Below the pieces are notes generated by a model that saw nothing but the letters and a program-made list of their open reading frames with translations, was not told the DNA's origin and did not search any database. From Sipunculus nudus (taxonomy: Eukaryota > Annelida > Sipuncula > Golfingiida > Sipunculidae): a DNA stretch of 64,000 nucleotides. Position numbers and translations under genes: made by a program. The stretch covers positions 44,779,695 to 44,843,694 of the forward strand of contig CM049316.1 in NCBI GenBank assembly GCA_026874595.1. The letters are read 5' to 3'. The first letter of the stretch is position 1; every line of letters starts with the position of its first letter. Below are positions 1 to 64,000 of the stretch, piece after piece.

Positions 1-400
1 CGCTACAAATTAAGCAATCATTACTAGTTAGCAGTTTAACAAGGGCGTTATTATAGAAGCAAAGAATCTTAGCAATCTTGCTGCAATCAACCAAAATATA
101 TATGCCTGGTGTAAGCTTACTGCAGAAAAAAAAAATATCCATCTATCCATTACAAATCTATGCCTGTTGCATAACCATAAAAAGTCTGGATATCCATTAT
201 TAAATAAATAGTTTACCTTTATAATATAATTATATATTATAATTAAATTATATTATTATAATTAAATGCCTGAATCCTATATGTCACTTTACGCCACCCA
301 AAAAAAAGGATGAAACATTTTAATATGCACTGTCCTTGCAGATGTCCATTGTGCTCTCACAAGCACGGAAAAAAATACCACTCCGTCACACACTGGCTAT
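1..400. other. No recognised feature (AT-rich start of window)
   Basis: AT-rich sequence with short A-runs and a TATA/AATTA-rich patch near 220-265. No ORF, RNA gene or repeat shared with the rest of the window was seen. Confidence 0.5.
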
Positions 401-886
401 TAACGGGTCCCTAGTCCACTGATTCCATGCCGAGGTCAGTCCGGAACAGGACACCAGGCCGGCCCTTTAGCGCCCTGCGAACAGTCCATGCCACAGCACC
501 TAGGAACCAACAAGCACAGGCAGAAAGCGACGGTGCGGTTGGTGATCACCAGAAAAGGGAAGACATCCGTCAGTTGGTATGAACCAACGTTCAGTCCTCA
601 AAACACAGGAAAAGTCCAAAAACACGACAACATAGGCCGTCTTGGCGAAACCATCCGCCAGCAAGGGAAACAGGACATACAGGTCAACCCGTCCACTCCA
701 TCCAGGTGTTCCATCAATCGCATCTTATCCTGCTGGCTGCGCCATTTTGTGGCACCCAACGTGGGGCCAGGTTCAAGAATCAAGACGGATGCGAGGTGAG
801 GATTTATTCTGGAAGAAGATACAGGTACAGGCAATCAGTCGGCTGGTTGCCAACAGCAAGGTTTGAGCAGAACTCACGAGGCTGCC
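401..886 (-). mobile_element. Possible LTR-retrotransposon remnant (LTR end plus primer-binding site)
   Basis: Read on the minus strand, an AATAAA-like signal (808-803) is followed by GC-richer sequence and then, at 744-727, TGGCGCAGCCAGCAGGAT. This begins with the TGG expected of a primer-binding site pairing with the CCA end of a tRNA. The order (polyadenylation signal, LTR end, PBS, leader) is what an LTR element would show. No gag or pol reading frame follows, and no second LTR is visible apart from a 78-bp block repeated at 3357-3434. The small ORFs here on both strands look non-coding. This is an inference from layout only. Confidence 0.3.
809..886. repeat. 78-bp block, copy 1 (also at 3357-3434)
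   Basis: The sequence from CTGGAAGAAGATACAGG to GAGGCTGCC recurs at 3357-3434 with one visible difference (CTCACGAG here, CTGACGAG there). The sequences on either side of the two copies do not match, so this is a dispersed fragment or shared part of two LTR-like remnants rather than a tandem repeat. Confidence 0.8.
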
Positions 887-1929
887 CCAGTATACACTTA
901 TATTTCATATAATGTACATAGCCAATATCTCTTTTATCACAGAATACGTTATAAAGATAACAAAAATATTATAATAATAAACATCCAGATATTTAAATGT
1001 AACCACATGACAATTTACCATATTTTTTTATATACTATTGACAGTAAAGAACACTGTCTACCATGAAGTGGATAATGGTTATCAGGGTAATCAAGAACAT
1101 GATCTGTTATCCTGTTTCTATATACTATAAAGAAAAGAAAATAGTTCAAGCTACACACAGATTTCGTATACATATATTTCTCTTAAATCCACAGACTTAA
1201 CATATTAAATGCATACGTTTATGGGCATGTGGCCATCTCATAACTGTGATAATCAGTTTATGTCACCTGATCAACGTACATTGGACAATATTCTTACATT
1301 GGCCTGTTCACTAACCTATTTCTTGACAATTAAAGGATTTACATTGAGAACAACTGAGCAACTATAAGTGGTATATATTTACGTGTGAATAAAACTTTAT
1401 AATGCTGAGAAAAGAACGAATATGAGTGCTTGTGTGGAGGTTGGATAGTGGGTGTGTTAGGAGAGTGTCTCTTAAATGCAATCACTTAAGGCGTATACTA
1501 CTTTAATCTACTACCCCAAATCGTGATGCTACCTGACACTTAAGAGGATCATAATAATATAAGATTTACTTTACAAATAAAATAAATTCCTGGTCTAGCA
1601 CGATAGAATAATGGATGGTAGGTTTATCAGAGTACTGCTTTTACGAACGGTTTTGAGGTTATCAAACACCTGAAATTAGGCGGGTATTTTGTATTATGAA
1701 ATGCAGAGCGCGGAGGAATCTTACTAAAATATGATTGTTCAAAAGGATAAACATCTGGAAAAGTTGATCTGTGAAAGAGTGGAATATGCATAAAAACTAC
1801 ACAAATTGACTGGAGGCGGAAATCTAAGGAGAGACCGGGGTTCTGTGCTCAAGACTCTACAATGCACTATTTTGTATGCGGAAGGTAAACAAACGGCAGC
1901 AGCAAACTGGGAGAAAGTCCCCAAGCGCT
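887..1929. other. No recognised feature
   Basis: AT-rich non-coding sequence. Only short chance ORFs are present, and none has recognisable motifs or codon structure. Confidence 0.5.
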
Positions 1930-1952
1930 ATGGCGGTAATCGTGTGGTAAGT
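1930..1952 (+). other. Weak candidate: very short first coding exon with GTAAGT donor
   Basis: An ATGG context at 1930 opens five codons plus two bases and runs directly into a consensus 5' splice site GTAAGT at 1947-1952. Read through, the frame stops within two codons, so it would make sense only if spliced. No downstream exon can be identified. Such matches occur by chance, so this is only a pointer for RNA data. Confidence 0.15.
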
Positions 1953-3356
1953 TAGTTTTCGGAACTTTCTTGAAAATTGACTGTCATCTGATGACACCAG
2001 AAAATGATTTTAAGATAATATATTATTATGCTGTATTTTTAAGTTTTCCCCGACGATCTTAAATTATAAGAAAAATCGATTGAAAAGAAGTTTTTCATCT
2101 ATTGAATGAGAAACTGTTTAGCACGCACGTCTGGTTAAATGTTAGGAGAACAGCACGTCTGTGCTATTATCCATACCTTAAACTTGGTAATGCTTAATAA
2201 ATAATAATATTGATGACAGTCGTGTTTATAATTATGTCCCGTTTCTAAGGTATGGAAGTTTGTTTTGATGGTTAGTTCATCTGAGACGCCAGGTGGCAGC
2301 ACAGGCCTAAGTGGGACTGTGGAAACTTGTTTACCTCAGGCGGCCAGATGGCAGCACCAGCACCCGGGTTCATATACACGGTCAACATGGATTTTACGCC
2401 TAGCACGGGAATAAAGTGGGAACGTGTGCCACTATTAAGCTTACTTTAGAGTAAGCATTTTTGCGTTATTAAATAATTATCCAGTTATGAAATAGTCTGA
2501 TAACAGCTTTATGCTGCTGTTAACTCTTCATATTAAATCTTCATAATTATCAATGTTTTGGAAGAAATTTTACATGAAACATTTACTGATATTTAATTAG
2601 TAGTAACTTTTTGAAGTGGCAGCTCCGATTGGCTATTCAGAACAACTTATATGAACCATCCTTAATAATAATTGTATTTATTTTTTTGGGAGAAATTTGC
2701 CTGCCTTTCATGTATATCTAAGATACATCCCATGTGCAAAGAGCGGAGATTACAGAGTGCATAAATAATGCTTTCTCTTTGAACGGCCTGGTGGCGGCAT
2801 CGATTTAGACCGAAGCATTTAGATAAAATAAGATTTTACCTTTTCTCACTACAAATGCAGTATGAAATATGAAAAGTATTTTAGTTTATTTTTTATATAG
2901 GGCAGTAATCTTAGCCCTATTACTACTTAAAGAGTACTACTTGCGGCCAAAATAATGCCTGGAGTGAACGACTGGCGATGTACCGACTAAAGTGGACACC
3001 AAAGATATTCTTGAAGTTGGGGGGGGGGGGGTTTAGACGAGAGGCGTGCCTAGTCTGCCGTTCTACTGGTCCGAAATAGGGCATTTCAGGAAAATTAGAC
3101 TAGACTGGAGGCTGTATACTTTGCAGTTGACCATATTCTATACAAATGTACCCAACAGAGAAAATACAATATATTCGGATGGAACAGACAGGAAGGTTTA
3201 TATATGAATGAGCCAATATATGGGAAATGCATGGTGGGCCATAAATCTATTGGGACAGAACGAACGTTTGGGTTTCTTATTAGTACTAAAATAATCATAC
3301 ATTTTTACATGCATTTCAGAATATAACTGACGGGGACAAAAAAATAAGGTTCCTAC
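1953..3356. other. No gene seen; non-coding with G-run
   Basis: No supportable coding or RNA gene. A 13-base G-run lies at 3019-3031. Two similar short blocks near 2290 and 2340 (CCAGGTGGCAGCAC and CCAGATGGCAGCACC) hint at an old degraded repeat, but no element boundary could be drawn. Confidence 0.5.
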
Positions 3357-3434
3357 CTGGAAGAAGATACAGGTACAGGCAATCAGTCGGCTGGTTGCCA
3401 ACAGCAAGGTTTGAGCAGAACTGACGAGGCTGCC
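3357..3434. repeat. 78-bp block, copy 2 (also at 809-886)
   Basis: Near-identical to 809-886. The left flank here (AAGGTTCCTAC) and the right flank (TCAAGACATCG) differ from those of the first copy. Confidence 0.8.
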
Positions 3435-3867
3435 TCAAGACATCGTGGTCATTACGGGCTGTCATGCCTCGTTGCCCAAACACCGAAAACCGGTCCTGAC
3501 AAAACTATATTCTTACAACAGGTTTTGCCGGCCACGCAGGCCATGCCATGCCATGCCAGGGCAACAGGTGGTTGACCCTTGACCTAAAGGAACCTGTCTT
3601 GTCGGTCACTTTGGAATGAAAGACAAAATGAAAAAAAAACATGGGGCTATATTACCCCGTGTTACACCTATATATATATATATATATTATGGGCTTAAAC
3701 ATTCTTCCTACCCTCCCCCCGCCGCCACCGCGGAAAAAATTCCTTGATCTCTGCTTGATGGAACAGCAACAAAAATTAAAATAGACCTCTCACAGTTCAG
3801 TAATATCTTTGCACGGGGGACACCGTTCTCTTGTGTCTCGTCAGTGTTTTACCTTCGCGCGCGCGCG
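3435..3867. other. Region upstream of the LINE, probably including its 5' UTR
   Basis: Contains a (CCATG)-like run near 3540-3560, a TA microsatellite at about 3669-3687, and a C- and GC-rich stretch leading into ORF1. The 5' end of the LINE cannot be placed exactly; it is somewhere between about 3690 and 3867. Confidence 0.4.
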
Positions 3868-5010
3868 ATGGCTCCACCCACCAACCCGTGGGGTGGGGGG
3901 ACCCAGCGTCCTCCACCTTGGGCTGGTAACATCCACCATGCGAACACTTCGTGCATTTGTGTCCATGCGTTCACGCCTGTTCAGCTCAACGCAGCCATGA
4001 AAGAGATCGCTGAGTACTACGGAGACAGACTACGCGCCGCTCACACTTTGTCAGCATCAACTTTCCAACTGGTGTTTACCAGCCACCAGGTGGCACAAGT
4101 CGTCGCAATGGACGGAGTTGAATGTTTTGGGACTATGCTCGAAACCGCTCTTGCTGATTCTAAAAAGCCAGTCTGGGTTACCTTGCGAGGACTACCCCTA
4201 AATGTGCCGCATGAAGACGTAAACAAGGAGCTGGAAGAATATGGTAAAATACTGAGAGGGTGTCGGAATAAAGTATGGCCTGAAACCCAACTACCAATGT
4301 TGGACAGAGAGATCCTCATGTTGATCGATAGAGATCTCCCCGACAGGATACAGCTGTTCCACGGGGGCATACGCTTCGTAGCCTACGTTCGCCATAAGGG
4401 GAAGCAACGTACATGCTTTCGGTGCAAGGAAACAGGACATATAGCGAGAGACTGTCCAGAGCCGAATTATCGCTACGAACCGAATATATTGGAGACGCCG
4501 ACAAATGCTATCGTAACTGAGACTACGGTAGTCCCAACAGGCTCCCTGGTCGACGACGTTCCACCAGAAGACAACCAGGTGGCTACCGGCACAACCGGAA
4601 CTGAAAACTTACCTGTTTCCGACTCTGACCCGGATCCTTTCGCGCCGCTCGAAATTGTCGAAGAGTTACCTGAAAAAGAAGAAACACCAAAATTAGATCG
4701 CCGGAAACGGTTACTGCCAGACTCGCCGTCTGACCCGTCTCATGTACTTACCGTTTTGAAAAAACCGTCCACACTGTTAGATCAGCCAGTACCACATTTA
4801 CGATCCCCGTTAATGCCGATGATGCCCCTGCGTTCGTCAACACCAGTCGCTGGTCCGCCGCCGATCCAGATGTCGTTGAGTGACGTTACGTATACACTGC
4901 CTGGGACTCAGATGACTACCTGCATACGCCCACGGACTATGGACCCCGATGATTCTCCGCCAGACGACTGCCGCTTCACGCCCCCGGACTACGAGTTAGC
5001 TACATCCTGA
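3868..5010 (+). CDS. LINE ORF1: gag-like nucleic-acid-binding protein with CCHC knuckle
   Basis: 380 codons from the first ATG (3868); the frame is open a little upstream but without an ATG. Residues of about 100-175 (VWVTLRGLPLNVPHEDVNKE) resemble an RRM-like fold seen in LINE ORF1 proteins. Residues 183-196, CFRCKETGHIARDC, are a canonical CX2CX4HX4C zinc knuckle for RNA or single-strand DNA binding. The C-terminal half is Pro-, Asp- and Thr-rich and looks disordered. ORF1 products coat the element RNA in the cytoplasm and accompany it in retrotransposition. The frame is uninterrupted, unlike ORF2, and GC content and codon use are richer than in ORF2. It ends 35 bp before the ORF2 open frame. 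Confidence 0.85.
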   Translation: MAPPTNPWGGGTQRPPPWAGNIHHANTSCICVHAFTPVQLNAAMKEIAEYYGDRLRAAHTLSASTFQLVFTSHQVAQVVAMDGVECFGTMLETALADSKKPVWVTLRGLPLNVPHEDVNKELEEYGKILRGCRNKVWPETQLPMLDREILMLIDRDLPDRIQLFHGGIRFVAYVRHKGKQRTCFRCKETGHIARDCPEPNYRYEPNILETPTNAIVTETTVVPTGSLVDDVPPEDNQVATGTTGTENLPVSDSDPDPFAPLEIVEELPEKEETPKLDRRKRLLPDSPSDPSHVLTVLKKPSTLLDQPVPHLRSPLMPMMPLRSSTPVAGPPPIQMSLSDVTYTLPGTQMTTCIRPRTMDPDDSPPDDCRFTPPDYELATS

Positions 5011-5045
5011 AAATGAACTTCTTTTGGTATTATTCTATCATATGA

Positions 5046-6389
5046 TTAATATTCAGAATAGCTACTCTTAATATAAGAGGACTCGGTGATGTCAGTAAAC
5101 AGGCATTAGTACACGAAAACATTGTGAAGAATAGAATTAATATAATATGTCTACAAGAAACCTTTTTAAAGTGTTCTGAGTATAATAACATAGCCAAGAA
5201 ATGGGGAGGGAATTTTATATATAGTGAGTGTGTAGAGCGTCATAATGGGGTGGCTATATGGTTTTCAGGGGATCTAGACATTAACATACAGCAGAGCAAG
5301 ACGGACGTTCAAGGGAGAATCGTAAGTATTCTTTTTTCTTTGAGTAATTATACATATAACATTGTTAATTTATATTGTCCTACACAAAAAAATGAACGAA
5401 GAACCTTTATAAAAAATGTTTCTGAATATATTTTGACTGATGAAATTGTTAACCATCTTATTATTATAGCTGGGGATTTTAATTTCATTGAAGATATATC
5501 TTTGGATAAGCAGGGAGGAAGCAGTATCAATAAAGACTGTCTCATAGGTAATAACGAATTTTCAGTTCTTAAAGACCGACACCTGTTATCAGACTCTTAT
5601 AGAAAATTAAACCCAGAAGGGAAAATGTGTACATATCATAATTTTAATCTAAATGTACATTCGAGGTTAGACAGAATATATATAAGTCATCTTGTTCAAG
5701 TAAATTTATGCCATATTATCAGAAACACTTTATCAGACCACGATTATGCAACTATTGATATAGCAGATGATAAAATACCTAAAGGACCAGGATTTTGGCA
5801 CCTAAATTGTTCAATTTTAAAAGATTCCAAATATAATGAAACCATCCATGCATTTTGGGATTATTGGAAGAAAGATTCGCTTTATTTTACTGATATTTTA
5901 CTGTGGTGGGATCTAGGGAAACATAAAATTAAAGAAATTACTCGGGAATATTGCAAGAACAAGGTCAAGGCCATAAGGCGGGTTCGTTTAAATTTGGAAG
6001 TCCAGTATAATGCAGAGCTTTTAAAAATCGAACAGGGACAGGGAACGGGAACAGAACATCTTTTATTTCTAGAGTCCCAGCTTAAAACTTTAAATGCAGA
6101 ACAGACAAAAGCTTCAGTCATTCGGTACAAAGTTCAGTACAGGGAAGAGGGGGAACAAATGAGCAAATTTTTCTTTGGTCTCGAGAAACAAAGGGGCTTG
6201 CGGGGCTCAATAGGTGCTTTGAGGGATAATGAGGGGCGGGTCTTTTCAGACATCTATTCAATGCTTGGGTTGGGAGCGTCCTTTTATAAAGAGCTTTATA
6301 AATTTGAAAGAACAGAACCTTCAGCAGAAAACCTATTTTTGTCCGTCCATTCTCCTAAGTTAAAGTCTAATTCAATTGCATTCTGTTAG
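5046..6389 (+). pseudogene. LINE ORF2 part 1: APE-type endonuclease and linker, ended by a premature TAG
   Basis: The open frame begins after a TGA at 5043 with no in-frame ATG before the domain, so the true initiator is lost or lies in another frame (an ATG at 5042 is out of frame by an indel). The start, RIATLNIRGLG, is the classic N-terminal strand of AP-endonuclease-like domains. ICLQET, AGDFN and LSDHDYATIDI supply the catalytic Glu, the Asp/Asn pair and the terminal SDH. The domain nicks target DNA to prime reverse transcription. A single TAG at 6387-6389 stops the frame, yet the next codons continue the same protein in the same frame (GEITLEEATRAL...), so this is one nonsense mutation rather than a real domain boundary. 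Confidence 0.85.
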
Positions 6390-8003
6390 GGTGAAATAAC
6401 TCTCGAGGAGGCCACGCGCGCCCTAAAAGGATTTAAAGCTTTTAAAAGTCCAGGTATTGATGGACTACCTGTGGAATTTTATCGACAATTTTGGAATATT
6501 TTAGGCCCAGATTTAGTTCAGGTTTTCAATACGGCTTTTAGTAAAGGTCACTTGCCGTCCTCACTGCAAAAGGGTGTTATTTCGTTAATTTTTAAGAAAG
6601 GAGATCGTCTGTTATTAAAAAACTGGAGACCGATTACTCTTTTAAACGCTGATTATAAAATACTGACTAAATGTTTAACAAATCGAATGAGAAATGTTTT
6701 AAGTGATATTATACATATAGATCAAACATGTTCAGTTAAAGGACGCACTATTTTCCAAACCGCACATTTAATTAGGGATGTTATTGATTACATGAAAATT
6801 AAGAATCTACCAGGGGCTATGTTATGTATTGACCAGGAGAAAGCATTCGACCGTTTAAGTTGGGATTTTATGTTCAAGTGTTTAAGTTATTTTGGATTTG
6901 GGTTGGAGTTTATCAAATGGGTGAAGTTGTGTTATAGTAATGTCAGAAGTTGTGTAAAAATTAATGGTTACCTTTCGTCCTTTTTTAAATTATACAGAGG
7001 TACACGACAGGGCTGCCCATTAAGCCCATTATTATATGTACTAGTCGCCGAAACCTTAGCATATGTCATTCGAAAAGATAAAGAGATTAATGGCATAATT
7101 TTACCAGATTTGAGTGAACTAAAAATAGCACAATATGCTGACGACACGTCTTTATTTGTTACCAATGTCAGTTCTATATATAAATGTTTTAAGGTTTTGT
7201 CTTTTTTTCAGGGCGCATCTGGGGCGAAGGTTAATAAGGAAAAAACAGAAGGTTTATGGTTAGGTTGCAGTGTGGGAAGGGGGGACACTCCAGGTGATAT
7301 AACATGGTCATCTACCTTTGTGAAAGTACTTGGGTTTTATTTTGGTAATGTTGATGTTTCAAAATTAAATTGGGATTCGAAAATTAAAAAATTTCAACAG
7401 ACACTGTATTGCTGGGGACAACGAAAATTGACTTACATAGGTAAAACAATAGTAGCAAACTGTATTGTTTCCAGTGGTATATGGTATTACACAAGTGTGT
7501 TATATATTCCTCATTGGGTAATTGAGAAACTCCAAGCATTACTTTTAGATTTTTTTTGGGATTTTAGAAAGCATTTAGTGAAAAGAGATATTATTTATTT
7601 GACAAAAGACCAAGGTGGACAGGGTTTAATTAATATAGCTGCTAAAGTTGAAGCTCAGAGGATGAGCTGGTTGTTTAAAGCCTTCAAAATGAAACATAAA
7701 TGTAGAGTGCTAGCGGAATTTTTTATTGGTTTTTATAAAGGTGTATCGTTCGGCAAACATATATTACAGTGTACTTATGACGTCAATAAGAAAAATTGTA
7801 AACAGCAACCTATGATTTATCGAGAAAGTTTAAAAGTGTGTCAAAAGTTAAACATTGCATATAAATGCGATGTAGTCAATAAGAGCGTCATTTTAAATGA
7901 ATCTTTGTTTTTAAATACTTCTATAACTGATGAAAAAGGGAAAGTATTTATGTTAAAAGGTTTCATTGCTAATGGATGTATGTTAGTGAGACGTGTGGAA
8001 TAG
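6390..8003 (+). pseudogene. LINE ORF2 part 2: reverse transcriptase domain
   Basis: Same frame as the endonuclease part. RT blocks in order: SPGIDGLPVEFY, KKGDR..NWRPITLLN, DQEKAFDRLSWDF (first catalytic Asp), RGTRQGCPLSPLLY, AQYADDTSLFV (YADD at 7134-7145), and a thumb region. It would copy the element RNA onto nicked chromosomal DNA. The frame ends at a TAG at 8001-8003, but the protein continues in the +1 frame from about 7993 (WNRWLGYF...), so an indel lies near 7985-8003. Codon use is A/T-ending throughout, in contrast to ORF1. Confidence 0.9.
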
Positions 8004-8870
8004 ATGGTTAGGTTATTTTAACAGATTCGAGGATATTGTTTTAAAATATAAAATTCCAAAGACAGACTGGTTTAAAACTAGATACAAAAGTCTTATTGCT
8101 TGTTTTCCGTCCGAATGGATATCTCTCTTGAGGAAAGGGTTAGCAGCCGATTACAGGTCTTATTATATTATTGATATTGGAGATGGTAAGACACTTGAAT
8201 GCGACAAATTTTCCACCAGGTCGATTTATCAGTTGTTACTAGATTTAAGTGAACCCAGCTGCTTGAGCACTTGGAGAACAATTTTTACAGAAAAACTACA
8301 GGTAAAACATATTTTTAAGAACAGTTATGGAAAATTAAATGATAAATATCAGGTTGACATAAATTGGAGATTCTTACATTTAGTTTTACCCACCAATGAT
8401 TTTTTGTTCAAATGTAAATTCAAAGTTTCAGATATATGTCACATTTGTAATCAGAAAGAAACAAATTTGCACGTCTTTCAGATTGTATAGTAGCCTTTAA
8501 GTTCTGGAGTGAGGTTAATCATTTGTTTACGAATATTGCAGGGAAAAGCGTTAAAATTAATCTGTATACTATATGTTTTGGTTTCAGGCATAAATGGAAA
8601 GTGTTGTCAGATTCAGTTATAAGTTTGCTTGATTATATTTTAATTACAGGAAAATATGTATTATGGAATAACAGGAACAGAAGCATTGAGTCTCGTCCGT
8701 TAAATGCCGTTTCTTTTTTCAGAAATTTGTTAGTCAGCAGATTAAAAGAAGAACATTATTCGTATAGTACCAAAAGTCAAACAGATAAAGATGTTTTTAA
8801 AAGCACATGGTGTCATAATCAAGTACTAGGTAGTGTCGATGAAAACTTTAAACTGACTATATTGATTTAG
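8004..8870 (+). pseudogene. LINE ORF2 part 3: C-terminal Cys/His region, frameshifted
   Basis: Continues ORF2 in the +1 frame (7993-8490) to CHICNQKETNLHVF. The next residues (DCIVAFKFWSEV, then 8523-8870) are in the original frame, so a second indel lies at about 8478-8481. Across that join the pattern CXXC...H...C is restored in concept, which is the zinc-binding tail common at the end of L1/Tx1 ORF2 proteins. The frame ends normally at 8868-8870. Confidence 0.8.
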
Positions 8871-9440
8871 GTTTATATTAAAGTTAATTTTGGTTCTCGT
8901 GAGGTTCAATCGTAAAAATATGCATATATATGTATAAAAAAAAAGTCTTTTTCAGTGTGTGTGCTGTGGATAGGGATATTCAGATTAGTTACATGCGCTT
9001 ATATATGTGTGTGTATGTATATATATATATATATATATGTGTGTATATAAATACATATGCGTTAATACCGTGTATATAATGGTTAAAATTATACATTCTT
9101 TTTTATGTACTTTCTTTTCAGGGTATGTATTATATTTAAGTGGGGTGAACTATGGACTTTACGATTATAATTTTTGGTAATGGACTTTGCATCGAGAACT
9201 ACGGACTTAATTTTCTTTAATTTTCTTTTCTTTTCAGGTTATTTCCAAGGACAGTTACTTGAAAAGGCTATGTTTGTAAATTTGATTTGTTTTGCATATA
9301 TATGTGTACATACACACCATGAAAAATATGGGGTTATGTACAAGTCTATGTAAACAATTTTGATTTTTATAAACAATATAAAAAAAAAAAAAATCTTTGC
9401 AGGGTTACCTTAACCTGAATAAAGAATGTGCCAAGTAAAT
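8871..9440 (+). other. LINE 3' UTR and tail
   Basis: AT-rich sequence with a TG/TA microsatellite at about 9008-9046, an A-run near 9379-9392, and AATAAAG at 9418. No second gene is seen. The exact end of the element is uncertain. Confidence 0.5.
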
Positions 9441-9740
9441 ATTACAGAAAAACAACACGAAGCAAAATTCCATGGAAGCAGAACGGAAAGCTCCATCGAG
9501 ACTGCTTAGATTGAGTATATAAGGAAGTATCAAAACAATTTAGCGTGCCACTGACCATATTAAAAATTGTGACGAAACACTTTGTATAAAGCCAATCGCA
9601 TCTGTTCTGGATGAAATCCTTCATACACATAACACCACCACGTGAAGCGTAACAACCTGTGTACAGCGTCAAGATCTATGGAGACAGATGGTAGGCCCCT
9701 GCAATTGCTTGTTCACCCGGCACGCTACTTGTATACAAGC

Positions 9741-9962
9741 ATGGCGGACCACATCGTCCCGGATAACTCAGGACTCCTCGGCCGAATTCGTAATCTCCCG
9801 AGATCAACCGAAGATAAGGCGAGGTATTCCGAGTTGGAAACGGACGTCACCCCAGAATCACGCCCTTTTACAAAATTTTATACTCGTTTAAACCGGGTGG
9901 CACATAGTATTTGTTTGTATACATTTACACCGCCACGTCACCGATATCGCGCCGCAATGTAA
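9741..9962 (+). CDS. Candidate first coding exon of an unidentified gene
   Basis: An ATG in a good context (A at -3, G at +4) at 9741 opens a frame beginning MADHIVPDNSGLLGRIRNL, in a stretch unusually rich in CpG for this window (about 9700-9960). The peptide is polar, and its codon use looks more coding-like than its surroundings up to about residue 45 (ELETDVTPESR). If real, it should be spliced before the end of the ORF; one possible donor is the AG|GTATTC near 9824. No downstream exon could be joined, and the next 4 kb is a mobile element. I do not recognise the family. It could also be a CpG island with a chance ORF. Confidence 0.3.
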   Translation: MADHIVPDNSGLLGRIRNLPRSTEDKARYSELETDVTPESRPFTKFYTRLNRVAHSICLYTFTPPRHRYRAAM

Positions 9963-10639
9963 TTCCCCCAGTTTATTTCAAACAAAACATACAAAAATAT
10001 TCTTTTAAATCGTTATATTTGGAATTAATGTTGTCAATGCATGCCCTATATTTGCTCAATTGACTTAGTTATTGTAATTTACAATTCCGCTGCGCAACAG
10101 TTCGATTTCGGCGTACAAGCGTACTGAGTGCATGAGCATATGCAGCAGGTTTATTCTTGATAGTCATCTTGTGTGTGGCGGCCGAAAGCGTAAATTACAT
10201 TTTCGCCTCCATTTTAAAAGAATTTACCGTAAGTAACGGAAAAAAAGTCGATTTCGGGGGTTTCCATGATGGCTGCCAGGCAACCAAATGCATGGGATAC
10301 CGAACCGGTTTAAAATTCGATAGCACATCCTTTGTTTGATACCAATCTGCAGAAAAAACAATGACAAACGCTTTAACAGTTCTTAGAATAATTTATATGC
10401 GAAATTAAATCACTGCATTTCTGATGGCACTGAAATAAGATGGCAAACTTGCACCTGTAGGGGTTAAATTTCATATAAACTTTGGAGCAAAGGCTAAAAT
10501 GTGTCTTGTGAAAATGTGTCCCGAAGGAAAACCATGGAATATATTGAATTCTTAAGGGTCTTGGAAATCGATAGCACACATACTGAAACTTCAGAGCCAT
10601 GACCAGGACAGTTTCCGATATGCTTTCCCCTTAATATAA
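9963..10639. other. No recognised feature
   Basis: Moderately CpG-containing up to about 10260, otherwise AT-rich. Only chance ORFs are present. Confidence 0.5.
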
Positions 10640-13291
10640 ACAAGGGACCCATGGGTCACGGCGCTCAGCTGTTATATATGATAAAAAGATATGATTTGGG
10701 AATGAGGCACATGCTGGTTTTGTGTGGTAATAAATATAAGCTTTATTATGAGCTGTTGGTGTTTAGCTTATGTATGATTTTGATAGTATCTTTGGAGACA
10801 GGGAAGAGGATTGAGTTCATTTATTTTATTAACAAAGAGTTCAATTGTCACACAGATTTTGACTTGGCCATATAACTTATAAGCAGCACGTATAATAAAA
10901 GAGTTAAATTATTTATTAAAATTTAATAACAAATATTGTGCCAATATAATTTTTATTAAAAAATAATAAGAAAATCATGATTTTTTTAAATAAAATATAA
11001 CTGAAATGATTATTAAAATAATATTATAGAATATATTCATGAATGCATTCATGAATACATTTTGAAAGTATCTGCACTGGTATTCAAATACTTTCATTTT
11101 TACCTGAATTCCCATTCTTATGCAATAAAATTTTTTAATGCAGTACATATTCATATTCGTATTCAAATACATTTGCAAAGGATGCACACCATGTCTAGTA
11201 TTTATTCAGTTTAAGCCAAACAATGATGTTGAGAATTCAGAATATACAAAATTCACAAATTTAAATAATTATCATAAGTACCTGGTTTTATGGCTTTTAT
11301 TTATTTTAAAAAAAAAATAAATGTAATATATTCCTTTTGGACTGCTTTCACATCAATCTACACACTAGACACAGTAGGAATCTAGATTAATATTATCAAC
11401 TGCATCTTTGTCTATCATTAATTTCCTTCATGTGATCCCTAATGATTAGTAATGATATTATGATTTATTTTTTTATCAGTAAAATTTAACTGAAAATACC
11501 ATAGGTGACTGCATGGTGTTATTTCGAATAACATTGACATTGACATTCTATCCATCCATACAAGATTCTTACATCATCAGTAACTGCGTGTTAATTTTCT
11601 GTTACTCATCAACTAACAAATTCCTTTTCTATTAATTTTTCTTAAATTTGTTATTAAAAACCAATAAAAAATTATTAATTTATTGTTTATTGTTATGTTG
11701 TGTTTCAAAACAACTACTAGATGAGCTGTGTTGGACACCTGGATCAACTGTGGCTGGGCATTAGCTGCCTGGCTGCCCCAGTGTATGCCACGCATCAAGC
11801 GTGCATAATCTGATGAAAGGTCAACAAGGTCAACATACAGGTGACTGAAGAGGGGCTGGATTGAGCCTGGGTCTGACATGGTCCCATAAAAACATTAATA
11901 AAAGCTACAATATTTGGCCAATTTCTTTCAGCTTTCTAAACTACAAAGATGAAATCCTTATGTGTGCATGATATGAAAATTATATCAACAGTGCTCTCTG
12001 GAAAAAAACGTGCCATGGTCAAAGTTGGGCAAAATTTAAGGTACAAATTTTATATTTATACTGATAACTTATAAAATTTGAAAAATTCAGAACTAATTTT
12101 TGGTATTCATTTGAATCTTGATCAAATAATGTTACATCCCTGACAAAAAATCTCTAGCTTCAGCAATCCTCTTGTTAAGGGAGTAAATATATTTCTTGAT
12201 TTTTTAAAAAAGTGCATTATGTTTGGGCCCATAACTTAAAACAATTACGCAATACTGACATCATTTCTGGCATGTGCATAGCGAATGTATAGAAAAATAT
12301 GTATATTATATATGATCAAATCAGATCAGTGGTTTTGATATTAGGCAGTCTTACAGTGTAACAATGGGTTTTTAATGGAAAAATGAAGTTTTTCATCAAT
12401 ATCTCGAAGGAATTAAGTCCTAGTGATCAACTTCTTGGCATGGTAGGGGATTTTGGAGACATCTAACTGTATGCCAAATTTACGGAACTTAGAGCTGAAG
12501 CTGGGGAGCTGAGCTCTAGCAAACTGCATAACACTAGCTTGATGTAAACAATATGTGACATGGTGCTTGAAAACTTGAATATAATCTACAGTTTTTGATC
12601 AACTGGTTTCAAATTTTTGGTGTTAACAGTTGAAATGGTAACAAAAACTTGTTTTGAAAATTAAATCCTCAGCATTACAGGGAAAAAACGTGCCATGGTC
12701 AAACTTGGGCAAAATTTAAGGTACCAATTTTATATTTTTGCCAATATTTAAAAAAAAAATAACAGATTTTGATCTAATTTTTGGTATACAATTAAATTTT
12801 GATCAATTAAAGTTGTATTAATGAAAAAAAAGTCCTCTACCTTTAACAATTTGGTCTTAAGTGACCAAATATCTTTCCTGATTTTTTTTTACAAAGTCTA
12901 TTATGTTTGGGCCCATAACTTTTTTAAATTAAATAATACTGACTTAATTTCTAGAATGTACATAGGAACTATATAGAGGAATATTTATGGTAAATATGAA
13001 GAAAACCAGATGAGCGGTTTTGATATTAGGCAGTCCTGAAGTGTGAAAATAGATTTCTAATAAAAAATTGAGTTTTTTCCTTAAAATCTCAAAGGAACGA
13101 AGTCCTATTGACCCAATTTTCGGCATGGTAGGAGATTTTGGGGACATCTAGCTGTATACCGAATTTCAGATTCGTAGGTCCAATGGTGTCGAAACGTGCC
13201 AGCCTTACGGACGGACAGACAGACAGACGGACGAACGACGGACAATGGAGCACGACTATAGCTCAGATGACTTATAGTCAGCTGAGCTTAA
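10640..13291 (+). mobile_element. H1-family non-autonomous element, uninterrupted 2.65-kb copy
   Basis: The 5' end is CAAGGGACCCATGGGTCAC followed by GCTCAGCTG. The 3' end has GGAC/AGAC runs (about 13208-13243) and a hairpin at 13262-13286 with arms CTCAGATGAC and GTCAGCTGAG around a 5-base loop. The 5' GCTCAGCTG is the inverse of the hairpin's last arm. The interior holds two about 680-bp tandem units starting with ACGTGCCATGGTCAAA (about 12008 and 12688). It is co-linear with 46669-47285 plus 54220-56214, for which it supplies the empty site of the H3 insertion (about 11258-11275). There is no coding capacity. Layout matches HINE/pearl-type elements. Confidence 0.75.
13262..13286 (+). other. 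3' terminal hairpin of the H1 element
   Basis: Ten-base arms with one mismatch and a five-base loop (TTATA), directly followed by GAGCTTAAAA. The same hairpin recurs at 46639-46663, 56185-56209, 57864-57889 and, inverted, at 19905-19929, 20672-20696 and 37952-37976. Confidence 0.8.
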
Positions 13292-15339
13292 AAAAAAACT
13301 GATGCTTATTGGTCATGTTTGATTTTTAATGGGTATGACATCTGAGAGTATTAGGGGCTATTTTTGTGTAACGTATATGTATATGCGGCCCTGCCGGATA
13401 TTTTTAGCAGGGAATATAAATAGGATAGAATTTCAAGTTAACAAGTCATGATGGCGGGGGGGGGGGGCGGTCGACTGATTGCTGGACACAAGGGCGGACA
13501 GCGGGAACACTATATTTAGGAACGCACGGTTCCACCGTTACATGGGGCGATTCGGGTCAATTTAGGAGCAGTTAAGGATGTGTTGCAGGGCGGGCCGGTC
13601 GACTTCTCCATATTGCTGTACACCGACCTGTACATTAAAGGCGGCTTATACGTCGTCTGCACCAAGTTGTTGACTGGTTGACTATTCTGAAGAGAAGCAA
13701 AAAGTCATTACAGTTGCAAACACTGTCAGGTCTACAGGCAACCGTGACCACCATACTCTCAGCCCTCTGTTTTTTTAAGTCTCTTGTTCTTGGTATAAGG
13801 GGTTTACAACTCAGTGTTGTCTGATTGTATGAACACCCTTGATTCAAATAATGCATATTGGAGACGATTTTATTGTGTACTGTTCGGTTTGTGATAGGAC
13901 TGTTGATTATATGTTTGGTTCAGGGAGGCTATCGCTAAGTCGTGGTGAAAGAACGACCTTCTAGGAGTCAGATTTGACGTCACTGCAAACATACAGAGAT
14001 TAGCTGGGTATTTGGACGCGCTTTGGACCCTTTAGTTTACCCCCCCCCCCCCCCCCCCCACACACACACACCCCAAGCTGAAACCACGGTTGCAATTTCA
14101 ATAGTTTCAAAGCGTAGTGCCCTTATCTTCTGTGTATTATTTTCAGGTATGATGGACCAGTCCCTTCACACAAAATCCCCCTTTCTACTGGAAAACAAAA
14201 GATGGAAAACCAAGGTCTAGGAACCTTGCGAGAAATGCCATGTCCATATCCAGTTCATTTTATTTTTCGGTATTTTCAATGAAGAAATTATTTATTTTTG
14301 ATATACATTGGTAAGGGGCGCTTACATTTATTGTTGACGTAACTTTTTAACCATCTCTCCGGATATTCACGTGGAGGTGTTTAGCTTGTTTAGATTTTGA
14401 AATTTTGCTTTCGGACTGAAAACAAGCCTTTTTCAACTGTCCTTATATCTTAGAAAAACACTTTTAATTCTTTTAATATAGGGATAATATTATCGTTCAG
14501 TAATAATATATGAATTTTCTTTGATTTGTATGACTGCACAAATAAGCACTGCCGCATCATTTACAGCTGTTTATATCCGTTTAAATCCCAAGAAGGGAAC
14601 CTATAACGAACTTCTTAGACCGCGCTGGTGATGTAAAGATTAAACTATTGCATGGAAGGTGTAACTAATGAAATAATTACATGATATACCTATAGAATCG
14701 GTTGAGGGGACATGTGTTATCGATTACAAATGTGTGTAACAGCTTTCCATAAATATTTAATTTAAAATAATATTTGATGTACACATGCCAGAGATCGAAC
14801 TTCTTTTGACCTGCATGAAAGCAGCATACAGCCATAATAAAGAAACCACCAACCTAGAAAAGTTATTAAGAACTTGGTTACTCAAAAAAATGTGGATAAT
14901 ATCTAAATGAATAATCAGCAGAGTAATTTGAGTAAATCGTATGCATAACTAGGACACTCGAATCCCTTTTTGTAATGATGTCAAATACAACTGACATACA
15001 AAATCATATCTTATGACTGACACTGTATTTTAGGATAAATAAAAAAAAAGATTGCTTTGTTGGTAACTTGTGCTTACTTCTCATGTTCATCTCTATTTGA
15101 TCTCATAATAAAACTATTTATACAACAGAGTCTTTTTCTATCTATAAATCAGTTGAAAAAAAAAATAGTGATCAGATCACCTTATCTATGAAATCTCGGT
15201 TCCTCTTTACTTTTATATAGAATTCTTTATTTGACAAGTTAATAATTACGCTCTTTACACAGCGCTTTACCTATAGGGCTACTTCCTATATCGTAAGGCG
15301 CTGTTTGTTATGAACTCGTATCCTGCTTTGCAACACCAG
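13292..15339. other. Non-coding region; C-run followed by CA repeat
   Basis: No supportable gene. It contains G-runs at 13456-13467, a 20-base C-run at 14040-14059 followed by a short CA repeat, and AT-rich sequence to 15330. The short ORFs are low-complexity or chance. Confidence 0.5.
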
Positions 15340-15960
15340 AGGGGAGCACTGTATTTTTGTCCAATCAGATGAAACTTTGTGCTGGAAGACAAAGCCAAGC
15401 GAGGAATACACGGAGCCAATCATATTCATTTCTTTTTGAGTGACAGCTCATCCCCCAGCGTAACCGTCTAAACAGGCCACAGGCTCAGAGAGAATTGCCC
15501 CTGACGTGGTTTGCTTAGGGCCTTTGGCACATAGGATGCTCGGCCGGTGAGCTGTAATTCAAACGAAACGTAACAACAAAGGCTGCGTGCACACCTCGCT
15601 GGCTGGTTTCAGTTCTGCAGACAACAGATACATGGCTACGCTAACACAGTCATAATGTCATAACCGAATCGGTCGATGATGCGAGAATGCAGAGGGAGCA
15701 ATTTAAATTCGACCGGAAACTCATCAAACGGCGCTTGAAGCGCGGCAATGGGCGGAGCCAGGATGCCTGTCGAGTGTTTGTTTATAGGCATCTGATTGGC
15801 TGCTTGTCACATCGTACGCACGTTTATTTCAGTGGACAACAAACCGCCATCTGGTGTCTAAATATATCATAAACGGTCAAAGCTGGCAGTGTGAAAATCA
15901 GTTGCTTCTTTAGAAGCGCAAGATTTCCGCTGCCTCGGGAGCGTAGTTAATAATACCTCC
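15340..15960. promoter_or_regulatory. Putative promoter-like region (CCAAT and GC boxes)
   Basis: Relatively GC- and CpG-rich compared with its flanks. It holds CCAAT at about 15360 (GTCCAATCAG) and about 15415 (GCCAATCAT), an inverted one near 15794 (TGATTGGCT), and a GC box (GGGCGGAGC) near 15750. These motifs typify CpG-type promoters. A 61-codon ORF at 15687-15872 lies inside but has no recognisable features. No exon could be assigned on either strand, so direction and target gene are unknown. Confidence 0.3.
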
Positions 15961-16383
15961 GCCATGATTTATACTGTATTTATCGGTATTGACAGGTTTC
16001 TCCCAGTAACTCTCTCAAAAGTCATGAATATATTATGAGAAAACTCGGTGATTGTTACGGAAGAATCCTATAAAAAAAATTTTTGTGGCTACCTGGATCA
16101 ACATAATACCTTGTTAAAGCATGAGTGTATTCTTTAATTTGTTTTATATAGCAAATGTCTCTGATTTTTTTTTCTTTTTTTTTCAGAGTTCATTTTCTGC
16201 TTAAGGGCCTTGGATTATTATCAGTTCACGCTTAGATAACAGAAAATAGGAAAGTGATACAAAATATAAATTCATGAAACAAAAATACACAGTATATGAC
16301 TTTTATTAATTTAAACTTTTTGTTTAAAAGTTGTCCATGGTTTCTTGATCTAACAGTTAGGATTTGTAACCTGATCCAAATTA

Positions 16384-16387
<4 letters not shown>
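15961..16387. other. No recognised feature
   Basis: AT-rich with a pyrimidine tract and AG near 16165-16186 (T-rich, ending TTTTCAG) that resembles a 3' splice site. No coding frame follows. Confidence 0.4.

Positions 16388-16457
<70 letters not shown>
16388..16457. repeat. (TA)n microsatellite
   Basis: About 70 bp of uninterrupted TA dinucleotides at the 5' side of the LINE remnant. Confidence 0.95.
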
Positions 16458-16463
<6 letters not shown>

Positions 16464-16467
16464 CTAC

Positions 16468-18930
16468 ATGGATTATACAAATAGTAATTATAACGAATCG
16501 CGACACTCTCCTTGGGTAAGGTGGTGGCGCCCAGATGTCTTAATGCGAAATGAGATATTTGGAAAGTGTATCTATAATAGCAGATGTAATCAGGTTTTAG
16601 ACAGGCCTGTACCACTTGAAGATATAATGAAAGCTATCAGCTCACTAAAAGGTGGTAAATCAGGGGAAATTTACGGTTTAGCTCCAGAACATATAAAATA
16701 TTGAGGGTCTACCCTGATTTTTTACATGTTTATTTTAATGCAATAAATAAATTTGAATATATTCCGACGGGCATGAAAAGGGGTGTAGTCGTGCTACTAA
16801 TTAAGAACGCCAATAAAGATAAAGTTCCCCGGACAATTATCGGGATATCACTCTACTATCAGTTCTCTACTATCAGTTCTAAGCTTTGGGGAAAAAATTA
16901 TGTTGAAACATTTCTTACTTTTTTTTTTCTTTTCTTTTTTTTTTACAGAAACATCTCCTGTAATTGATCAAATGCAGCTTGCTTATCAATTTGGCATGTC
17001 TGCCCTTAATGCTGCAATTGCCTTGCAAGGGGTTCTAAGGTGTATGCTTGTTTAATGGACACTTGCAAGGCTTTTCATGTTGTCTGGCAATTATTTTTAT
17101 TAAGAATACAGCCGAAAAACTTGGCGGTTATTCAGAAATGCATATACAGATGTGACCAGATGTGTTTTGGTTGACGGGTCGTATAGTTTGTGGTTACAGG
17201 GTAAACGATCAGTGACGCAGGGAGTTGATTTGTCATCCTGGCTATATTTAATATTTATTAAAGATCTCCTTAAATTTCTTAGACAGTCTGGTAATGGCTA
17301 AAAACTTGGAAACATATATACTTGATCCCGAACAAAGGCGGATGATGTCACACTTCTGTCTTTAACTGTTAATGGTCTTCAAAAAATGATAAATATCTGA
17401 TTTTCTTAAAGCATAATTATAATTTTAATTCGAACAAAACTGTGGTTATGATATTTAGGGAAAGTTAATTAAGATACAGTCGTTTGATTCATAATAAACT
17501 GATCCGTCAGGTTCAGTCATACAAGCACCTGGGGCTGTACTAAACAGTAATTTTCACCGTGCTGACCACGTACACGAGGCATGTCATAGAGGCAAGACAA
17601 AATATTTCGCTTTAACTGGTCAACGTGTTAGACCACAAGCCTTGAATCCTTCAACTACCGCCTCTCTTTATAAAGCAGTTGTAACCCCTAGTTTCTTATA
17701 TGGTGCCGAACTTTGGAATTATCTCACCTAAACTGATATTCTTAAACTTGAGAGAACCCATCGGATCTGTGTTAAAATTAACCAAAATTTTGAAGTATAT
17801 ACGGACTAATATTGTTTTTTTTTCATGCCTTGGGATGCCAAACATAATTGCTTTCATAAATAGGACTATCATTTCTTGGAAGAATTTGCTGTTTTCCCGA
17901 CAGGAATGTATGTAAAATGATTTTTACTTATTGATTGATTACTTGTGTCTATGGACGCGCACCACAAAGGGGGTTTATCAAGGACTTAATTGATTTAGCA
18001 AGGGAAACTATATAATTTTATTAGTAATGGAACTTTTAAGGGTTAAAAGAATGTGAAAACCACTGTTGAGGAGAGGATAATAGAGCTTCACTACATGCAA
18101 CTTGAAAATAATCCTGCTTTTAATCTAATAAAAGTGATTCAGGATGATCCCTTTTTCCCCTGCATGCTTCCGTTTACTGCCAAAGAAATTCTAATTCATT
18201 ATAATATTTTCAGTATGCAGCGTCCATGTTGGCATATATATTAATATTGATGAATCGAGTCTTTGTCATTTTTGCGGACACCTATTCGATAATCCGTTGT
18301 TTCACGTTTCTTCAATCTGTTCACAAACTATACGTCGGCGGGAGAAATTATGGGATTTTGTTGATGATAACCTTCTAATCGTTGTGTGTACGGCGCTCAA
18401 TATGATGGATGAATGGGAATTGTTCACTGTTATGTTAAGGAAGGATATGGCTGCAGACTGTATCGATTGGACATATGACGTATTAGTTCAATTTTTGTAG
18501 AATGCAGCTTTGTTCTTTCACTCTGTTAAATCTGTAACTGATGACTTTGAATATCCTAGCTTTAATTTTGAAAGATCATAAATATTTGCCCTAAAGGCTC
18601 TGTTTGTGCATTTGGATGTTATCCTATTTATTTTCAGCTGTGTTTATTTTTGCACGACTCCTTATATCTTGTGTTCCTTTTGGCTTCAATTGTGGTGTTC
18701 TTGCAAAAAATGTACACGATATATGTATATATATATGTATGTGTATATGTATATATGTTTATTTTAATGTATGTATATATATTTATTTATATGTATATAT
18801 ATGTATATATATGGATATATATATGCAGATATATTGATGCACTCTATTAATTTAATACGTTTAATACCATAATGTTGATTGTGTTCTCTGTATTACTCAG
18901 AAGAAACAAAGATTAGCAATCAATCAATCA
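16468..18930 (+). mobile_element. Old, heavily broken LINE (RT remnant, CR1/Jockey-like order)
   Basis: Pieces of one reverse transcriptase are spread over all three frames. These are SSLKGGKSGEIYGLAPEHIKY (16590-16700), a 'GMKRGVVVLLIKNANKDK...ISLYYQFS' block (16760-16870), 'MQLAYQFGMSALNAAIALQ' (about 16971-17030), 'GKRSVTQGVDLSSWLYLIFIKDL' (about 17200-17270), and ADDVTLL at 17338-17358 as the catalytic YADD equivalent. Later come a thumb region with YGAELWN (about 17698) and a C-terminal zinc-like segment CHFCGHLFDNPLFHVSSIC (about 18268-18324). Many stops and indels make it a pseudogene. The 3' end shows a short (CAAT)n-type tail near 18908-18926, as in LINEs ending in microsatellites. 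It is unrelated in detail to the 3.7-9.4 kb LINE. Confidence 0.75.
18718..18838. repeat. TATATG-type microsatellite
   Basis: Imperfect TATATGTA repeats inside the 3' part of the LINE remnant. ORFs reading YIYVYI here are repeat artefacts. Confidence 0.85.
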
Positions 18931-18954
18931 TGATTCAGTTGGTGGCGTTCAGTT

Positions 18955-19072
18955 ATCTAGATGTTGACGAAAACCACCGGCCGTGGACGGGCAACTATAA
19001 CCAACTCTCTTGGCCACGCCGGGGATCGAACCTAGGGCGCCAGTGGTGTTTTTTATCCCTCGACTGCAAGGT
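18955..19072 (-). mobile_element. tRNA-derived SINE, copy 1
   Basis: On the minus strand, a box-A-like stretch (TTGCAGTCGAGGG) is followed by a box-B-like GGTTCGATCCCCGGCG and then the SINE body (GTTGCCCGTCCACGGCCGG). It matches the copy at 27757-27910 and, more distantly, 42885-43012. It lacks the full cloverleaf expected of a working tRNA gene. Confidence 0.75.
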
Positions 19073-19139
19073 TTGTAAAGTTTGTTTTATGCTCATAACT
19101 CACAAAATATATGTCACAGTGACCAAGTTTTAGGATTTA

Positions 19140-19780
19140 AAGGACACTTGCTCAGAACGTGTCTTATACTGCAGATCAAGCAATAAATTTGGGTGCCCTG
19201 CTGACTGAGTGCTCATGGTCATATTTTTTTAAGTATTGCATACTTTAAAACACATTTTTTAACTAATATCTATAATGATGTCTGAGATGACCTCGGCCAG
19301 ATTCTCCAAGAAATATACTTCACCACCTTTTGGACTTCATTTGAAAGTGATAGTGGAACTATTGCATATTTTCCCCTAAAATTCATAACACCAGTCATTT
19401 CCACCAATTTTTTAGATGAGAAACTGGTGACCTTGATCTTCCATGTCCACTCTGCGGAATTCTAGGATTATTGTTACCTCTTTAAATTTTGCAGTACTAA
19501 AGATTTTTCCCTCAAATTTGACCCACCAAATGTTTCAGTCATGTTCTCGGATGAGTTCGAAAAAAGGTGACCTTGACATTATTACATAAGGTCAGTTCTG
19601 CAGAAATGTGTGTTTGTTATGACCTCTACAACTTTTGTGTAGTGCATATTTTTTCTTCATATTTGACACACCAGTTGTAGACCTTGACTTTGATCTTTAG
19701 ACCTGTGCATTGTGAGGACCCCTTCAGTCGATTCAATAATCAATTCATATAATATCGATTCAATTCTGGATTCAAATATT
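19140..19780. repeat. Degenerate tandem repeat, about 140-bp units
   Basis: Three related segments, each with a CCC(T/A)AAATTTGAC-CACC-like block followed by GGTGACCTTGA, start near 19373, 19509 and 19656 (spacing about 136-147). They look like an old core of a tandem-repeat element adjoining the next H1 copy. No coding potential. Confidence 0.5.
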
Positions 19781-19900
19781 TCCTTTTTACTATAATTAAA
19801 TTTCCTTTTAATTGAAAGCAAACAGTTAACAATCATGGCTGTCAATTAATTAAAGTTAATAAATGAACAATGTACTTCTTCAGTTTATCGCCATCAGTTT

Positions 19901-20660
19901 TTAGCTCAGCTGACTGAAAGTCAGCTGAGGTAGAGCGATGACGCCTTGTCCATCGTGCGTCCTACTGTCCGGTCATCCGTGATCAGGGCACAAATCGTAA
20001 GCGTAAGGTCTAGGAAAATAAAACGCTGCATTGTCAAATTTTCTGAAGAGATCACCTTTGAAAACTGAAATGAGGTTACGGTGATATATATTCTGCATGT
20101 ACCTGGGCATTTCAGCGCCCTAGAAATAAAATAAAACAAACAAATTGCCAGATAGTTAGCTTTGATCAATGTTTCTTGAAATCAGGTTGATCTTGGTTTT
20201 TTGTTTTTCTTTTACATAAGACGAATGGCGTGCCTATGATCTTAAATTTCCACTGGTTTGACCTTAAAGCTCAAAATTTCCACTATCCGAACTTTCAATG
20301 ATCTTGGTGAAACAATAGATGTACCAAATTTATGGAAAAAAAGTATGCAGTTCTTTCAAAGTCGTTAAAATGATAATTAGCCATTAATACGGCCAATTTG
20401 AGAATAAAGATCAAGTTCAAGGTCACCAATTTTCAAACCTGAGAACTTACTGTGCTTTAACACCACAGTTAACACGGTACTATTTTTCATAACAATTCAT
20501 CCAACAAGTCTTGAGAAATGTAATGTTTAATAAGACTTTCACCAAATATTGAATTAATCAAGATAAAGGCCACTCATATATTGAAGTGCATGAACCCAAT
20601 TTGAAAAGGCTTCATCCTGCGATTCATATCAATGCATGTGCACAATTTAAAGAATATCTG
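19901..20660 (-). mobile_element. H1-family element, inverted, degenerate
   Basis: The 3' hairpin lies on the left at 19905-19929 with perfect ten-base arms CTCAGCTGAC and GTCAGCTGAG around TGAAA. It is followed (reading into the element) by ACTGTCCGG-like remnants of the GGAC run and 'CAGGGCACAAATCGTAA'. The 5' terminus is not recognisable, so the right boundary is approximate; the next element starts at 20668. Confidence 0.6.
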
Positions 20661-20839
20661 CAGATTTTTAGCTTAGCTGACTGTAAGTCATGTGAGCTAT
20701 AGCGATAACCGTTTGTCCGGCGTCCGTCTCGCCGTCCGTCCGTCCGTTAACAGGGCACAAATCGTAACCGTTAAACCTTGAAACTTCTAACTGTACGTCC
20801 AGGGAATTCCTGGGCTGATCTCCTTGGAAACCCAAAATT

Positions 20840-20854
20840 AGGTCATTGTGACCT
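20840..20854. promoter_or_regulatory. AGGTCA-N3-TGACCT palindrome (ERE-type) in a tandem unit
   Basis: Perfect inverted half-sites with a three-base spacer (TTG), the consensus bound by steroid-type nuclear receptors. A second perfect copy, with spacer TGG, is at 21150-21164. Function is not shown; the palindrome is part of a repeat. Confidence 0.5.
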
Positions 20855-21149
20855 ATATTTGTGACCTACGGGCCGAAAACATGATTTTGAGGATTCAGAC
20901 AGTCAGACAGGGCACAAATTGTATCCATTAGGCCTAGAATCCTCTAACCTGACATTTAGGGAGGTCCAAGGCAAAGGTCAAGAAACTTGAAACTAGCTCA
21001 CTGAAACCTACATCCTGCGACCTATAGGGAAAAGATTTCATATGAGCACCCTGAATGTCAGATAGGGACAAATCGTATCTGTGAGACATATAATCGTCTA
21101 ACACAATATCCTCGGAGTTTCTAAGCAAATCCTCTTGGAACCTGGAATT

Positions 21150-21164
21150 AGGTCATGGTGACCT
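21150..21164. promoter_or_regulatory. AGGTCA-N3-TGACCT palindrome (ERE-type), second copy
   Basis: Same position within the about 155-bp unit as 20840-20854, two units on. The other units carry one- or two-base variants. Confidence 0.5.
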
Positions 21165-21960
21165 ATATTTTGTGACCTATCGGCCGAAAACATGATTTTG
21201 TTCAGCCAGACAGTCAGATGGAGCACAAATTGCATCCATTTGGCCGTGAATCCTCCAACGTAATATTTAGGGAGGTCCTAGGCAAATTTCCTAGAAAACC
21301 TGAAATTAGGTCACTGTGGCCTTTATCTATGACCTATTGGAAACAGATGTGGTATAAACATCCTGGATGTCAGATGGCGACATATCCTTTCTGTTAGGCC
21401 TAGATTGATTTTTTTTCACAATATCCAGGGAGGTTCCAGGCAAATCTCCTTTGAAACCTGAAATTAAGTCATGTTGACCTATTTTGTGACCTACGGACCA
21501 AAAACATGATTTGAGCTCCCTGAATGTCGGTGGGCACAAATCGTATCTGATAGGACTAGAATCTTCTAACGCAACATCCTAGGTTCTAAGCAAATCCCCC
21601 TGAAAACTTGAAATAAGGTTATGGTGACCTACATTTTGTGTCCTACAGGCCGAAAACAGGATTTGAGCACCCAGGAACTCAGGCAGGGCACACATTGTAT
21701 TTGTTAGGCCTAGATTTTTTTAATGTAAATTTCTGAGACGTTCTTGGCAAATGTCCATGGAAAACTGAAATAAGGTCACCATGACTTATATTTTGCGACC
21801 TATGGGAAAAAAAGTCATATAAGCACGCAGACGGTAAGACAGCGCACGAATTGTATCAAATAGGCCTAGAATCATCTTACGCAATATCACTATCCCAAAT
21901 TCAGTGCAAAAAAAAAATCTCTTGACATTATGTTACATGAAGAATGTGCTATGTTTTATG

Positions 21961-22708
21961 GCGTGAGAGCAAATGGAGTGACCCCTGTACCACCCAGACC
22001 CCGCATCCCGCTGATTCGACAAAACCAGTCGTTTTGGTTCCCTAAGGTGTCCTTTTAGGCTTTTGGATTTTCTAATTAAAATAAATGCTCGCATTTTATA
22101 TTATCCAGAATTATATTAATCCGACAGCCCATAAATAACAGGAGCTGCTTCTGATAACGATATTCAAGCACCATGTTGTCAATATCACATGAGATTAATG
22201 GCCTTAATTTCAAGTTAAAGGGCATACAGAAAAAAATACTAAATGACAGCCACCACAACGGACTTAACTGGACCGTTTGCTTGTTTCAGTTTGATAAAGT
22301 GTGCATTTGCCTTTGACAGGTTAAATAATACTAGCTTATCAAGTAGAGTTAAGTTACGTAAAACTAAATTATTCAGAAACATTAGCGTGTATTTTCGAAA
22401 TGTCAAACCCTTGTTAATGGCCGGAAGAGGGCACGAAGCACGAGTGGAAGCCACAGACTTTATAAAATATTCAAATCTTGTCAAATACCAGAGAACGACT
22501 CCAATGGATTAGAACGTACTCACGTCAAGTCAACCAAATAAACCTATTTGTTATGTTTTTACCACTACACTGCTAGATAAATGTTTTGTACGTCACTGTT
22601 GACTTATACAGTGGCGGATCTAGAAATTCGAGAACGGGGGGGGGGGCACTAATACTTGTTAGCGGTTGACGGGTATTTGGAAAATAATGTTCTTATATAT
22701 ATATATAC

Positions 22709-22756
<48 letters not shown>

Positions 22757-23000
22757 GGGGGCCCCCGAGTCCTCAGTGTTATAACATATATGACCCAGCG
22801 GAAGTATAGAAACATTTGGATACAATCACAATCAACTAATAAATTAGAAGTAATACTCTGCACATTTGGATAACTTCATTTAATTGCTCGGGAATATGGA
22901 AATATTAGAAAAAAAAATGAGAATTAATTACGAACAAAAGGGAAAAGAAATAGATTAAATGAGAGGTGTTAAACCCCCCCCCCCCCCCCCCCCCCCCCCA
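21961..23000. other. Non-coding; AT microsatellite and 26-base C-run
   Basis: An ORF open on both strands at about 22239-22512 has no recognisable motif. A TA/TACA microsatellite lies at 22693-22754 and a C-run at 22974-22999. No gene can be supported. Confidence 0.5.
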
Positions 23001-23281
23001 CCGGACCCTTTTGGATCCCCGATTGCTCCATATAGAAGGCCGTATCCATCAATGGGCTGCAAGGTTTGGCAAGTTGCCAACATTTCTCCCTCGGGCCTCA
23101 GTTAAGCGTTTTCAGTCATTATACACCTATGTCATGCCTGTCTCGAGAGGACAAAAAATAGGCATTTCCTTTAGATGTGACGTGATTTGCTCTCCAGCGG
23201 CACACTGCACAGACTCCCACCCACAGTCACAATCTGACCCCACAATGCACAGCGGCTTCTACCTACACCCGCCGCGTAAGT
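23001..23281 (+). other. Candidate 5' UTR exon of the first GPCR gene (GTAAGT donor)
   Basis: A GC-richer stretch ends in a consensus donor GTAAGT at 23276-23281. The nearest strong acceptor downstream is the CAG at 24290-24292, just before the segment conserved between the two GPCR genes. A 5' non-coding exon is common in intronless-CDS GPCR genes. This is inference from splice signals alone. Confidence 0.25.
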
Positions 23282-24292
23282 AAAATTGTAGCGAAGAGAG
23301 TAATGCAGTCCGTTCAAATATGTTTGGTTAGAATTGTTTAAAGGCAAGATACATAAACATGGGTGTTCTTCTGGTAAGGACTTCACATAGGAAGTAATAT
23401 GTTGTAAGCTTACGCATGTGAAATTTTAAAGGACGATGGTTCCTTGAAATGTAACAAATTTAGTTTTTAAAAGTTTGACAGTTTCAAAATTAAATACTCT
23501 GTAAAATCGAAAATTTGAAACTTAACTCTCCAAACAAAAAAAAACGCCTCGAGATTTTTATCTAAGTTTTCGATTAATATAAAGATATATTCTGTATCTG
23601 CTTCAGATGTGCTGGAATATACTCTTTTTTGTTAAATATTTAAATTAAATTAAAATGCTTATAAATTAAGACATAATCCTCCAAAACAAAATTAAAAATA
23701 CCGAAATGTAAAGAATCTTCTTAGCTTTCAGAAAATGTATACTGTAAGGGGTCCTAAGGCATTAGATTGTTCAATGCCAAGGAAAAACCGAAACAAAGTT
23801 GGGTCATGCGGGGTGACCCGTTCTGTTACCTTAAAAGACCGCTATTAACAAACATTAAAAAACATATCATGGACCACTGACGTATACTGTATCCTAAATT
23901 TTCATCATACCTGAAAGATTATTGAGAAAATTATAAAAAAAAACTCCTATAAACTGGAGGTCAGAGTTTTAGTTTAACATGCGCGACCCCCCCCCCCCCC
24001 CCCCCCCCCCCCCCCGACGAAACAAGGCCAATATGTTAACCATGTTGCATGTCAGGTTTCTCAATAAACAGGTATTTATCATAGAATATTCAAATCTGAT
24101 TTGTCTTTATAAAATCTGACCATTCACAATAAAAGTGTCATGTCCGGTAAACTTTACTAGGTAGATGATACTGATGCCTTGACGGTATATTACACGTATA
24201 ATCGTTTGTAAAATAACATTCAGAAGAAAATTAGAGAAGATAATGGCCAGTTTCCCATGTGCAGCTACATATGTTTGCTTTTATGACTTCAG
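23282..24292. other. Non-coding, possibly a 5' UTR intron; 29-base C-run
   Basis: AT-rich sequence with a C-run at 23987-24015. It ends at TTTTATGACTTCAG (24279-24292), a plausible 3' splice site whose following bases match the equivalent place before the second GPCR (38999-39002). Confidence 0.4.
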
Positions 24293-24596
24293 GTAGAAGA
24301 CTGGATCGAAAATAGTGTCACAAAGGACGCCAACAAAGTGTACAACCATCGTCGACTAAAGATTTCCTCAAATTGATTCCATGGTTCTGACCTAGTCGAC
24401 AGGAACGTGAACAGAAGGTCATCAGGCCGTGAGGTCATCCCTCTTTGTAAAATAATTTAAAAAAGAAACATAGATTCAGCTACAACTACATAGACAGTAC
24501 CAAGGAAACCTTCTATATTGTTCCATGAGAAGCATGACTACCATCGAAAAGGACCTTGTTAAACCGATCAATTCTTCTATGAAGGAACTATTCAAA

Positions 24597-25679
24597 ATGG
24601 CGATCAGTACGAAGAGTCTGACAGCTGCTGACGTCACAACAGTGTCACATACAACTAACTACAATCAGAGCCTGACTGAGACATTCAATATCACCAAGCA
24701 AGACGATTTCTACGTTGAACTTGGAGAAAAAATTTATAAGCATTTCTCCATGGCGGCCGTTATATTTGGGTGCACTGGAAATATTTTCGCGGTGTTAGTT
24801 ATGCTGTACTCAAAGAAAACAAGATCCAGTGTCCCCGGACTGCTGTTAATCTGTTTAACACTGTCAGACACAGTGTATTTACTCACAACCTACTCACTGA
24901 CGTATGCTGCTAATACATTGGAATGTAGAATACTGTACTCTGTGAGTGGAACTGCAAGGTCGTTATCCGGGTTACTGCTGTTGTACATCAGCATCAGTCG
25001 GTATGTTGCAGTTGCCTTCCCATTGCGGTCCACGTGGATTTTGAAATATCGAAACACGGGTTCTCTGATTTTTCTCTTAATCATTCTCAGTCTTAGTGTA
25101 ATGGCACCAATATCCATTATCGTTGAATATATAGACAAACAGTGTGTCGTACCAACGAGGTACATCAACTTATACTTGTATTTTATCTTCATTGTAAACA
25201 CAGCGATTTTTGATTTTTTGATAAGTGGGATAATAACAGTTTTTTCAGTCCTGACCATAAGGGCTCTCAGTCGCTCGTCTCGCGGATTTGCAGATGAGGC
25301 AATATCCTCGACACAGCACAGCAGACGTAAAAGTGATGACAGACACGTGACACGATTTTTGCTTCTGATTGGTCTGTTTTATGTGGCGACCCACGCGCCG
25401 TATGGGATTGGTTACGTCATCTACGCCATCAATCCGTCAAACCTGACCTTTTTTACTGTGAGACTTATTAAATGTTGGAATTGGTTGGCTTATTCCGCGG
25501 ATGTGGTGTTGTATTGCGCAGGGAGCGCATCCTTTCGGAGCGAGGCCGTTCGGTTTGTTTCATGTGGGAGGCGTCCTACTAAAAGGAACAGCTCTTCGGC
25601 GAGTAGCAGGCGTACGGTGAGCAGAGACATGAGCAGCATCCGAGAACAAAGTGAGCAGCAGTTGAATACTCATATGTAA
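24597..25679 (+). CDS. Rhodopsin-class (class A) GPCR, paralogue 1
   Basis: Seven-helix receptor for an unknown ligand at the plasma membrane, in one uninterrupted frame. The ATG at 24597 (context TTCAAAATGG) is preferred because the paralogue's only possible ATG aligns with it; in-frame ATGs at 24525, 24534 and 24579 would add up to 24 unrelated residues. Counting from 24525: NQS at 47 and NIT at 55 are N-glycosylation sites in the N-terminus, and TM1 has GN at 85-86. TM2 has LTLSD (111-115). TM3 runs from Cys134 to SRY (158-160), which replaces DRY. Cys207 in loop 2 can pair with Cys134. TM6 has ATHAPY (288-293) in place of CWxP, and TM7 has DVVLY (326-330) in place of NPxxY. The cytoplasmic tail is Ser/Arg-rich. 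The family is unidentified, with a peptide-receptor-like layout. Confidence 0.9.
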   Translation: MAISTKSLTAADVTTVSHTTNYNQSLTETFNITKQDDFYVELGEKIYKHFSMAAVIFGCTGNIFAVLVMLYSKKTRSSVPGLLLICLTLSDTVYLLTTYSLTYAANTLECRILYSVSGTARSLSGLLLLYISISRYVAVAFPLRSTWILKYRNTGSLIFLLIILSLSVMAPISIIVEYIDKQCVVPTRYINLYLYFIFIVNTAIFDFLISGIITVFSVLTIRALSRSSRGFADEAISSTQHSRRKSDDRHVTRFLLLIGLFYVATHAPYGIGYVIYAINPSNLTFFTVRLIKCWNWLAYSADVVLYCAGSASFRSEAVRFVSCGRRPTKRNSSSASSRRTVSRDMSSIREQSEQQLNTHM

Positions 25680-26731
25680 TGCCATACACATGTTTTAGGA
25701 ACAAACGACCAACATAAATGTACAGTAAACTCTCGTTTGACAAACATCTATTAAACTGAACCATCCCGCCATGAAAACCATACATTTATATATATAATTA
25801 TTGTTACTTATTTCAAAAGTTTATATTGTTCGAACAGGTGTTCATCTGGCTGACATTCCGAAAAAAATCTTATATTTGAATTAGATGTGCTCACATGAGG
25901 CTATATTTATGAGGCATTAAACCTTGTGTTTGCCCAGAAACTTTTATGATTTGGCCACCATGACCTCATTTTGTGGGGTCGTGGAGATCCTGTCTGGACC
26001 TGTCATGACGTGAAGCCGGAGCTTTATGTATACAAAAGATAGGACGTGTGCTTCTTGGACCAATAGGTGATAATCTATCATTCTCAAAAATAGAAGTTAA
26101 CTTCGTACATTCATGTTCATCAGTTCTTTAATGTCAATAAGGATACAAATTTCACGAAGTCTCTTCAGCCATTGCCGAGATTTCTAGCTGAATATAAGTT
26201 TGATTTCAGTAGTTAAGATGCGCAAACTCATGTTTTTGTACCATAACAAGAAGAATGCAGGTTTAATTCTGTTAGGATCTTTGGAGGTCTTTATACAGAA
26301 AATTGAGCTTATAATTGAATATTATAATCCAACGCAATATATTTATTCAATAGCCTCCAAAACTATTAAAGAGTCTGATTTTTAGGGTGCTCAAATCGTG
26401 ATTGAGTCCCAAGGCCCGAAAAATAGAGTTCTCCAATAGAGGTCCCCTCGGTGGACGATGAGTTCGTAAGCCTGAAGCTTTGTGCATGACTACCGGACAA
26501 TGGACATCGCTTTAGCTCTGATGCCTTTCAGTCAGCTGCATGAAAATGAAAAGAGCATAGCAGAAAGTAAAACTTTTCACATATAATTGAAGGCAGTGGA
26601 ATAGAAATAATTTACTTAATTCCAAAATAGCAGTGCCTGTGTCAGGGACCAATTAGTGGTCGTCATTGCGGGTGGTTGTCAGGCGAGATGTCACTGTAAT
26701 TCAGTTGTACAAATATATATATGTGTGTGTT

Positions 26732-26737
<6 letters not shown>
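25680..26737. other. 3' flank of GPCR 1; degraded H1-like end near 26510
   Basis: No clear gene. Near 26450-26540 a GTGGACGATG...GGACAATGGACATCGCTTTAGCTC...TTTCAGTCAGCTG order resembles a worn H1 3' terminus. The rest is AT-rich and unassigned, presumably including the receptor's 3' UTR. Confidence 0.4.
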
Positions 26738-26819
<82 letters not shown>

Positions 26820-26820
26820 T
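26738..26820. repeat. (TA)n(GA)n compound microsatellite
   Basis: TA repeats to about 26748 run into GA repeats to about 26818. The Arg/Glu and Ser/Leu ORFs crossing it on both strands are artefacts. Confidence 0.95.
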
Positions 26821-27756
26821 CGTTCGCAGTTTGTCGTTCTTTGAGGGTTTTACTGTATATCTTTTTACTCTGGAAAAGCATCGTTTTCACTAAGTACCCT
26901 GCGTGTGCATTTTATCATTTTATTGTTTGTAAAAATTTGCGACTTGCAGGGATATAACTTATTCTTAGTGTAAAATTGACTTAAATGATGAGGACGCTAT
27001 AGACAAATTACGAATAAGTACTGCACTTCCTTCTGTATGGTATCACATTTTTAAGTGTTTTTTTTACACGATCCATAGTAAATAGATCACTGGGGTTTTT
27101 TTTTTTCAAGTAATAGCATATTGTGCTTTCTGGTTTATTAGTGTTGTAAAATGACTGGTCAAGGAAGCGCGGTTTTCAGGTGACAACTGATCCTCGGACC
27201 CCAGCAGATGGAAACACCCGTTCTACATATTTTGTGTATTTCGTAAATAAAAGCTTGTACCAGTCTTAACGTCTGAAATATATATTATTGTTAATGAGAG
27301 AGAGAGGCAGAAAGGAAGGGTTGGAAAGAGATTCTGTCAAAAATCTCCAAATACAGAATGTTTGGGTCAAACCTGTGTGATTCGTTTCCGTGTTAAGGTC
27401 AAAATGATAGACAGTCCCAACATGCTACGACAGTCCCACGGGACTTACGTTCATTCTATAAAAAAAAGTACAAAACAGTGAGACACACGAGAGCAATCCA
27501 AAAATACACCAAGCTAAAAGCTATGCAACAGAGGTGTCGCCATCTGTAGTTTTCACCTCACACCTCCGAGAAAACAACACTGTTTTAGTTCAAATGCGGC
27601 ATGCTGACAGCCCTCACGGTGTGGATAGGCAAATTACTCGAATTTCCTTAACACAAAATATTTCTACAGAAACCTTAAAACAGGTAAGAGACCAACTTTC
27701 AGAGAGCTAAAAATAATAATTTTGGACCTACAGCTCACAGAATTTTGGTCAATGTG
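26821..27756. other. No recognised feature
   Basis: Non-coding sequence with a GAGA patch near 27296. No ORF or repeat family could be assigned. Confidence 0.5.
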
Positions 27757-27910
27757 ACCAGGGGCCTAGCAGTCGAGTGGTAAAACGTTCGGCCCTCTCC
27801 GTTGGTGACCCGGGTTCGATCCCCGACGTGGCTATGACAGTGGGTTGTAGTTGCCCGTCCAAGGCCGGTGGTTTTCTCCGGGCTCTCTGGTTTCCTCTAC
27901 CTAAACAGTC
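27757..27910 (+). mobile_element. tRNA-derived SINE, copy 2 (best preserved)
   Basis: A-box-like TAGCAGTCGAGTGG (27767-27780) and B-box-like GGTTCGATCC (27813-27822) are spaced as in an internal Pol III promoter. They are followed by the SINE-specific body GTTGTAGTTGCCCGTCC and CTCCGGGCTCTCTGG. Shared with 18955-19072 and 42885-43012. The anticodon region does not fold as a normal tRNA, so this is a retroposon and not a tRNA gene. Confidence 0.8.
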
Positions 27911-29287
27911 TACCGAACGCCAAAATCCGAGCCATGGACAGTGCCGCGATTAGTTATAATAACTATTTGTATAATCCATGTAAAATAAATGTTTATATTC
28001 CTGGGTTTCAAAAAAGACTTTCTGAATTTAAGTTGGAAGTATCTAGATCAAAGATTTACTGTTTGCCTTGTTTAAGCAACGGAGTGACGACGGACAAAGC
28101 GGCTAACAAAAAGCCTCAACGGAACTAGAAGTGAACCGCTGAGATAACTGCCATGATTTGATAATATGGCCTTTATATGTAAAACCTTTTAGTAGCATGA
28201 TTTTAAAACTTTATGGCCACGTTTGTTCAAATTTTGCAGGGTTACATGAATATTACTAATTAAAGCACTCTACTTTGGTTGATCGTTCACTGCAAATATA
28301 CAAATGCTAGGCTAATTATTTTGCCATGCTCTATAGAATGGCTACTGGTATCATCAACTGGTAAACTTTTAACAATTTCTTAGGCATGCTATGCATGAAT
28401 TGTTTAGAGATATGAACTTTTTTTGTGAATTTTACATTAAAATGAAACGATTGCAGTCAAATTTCACGACTGTTATAATCATATGTTGTCAGGAAACTTT
28501 GATCAATTCTTTTGACGATTTACAGAAATACATATCTGATTAATGGACACCAATTTCATTTGATGGTCAAATGCAAAAATATGATTGTTTTCTGATAATC
28601 TACCATGACTGCTATCTTTAAAGATAACACCTGTCTATACGTGAAAAGATTGTAGGTTGCACCACATGTACGGTACAGTAAATAAAGCTTTTCAAAATAA
28701 ACAATAAATCAGTTATTGTAAAATCGTATGATTTGGTACTAAAAAAACAATTATATTATACCTGATGTGCTAGATTTTGTTAACTTTTCATGATTACATG
28801 GATATAAGTGTGACAGGTGTACTTTAATCATATTTTTTTATTATCAGATGTAAGATAAAGGAATGCAGAGCCAGCTGTCTCATTGCATGACTTTCACTTG
28901 TCTTCAGAACAATCTTAAACCTGCATAAAAAATATACATGGTCGATCATGGTTGCGAACGGGGGAATTAGAATTGTAAACTTTGATGTCACTAATCAGGT
29001 GTTCCTTTGGCAGATGACGTCTTTACTCCTGTAGCGCCTTTCTATATCTATATACTAATATCCCCAGTTTTGCTGTGCATACGTAAACGCATGTTTACGT
29101 ATTAATGGAATCACAGGCGACCGTTTTCTAATTGCTTACACCTACGTCCGAACATGTAATGCTAGCTCTAACTATGACAAGTTCGTCAGTCTAATGGGTA
29201 AAAGCATAACATTTAGATGTTAATGTATTGATTTTTACAGGAGCTGCATTCATTATACATAATCAAGCCTTCCGTTTTTAATATTTA
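27911..29287. other. No recognised gene
   Basis: AT-rich non-coding. A block near 29090-29140 (TTAATGGAATCACAGGCGACC...) recurs in similar form at about 31520-31550, so part of this region belongs to a dispersed repeat. Confidence 0.45.
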
Positions 29288-30290
29288 ACTAGATGTGTCG
29301 GAATTACACGAATGCCCCCGCCTGGGGCAAATTAGAAATATTTGTTAACGTTTGTTAAATTTTCTATGTTCAGGAGCTGTCATACGGTCAAAAGTAGGTG
29401 AACCATGACAAGATGCGAACAAGATCTGTAAGTGGTCATTATGCACCCACACACCAAAAATCAGGCCAATATCCGCAGGCATTGCGAAAAAGTCAGTACA
29501 TGTGCATATATCATGGAAATTTCATTCATTTTTTATGAAATATCTATGTTCAGGAGCTGTCATATGGTCTAAGTTCGTCAACCGCGACGAAACGCAAACT
29601 CGATCTGTAACTGGTCATGATCTGGCGAGGTACAATAAATCAGGTCAATATCTGCAAGCACTGTGAAAAAAGTCCGTACATGTGAATGTATCATGAACAT
29701 TTTTATTTGCATGAAATTTTCTGTTCTTTGGCTATCATACGGAACAAAACGCACACTCGATCTGTAACTGGTCATGATCCAGCCACACTACAAAAATCAG
29801 GCTAATATCTGCATGCAGGCATTGCGAAAAAAAAAGTCTGTACATGTGCAATTATCATGAAAATTTCTATTTTTTCATGAAATTTTCTATTTTCAGGAGC
29901 CGTCGTACGGTCAAAATAACCAGGACAAAACGCGAAATCGATCTGTAAGTGGTCATTTTGCGTCCACACACCAAATATTAGGCCAACATCTGAAGGCATT
30001 GCGAAAAAGAACCGTAAATGTGCATCTATCATGAATATTTCTATTTTTCATGATCTTTTCTTTGTTCAGGAGCCGTCATACGGTCAAAAGTGGATCAACC
30101 GGGACGAACCGAAAGCTCAATCTGTACCTGGTCATAATCTGCCCACACACCAAAATTCAGGCCAATGTCTGCAGGCATTGCGAAAAAAAGTCTGTACAAC
30201 TGTTTGATTCAGAATGACGGAAGGACGGAATGATGGAATGACGGACATGGGTAAAACTATATGCCCCTGCCACTTTATTATATTTTTGTT
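29288..30290. mobile_element. Tandem-core non-autonomous element (five about 175-bp units)
   Basis: It opens with ACTAGATGTGTCGG and a short hairpin (GCCCCCGCCTGGGGC, about 29313-29327). Then five related units follow, each with TTTCTATGTTCAGGAGC(T/C)GTCATACGG and later CAGGC(C)AATATCTGC. Their starts are near 29361, 29541, 29718, 29883 and 30055. It closes with a (GACGGA)-type run (about 30215-30245) and ATATGCCCCTGCCAC. The order of end, tandem core, short-period run and end matches pearl/HINE elements. There is no coding capacity; the ORFs on the minus strand repeat with the units. Confidence 0.6.
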
Positions 30291-30402
30291 ATCACATACT
30301 GTTATTATTTTAAACATAAGCCAATCTACAGCTGCATGCAATTTAAATTATTAATTTGTTGCTTTAAAATTATTAATGTAAGATTAACTGGAGATTTGGG
30401 AG

Positions 30403-31256
30403 GTTAAGGTCCTCAATTAGGGCATCGCGATTACCACTTGCTCAAAATGGCAGCCCTGTGGCCATATTGGATCATTGATATCAGATTTCTTCTGAAATTT
30501 ATAACCACAAATAATCTAAACGGGACCAATTTTCAGAAAAATTATTACACTATCTGAAAAGGTTTTGCGAAAGGATTTAAAATATTTGCCTGGCAGTCAT
30601 ATTGGATTTTACATGAGTCTGAAATTTGAAGCACACATCCCCTCATCGGTGTCAATATTCAGTCAAACTTTCGCATAATAATATCACTGATTGTTGTCTA
30701 GCGGCCTCTGTGAATTTGATAATATTCAGTTTTAAATTTGAGATATTGCACCCGAAAGGAATTCAACCAATTATGCTCTGGCCGCCATATTAGAATAAGT
30801 ATGGGCCTGTAATTTCATAGTGCTAGAGCCCTCCTCGGCACCATATCACACCTCTGAAATTTTGAAAAGATCAGGCAAACTATCTTTAAGATAATGTGCG
30901 AAATAAAATCAACAATAGTGCTCTGGCGGCTATACTGGAATTCCGGGATGATTGTTATTCGATTCAGCTGGAGCCATACAAGGCACCAGACATTCCTATG
31001 AATTTTAGGAAGATCAAGCATATTCTCTTTGAGATATTGCGCTCGAAACAAAATCTCCGATTCAGCTCTGGCTATCATACTGGAATTCGGAAAGGTCTGT
31101 AATTCGATAAGTATAGACCCCTCATACACACCAATCATACCTATGAATTTGAGAAAGATTCTGTTTGCGCACGACAGAAAGCGTCCCTGACGGACGGAAT
31201 GAAGGACGGACGGACAAGGTGGTAACTACATACGGCTTTTCATTCCGGACCTTAAC
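30403..31256. mobile_element. Non-autonomous element with 10-bp terminal inverted repeats and tandem core
   Basis: GTTAAGGTCC at 30403-30412 and its exact inverse GGACCTTAAC at 31247-31256 bound 854 bp. Inside are several degenerate units with (A/C)TCTGGC(G/C)GCCATATTGGA-like blocks and GAGATATTGC(G/A)C (near 30475, 30600, 30775, 30920 and 31065). A GGAC run (about 31187-31216) sits just before the right end. No ORF of substance. Confidence 0.6.
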
Positions 31257-31962
31257 AGAAAATACTGATAAAAGATCGCAATAATATTGATTACTTATTT
31301 ATATATCCCTGTCTTGCCAAGCAGATGTTACCATACGTATGCGTTTTCAATCGCTACCGTGGGCGATCGAAACGTATTGAATATGTATAGGTATATACAC
31401 ATACTTACTGCATACACTTGTAAAGAATCACTCAAAGAGAATATAATGGGTGCGATTCCCAGCCGCGTACAAATACGTAATGAATACGTATACTGCCACT
31501 TTAAATGGAATGACACTATTAATGGATTCCCAGGCGTCCGTTTTCTTGCTGCTTCACTCATTTGTACTGCATCCGCATATATGTACCGCATAGGCATATA
31601 AGGAATGCTAGCTTTACTCTGCATATATATTAAAGAATTGTAGGTAATTCCTCAAAAAGTTTTTATAATGCCTCTGCGACAGATATGTGAGCTTTTCATC
31701 TACAATGTGTTGATGAATACGCCAATGTTGTCCAAATGAAAAGCCATGTACCCTGAAGTCCTTGATTGCACATGTGAGGAAGTTGAAAGGTCACTATAGC
31801 TGCAAAACGCCATTTGTAAAACTGTGGTTCGTATGACTTGCCGCCAAATGTCCTGGTTGAATGTGTCTGAAAAATTTTGGCGGGCCCTCACTTTATAAGC
31901 ACATGGGTATTAACAAACGAAAAATTTGTGTGCGGTTGGATCGGCATTTTCTTGTCTGTATT
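31257..31962. other. Unassigned; contains a dispersed-repeat block
   Basis: ORFs of about 100 codons are open on both strands at 31287-31624 but show no motif. The stretch near 31520-31550 resembles 29103-29135. No gene is supported. Confidence 0.4.
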
Positions 31963-33187
31963 TAGCGAACCTGTGAGCCTATGCGATGGAGCGGCGTCGT
32001 CCGTCCGCCGTCCAAGGTTTGCTGTCCGCCGTCTATGGCTGTAAGTCAGAAACCGTCGGAGCAAGCAGCTCCAAATTGCATGTTAGAATTAGTCACATGT
32101 GAAACTTGGTGCCCTAGAGCTTATAATCGGGTATCTGCATTAATTTAGATTTTATAGAGAAAAAGCTTAAAAACCTTTTATAATCTTCTTCTGTGAAACT
32201 GTCCAGCCAAATTGTCCAATGTTACACAGAAATGTTTCCCTGAACAATGTCTCTCAAATTTTTTTCGAATGGTTCCAGCTGGGGGATTATTGACCGAGTT
32301 ACAGGAAGTTGAACTTAGTCATTTGCATGCTAAAATTACAATCTCAGAAACGGCTGGAGCTATCAGCTTTTAAAATCTTCTTCTGTGAAACTGTCCAGAC
32401 AAATTGTCCAATGTTACACAGAAATGTTCCCCTGAACAATGTCTCTCAAATTTTTTTCGAATGGTTCCAGCTGGGGGATTTTTGACCGAGTTACAGGAAG
32501 TTGAACTTAGTCATTTGCATGCTAAAATTGCAATCTCAGAAACGGCTGGAGCTATCATCATCAAATTTTATGTTAATGTTGGTCACTTGAGTCATATATG
32601 AAATTGAGGTATTTATGGTACCACCTGCGTTCAATTTGGTCTTTTTGTACGGGGGTCAACGGTGCCCGAAGCATACAGAGGGCTACAAAAAACTTCTTCT
32701 CTAAAAGTGTAAATCCAAATTGTTTAATATTGCAAAGAAGTGCTCCCCGGGTAGTGCTTTCTTAAGTTCAAAACGGTCTCTGTTCAGTGACTTTTGGCCG
32801 AGTTATGGGAAGCTGAATATAGTCAAATGTTATAGTAGCCCATTTCTGCTGAGTGGCTACAAAGTTCTCCTTCTCAAAAACAACTGGGTCAAATTCTTTA
32901 ATCTCACACATGGATTATTCTTAGATGTTGATGATTCAAATTTGTTCAAATGGTTTTGATTCAGTGATTTTCATAGATTTTATACCGGAAAAGTTAAAAA
33001 AATATAAAAATCTTCTTCTCGTTGATTTTTGGCCGAGTTACAGGAGGTTTAACTTAGTCATCTGTGCAAAAAAGCATACTAAACTTAAAATCTCAGAAAC
33101 AGCTGGAGCTGTCATCACCAAATTTTATGCCAATGTTTGTCACACGAGTCATATCTGAAATTGGGGTGTTGGTGGCGCCACCTACAT
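31963..33187 (-). mobile_element. H2-family non-autonomous element, inverted
   Basis: Left end TTTAGCGAACCTGTGAGCCTATGCGATGG followed by GTCCGTCCGCCGTCC (in element sense, a 3' end preceded by a GGAC run). Right end is the GGTGGCGCCACC palindrome (33171-33182). The same two ends, inverted, bound 57897-58390. The interior repeats CTTCTTCTGTGAAACTGTCC and AGTTACAGGAAGTTGAACTTAGTC units, including a nearly exact 192-bp tandem pair (about 32182-32565). No protein coded. Confidence 0.6.
32182..32565. repeat. Recent 192-bp tandem duplication inside the H2 element
   Basis: 32182 onward and 32374 onward agree at nearly every base for about 190 bp, differing at only a few positions (for example GATTATTGACC against GATTTTTGACC). 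The neighbouring units are much more diverged, so this pair arose later. Confidence 0.85.
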
Positions 33188-33219
33188 AGATCTGTTGTTT
33201 TTTTTTTTTTTTTTTTTTA

Positions 33220-33535
33220 CAAGCAAACTGTAAGTTTAGACTCTTCTTGCTTATATACTTTGTTTTAGAAACTGTTAAGCTGATTGGTTTAAACTTTATA
33301 AGAATTGTTCTATGGTATTGTTCTGTCAGTTTTATAAGAAAAGATTGGGTAAATGCAGTGTGGCCAATTGAAAATTGGTTTCAAGTTTCAACATGTCAAG
33401 TCAAGAGGTCAATCAGTGCACCCAGGTGCAGTCCAGACATCACCATGGCAACTGTCCTGGCTCTGCCTGGTGTCCAGATACAGTCTAGACGTCTAGACGA
33501 TATGTCTAGACACACCGTCTAGACGTCTAGAACCT
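33220..33535. repeat. Dispersed repeat with an inverted copy at 56393-56669; palindromic GTCTAGAC cluster
   Basis: The sequence from TTTAGACTCTTC through TTGGTTTAAACTTTATAAGAA to the CTAGAC cluster is found as its reverse complement at 56393-56669. The right end holds four perfect GTCTAGAC 8-mers (33483-33490, 33491-33498, 33504-33511 and 33517-33524) and one near-match (33525-33532). Confidence 0.75.
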
Positions 33536-34310
33536 GACAACTTTGTCAGATTTTACAAAAGGTCAAGTCAGCTCTGTATCTATAAATAACTTTGGCAGAC
33601 TGCCAACCATTTCAGATATGCCAACAGGTCAAGTTCAGTCTGTAAGACCCAGTGGTAAGTTTCAGTCTGTAAGAGCCAGTGGTGCGGTAACATGTGACAC
33701 ATTAGGTACCCTTGACCAGGGGGAAAACTGAGCCTCCATTGCATGAGTAGGTGTGACTCAATACCAAGGCTAAAAGAGGAACATGTTCTTACATTTTATA
33801 GGGGAAAAGCTAAAAAATATTTTAAAATGTTCTTCTCCGAAACCATGCTGCCAAATTGTCTGTTCATCTGTCCCAATAATCCTCCCTGGCAAAAAGAACA
33901 TATCGGAAATATCCTGACTGATACATCCTAGTTTTATAATGTTCTAGTCCGAAACGTGCAGGTCCGACACGTCCATTTGGCTGAAATCATAATGACAAAG
34001 GTAGATACGCGGGACATGAGAGGATCAGTATTAAATTTTAAAAATAAACATTCATACTCCCAAACTTTGCAAAGGTTCACATTAGGCCTGTAGGCCTTGT
34101 TTTATAAAAGGTTGGGGATTATCTTTAGTTAATAGACATCAGATTTCGAAATTGACACATTTAAGCCTGAGGTGTCGGGGTTGTTGCGCTCCTTTCTTTT
34201 GGGCTCATTGGTCGTCTGCCCCGTTATTCAGCTCCTCTTCACCTGTCTTTATATTTTGGTTTAATGACCTCTCAATCCCATGAGGTCCTCACTCTTAGAC
34301 ATGGCTGTAG
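33536..34310. other. No recognised gene
   Basis: Non-coding. Short ORFs (33543-33931) show a small internal duplication (CAGTCTGTAAGA twice near 33638 and 33663) but no protein-like signal. Confidence 0.45.
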
Positions 34311-35282
34311 TTTCACGGTAGTCTACCGTTTTTCTTTAACGGTAGTACCGTCTTTTCACGGCCTGGCCGTATTTTACTCAATAAACCGTAGACTACCGTA
34401 AACTGAGCCAGCGCTGGCGTCTTATCATGCCTTGTGACCATATGGACACCCCAGGGGGTCAGAGCACGTGCATTTTCTTTGTTAACATCCGGGCATTTTC
34501 AGGATTTTTCATCGCCATCTTTTACTTTTCCAGCAGCTAACAGAGGCGTACAACCTCGAATAATCCTATATGTTTTCGGTAAATTAGCCTTTATGTCTAG
34601 TTTCGCAAACTACTTTCGAAATCTTTAATTAGCACGTATAATATATATATTTCTTTGGTAAATATAGATTTTGTACCAAAACTGGGTTCTCCGAATCTCG
34701 TCATCCCTGATTTGGTGGTATCACTGTCCGTGCTGTGTATTTTGTATATTGTGTGTAAAACGGAGTGTTGATATATTGTTAGTTTTATATATTGCAGATA
34801 TACCGGACCCGCGTGTGAATCACATATTGGCTTATAAGATTTTCCACTTTAAATGCACCCCTTTTTATATCACAATGATAACACCACTGCTGTACCCACC
34901 TGTTTTAATATTTTTATTCCTCGTCTCATCTTGAATAACATGTGTGCCATTCATGTGTGATTTAAATGAATATTCAGATTATTTGAGATATACACCATGC
35001 ATATTTGTTAAAGTATTTGATTCTCTCATTGAAAATATCAAAGTTAATCCTTTTTATTTATTTATCACTACATGATGTATATAATATATACACATATATC
35101 ATATTTCAGACACACAAATCATGTTTATGAAACTTATACTTTTTGTTTTTTCTCTGTTTCATACTATGAGTTTGAAGCAGGGAAATCAACAATTACAGTC
35201 ATCACCGACCCGATGAATAAGACGAAACGGAATAACCACTTGGATTAAATATTGGCATCTTGGACTAGGTATATATATTTAA

Positions 35283-35329
<47 letters not shown>

Positions 35330-35826
35330 TATATATATATTACCATGATATATACATATGATGGTATTGTCGCATATAATTTGAACAAACTGATTGTGAA
35401 AAACACGCGAGTTAATCAACACAATGACTTTATGATCGACAAGGGGAATCAGAAGGCATTTTTTATTTAAATTTTAAAAAATGCAATACCGAGATACACG
35501 ACTTGTATAAACACTTCTTATCTCCTTTCATGTTTATGTTACATATCGCACATATGTGTTATATATACACGTTTATGCATGTTTAACCATGTTTTCTCAG
35601 AGTTGTTGATTTTAATATGTGTTTTGATAATTTTGTGTTTTATAATAAATTTTTTCCCTTGCATATACCTTTTTGCTATTTGTATCATTCCCATTCCTTC
35701 AATTTACCTTCCTATTTACGGTACTTTACCTCTTACCGTAATCTGCAGATTACGTATTACCGTTTTTCTACGGTATACTATACCGGCAGCGACGGATGCA
35801 TTTAAACTACCGTAAACTTACGGCGC
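34311..35826. mobile_element. Possible foldback-type element bounded by ACGGTA/TACCGT palindromes
   Basis: Dense inverted ACGGTA/TACCGT motifs occur at 34316-34405 and again at 35718-35822, the latter with the perfect palindrome GTAATCTGCAGATTAC. Both clusters share TACCGTTTTTCT followed by ACGGTA. Between them lie AT-rich sequence and a long AT microsatellite (35289-35341). Whether the two clusters are the ends of one element is inferred. Confidence 0.3.
35289..35341. repeat. (AT)n microsatellite
   Basis: Uninterrupted AT dinucleotides with short AATTA breaks. Confidence 0.95.
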
Positions 35827-37948
35827 ATATCTAAGTGTGTTCCGTTGCTCCTTGGAAACAATGTCAATGTCTAGTGCCTTCATGACTCTGTTACAGACAT
35901 CCTTGTAACGTATTTGTAGGCGGCCGATGGTTCTCCTCCGATCGAGATAGGGAGCCTTTCATAAATATTCATTAGTATGAAAAAAATAGACTTGCATGCG
36001 CGTTACAATTGATCCTAAATATGTTTTTCTGTTTATGTTCCCTTTTATCAGAATAAATTATCAGCTGAAGGATGCGACGTTATGAAGAGCAGAGAATTTA
36101 ATTGTTTTTTTAGTGTGATTTTTACACAAGTTTTGCAGTAGTCAAATAAAGCATAATTTGCATATTATGCCATGCCATAAAACTGTCCACGAAGGAACAA
36201 TATTTCAGTTTTTTTATCTGTTCCTCAGTTGAGATGTTATTGACGGTTTGCCAGAAATATCACTCCAAGTCCCAGTTGGGAGATTTTCTTCTACTGCTAT
36301 GTATGTATGTACAGCCTCCTGTTGGCATATGACACAGCTAGTTGTGCATCTTTTGATAACATATGTAATAACTGCTTGAGAGAAACTGACGATCGAGTGT
36401 TCAATAGTCAAACCAGAGCGTGCGCATATTACGTCCGATGAATCAAATGAAGTTGTCCGTCGGCACTGATGTGACTCAAGTAATTAGTCCGTTATGTTAC
36501 TCTACATGTGGCTCTCTTCGGACTAACTTGCCTAATGAAGCCAGTCTGCATGAACCTTGGTAGTATAATTACTGTACAGTACAGTTTTTTTATTATTATT
36601 ATAGTGACGTGCAACATACATGGCTCGTAGAGTGGTTTGTGTTTCTACCCTGTGCACAGAAGTACGTCTGCTAAAGGTAATTGTTGTTGAGCCGGATTAC
36701 TGTCGGGCAAGGTTTGTACTGCCGTGCTGGTCTATTATTACGTAATATAAGTACACGCATGTGCATTAATTCACTTAGCCACATATTGCAGCCCCTCTCC
36801 GCCCGCTTCCCTCTCAATCAGTGTTACGTAACTGAGCTGAGTTGCCCACATTACCCGAACATGTGTTACCGGTCATGGAAAGGTCATTGGGCCGGCTGTT
36901 AACATTATCCCTTATAGCCTACCATTCTCCGCCATTCCTGACTTCTGCCAAGTCCGTGAAGCATTTGATTTGAACGTACCATGTTTGCTTTTCAATAGCA
37001 AAGGTGAGGCGAGCTTACCATTTTTAACCAAATAATCATTGTAGTACGACTGTTTTGATATTTCAAGACACATTTTGAAGATCCCGTATTTTAACGAAAA
37101 TATATTTCAAAGCATTGGTATTTGCCCTTGTAAACTTTCTTATTTGCTCAAGGCTACTGGACAGCCCTTGATGTGTGTTTACGTGTCTCTTTACACGATA
37201 CTTCAAAATTTCTCGGTGAATTTCAATTATTTATGTGGAAGGGCGTATAGGCAATGCATGGTTCGTGTGACAATTTTGAACCGTTTCTATGTCTACGATC
37301 GATTAAATATAAGGCAATCTCTAGATACAGATCCAGTTATAACGCGTTTGTATTTTGCCCCCCCCCCCCCCCCCCCCGCCGTTACCGAAGGCTGCCTCTT
37401 TACACAGTTACGCTTGTACTAAATGACATTATTTGTTTGTGCGCTATCAATCCGCTATGGTCTCATTCGAGCAGACGGTATAACAAACCAAAGTTGATCG
37501 CGTTTTTATCAAGCGCCACGTGCACCTTAATTTGCAATGATCCAGTCCCGTTGATTTGCTGGAAGTCACCTGACAGGTTACGCGATCTTTAATTACATTG
37601 GGACCTACAGTTATCCGGTCAATTTCCTCTTGGGTCAGTCAGTGTACAACCACTTTCTTGCTTATGTCAATGGGTTTTTAAAGTTAAGGGTCAGCTGAAA
37701 AACAATCCAGTGGTGTTACTCTCGTTCTACCGCAAGGCGGCGCACCGATCAACCTACCGAGTAAACAAATAGCACGTGGTGAACGAGCAGAGGAGCGACT
37801 GTAAGAGAGTTTCCGATGCTGATTCTCAGACCCTCCAACATCCAGTACATTGTAAATTGGGTCACAAGCTTGCCATTATGATGAACTAGGCATTGCGGAC
37901 CCCTAAATTTGGACATTTTGGGTACCAGACAATACAAGTTGGCCTGGT
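35827..37948. other. No supported gene; 20-base C-run
   Basis: Several ORFs of 60-115 codons (for example 37075-37592) cross a C-run at 37358-37377 and show no domain, signal peptide or paralogue in the window. Treated as non-coding. Confidence 0.4.
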
Positions 37949-38852
37949 TAGCTCAGCTGACTGCAAGTCATCTGTACTATAGCGATCACTCTTCGCCCGT
38001 CATCCTTCCGTCTAGCTGTCTGTCCGTCCGCCCGTTAACAAATCGGACACAAATTGTAAATGTTGAAGCTAGATTCTTCTAACTTGAAATCCTTGGAAAT
38101 ACGTGAAAAATCTCCTCGAAAACCTGAAATTAGGTCTCTGTTACCCATATTCTCCGAGCTTTCGAGTTCGTAAGTACCCCACAGAATAATTTAAAAAAAA
38201 AGATACAAAATCTCCAGTATCACAATAATTGATGCGTTGTTTTGCAAGATGCATGCATATTGATCATGGAGTGTTTCATCAGTTCCTGCATGCAGACTAG
38301 TGGCGCAATCTTTATTTTTTTTCAATTATTTTTCGCATTTTTTCTCTATATGTGAGACCTTCAAATGAAGCAGTCCTGCTGTTCATAGGGCACAAACTAA
38401 CAGACCTAGATTCTTCTATAACTGTACATCCATGGGGGTCTTAGGCAAATCTCCTTGTAAACCTGAAATTTGTTCATAGTGACCTTTATTTCGGCAAGCT
38501 ATGTAAAAGAACATGATTTGAGCATCTCACATGAAAGAATGGCATGATTGGTTACAGCTGAACCTAGAAACTTTTAATTTGATTAAGATCCAGGGAGTTT
38601 TCCATAAAAATTTTTGGAAACCTGAAATGTCTCGTTGATCTATATTCTGCAATCTGTGTGAAAGAACATGATTTTGAACCTCTTTTTTCAGATGTGCACA
38701 AATTGTAGCAGCTAAATGTAGAATAAGGTCCCTGTACTCTTTATCTAAGGTCTATTGGCAAAATGCATGATTTTAGCACTCTGGGAGTCATGTTACCCAT
38801 TGTTCAAAGACCCTTTAATTCAGCTGAGCGTCATGGCTCAGGGGCCACTTTT
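37949..38852 (-). mobile_element. H1-family element, compact 0.9-kb copy with both ends, inverted
   Basis: The 3' hairpin on the left (37952-37976, CTCAGCTGAC arm intact, second arm worn) is followed by GTCTGTCCGTCCGCCCG and CGGACACAAATTGTAAA. The right end, CAGCTGAGCGTCATGGCTCA then GGCCACTT (about 38821-38850), is the inverse of the family's 5' end. The core has several degenerate 155-bp-type units (GAAATTAGGTC, CATGATTTGAGCA). It lies 440 bp upstream of the second GPCR's start codon. Confidence 0.7.
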
Positions 38853-39002
38853 TTACTTATCATCAAAAAAAAAAATCTCACTAGTCTTGTTTATTATTTT
38901 TTTCCATTTCAAAGTAAAATCAATGAAATAGAAACCGATAAAATTGAAAACCAAACGATTAACTCCAAAAATTATTATGTACCCGTATTTTCATAATTTC
39001 AG

Positions 39003-39289
39003 GAAGAAGACGCAACAAACTGACTTGATCGAAAAACCAACATCGCATACGTCATCTAATGAAATTGTGTGGACAGTGATTTCCGTGGTTCACACCCTTG
39101 CGGAGGAAAAGTGAACCAAAGCTACTCGGACCTTGTCATAAGAAAGACCAGTCGAATTCTCTGTTCTATTATATTACATTAAAACATAAATATAAATGTA
39201 GCTACAAAGTCAAACATTGGAAAGATTTCCACAAAGGTTCATATACAGTGAAGTATTTTTTTCCATATAAGAAATACCAAAAATTCAAG
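39003..39289 (+). other. Probable 5' UTR exon segment of GPCR 2
   Basis: After a T-rich tract and AG at 39001-39002, the sequence GAAGAAGACG...TTGATCGAAAA matches the start of the corresponding segment before GPCR 1 (GTAGAAGACTGGATCGAAAA at 24293). The frame is open upstream of the ATG but contains none, so it is taken as UTR. Confidence 0.4.
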
Positions 39290-40357
39290 ATGAGTCTGGT
39301 AGCTGATGAAGTCACAATAGTGTCCAACACCACAAACTACAATCAGAGCTTAGCAGAGGCACACAACGGCACCAAGCAGAACTATTTTTACTTTGAACTT
39401 GGAATGAATATATATAAGCATTTCTCAATAGCGGCCGTTATCTTTGGGTGTACTGGAAATATTTTCGCTGTGCTAGTTATGCTCTACTCAAAGAAAACAA
39501 GGTCAAGTGTCCCTGGACTGCTTATAATATTTTTAACACTATCAGACACGCTTTATTTAATCACAGTCTACTCGCTGACATTCGCTACTGATTTTATTGA
39601 GTGCAGGATACTGAACATTTTTACTGGAGCTTCTAGTTTATTATCCGGGTTACTGGTGTTATACATCTGCATTAGCCGGTACATCGTCGTTGCTTTCCCA
39701 CTGCGTTCCAGGTGGATTTTGAAATATCGAAATACTGTTTTTATGATTCTTCTCTTTATCTTTCTCAGTCTCGGCATAATGGCGCCTATATCAAGCATCG
39801 TTGAATATAGAGGGAAAATGTGTGTCGTACCAGACATGTATATAAATGTATACTTGTATTTTATCATCACTGTGAACACCGCAATTTTGGACTTTTTGAT
39901 AAGTGGGATAATTACAGTTTTTTCTGTCCTGACTATCAGGGCTCTCAATCGCTCCTCACGGGGATTTGCAATCGAGGCTATGTCTTCGACACAACACAGC
40001 AGACGAAAAAGCGAAGACAGGCACGTGACACGGTTTTTGCTTCTGATTGGTCTGTTTTATGTGGCTACTCACGTGCCCTATGGGATTGGTTACGTTGTCT
40101 ACGCCACCAACCAGTCATACTTGATATCTTTTATCATGATCATCACTAAATGTTGGTACATGTTGGCCTACTCGGCGGACTTAGTGTTGTACTGCGCCGG
40201 GAGCGGCTCCTTTCGGAGCAAAGCTCTTCGATTTATCACGTGTTGGATGCGATGCACTAAAAAGAACAGCACTGGGAAAAGTAGCGGGCAGGCTGTGAGC
40301 AGACACATGAGCAGCGTTCCCGAACAAAGTGAGCAGCATTTGAATACTCATATGTAA
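39290..40357 (+). CDS. Rhodopsin-class (class A) GPCR, paralogue 2
   Basis: 355 residues from the first in-frame ATG (39290). It is strongly similar to the receptor at 24597-25679 over its whole length, including the identical end EQSEQ-x-LNTHM. Residues counted from this Met: NTT, NQS and NGT sites in the first 30; GN of TM1 at 56-57; LTLSD of TM2 at 82-86. Cys105 (TM3) pairs with the Cys in MCVVP at 178. SRY (129-131) replaces DRY, ATHVPY (TM6) stands in for CWxP, and DLVLY (TM7) replaces NPxxY. The third loop contains SRRKSEDRHVTR, nearly the same as in paralogue 1, suggesting the same G-protein coupling. The ligand is unknown. The CDS is intronless. The pair most likely arose by local duplication followed by insertion of repeats between the copies. 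Confidence 0.92.
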   Translation: MSLVADEVTIVSNTTNYNQSLAEAHNGTKQNYFYFELGMNIYKHFSIAAVIFGCTGNIFAVLVMLYSKKTRSSVPGLLIIFLTLSDTLYLITVYSLTFATDFIECRILNIFTGASSLLSGLLVLYICISRYIVVAFPLRSRWILKYRNTVFMILLFIFLSLGIMAPISSIVEYRGKMCVVPDMYINVYLYFIITVNTAILDFLISGIITVFSVLTIRALNRSSRGFAIEAMSSTQHSRRKSEDRHVTRFLLLIGLFYVATHVPYGIGYVVYATNQSYLISFIMIITKCWYMLAYSADLVLYCAGSGSFRSKALRFITCWMRCTKKNSTGKSSGQAVSRHMSSVPEQSEQHLNTHM

Positions 40358-42884
40358 TGCCATATATACGTGTTTATGAACAAATGATCCTACATGCATG
40401 TACGGTAAACTCTGTCGTGACAAACACCCCGATAACTCGACCATCCGTCTAAAGAAACCATAATTGTGTCAACCTTTATATAGGTGGACATATTTGTTTT
40501 TCACTTTATTATTATATTTAATATTCTATCACTTTTTATATCATACCTAAAATGTACCTTATTATGGGCCAATCACTTTTCTCAATTTCATCGAACTTGA
40601 CCTATATTTTTCAAGGTCACATATCTCAGAAAGTGTGAATTTTTCAGATTTTCAATACCAATATACTCCTGAACTGCAAGAGGTGCAGAAAAATGTGTAA
40701 CGGTCCTCTTATAAAATAAATTCGTCCTTACAACGTCCTTTCTATGGCAACATTTGGAATTCCCTTATGCGGAATGATATGAGAAAGCAATGACTGGAGA
40801 CTCAGCAATTTTCAGTTATGTCACGTTTCCACGGAAAATAACAAAATTTAGAAAGTTGAAACTTAACTGTTATGTGCCATTTACAATCTAGGAGCCAAAT
40901 GGCAAAATTGGTAGCGAAAACTTCAATAATTTTTTAATAATATGCAAATTACGAAAGGTCTTATGCGGATTGATATGATATATCAATTATTTAAGACTTA
41001 GCAATTTTCAGTAAGCTCACGTTTCCACATAAACCATTTAATTTAGAAAGTTGAAACTTTAACAGTTATGTGCCATTTGCAATGTAGGAGCGAAATGGCA
41101 AATTTGGTAGGGAAAACTTCAATGAATTTTTCATAATGTGCAAATAACGAAAAGGTCACCATCAATTTCGTCTCATTTGTCAAAACTCACAATTTGAAAG
41201 AAGGAAAACTCAAGTTAGGGCAAAATGTCAAGGTCACAGACGAGATCAAAGGTAAATTCTCATTAACCGCAGTGTTTATTAGTTAACAAGGATACTTCGC
41301 TTTATTAACTTCAATCGGCATTTTATCGACAGCAACCTCTAGGATCCGTCACTTCCAGTTATTTCCCTTTGGTATTCATTTCCTCTTAAGCTCATGGACG
41401 CAGAACTGTACGTATAACTCTGGAATAGGACGTCTTTTATACTTAGAAGTGCAGTGCGAATTTTGGTATTGATGTCTTAAGGACCTTTTTAATAATAAGC
41501 ATATTACGAAACATTTTTTTTTCAGCTCATATGCGAAAACAAAAAAAAAAAAAACGATCAGATTTCATATCTAGTTTCATAACTATAGTTTCTTTCCAAA
41601 CTATTAGAGAATCAGGTGGAAATCCGTGACTGTCGTAAGACAGACACAAGAAGACTGGTTTATTTTATTTTTCATTTATACATATATATACATATATATA
41701 TGTATATTTGTTTGTTTTTGTTTGTATGTACGAGTGCTCGAAAAGGACAAATTATAATTAAAGTTTAGACATCTGCCTTTTGTATCTTTTTTCATAATAA
41801 AAGGTTGTATTTCTGAGCTGCTAAAACGTTTGCCTTACAACTTTGAGAATATAATCAGAGTGACCTCATTTTTGGGTCTTCTGGCAGAACAGAACATGTA
41901 TGTTTTGGACTAATTGTATCTAAAAAAAAAGAGGATTTGTGCTTGGTTAAAGGGAGGACAGGCGGCTATAATCTGCCATTTTGAAAAGATACTAGTTAAA
42001 ATGGTTATAGTTGTTAGTAACGCCTCCAGTGTTGTGCATTTGTTAAAGACTACTTCTGGACCAATGAGCGATCAGAGGTTCAGGACAATCACTGGAGCCG
42101 TTTCGTTTGTGCCCTAGAGACAATATTAGGTGTTTACTTCTAGAGTACTCAACGTTTTGTCTTTGCCACATAACAGGATGTATGTCACTTCGTTTAAGGT
42201 TCTTTGGTGATTAAATTAAGACCTGTCTTAATACGAAGGTTAAACCTTTTGTGTCTTATTGTTAGAAATAATGTTAAAGGGTTGTACGAAGGCTGGATTA
42301 AGTTATTATCAGACACTGTAGTTATACTGGGTTATACGCGAGCGTTGTAAAGCAGTCAAAGTCAATCATTAACATTAAGCCTACTAATGTGCAGGACAAT
42401 CCACCTGGCCGTTTCCGAAAAGTCTAGCAGTTTGCACATATTCGTTAGCAAACATTCTGAACGTCTGAGGTGTTTAGCCCGTAACTGGGAGAATACAAAA
42501 TAAATTTATGCCGAGTCTCAAAGGTGTAGATAAGCACACAAGAGATGAGATACAAAGATACATATTAGTTTAGTTAGCTGTTTCATAATTATCAGGGAAT
42601 AAATAAGGTGCAGCTTAATATTGCAGGACAGCACAACGGAAAGTGGGCCACAGCTATATTACTTGGGTAATTCAAAGTCAATATAAAATTTAACCAAATC
42701 GAAGGATTTTTTTTCCACTCACAAGTTCCATACTGTCTGACATATATGTGGCTGGGCACCGCCCATTTCTCCAAGATCAAGCAATATATACAGGCTTATT
42801 TATTTTAAATAGATTCTACAGCTAGATATAATGACTAATGCAGATCACTTCATTGGTCGGGGGGTGGGGCTCGCTAGTATGTAG
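40358..42884. other. 3' flank of GPCR 2 and non-coding sequence with a 197-bp tandem pair
   Basis: A tandem duplication (about 40770-41165, period about 197) shares TTATGCGGA(A/T)TGATATGA, AGCAATTTTCAGT and GTTATGTGCCATTT. The rest is AT-rich and unassigned. No coding frame is supported. Confidence 0.5.
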
Positions 42885-43012
42885 GGGTGTCGGAAACGGG
42901 AGAAAAGCATAGACCATTGACGAGAAAATATAACCCACTCCTATAGCCACGCCGGAGACAGAACCCGGGCCTCGAGCGGTATGCGCGTTTTACCACTCGA
43001 CTGTCTAGGTCG
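42885..43012 (-). mobile_element. tRNA-derived SINE, copy 3 (diverged)
   Basis: On the minus strand, GACAGTCGAGTGGTAAAACG and CCCGGGTTC...CTCCGGCGTGGCTAT correspond to the A- and B-box regions of the 27757 copy. The B box is altered (GGTTCTGTC). Confidence 0.65.
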
Positions 43013-43668
43013 GTTCAAGCAGAAGTGTTTTGAAAAGTTGCATGGGTGTCTTGGAAATTGCCAGGAAATTTGCAAAATGTCAGAAACATTCGCAAATTGA
43101 GTGCAATTTTGAAAATTGACAGCAATTTTGCAAAAGTGAAACCTCCAAATTGTTTAACAACTTTGCAACTTTGAAAGCAACTCTGCAATATGGTAATAGA
43201 GTACACCCAGGCCGTCACACACGCCCGTTTTAGGATAGTAATGTAGATATTATCATCTAGTTTGATATAAGTCCACTTAAACATGAATTAGTGTTACCGG
43301 GTGCTAAAATATAGCGTACCTTTTAATTTTCATTTTTTATTTTTAAAATGTTACAAAATCATGTAAAAGTAAGCGGAAAATTCATAAATATGTATACCAT
43401 CAGAAAGATCACTACACCAGGTTTAAAATAACGTATACTTTATGGGGTCTAATATGAATATAAACAACTTTTGGAGTTATTTTAGATGTAGAAGTTTTTG
43501 ACGATATACATTAGTTTAAATATCCTTACGCCTTTCCGATTTGTGCCCGGTTGATGTTTCACTAAGAATGCAAGTACATTCATAAAACCGGAAAGATTAC
43601 AGGTGGTCACCAGTTTTCATGCAGCATCAGCAATTGAATTTTTAATTTCTTCATGATCAATTGGGGTT
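43013..43668. other. No recognised feature
   Basis: A patch with repeated TTGCAA/TTTGCAAA words (43040-43190) looks like simple diverged repeats. No gene. Confidence 0.45.
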
Positions 43669-44904
43669 AACAAGTGAACCATGGGTCATGACGCTCAGCC
43701 GACTGACATGTTGACAATATGTCCTTGCACAGGCAACTAATATGGATAATGTATGTGGCATCATAGTTCATGCATATAAGCTCAAGTTTATCAAGACCCA
43801 TAAGCACAGCCAATTTGATGAAAATCAATCCAGCCATTAGTGAGGAATCTGGCAATTTGTGTGTATTTTGCATTTTTTCTTGGGTGCTCAAATATGGACT
43901 AACGCAGAGAATATAGGTCACAGTGACCTTATTTCAGGTTTCCAAGGAGAACTTTTGAGGAACTCTCAGGATGTTGAGTAAGAAGATTCTAGGTTCCATG
44001 GTAATGCTTTGTCATCAAATTTACAATTATTCTGGGGGGGGGGGGGGGGTGCTTATAAGTCCCATAGCTTGGAGAATATGGGTAACAGAGACCTAATTTC
44101 AGGTTTCCAAGAAGACTTTTCATAGATCCTCCCTGGATGTCAATTTAAATGATTCTAAGTACAGTGATTATTATTTGTGCCCTGTTAACAGACAACTGCA
44201 TCTTTAAAGGATTCATGGGTATAGAAAAAAAATCCTTAACAATTTTTTTAAAAATCCAGGTGGCCCTACAAGTCCGTAGGAAACGATGAAACACCCCAGG
44301 ATCAAAATGCATGGAAAGAATGATGGTGATCAATGCATTAGTTGTTCAGATAATTGAGCTTTTGTATCAAATTCTCAATTTTTTGGCCGCTAATTCTAAG
44401 CCCCATAGCTTCGCGGATATGGGTAACAGAGACCTAGTTTCTGTTTTTTGTGGAGACTTTCATGATCCTCCCTTGAAGTCAAGTTGGAAGATTCCAGGGC
44501 CAGTGATTACTATCTGTGCCCTGTTAACAGACAACCACACTATTAAAGGTCTCAAAAATTGAGGAAAAAATCAATAAAAAAATATTTTAAAAAATTCCAG
44601 ATGGCGCCACTAGTCTGCAGGAACTGATGAAACACTCCATGATCAATATGCATGCAAAGAATCATGGTGATCAATGCATTAGTTGTTCAGATATCTGAGC
44701 TTTTGTATTAAATTTTGCATTATTCTGGGGGGGGGGGGGGGTACTTAGGAGCACCATAGCTCGGAGGAAATCGGTAACAGAGACTTAATTTCGGTTTCCT
44801 GGGAGACTTTTCACGGAACTTGAAGGATGTCAAGTTGAACGATTCTAGGTTCAGTGATAATGATTTGTGCCCTGTTAACAGATGACCACATTCTTTAAAG
44901 TCTA
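43669..44904 (+). mobile_element. H1-family element with about 335-bp tandem core, no 3' hairpin
   Basis: The 5' end is CAAGTGAACCATGGGTCATGACGCTCAGC. The interior repeats a unit with TATTCTGGGG(G)n, CCCATAGCT...GGATATGGGTAACAGAGACCTAATTTC and TTTGTGCCCTGTTAACAGA. The G-run at the same point has grown to 16 (44034-44049) and 15 (44727-44741) bases. The element stops at the next H1 5' end without a terminal hairpin. Confidence 0.6.
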
Positions 44905-45090
44905 AACAAGTGACCCATGGGTCATGACGCTCAGCTGATTGGGAAAAGATTCGCAAAAGGAAATTTTATCATCTGAATGGTAGTATATACCCATTCAAAT
45001 GAAGCCATCAAACATATTAAATCTACAGGCCAAGATTGTGTCTGTATTTATATATCTCAAAAATAGAGAAAAAATACATAAACTTTAAAA
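44905..45090 (+). mobile_element. H1-family 5' fragment
   Basis: AAGTGACCCATGGGTCATGACGCTCAGCTGATTGG opens a sequence nearly the same as the first about 190 bp of the element at 56670. It is cut off where another H1 element begins. Confidence 0.6.
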
Positions 45091-46668
45091 ACAAGGGACC
45101 AATGGGTCACATCGCTCAGCTGAATTTTGAAAAATATTAATAACTGCAAAATATTTTTATTTCTTTTGGTTTTTCATGTATATTATCATTAGAAAAGCTA
45201 TGAGAAAATGGCCCTGCTAAAATGAAACTCTGTAAATTATAGAAAAATGGACATAAGCTAAACCATTTAGTGATGCACCAAGGGAACAAATAGGCCTACG
45301 GTAAGTGTTATATAAAAGTAACATTTCATAAACAAATAATGTGTGAAGGTTATTAAGTTTTCAAACTTTAATATATGGCCATATGAGTTAAAAATTAATC
45401 CAACAAAGTTTGACCAATATTCCTAATTTTAAAACTAAGTTAACAGTGTTATTCACACCTAGGCCCTGCCAACTTTAAGAGATATGAATGAAATGCTATA
45501 AAGTATTTATATCTTCTTAAATCTTGTCAGTTAGCACTTACATTAGATCCTAATATTTTATCACATTTGAATATTAGGATTAAATTCCTGATTTTTTTTC
45601 TTTAAAACAATCAAAATTGTCCAAGTCTCATCAAAAAGAATTTATTTAACATTAAAATTATAAGATTCATCTTGTTTATTAGTCCTGTGTATTGAAGGGG
45701 TGGGTGGTGGGAGGGGTATCCGTTGTTACTGCTCGTTGCTGAAAAAAATGTTAATTTTAAGATTCATCTAGTTCATAGTACAGGTCTGTCAACAGAATGG
45801 GGGTGGGGTTGGGGGGGGGGGGGGAGCGGGGGTTGCCAGAGAAAAAGGCTCCCTGTGGTATGGTATTAACTACAGACAGCCTGATCAAGCTCAACTCAGT
45901 GGAGAGAGCTGCACTGAATGACCTACAGTCACCAAAGTGGACTGCTTGACAATGTAAGGGAATACAACAAGAGCCTCCAAAAAAATTCAATAACTAGCCT
46001 AATTTTGCAGCTTTTATTTTCAAATTTCAGATTTAAACAGATAAAATCAGAAAAAAACGTGCCGTGGCCAAAGTTGGTCAAAATTTAAGGTACCAATTTA
46101 TATTTTTGCCAATATTTAAAAATATTTAACAGATTTTGATCTAATTTTTGGTATACAATTAAATTTTGATTAATTAAAGTTGTATTACTGAAAAAATGTC
46201 CCTACCTTTAACACTTTTGGTCTCAAGTGACCAAATATCTTTCCTGATTTTTTTTACAAAGTCTATTATGTTTGGGCCCATAACTTTTTTTAAATTAAAT
46301 AATACTGACTTAATTTCTGGCATGTACATAGGAACTATACCGAGGAATATTTATGGTAAATATGAAGAAAACCAGATGAGTGGTTTTGATATTAGGCAGT
46401 CCTGAAGTGTGAAAATAGATTTCTAATAAAAATTGAGGTTTTTCCTTAATATCTCGAAGGAACGAAGTCCTATTGACCCAATTTTCGGCATGGTAGGAGA
46501 TTTTGGGGACATCTAACTGTATGCCGAATTTCAGATTCGTAGGTCTAATGGTGTCGAAACGTGCCAGTCTTACGGACGGACATCCGGACTGACGGACAGA
46601 CAGACGGACGGATGACGGACAATTGACCACGACTATAGCTCAGATGACTTATAGTCAGCTGAGCTAAA
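45091..46668 (+). mobile_element. H1-family element, 1.6 kb, with both ends
   Basis: 5' end ACAAGGGACCAATGGGTCAC then GCTCAGCTGA. The 3' end has a GGAC/AGAC run (46572-46618) and a hairpin (46639-46663) followed by GAGCTAAAA. Its last about 615 bp (from 46053) match the second 680-bp unit of the 10640-13291 copy closely. G-runs lie at 45811-45824. No gene. Confidence 0.7.
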
Positions 46669-47285
46669 ACAAGGGACCCATGGGTCACATCGCTCAGCTG
46701 TTATATATGATAAAAAAATATGATTTAGAAATGAGGCACATGCTTGTTTTGTGTGGAAATAAATAGAAGCTGTATTATGAGTTGAGGGTGTTTAGCTTAT
46801 GTATGATTTTGATAGTATCTTTGGAGACAGGGAAGAGGATTGATTTATTTTATTAACAAATGGGGTGCTATTGTCACACAGATTTTGACTTGGCCATATA
46901 ACTTATAAGCAGAACATATTATATAAGAGTTTAACTATTTATTAAAAATAATTACATATTGTCCCAAATATAATTTTTATTAAAAATAATGAGAATCGTA
47001 TGATTTTTAAAATAAAATACAACTGAAATGATTATTAAATAATATCAAAGAATATATTCATGAATACATTCATGAGTACATTTTGAAAGTATTTGCACAG
47101 GTATTCATATACTTTCATTTTTACCTGAATTCCCATACTTATGCAAGAAATTTTATGATGGAGTACATATTCATATTCGTATTCAAATACATTTGCAAAG
47201 TATTCGCACCATGTCTGGTATTTATTCAGTTTTCACCAAACAATGATGTTGAGAATCCAGAATATACAAAATTCACACATTTAAA
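46669..47285 (+). mobile_element. H1-family element, left part, split by the H3 insertion
   Basis: It starts directly at the end of the preceding element (CAAGGGACCCATGGGTCACATCGCTCAGCTG). It is co-linear with 10640-11265 up to CACA(C/A)ATTTAAA, where H3 begins. The continuation is at 54220. Confidence 0.8.
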
Positions 47286-49194
47286 CTAGACATTTCTTGG
47301 CACCGCAGGTACCAGAGTATCCCCAGACATAGTAGGCCCCCCTCCTACAAGAACAGACCCCCATTTTTAGCAGCATATACTGACACTTGGCATATCTATT
47401 GTTTATTCCATCTAAAGATCCACAATCTTGTTGAAGATGTTGGTCCTGTGACCTTGATCTTTTTAAAGATGTGTCCTGTGACCTTGACCTTTGATCTCAT
47501 AACCCCAAAATCAATTTGGGTCTTGCTTTTCCAATGGGACATATGCAAGTCAAGATTGAAATCTATACATCAATAAAGCAGGAATTATCATCCAGAAACT
47601 TATTTTTGGACAGATGGCTCCTGTGACCTTCACCTTTGACCTTGTGACCTCAAAATTGATAGTGTTCATCCTCTTGGCAGGAGAACTATTTGTGCAAGAT
47701 GAAAGATATGAGATGAAATGTTTGGCTGAAAATGCACCCACCTCTTTTTAAGATGTGTCCTGTGACCTTGACCTTTGACCTCATGACCCCAAAATCAATT
47801 TTGGTCTTACTTTTCCAATGGGACATATACAAGTCAAGTTTGAAATCCATACATCAATAAAAGCAGGAATTATCATCCAGAAACTAATTTTTGGACATAT
47901 GGCTCCTGTGACCTTCATCTTTGACCTTGTGACCTCAAAATTGATAGGGGTCTTCCACTCTTGGCAGGTGAACTATATGTGCAAGAGGAAAGATCTGAGA
48001 TGAATTGTTTGGCTGAAAATGCATCCACAATCTTTTTAAAGAGGTTTCCTGTGACCTTGACCTTTTTGACCTCATGACCCTAAAATCAATTTGGGTCTTG
48101 CTTTTCTAATGGGTCAATAACAAAGCCAAGTTTGAAATCCATACATCAGTAAAAGATGGAATTATCATCCAGAAACTAATTTTTGGACAGATGGCTCCTG
48201 TGACCTTCACCTTTGACCTTGTGACCTCAAAACTGATAGGGTTCTTCCTCTCTTGGCAGGTGAACTATATGTGCAAGATGAAAGACCTGAGATGAAATGT
48301 TTGGCTAAAAATGCATCCACCTCTTTTTAAAGATGTGACCTTGACCTTTGACCACATGACCCCAAAATCAATTTGGGTCTTGCTTTTCCAATGGGACATA
48401 TATAAGTCAAGTTTGAAATCCATACATCAATAAAAGCAGGAATTATCATCCAGAAACTAATTTTTGGACATATGGCTCCTGTGACCTTCACCTTTGACCT
48501 TGTGACCTCAAAATTGATAGGGGTCTTCCACTCTTGGCAGGTGAACTATATGTGCAAAATGAAAGATCTGAGATGAATTGTATGGCTGAAAATGCATCCA
48601 CAATCTTTTTAAAGATGTGTCCTGTGACCTTGACCTTTGACCTCATGACCCGAAATTCAATTCCGGTTTTGCATTTCCAATGGGTCAAATACATGTATAG
48701 TTTGAAATCCATACATCAATAAAAGAAGGAATTATCATCCAGAAACTAATTTTTGGACAGATGGCTCCTGTGACCTTCACCTTTGACCTTGTGACCTCAA
48801 AATTGATAGGGGTCTTCCTCTATTGGCAGATGACTTATATGTGCAAGATGAAAGGTCTGAGATGAAATGTTTGGCTGAAAATGCATCCACCTCTTTTTAA
48901 AGATGTGACCTTGACCTTTGACCTCATGACCCCAAAGTCAATTTGGGTCTTGCTTTTCCAATGGGACATATATAAGTCAAGTTTGAAATCCATACATCAA
49001 TAAAAGCAGGAATTATCATCCAGAAACTAATTTTTGGACATATGGCTCCTGTGACCTTCACCTTTGACCTTGTGACCTCAAAATTGATAGGGGTCTTTTA
49101 CTCTTGGCAGGTGAACTATATGTGCAAGATGAAAGATCTGAGATGAATCGTTTGGCTGAAAATGCATCCACAATCTTTTTATAGAGGTTTCCTG

Positions 49195-49221
49195 TGACCT
49201 TGACCTTTGACCTCATGACCC
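49195..49221 (-). promoter_or_regulatory. Nuclear-receptor-type half-site cluster (example from one satellite monomer)
   Basis: Four half-sites in a row: TGACCT 49195-49200, TGACCT 49201-49206, TGACCT 49208-49213 and TGACCC 49216-49221, with spacers of 0, 1 and 2 bases. Read on the minus strand this includes a perfect DR1 (AGGTCAAAGGTCA) and a TCAAGGTCA extended half-site. The same pattern is in every monomer. Binding is inferred from consensus only. Confidence 0.5.
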
Positions 49222-49340
49222 CAAATTCAATTCCGGTCTTGCTTTTCCAATGGGTCAAATACAAGTCAAGTTTGAAATCCAAACATCAATAAAAGAAGGA
49301 ATTATCATCCAGAAACTAATTTTTGGACAGATGGCTCCTG

Positions 49341-49367
49341 TGACCTTCACCTTTGACCTTGTGACCT
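49341..49367 (-). promoter_or_regulatory. Half-site cluster of the second half-monomer, with perfect DR2
   Basis: TGACCT, TCACCT, TGACCT and TGACCT with the same 0-1-2 spacing as the block 146 bp before it. The last two form a perfect DR2 (AGGTCACAAGGTCA on the minus strand). Confidence 0.5.
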
Positions 49368-50374
49368 CAAAATTGATAGGGTTCTTCCTCTCTTGGCAGG
49401 TGAACTATATGTGCAAAATGAAAGATCTGAGATGAAATGTTTGGCTGAAAATGCATCCACATCTTTTTAAAGATGTGTCCTGTGACCTTGACCTTTGACC
49501 TCATGACCCCAAAATCAATTTGGGTCTTGCTTTTCCAATGGGACATATATAAGTCAAGTTTGAAATCCATACATCAATAAAAGCAGGAATTATCATCCAG
49601 AAACTAATTTTTGGATATATGGCTCCTGTGACCTTCACCATTGACCTTGTGACCTCAAAATTGATAGGGGTCTTCCACTCTTGGCAGGTGAACTATATGT
49701 GCAAAATGAAAAATCTGAGATGAATTGTATGGCTGAAAATGCATCCACAATCTTTTTAAAGATGTGTCCTGTGACCTTGACCTTAGACCTCATGACCCGA
49801 AATTCAATTCCGGCTTTGCATTTCCAATGGGTCAAATACATGTATAGTTTGAAATCCATACATCAATAAAAGAAGGAATTATCATCCAGAAACTAATTTT
49901 TGGACAGATGGCTCCTGTGACCTTCACCTTTGACCTTGTGACCTCAAAATTGATAGGGGTCATCCTCTATTGGCAGATGACTTATATGTGCAAGATGAAA
50001 GGTCTGAGATGAAATGTTTGGCTGAAAATGCATCCACATCTTTTTAAAGATGTGTCCTGTGACCTTGACCTTTGACCTCATGACCCCAAAATCAATTTGG
50101 GTCTTGCTTTTCCTATGGGACATATATAAGTCAAGTTTGAAATCCATACATCAATAAAAGCAGGAATTATCATCCAGAAACTAATTTTTGGACATATGGC
50201 TCCTGTGACCTTCACCTTTGACCTTGTGACCTCAAAATTGATAGGGGTCTTCCACTCTTGGCAGGTGAACTATATGTGCAAGATGAAAGATCTGAGATGA
50301 ATTGTTTGGCTGAAAATGCATCCACAATCTTTTTAAAGAGATTTCCTGTGACCTTGACCTTTGACCTCATGACC

Positions 50375-53244
50375 CCAAAATCAATTTGGGTCTTGCTTTT
50401 CCAATGGGACATATGCAAGTCAAGATTGAAATCTATACATCAATAAAGCAGGAATTATCATCCAGAAACTTATTTTTGGACAGATGGCTCCTGTGACCTT
50501 CACCTTTGACCTTGTGACCTCAAAATTGATAGTGTTCATCCTCTTGGCAGGAGAACTATTTGTGCAAGATGAAAGATATGAGATGAAATGTTTGGCTGAA
50601 AATGCACCCACCTCTTTTTAAGATGTGTCCTGTGACCTTGACCTTTGACCTCATGACCCCAAAATCAATTTTGGTCTTACTTTTCCAATGGGACATATAC
50701 AAGTCAAGTTTGAAATCCATACATCAATAAAAGCAGGAATTATCATCCAGAAACTAATTTTTGGACATATGGCTCCTGTGACCTTCATCTTTGACCTTGT
50801 GACCTCAAAATTGATAGGGGTCTTCCACTCTTGGCAGGTGAACTATATGTGCAAGAGGAAAGATCTGAGATGAATTGTTTGGCTGAAAATGCATCCACAA
50901 TCTTTTTAAAGAGGTTTCCTGTGACCTTGACCTTTTTGACCTCATGACCCTAAAATCAATTTGGGTCTTGCTTTTCTAATGGGTCAATAACAAAGCCAAG
51001 TTTGAAATCCATACATCAGTAAAAGATGGAATTATCATCCAGAAACTAATTTTTGGACAGATGGCTCCTGTGACCTTCACCTTTGACCTTGTGACCTCAA
51101 AACTGATAGGGTTCTTCCTCTCTTGGCAGGTGAACTATATGTGCAAGATGAAAGACCTGAGATGAAATGTTTGGCTAAAAATGCATCCACCTCTTTTTAA
51201 AGATGTGACCTTGACCTTTGACCACATGACCCCAAAATCAATTTGGGTCTTGCTTTTCCAATGGGACATATATAAGTCAAGTTTGAAATCCATACATCAA
51301 TAAAAGCAGGAATTATCATCCAGAAACTAATTTTTGGACATATGGCTCCTGTGACCTTCACCTTTGACCTTGTGACCTCAAAATTGATAGGGGTCTTCCA
51401 CTCTTGGCAGGTGAACTATATGTGCAAAATGAAAGATCTGAGATGAATTGTATGGCTGAAAATGCATCCACAATCTTTTTAAAGATGTGTCCTGTGACCT
51501 TGACCTTTGACCTCATGACCCGAAATTCAATTCCGGTTTTGCATTTCCAATGGGTCAAATACATGTATAGTTTGAAATCCATACATCAATAAAAGAAGGA
51601 ATTATCATCCAGAAACTAATTTTTGGACAGATGGCTCCTGTGACCTTCACCTTTGACCTTGTGACCTCAAAATTGATAGGGGTCTTCCTCTATTGGCAGA
51701 TGACTTATATGTGCAAGATGAAAGGTCTGAGATGAAATGTTTGGCTGAAAATGCATCCACCTCTTTTTAAAGATGTGACCTTGACCTTTGACCTCATGAC
51801 CCCAAAGTCAATTTGGGTCTTGCTTTTCCAATGGGACATATATAAGTCAAGTTTGAAATCCATACATCAATAAAAGCAGGAATTATCATCCAGAAACTAA
51901 TTTTTGGACATATGGCTCCTGTGACCTTCACCTTTGACCTTGTGACCTCAAAATTGATAGGGGTCTTTTACTCTTGGCAGGTGAACTATATGTGCAAGAT
52001 GAAAGATCTGAGATGAATCGTTTGGCTGAAAATGCATCCACAATCTTTTTATAGAGGTTTCCTGTGACCTTGACCTTTGACCTCATGACCCCAAATTCAA
52101 TTCCGGTCTTGCTTTTCCAATGGGTCAAATACAAGTCAAGTTTGAAATCCAAACATCAATAAAAGAAGGAATTATCATCCAGAAACTAATTTTTGGACAG
52201 ATGGCTCCTGTGACCTTCACCTTTGACCTTGTGACCTCAAAATTGATAGGGTTCTTCCTCTCTTGGCAGGTGAACTATATGTGCAAAATGAAAGATCTGA
52301 GATGAAATGTTTGGCTGAAAATGCATCCACATCTTTTTAAAGATGTGTCCTGTGACCTTGACCTTTGACCTCATGACCCCAAAATCAATTTGGGTCTTGC
52401 TTTTCCAATGGGACATATATAAGTCAAGTTTGAAATCCATACATCAATAAAAGCAGGAATTATCATCCAGAAACTAATTTTTGGATATATGGCTCCTGTG
52501 ACCTTCACCATTGACCTTGTGACCTCAAAATTGATAGGGGTCTTCCACTCTTGGCAGGTGAACTATATGTGCAAAATGAAAAATCTGAGATGAATTGTAT
52601 GGCTGAAAATGCATCCACAATCTTTTTAAAGATGTGTCCTGTGACCTTGACCTTAGACCTCATGACCCGAAATTCAATTCCGGCTTTGCATTTCCAATGG
52701 GTCAAATACATGTATAGTTTGAAATCCATACATCAATAAAAGAAGGAATTATCATCCAGAAACTAATTTTTGGACAGATGGCTCCTGTGACCTTCACCTT
52801 TGACCTTGTGACCTCAAAATTGATAGGGGTCATCCTCTATTGGCAGATGACTTATATGTGCAAGATGAAAGGTCTGAGATGAAATGTTTGGCTGAAAATG
52901 CATCCACATCTTTTTAAAGATGTGTCCTGTGACCTTGACCTTTGACCTCATGACCCCAAAATCAATTTGGGTCTTGCTTTTCCTATGGGACATATATAAG
53001 TCAAGTTTGAAATCCATACATCAATAAAAGCAGGAATTATCATCCAGAAACTAATTTTTGGACATATGGCTCCTGTGACCTTCACCTTTGACCTTGTGAC
53101 CTCAAAATTGATAGGGGTCTTCCACTCTTGGCAGGTGAACTATATGTGCAAGATGAAAGATCTGAGATGAATTGTTTGGCTGAAAATGCATCCACAATCT
53201 TTTTAAAGAGATTTCCTGTGACCTTGACCTTTGACCTCATGACC
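50375..53244 (+). repeat. 2870-bp higher-order block, copy 2
   Basis: Essentially base-for-base the same as the preceding block as far as I could compare. After about 53265 it departs from what would be a third copy (TTTTTCAATGGGACATATATAAG instead of TTTTCCAATGGGACATATGCAAG) and runs into diverged edge monomers. Confidence 0.85.
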
Positions 53245-53560
53245 CCAAAATCAATTTGGGTCTTGCTTTTTCAATGGGACATATATAAGTCAATTTTGAA
53301 ATCATTACATCAATAAAAGCAGGAATTATCATCCAGAAACTAATTTTTGGACAGATAGCTCCTGTGGCCTTGACCTTTGACCTTGTGACCCCAAAATTTA
53401 TATGGATCATCCATTATTGGCAAGTGAGCTATATATTCAAGATGGAAGACCTGGGATGAAAGTTTGGCTTAAAATGCATCCACAGTATCTTTTAAAATGC
53501 CAGTCCAGTGACCTTGACCTTTGACCTCATGACCCTAGAACCTATAGGGTTCTTACTTTA

Positions 53561-54125
53561 GTGGTGGGCCATACATAAGTCATGTTTGAAATCCATATGG
53601 CTATCAACACTGGAGATATCATAAGAGGTGTGTGATTTTCACCATATATGGCAATATTCAAGGTCAAGGCCACTATCATAGTAAAGGTCATGACCCCAAT
53701 TTAAATAAGCATCATCCCATAACCCATACCTATGTATATGCATAATATAAAAGAAATCTGTCCATTAGTTTTTGACTTATAATGCTCACAGTGCTGTAAG
53801 GTGGCAATTTAGGGGGTATTAAACGGCACGAAAACAAGTAAAGAATAATAGGTGGCGCCACCAGTTTCTGGAACATGACAACCCTATCCATGATCTTCCA
53901 TCAACTTGATTTTGGGATAAATCCATGCAAGATTTCTTGAGATATTAAAGAATTTGTGTGATTTTCCCCAAAATTGGACCTATTCAAGGTCAAGGACACT
54001 CTCCTAGTAAAGGTCATGACCTCATTTTAAATAGGCGTCGTCCTCTTACCCATATCTATACATATACCAAGTTTGGTAAAGTTCCGTGAAATATTTTTTG
54101 GGTTATCGCGCCAACAAGATTCATA
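53561..54125 (+). repeat. Two about 327-bp units shared with the H3 element at 61 kb
   Basis: Each unit has ATTCAAGGTCAAGG-CACT, AAAGGTCATGACC, CCCATA(A)CCCATA-CTATG and CGGCACGAAAACAAG (landmarks at 53655 and 53982). The second includes AGGTCATGACCT at 54011-54022. Confidence 0.75.
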
Positions 54126-54128
54126 TGC

Positions 54129-54162
<34 letters not shown>

Positions 54163-54172
54163 GCGGCGGCGG
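54126..54172. repeat. (CGG)n trinucleotide repeat
   Basis: About 15 CGG/GGC triplets with one AAC interruption, directly before the H3 terminal hairpin. The 61-kb member has only a short CGG/CAG version, so the run has expanded or shrunk since they separated. Confidence 0.95.
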
Positions 54173-54190
54173 GACCGGTATGAAAACATA

Positions 54191-54217
54191 GTATCCCCCG
54201 ACTTTGTCTGGGGATAC
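54191..54217 (+). other. 3' terminal hairpin of the H3 element
   Basis: Outer arms GTATCCCC and GGGGATAC, a C/T mismatch, inner arms GAC and GTC, loop TTT. The identical hairpin is at 62596-62622. Confidence 0.9.
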
Positions 54218-54219
54218 AA

Positions 54220-56214
54220 TAATGATCATAAGTACCTGGTTTTATGGCTTTTATTCATATTAAAAAAATTAAATGTAATATATTCATTTTGGAGTAATTT
54301 CACATCAATGTACACACTAGACAGCAGGAATCTAGATTAATATTATCAACTGCATCTTTTTCTATCATTAATTTCCTTCATATGATCCCTAATGATTAGT
54401 AATGGATAATATGATTTATTTTTTTATCATTAAAATTGAACTGAAAAATACCATAGGTGAATGCATGGTGTTATTTGGAATACGTGACATTCTATCAATC
54501 GATACAAGATTCTTATATCATCAGTACCGGCAAGTTAATTTCCTGTTATTATCAACAAACAAATTTCTTGTTATTAAAAACCAATAAAAAATTTATTAAT
54601 TTATTGTTTATTGTTATGTTGTTAGTTAAAAGTACTAGATGAGTTGGGTTGGACACCTGGATCAACTGTGGCTGGCCATAAGCTGCCTGGCTGCCCCAGT
54701 GCATGTCTTGTGTCAAGCGTGCATAATTTGATGAAAGGTCAACAAGGTCAACATACAGGTGACTCAAGATCTAGAGGGGCTTGGGAGAGCTAAGGTCTGA
54801 CATGGTCTCATAAAAACATTAATAAAAGCTACAATTTTTGGCCAATTTCTTTCAGCTTTCTAAACTAAAAAGCTGAAATCCTTATGTGTGCATGATATGA
54901 AAATTATACCAACAGTGCTCACAGGAAACAAACGTGCCATGGTCAAATTTTGGCAAAATTTAGGGTACTAATTTTTATATTTATACTAATAACTTATAAA
55001 ATTTGAATAATTCAGAACTAATTTTGGGTATTCAATTGAATCTTGATAAAATAATGTTACATCCCTGACAAAAAATCTCTAGCTTCAGCAATCCTCTTGT
55101 TTAGGGAGTAAATATATTTCTTGATTTTTTACAAAGTGCATTATGTTTGGGCCTATAACTTAAAACAATTACACAATACTGACATCATTTCTGGCATGTG
55201 CATAGAGAATGTATAGAAAAATATGTTATATTATATATGATTAAAGTCAGATCAGTGGTTTTGATATTAAGCAGTCTTGAAGTGTAACAATGGGTTTTTA
55301 ATGGAAAAAAAAGAAGTTTTTCATTAATATCTCAAAGCTTTAAGTCCTAGTGACCAAATTCTTGGCATGGTAGGGGATTTAGGAGACATCTAATTGTATG
55401 GCAGATTTTAGGAACTGAGAGGTGAAGCTGGGGAGCTGAGCTCTTGCAAACTGCATGACACTAGCTTGATGTAAAAAATGTTACATGGTGTTTGAAAACT
55501 TGAATAAAATCTACAGTTTTTGATCAACTGGTTTCAAATTTTTGGTGTTAACAGACAAAATGCTAACAAAAACAAGCTGTGAAAATTAAATCCACAGTAC
55601 TTACAGGAAAAAAACGTGCCATGGTCAAAGTAAGGCAAAATTTAAGGTACCAATTTTTTATTTTTGTTATTATTTCAAAAAATTTAAAATATTTTGATCT
55701 AATTTTGGGTATACAATTTAATTTTGATAAATTAAAGTTATATTACTGGAAAAAAGTCCATAGCTTTAACATGTCTTGTGTTAAGTGATCAAATATCTTT
55801 CCTGATTTTTTACAAAATGCATTATGTTTGGGCCCATAACTTTTTAAAATTATATAATACAGACATAATTTCTGGCATGTACATAAAAACTATATAGGGA
55901 AATATTTATGGTAAATATGAGGAAAACAGATGAGTAGTTTTGATATTAGGCAGTCCTGAAGTGTGAAAATAGGTTTTTAATAAAAAATTGAGGTTTTTCC
56001 TTAATTTCTCAAAGGAACGAAGTCGCAAAGACCCAGTTTTCGGCTTGGTAGGAGATCTTGGGGACATCTAACATTATGCCGAATTTTGGATTCCTAGGTC
56101 TTACGGTTTCAAAACGTGCCACAGACGGACCGACGGACGGTCGGACAGACGGACGGACGACGGACAATGGACCACGACTATAGTTCAGATGACTTATTGT
56201 CAGCTGAGCTAAAA
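54220..56214 (+). mobile_element. H1-family element, right part (after the H3 insertion)
   Basis: It resumes at TAATGATCATAAGTACCTGG, matching 11266 onward. It has the two about 680-bp units (ACGTGCCATGGTCAAA at about 54932 and 55614), the GGAC run (56121-56160) and the terminal hairpin (56185-56209). Together with 46669-47285 it makes a 2.6-kb element equal to the 10640 copy. Confidence 0.8.
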
Positions 56215-56342
56215 ATGTTAGCCAAATTAAATATTTGGTGACGCTAGCTCCTGCCCTTTTTGAGACAGCTATGACCCAAGACGCACGACAGACGACGCCA
56301 CACCATCGCAAAAGCTCACAGATTCGCTAAAAATGCAAACCA
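56215..56342 (+). mobile_element. H2-family 3' end fragment
   Basis: GACGCACGACAGACGACGCC, then ACACCATCGCAAAAGCTCACAG, then ATTCGCTAAAA is the same 3' end as at 58318-58388 and, inverted, 31963-32040. The 5' part is missing. Confidence 0.5.
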
Positions 56343-56392
56343 AGTTTTCCAAACAGTTGAAAGATATGTCCACTAGTTCTAATCTGGGCATT

Positions 56393-56669
56393 CTGCGTCT
56401 GGACGATATGTCTAGACACATCCTCTAGACGTCTTGACCATATGTGACCTCTTGACTTGTCATGTTGAAACTTGGCATGTTGTCAAATCTGTTTTTAACA
56501 CTAAAAGCCTTTATCAATTGACTACACTGCTTTTACCAAATATATTCTTATAAAACAGGCAGAACCTTACCATAATCTAATTCTTGAGAGGTTTAAACCA
56601 ATCAGCTTAACAGTTTCATCATAAAACAATGTATAAGCATGAAGAGTCTAAAATTACATTTTTCCTTGT
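56393..56669. repeat. Inverted copy of the 33220-33535 repeat
   Basis: Reverse complement of 33220-33535: GGACGATATGTCTAGACACATC, with one intact GTCTAGAC, then the AACATGCCAAG...TTGGTTTAAACC equivalents, ending at the next H1 element. Confidence 0.7.
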
Positions 56670-57896
56670 AACAAGTGACCCATGGGTCATGACGCTCAGC
56701 TGACTGGGAAGAGATTCGCAAAAAGGAAATTTTATCATCTGAAAGGTAGTATATTCCCATTCAAACTGAAGCATTAAACAGATTAAGCAGGCCAAAATTG
56801 TGTCTGTATTTATATACCTCAAAAATAGAGAAAAAATGCATAAACTTAAAAAAAATACAGGTGGCGCAACCAGTCTGCAGAAACTGATGAAACATCTCAT
56901 GATCAATATGTATGCCAAAAATCATGACCATCAGTGATGTAGTTAATGAGATATTGAAGTTTTTGTATGAAATTTTTTACTATTCTGGGGGGTACTTTGG
57001 GGCCCCATAGCTCAAAGGATATGAGTAACAAAGACCTAATTTCTGGTTTCCATGGAGACTTTTCATAGGACTCTCAATGTGTCAAGAATGAAGATTCTAG
57101 GTCCAATCTATATGATTTGTGCCCTGTTAACAGATGTTCACATTTTTAAAGGTCTCAAAAATAGAGAAAACAATTCGTAAAAAATCGAAAATTACAGGTG
57201 GCGCCACCAGTCTGCAGAAACTGATGAAACATCTCATGATCAGTATGTATGCCAAAAATCATGACCATCAGTGATGTAGTTAATGAAATATTGAAGTTTT
57301 TGTATGAAATTTTTTACTATTCTGGGGGGTACTTTGGGGCCCCATAGCTCAAAGGATATGGGTAACAGAGACCTAATTTCTGGTTTTCATGGAGACTTTT
57401 CATAGGACTCTCACTGTGTCAAGAATGAAGATTCTAGGTCCAGTCTATACAATTTGTGCCCTGTTAACAGATGTTCACATTTTTTAAGGTCTCAAAAATA
57501 GAGAAAAAAAATTTGTAAAAAATCGAAAAATACAGGTGGCGCCACCAGTCTGCAGGAACTGATGGAACATCTCATGATTAATATGTATGCCAAAAACCAT
57601 GACCATCAGTGATGTAGTTAATGAGATATTGAAGTTTTTGTATGAAATTTTTTACTATTCTGGGGGGTACTTTGGGGCCCCATAGCTCAAAGGATATGGG
57701 TAACAGAGACCTAATTTCTGGTTTCCATGGAGACTTTTCATAGGTCTCTCACTGTGTCAAGAATGAAGATTCTAGGTCCAGCGGTTACGATTTGTGCCTA
57801 GTTAACGGACAGACGGACAGACAGACGGACAGACGGACGACGGACAAAGAGTGATCACTATAGCTCAGCATGACTGAAAGTCAGCTGAGCTAAAAA
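56670..57896 (+). mobile_element. H1-family element with three 337-bp tandem units, both ends present
   Basis: 5' end ACAAGTGACCCATGGGTCATG then ACGCTCAGCTGACTGG. The units begin at the GGTGGCGC(C/A)ACC motif (56860, 57197 and 57535) and are nearly identical, each with CATCTCATGATCA(A/G)TATG, TATTCTGGGGGGTACTTTGG and TTCTAGGTCCA. The 3' end has a GACGGACAGACA run (57804-57845) and a hairpin (57864-57889). It is the youngest-looking H1 copy in the window. Confidence 0.8.
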
Positions 57897-58390
57897 ACAG
57901 TTCAATGTAGGTGGCGCCACCAATACCTCAATTTTAGATATGACTTATGTGACAAACACTGGCATAAAATTTGGTGATGATAGCTCAAGACGTTTCTGAG
58001 ATTTTAATTTTAGTGTGCTTTTTTGGACAGATTACTTAGTTCAACCTCCTGTAACTCGGCAAAAATTACTGAACTGGAACCATTCGAATAAACTTGAGAG
58101 AGATTGTTCTAGTGATCATTTCTGTGAAATATTGGACAATTTGGCTGGACAGTTTCGGAGAAGAAAATTTTTAAACCTTTTTTTAACTTTTTCTCTTTAA
58201 ACTCTAAGCAAATGCAAATTTTTTTAAAAAAAAATAAACAAAATCCGATAAGTTTTTCAGATGACTGATTATTTGAAAAAACTTTGATGCCAACCATTTT
58301 TTAGATAGCTATGGTTAAGTACAGCCAACGCACGACGCAACGACGGACGACACTGCACCATCGCATTAGCTCACAGGTTTGCTAAAAAAT
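57897..58390 (+). mobile_element. H2-family element, 0.5 kb
   Basis: Opens with GTAGGTGGCGCCACC (palindrome at 57910-57921) and closes with GACGCAACGACGGACGACAC...CATCGCATTAGCTCACAGG and TTTGCTAAA. It is the reverse complement in layout of 31963-33187, without the tandem expansion. Confidence 0.6.
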
Positions 58391-58745
58391 ACAGGTGGCG
58401 CCACCAGTCTGCAGAAACTGATGAAACATTCCATCACCAATATCCATGCAAAGAATCATGGTGATCAATGCATTAGTTGTTCAGAAACTTGAGCTTTTGT
58501 ATTAAATTTCCATTATTCGGGGGGTACTTAATAGCCTCATAGCTCAGAAGTTTTGGGTAACAGATACCTTATTTCAGGTTTCTAAGGAGATTATTCATGG
58601 ACCTATTTAATGTAAAGTAAGAAGATTCCAGACCAGAGGTTACGATTTGTGCATGGTTAACAGACAGACAGAGAGACAGACGGACACCAGACAAAGGGTG
58701 ATAGCTACAGCTCAGAGATCTTTCAGTATTAAGCCGAGCTAAAAA
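58391..58745 (+). mobile_element. H1-family 3' part (one 337-bp unit and worn hairpin)
   Basis: Begins at GGTGGCGCCACC (58394-58405), has one unit as in the 56670 element, then AGACAGACAGAGAGACAGACGG and a degenerate hairpin (about 58710-58737). Confidence 0.6.
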
Positions 58746-58995
58746 ATCCAAGTATGAAAACTAGCCTTTTGTAAGAAAATCATTTGCAGTGAAACTAACA
58801 ATATAAGTCACCCGGACCTTATTTCTGGTTTGCCTGGAGGTTTGACTAGGATCTCTGTGAAAATTAAGTTAAAAGTTTCTAGAACAAACTGTTACGAATT
58901 GTGCACTGTTGATGACTGGACAGATGGAAGGAAAGACGATGGACAGTGTGATCACTATACCACTAATGACTTTCAGTCAGCTTAGCTGATAAAAC
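58746..58995 (+). mobile_element. H1-family 3' fragment, old
   Basis: ACCTTATTTCTGGTTT..., TTCTAGAACAAACTGTTACGAATTGTGC, a worn GGAC run, and ACTTTCAGTCAGCTTAGCTG as the last hairpin arm. Confidence 0.5.
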
Positions 58996-59740
58996 CAATG
59001 GAGTAATCAAGTAAAAAATTTGCTCTAAAATTCTGCGCAATAAGACAGCACATCTGTACAGGACCAACTTGATTTATTTCATTGAGAACATACACAAACT
59101 GATCATACTGAACAGTTAATCAGGTCAGAGATCAGAGGTAAGGTCATCAGGTCAGAGGTCAGGCATACATGCTTCAAAAGTATGAACACATTAAGATGGT
59201 TGACCAACACAGCTGCCTCCTAACAAACTACCACAGGTAAGTGAAAAGACTGATATGCAACACACTTGAAGATTAACATACCAATCTACAAAATCCTGAA
59301 ATAAATTAACCATTTTCCTCACAATTTATCAAAAAGACATTAAACATGGGGCATCAGATGGCACTGAATGTACATTTAAGGCAGATGTTTTGTGTTTGTA
59401 AAGCAATTTATCATACTACAAATTCTTCAAAAATATACATCTGCATCATCATTATACGTAATACAGATATTTATCTATTAAGCCTTCACATGAATCATTT
59501 TTTATATATTTGTGTTAGCAGATCAAGCAAAATAAACACGATAGAGATGGTTGGTGAATAGCTGGAATTATACCAGAAACATGCCAGAATCTCAAACATG
59601 AGCCATGCCCTATCAGATAAGATTTGTTTTCCTTTCATCAGTTGAGATCGCACATGCTCTTTTTTACATTGTAACAGACAAGATGTGACACTTGGTGTTA
59701 CTGATCACCAACAGATGTCACTAGTGTAGTGAAAAAGGAC
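58996..59740 (-). other. Probable 3' UTR of the minus-strand gene
   Basis: No mobile-element signature from about 59000 to the stop codon at 59741. An AATAAA on the minus strand at 59078-59073 is a plausible polyadenylation signal, giving a 3' UTR of about 0.7 kb that ends where the H1 cluster begins. Confidence 0.45.
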
Positions 59741-60469
59741 TTATACTGTGTCTTCCTGTCCATGGTCCTCGACTGGTAAACTTTCAGTGATGACGTTTAC
59801 TTTCTGTATCTGGAGGGAGCCAATGTTTATTTCATCCTGCTCACTGGCCGTCATCTCCCTCAATCCCAGCATTCCTTCTTCTGATTTCTCAAGTGCAGAA
59901 TCATCCTTCACTTCTACTACAGCGTGTTCTATTTGCTGCTGCAAAACACTCACTGATGCTAGGTCATCAACAGGCATTTGCTGGGTCTCAACTGTCTGTG
60001 CAATGGATACTGGTATTGTTGTATACCCAGCCCTGCTAACAGCCACCACACCAGCAACTTCGCTCGTGGAGGGCAACGCAACCACTGGCGCACCATCATG
60101 ACCTGTACCATGCATGGTGTGCTCAGAAATTTCCTGTCCACCCTGTAATGTACCTACATGGTCAACCTTTATTTCTGACTCTTTTACTAGAGACTGTTCA
60201 GAAACTTCCTCCGATTGTATTAACTCCACTTGTCCTTCCGAGCTGGCAGCTGTTATAACCTGTTCTACATTTGCCTCTGGGACCTGTGCTATGTCTGCCT
60301 GTGTGATGTACTGTATATAATACTGCCCAGTGTCCTGGGTACCGCTTGCTGCCAGCACAACCTCCTGTCCGCCCTCAGCAATCAATGTTGCCTGGTCTAG
60401 TATAACAAGACCTTCGCCCTGAGGGTCAGCCACTGCCAATGTGGGCCCTCCACCTGGAGACTCCACAGA
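59741..60469 (-). CDS. Last coding exon of an unidentified acidic protein (possible transcription factor tail)
   Basis: 242 codons plus TAA. The exon starts right after a TTTTTGCAG acceptor (60478-60470); the frame seems open a little further, but only because intron bases lack a stop, and there is no ATG at its start. The sequence is rich in Glu, Gln, Val and Ser, with repeated hydrophobic-Gln/Glu patches (EGLVILDQATLIAEGGQEVVL, then QYYIQYITQADIAQV and VEQVITAA). It contains no zinc finger, membrane segment or signal peptide. Such acidic Gln/Val-rich tails are typical of C-termini of C2H2 zinc-finger regulators, but the DNA-binding part, if any, is outside the window. The family is not recognised. 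Confidence 0.8.
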   Translation of the reverse strand, partial: SVESPGGGPTLAVADPQGEGLVILDQATLIAEGGQEVVLAASGTQDTGQYYIQYITQADIAQVPEANVEQVITAASSEGQVELIQSEEVSEQSLVKESEIKVDHVGTLQGGQEISEHTMHGTGHDGAPVVALPSTSEVAGVVAVSRAGYTTIPVSIAQTVETQQMPVDDLASVSVLQQQIEHAVVEVKDDSALEKSEEGMLGLREMTASEQDEINIGSLQIQKVNVITESLPVEDHGQEDTV

Positions 60470-60854
60470 CTGCAAAAATCATAATATTGCAATTAATTAG
60501 GACAAAAAACTGGAGAGGCTAATGCCAAAGTTATAAAACAAGGACTCTGTCCATTTTAATTTTATCTGTATATTTTTTGGTCATTATTTTCAATTTAACA
60601 TTATTTGAAAAGTTCTTGATCTTAAATGTCATTAATTTGAAAATGTCAACATTATAAAGTGGAATAAAATAAAACCAGAAGAGACAAAAAGTGACACAGA
60701 GTTGCCAGAGTTTTAAAAATACCATTTAATTATGCATTTTTCTAGTTCTGCCTTGAGAACATTACATTTTTTATTAGAAAAAAATGTAAATACAAAAACT
60801 AGGTGGACAGGTATAGTGGAACAGAAAATAAACATCTGAACATAAACCTCGTAC
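60470..60854 (-). other. Intron between the last two coding exons
   Basis: Donor GTAC at 60854-60851 (CAG|GTACGAGG) and acceptor TTTTTGCAG ending at 60470, joining in phase 0. AT-rich, with no repeat family member. Confidence 0.7.
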
Positions 60855-60931
60855 CTGCTGTGATATATCAATTATCTGCTGTAGTGTGCTTACAGCTGTG
60901 GCTGGTTTCTCATTCATTTTGTCTTGAGGAA
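60855..60931 (-). CDS. Penultimate coding exon of the minus-strand gene
   Basis: 77 nt: two bases finish a codon begun in the upstream exon (G+TT, Val), then 25 codons, PQDKMNEKPATAVSTLQQIID and ISQQ. Acceptor ATATTTCAG precedes it and donor GTACGAGG follows it. The phases agree with both neighbours, which strongly supports the call although the exon is short. Confidence 0.75.
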
Positions 60932-63238
60932 CTGAAATATATAAGGAAAAGGCATTATAATTATTCATGTAAGGGAATTAAACGTGGTACCACACATAAA
61001 AACTAGATATTTTTTGGCACCGCAGGTGCCATAGTATCCCCAGACAATTAATCCCCCCCCCCTTTAAGAATAGGCCCCCATCTTCAGCAACAATTAATAT
61101 CAGACCACACTGATAGAAAAGGTCACTCTCATAGAAAAGGTCATGACCCAAATTTCAATATACATCATCCCCTAACCCATGTCTATGTATATGCATAACA
61201 TAAAAGAAATCTGTCCATTAGTTTTTGACTTAAAATGGTCACAGTACTGTTAAGTGGCAATGATGGGGTATTTAACGGCACAAAAACAAAAGAATAACAG
61301 GTGGCGCTACCAGTTTCCGGTACATGACAATAATATCCAAGATCTTTGATCAAGTTGATTTTTGGACCAATCCATGCATCCCTTATTGAGATATTAATGA
61401 TTTTGTGTAATTTTCACCATATATGGCAATATTCAAGGTCAAGGCCACTCTAATAGGAAAGGTCATGACCCCAATTTATATATACATCATCCCATAACCC
61501 ATGTCTATGTATATGCATAATATGAAAGAAATCTGTCTGATAGTTTTTGACTTATAATGCTCACAGTACTGTTAAGTGGCAATGATGGGGGTATTAAACG
61601 GCAGGAAAACAAGTAAAAGAATAACAGGTGACGCCACCTGTTTCCATAACATGACATTACTATCCAAGATCTTCAGTCAAGATGATTTTTGGACCAATCC
61701 ATGCATCCCTTATTGAGATATTAATGATTTTGTGTAATTTTCACCATATATGGCAATATTCAAGGTCAAGGCCACTCTAATAGGAAAGGTCATGACCCCA
61801 ATTTATATATACATCATCCCATAACCCATGTCTATGTATATGCATAATATGAAAGAAATCTGTCTGATAGTTTTTGACTTATAATGCTCACAGTACTGTT
61901 AAGTGGCAATGATGGTGGTATTAAACGGCAGGAAAACAAGTAAAAGAATAACAGGTGACGCCACCTGTTTCCATAACATGACATTACTATCCAAGATCTT
62001 CAGTCAAGATGATTTTTGGACCAATCCATGCATCCCTTATTGAGATATTAATGATTTTGTGTTATTTTCATCATATATGGCAATATTCAAGGTCAAGGCC
62101 ACTCTCATAGGAAAGGTCATGACCACAATTTAAAAAAATAACATCCCATAACCCATATCTATGTATATGCATAATATAAAAGAAATCTGTCCATTAGTTT
62201 TTGACTTATAATGCTCACAGTACTGTCAAGTGGCAATTTTGGGGGTATTAAACGGCACGAAAACAAGTAAAGAATAATAGGTGGCGCCACCAGTTTCAGG
62301 AACATGACAACCCTATCCATGATCTTCGATCAACTTGATTTTGGGATCAATCAATGCAAGATTTCTTGAGATATTTAAGAATTTGTGTGATTTTCCCCAA
62401 AATTGGACCTATTCAAGGTCAAGGACACTCTCCTAGTGAAGGTCATGACCTCATTTTAAATAGGCATCGTCCTCTCACCCATATCTATACATATACCAAG
62501 TTTGGTAAAGATCCGTGAAATATTTTTGGAGTTATCGAGCCAACAAGATTTATATGCAGCGGCGGCAGCGGCAGCGGGACCGGTATGAAAACATAGTATC
62601 CCCCGACTTTGTCTGGGGATACATATTATACACTAGTATAAGGTATATCATAATTCAGATTCCAGACCCATTTTCTTCTTCATTTATTAGAAATAAACCA
62701 AAGTACTCTTATGGTATTGTTTCCTAAAAGTAAATATTTTTATCCCAAATAATAAGCCAATCAAACACCATTAAACATTGTTTCTGATCAATGGCATTCA
62801 CAATTACATGCCTCAAACTAATTCTTTCATTACTACTATTGTACTACTACTACACCAATGTGATGAATGTATATATGACACCATTCTTAATACAGATTTG
62901 TACCACTTTATGCACATACAGGTAAGTATTTTTCATTAGGTATTAAGAAATATTTTATTTTTTAAGTTTTCCTTTTTTGATTTCATACAATGTTATAAGC
63001 TATTTTTAGAGTCAACCAAACAGTCTATGATAATTATAATAATATAAAAGGAAAAAAGTACTGGTATGAGAATAATGTAACATATTTTTGAATAAACAAT
63101 AATACATATTTTAGAGTCCTTGAAAATGCACTGCTGAAAGATCCATCTAAGCCTAACAAGGTTTCAATCGAATTAAATTGATAAAAAAAAAATCCATAAT
63201 ATGTGACTTGTAGAATCATAAACACTCCAACAACCTAC
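60932..63238 (-). other. 2.3-kb intron containing an H3 element
   Basis: From donor GTAGG (63238-63234) to acceptor CAG (60934-60932). Most of its right-centre is the 1.62-kb H3 element at 61003-62622. The remaining 62623-63238 is AT-rich and unassigned. Confidence 0.65.
61003..62622 (+). mobile_element. H3-family element, 1.6 kb, intronic
   Basis: Same ends as the 47286-54217 element: CTAGATATTTTTTGGCACC, GTATCCCCAGACA (61034-61046) and the identical terminal hairpin (62596-62622). The core is four to five about 327-bp units (landmark ATTCAAGGTC at 61431, 61758, 62085 and 62411) and no 287-bp satellite. AGGTCATGACCT occurs at 62440-62451. A short CGG/CAG run precedes the hairpin. It lies antisense to the host gene's intron. 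Confidence 0.75.
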
Positions 63239-63329
63239 CTGAATATCTGAGGGTCTGAAGTGCTGTTGTGGCATCCTCCTCCTCAGCAGAGGGAGCCACT
63301 GGGTTCTCCAGTTCTACGATCTGGAATTT
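63239..63329 (-). CDS. Upstream coding exon of the minus-strand gene
   Basis: 91 nt between acceptor TTTTGCAG and donor GTAGG: 30 codons, KFQIVELENPVAPSAEEEDA followed by TTALQTLRYS, plus one base that completes Val with the next exon. The acidic composition matches the terminal exon. The assumed entry phase (0) is the only one that leads through both downstream exons without a stop. Confidence 0.7.
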
Positions 63330-64000
63330 CTGCAAAAGTTAAATAAGAAAATGTCATATTAGGCAAAACAATTGTCTCCTGTATCTGATCATATTCTGAC
63401 CATGATTTCCTCACCAGGTTTTACATGCTAAAAAAGCATGTTTTGATTTTAAACTAGCTTGTTATCTTCATGTATTACTATTATCATCTTATGAAGCATA
63501 GTGTGTAAAGGTTCAAGAGCTGGACTGCTAGATTGTGGGTTTGCTTCCTGTTTGGACTGTCCACACCTAAAGATTCCTGATCAAATCTTAACCTCAAGGA
63601 GGAGCCCTCTCCACCCAGGAGAGAATTGGTACTGGCCATAGGTCACTCTCTACAATTGACCTTTGACCTTACGGATGAAAACGTCTCTGACACCAGCAGG
63701 GGATGCAGACTACTTTATTGGTCTTGGTTAACTGACCACGAGTCTTGCCTATCATAAACAACATGGTTGCGCCAATATGAGTGGACTGTCAGCTTGAGAG
63801 GTTGTGCTGAAATCCTCTGTTGCTTTTGTCAAACATGCATTAAAATCCAAACTTGTCATTATATTCGCCTCCACAGCAGTTCACCGGAAAAGGGCATACA
63901 TTATAAACCTTGAAATCAACAGCATCTTTGATTATCACTCATTCGTCACATGTGTTTTTGTTTGTATTTTGTTATATCAAGACATGTCACATACCACATA
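63330..64000. other. Probable intron of the minus-strand gene; nothing else seen
   Basis: AT-rich to mixed sequence. ATTGACCTTTGACCTTA near 63655 is another DR1-like half-site pair. No further exon could be recognised before the window ends, so the gene's 5' part lies beyond 64000. Confidence 0.45.

Follow-up and report, generated by a model that had tools for sequence, protein, structure and literature searches.

A ten-monomer block probably doubled once in the tandem array of a HINE-type mobile element of Sipunculus nudus

We analysed a 64,000-nucleotide stretch of the Sipunculus nudus genome (the window), which contains a HINE-like mobile element of 6932 bp on the minus strand at 47286–54217, inserted in another repeat. 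An uninterrupted paralogue of that repeat at 10638–13294 matches both flanks of the element (46667–47285 at 89% and 54218–56215 at 88%), which identifies 47286–54217 as an insertion. The ends defined in this way were common to 20/20 other copies fetched from the genome, in which the element is 3406–5777 bp long. The original prediction had placed a satellite-like array inside what looked like a single mobile element, and the recovery of both ends, together with an element-free site in the paralogous repeat, bears this out. The element has no coding capacity, the longest frame between stops over its whole length being 96 codons. A Pfam search of six frames of the window recovered a zinc knuckle, an endonuclease, a reverse transcriptase and two 7tm_1 receptors, all of them outside the element. 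An Rfam scan of the window gave 0 matches, and the 19-base element end had 0 exact matches in viral contigs.

Read on the minus strand, the element runs from GTATCCCCAGACA through its inverted repeat, a GCC microsatellite, a second repeat (about 1.6 units of 327 bp) and a 289-bp array to the inverse subterminal inverted repeat (subTIR), a palindrome and CTAG. The 5' terminus (54191–54217, minus strand) is formed by the 13-bp subTIR GTATCCCCAGACA, which lies at the very end (54205–54217), and by its inverted repeat; together they fold into a hairpin (−12.4 kcal/mol, z −3.76) that 0/200 shuffled sequences matched in stability. A GCG/GCC microsatellite detected by TRF at 54127–54172 adjoins this end. 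The second repeat, with a unit of about 327 bp, occupies 53610–54148 and is common to a sister element at 61003–62622, which has the same ends and 4.2 units of this repeat. The two elements are 94% identical over 520 bp (53629–54148 versus 62058–62577), and within the second array 53610–53733 matches 53936–54059 at 80%. At the opposite end, the inverse subTIR TGTCTGGGGATAC (47317–47329, minus strand) lies 31 bp from the terminus and is complementary to the 5' end. It is followed by a palindrome with a 7-bp stem and a 3-nt loop (47298–47314, minus strand), located 12 bp from the terminus, whose predicted fold is no more stable than expected by chance (−3.9 kcal/mol, z −0.82; 44/200 shuffles as stable). 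The 3' terminus (47286–47297) reads, with its preceding base on the minus strand, AAGAAATGTCTAG.

Consistent with membership of the HINE class, the element combines inverted subTIRs, which in that class measure about 12–15 bp and stand at the 5' end and some tens of bp from the 3' end, with a 5' inverted repeat, a microsatellite and the lack of coding capacity. Its anatomy follows that described for Cg_HINE of the Pacific oyster, in which a 5' subTIR, a complementary inverted repeat and a microsatellite precede a central array, or sometimes two consecutive arrays, followed by a 3' subTIR and a palindrome, and in which dispersed copies with variable monomer number are inserted at TT (PMC7492417). 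The likeness is tentative for the palindrome and for insertion at TT, which in HINEs leaves no target-site duplication. Tandem repeat arrays are the usual centre of Cg_HINE according to the same account (PMC7492417), so the presence of a satellite-like array inside one element is not the surprise that the original prediction took it to be. Cg_HINE monomers are given there as averaging 138–181 bp, with few monomers in most arrays (PMC7492417). By contrast, the element described here has a 289-bp composite monomer present 11–21 times per array, with an order of monomer types that is conserved across copies; ordered monomer types are not described in the available portions of the Cg_HINE account (PMC7492417). 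The element also resembles the DINE-1/HINE elements of Drosophila, mites and Culex, as these are characterized in PMC4067079, in having subTIRs, a 5' inverted repeat, a candidate 3' stem-loop, a T-rich target and a non-coding sequence, a likeness of anatomy. A microsatellite and central repeats are reported for some DINE-1/HINE copies and both are present here, whereas the distance between the 3' subTIR and the terminus is 31 bp here as against about 38–60 bp in mite HINEs (PMC4067079). The bivalve elements pearl, DTC84 and MgE, which are modular and non-coding with short central arrays built of repeats of about 160 bp, are alike by description (PMC7492417). The open-access literature that we searched contained no description of higher-order repeat organization in a HINE, although one may exist in print.

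Three other assignments were rejected. A Helentron on the plus strand was rejected because only the minus strand places the microsatellite and hairpin on the 5' side, as in Cg_HINE. For canonical Helitrons we applied the criteria of a 5' TC, a 3' CTRR after a hairpin about 11 nt upstream and an A^T target; this class was rejected because the 5' end reads GTATC (or TGTATC or TTGTATC) and not TC. The 3' CTAG and the palindrome 12 bp upstream are nevertheless traits of the canonical Helitron kind. For a cut-and-paste transposon or MITE, inverted repeats at the two extreme ends and a fixed-length target duplication would be expected; this class was rejected because one of the inverted repeats lies 31 bp inside the end and any target duplication is at most 2 bp (AA).

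AA (TT on the minus strand) adjoins the element on both flanks in 24/24 insertions, counted over 21 loci and 3 outer copies, and the target resembles AA^TNA, with T at +3 in 23/24 and A at +5 in 24/24. AA occurs once in the empty sites, namely in the paralogue at 11264 and in a monomer split by the insertion at locus L017, where a gap of one base makes the reading less clean. Dinucleotides of this kind on both sides are compatible either with a 2-bp duplication or with their being part of the element end. Mobility may be supplied by a Helentron or Helitron Rep-helicase encoded elsewhere: the same genome gave 143 matches to Helitron_like_N (150 scored of 195 candidates), some in open frames longer than 2200 codons, a length exceeded by seven of the frames among the matches listed. 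The ends of the element, which a HINE is expected to share with an autonomous Helentron of its genome, were not found in eight 5-kb pieces downstream of long Rep frames or at six short Rep loci. These 14 pieces gave a single hit, with two mismatches, to the palindrome word.

The main array was detected by TRF at 47457–53597 with a period of 289 and 21.4 copies. Cutting it with a profile built from the window's own units yielded 21 full monomers of 281–290 bp (47479–53508) and a partial monomer of 114 bp. The monomer length of about 287 bp originally proposed is the average over a block, and the typical monomer measures 288–289 bp. Autocorrelation over 47450–53560 reached its maximum, 0.941, at lag 2870, followed by lags 3447 (0.575), 577 (0.547), 3159 (0.528) and 289 (0.515). 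At lag 2870, 47502–50400 is one unbroken match of 2899 bp with 0 mismatches. The array thus contains two identical ten-monomer blocks of 2870 bp, at 47502–50371 and 50372–53241, so that its monomers read as types a–j twice, followed by one diverged monomer z (53219–53508) with 80–87% identity to the remaining monomers. The original prediction of a block of exactly ten monomers present at least twice holds with exactly two blocks.

Monomers inside one block are 86–99% identical to one another. Those ten positions apart are identical, except for the a pair at 99.3% and for the pairing of the first j with z, which are not counterparts. The mean monomer identity at lag 10 was 0.984; permuted orders averaged 0.910 and peaked at 0.956, and 0/20,000 of them reached the observed value. 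In a monomer tree, all ten types paired with their twins; nine pairs were identical and the a pair had support of 100/99, so the tree and the permutations together rule out a random order. The ten-monomer period rests on n = 2 blocks.

We also found order below the level of the block. As had been proposed, each monomer divides into alignable halves of about 144 bp: the halves measured 135–149 bp in 21/21 monomers, with a mean identity of 63%, and their likeness is concentrated in a box formed by the first 45 or so nucleotides. The halves of one monomer aligned with a score of 37.5, compared with a mean of −1.0 (sd 5.2, maximum 16) for 500 shuffles. Beyond the 45-nt box, the same single-monomer test gave 10.5, under the best of 500 shuffles (14); the ten monomers of block 1 had a mean of 8.85 against rotated controls with a mean of −3.7 (sd 4.0; maximum 11 among 150). 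Judged by these alignments, the halves are probably homologous over their whole length, though weakly outside the box. Neighbouring monomer types alternate within the block, with an identity at lag 2 that exceeds that at lag 1 by 0.046, a difference equalled in 83/20,000 permutations. Types b, d, f, h and j are on average 97.0% identical to one another and a, c, e, g and i 90.2%, compared with 89.2% between the sets. The alternation has a period of about 577 bp both in the window and in another copy, L009 (83 and 157 of 20,000 permutations as extreme, respectively). A weaker period of about 1150 bp is visible in the likeness of d to h (99%) and of e to i (96%) and in the autocorrelation at lag 1147. 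The 577-bp alternation and the 1150-bp period come in addition to the three levels of half, monomer and ten-mer in the original prediction. These lower levels resemble layers left by successive block doublings, which suggests that the 144-, 288-, 577- and roughly 1150-bp levels would have arisen earlier by the same process acting on smaller blocks, and that transposition would have handed part of this lower-level order on to the family.

To place the window array among its relatives, we sought copies of the element in the 1.43-Gb genome (17 contigs of 61–111 Mb, with the four that follow in size each below 0.1 Mb). Forty of 4257 first-look candidates were scored, 38 other loci were distinguished among the matches listed, and the best-scoring 20, which are not a random sample, were compared. 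Thirteen of these 20 carried one array of the order a-b-c-d-e-f-g-h-i-j-z (L009–L016, L018, the inner copy of L019, L020, L027 and L028, with L017 not among them). Monomers were labelled by their nearest window type, mostly at 97–100% identity, with lower values in L017, the outer copy of L019 and the z of L024 (93%). The single-array copies are closely similar: over 3444 bp, L009 shows no difference from L013, which lies on another contig, and nine more differ from L009 by 1–12 bases, most changes being private to one copy and one substitution being common to L012 and L020. When reduced to one block, the window array differs from 11 single-array copies by 1–13 mismatches in 3444 bp.

Six other copies were rearranged differently, by one to four monomers: abcde-hij-hi-z (L021), abcdefg-defghij-z (L022), abcde-hij-hij-hij-z (L023), abcdefgh-z (L024), abcde-de-hij-hij-hij-z (L025) and abcdef-hij-z (L026). 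The e-to-h junction is common to L021, L023 and L025. Exact block doublings of other sizes occur in L022 (lag 1140, run of 1259 bp) and L025 (lag 570, 688 bp), and at lag 866 L023 contains a run of 733 bp, which falls short of its period length. The remaining copy, L017, is a nested pair: a young copy is interrupted by an older one, and the array of the older copy contains a five-monomer repeat.

The window array is the usual a-j-z array with a–j present twice. When monomers a and z of L009 were recombined in silico, the product reproduced the 6314 bp of the window array except for 2 mismatches, and 30 adjacent crossover points gave this result. A single private T-to-C substitution accounts for both mismatches, appearing once per block (49814 in block 1 and its twin at 52684), and it was absent from 12/12 other copies compared. 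The exact junction between the blocks occurs at a single site in the genome, the window; a genome search allowing up to 2 mismatches found near-matches in 3 places at 1–2 mismatches. One of these, L052, is an older six-monomer copy without such a doubling, its longest run being 94 bp. The most likely explanation is a single recent block duplication by unequal exchange or slippage. In all likelihood, a–j was doubled a single time, in this copy of an element that is young, non-coding and of the HINE type, within the rolling-circle class.

This duplication would have proceeded as follows: a copy landed, then gained the private substitution, and its array then doubled. Through unequal exchange, replication slippage or a template switch, the first monomer of one strand would have been joined to the eleventh of another, the two being misaligned by ten monomers, and the crossover is narrowed to the tract of about 29 bp in which a and z are identical (50372–50400). 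These three routes leave the same sequence. Because the private substitution is present in both blocks, the doubling most simply came after it, and so probably after landing; each of the other copies has its own substitutions relative to L009, the pattern that changes acquired after landing would leave, which points the same way. On this sequence evidence, the doubling probably followed insertion at this site.

One alternative explanation is that the strand slipped back ten monomers during rolling-circle transposition, so that the copy was inserted already doubled. Transposition does pass on rearranged arrays, as the e-to-h junction common to three copies indicates, and Helitron-class replication is held to promote such changes (PMC8268682). 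A source copy that already bore the private substitution would also fit a doubling before insertion. We nonetheless consider this unlikely, given the substitution in both blocks and the private changes that other copies carry, as expected after landing. The main doubt concerns assembly, although it is very unlikely that a falsely duplicated sequence accounts for the second block. Such an artefact would give the same picture of perfectly identical blocks with the substitution in both, and the doubling is seen in the window copy only; however, a single-block array is just 3.4 kb, short for long-read assembly, and other copies contain exact doublings of a different kind, each with a junction of its own.

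In the higher-order repeats of centromeric alpha satellite, units are near-identical while the monomers inside a unit are diverged. The window array has the same appearance, with two mismatch-free blocks although monomers of the same block can diverge by as much as about 14%, but unlike alpha satellite it consists of two units only, at one locus, bounded by transposon ends. That the ten-mer is an amplification and homogenization unit of a true centromere-style satellite, a piece of which was captured by the element, is highly improbable, since the array is bounded by element ends in 20/20 other fetched copies, a–j is single in 13/20 of them and otherwise rearranged in 6, and the exact block junction is single in the genome. 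A higher-order satellite has a unit repeated many times, and the window has two. The centromere-like higher-order structure originally suggested is therefore reduced to one exact doubling in one copy, and as the window array can be produced from a normal copy by one a/z exchange, no centromere role is needed to explain it.

The element belongs to a known type, being HINE-like (a non-autonomous Helentron), and has ordered monomer types and, most likely, one copy with a recently doubled array. By the time a higher-order repeat is encountered, it has usually been amplified many times over, and the traces of its beginnings are gone. Here, many young, near-identical copies with known ends record the ancestral order together with several independent first doublings. 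Breakpoints can be placed to within tens of bases, and the window copy also records the likely order of events, substitution and then doubling. Comparing the copies of one genome thereby makes it possible to measure how often unequal exchange occurs in short arrays and with what block size. The value of the system lies in this record of how higher-order structure begins, and not in a new kind of system.

A broader and doubtful possibility is that the element is a small machine for higher-order satellite structure, which through its rolling-circle replication or its ordered array repeatedly doubles blocks of 2, 3, 4 or 10 monomers and whose copies spread these rearrangements and insert into each other, building longer arrays. 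If so, a real satellite could start from the longer arrays built by nested insertion. As part of this reading, the array would offer a landing site in each monomer, at CATCAA^TAAAAG.

Within the array of 289-bp units (47457-53597) carried by the main element, a HINE-type element or non-autonomous Helentron on the minus strand (47286-54217), the word TGACCT occurred 123 times on the plus strand and AGGTCA did not occur on that strand. In 50 shuffles of this array, the two words jointly averaged 5.7 occurrences, with a maximum of 11. The arrays of 311-bp and 327-bp units were likewise rich in TGACCT/AGGTCA, and several other arrays that we checked contained none. Pairs of AGGTCA with one-base spacing resemble nuclear-receptor sites.

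A sister element (61003-62622) has the same ends as the main element and contains 4.2 units of the 327-bp repeat instead of the 289-bp array. We also observed that AGGTGGCGCCACCAG, a palindrome with an overhang found at 53850-53864 and within 56818-57806, is common to the 327-bp and 337-bp repeat units; apart from this word, self-comparison of the window reported no likeness between these units.

Copies of the main element elsewhere in the genome were also found nested, one within the array of another copy or a relative, in 3 of the 20 loci fetched, a frequency that may be inflated because these were the best-scoring loci. In the orientation analysed, the nested copies occupy locus coordinates 3002-7060 (L017), 1287-5348 (L019) and 1287-5323 (L028), and the insertion fell at the identical monomer position in L017 and L019 (CATCAA^TAAAAG).

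The host repeat into which the main element inserted (46050-47285 / 54218-56215; uninterrupted paralogue at 10638-13294) contains tandem units of about 680 bp, and one of its ends reads CAGCTGAGCTAAAA. Another copy, L023, is inserted directly behind CAGCTGAGCTAAAA, with the same end word as in the host repeat.

The window also contains a non-LTR retrotransposon (3844-8003) split over three frames (zinc knuckle, endonuclease and reverse transcriptase) and two related rhodopsin-type receptor genes (24525-25679 and 39098-40357), which share 80% DNA identity across 1144 bp.
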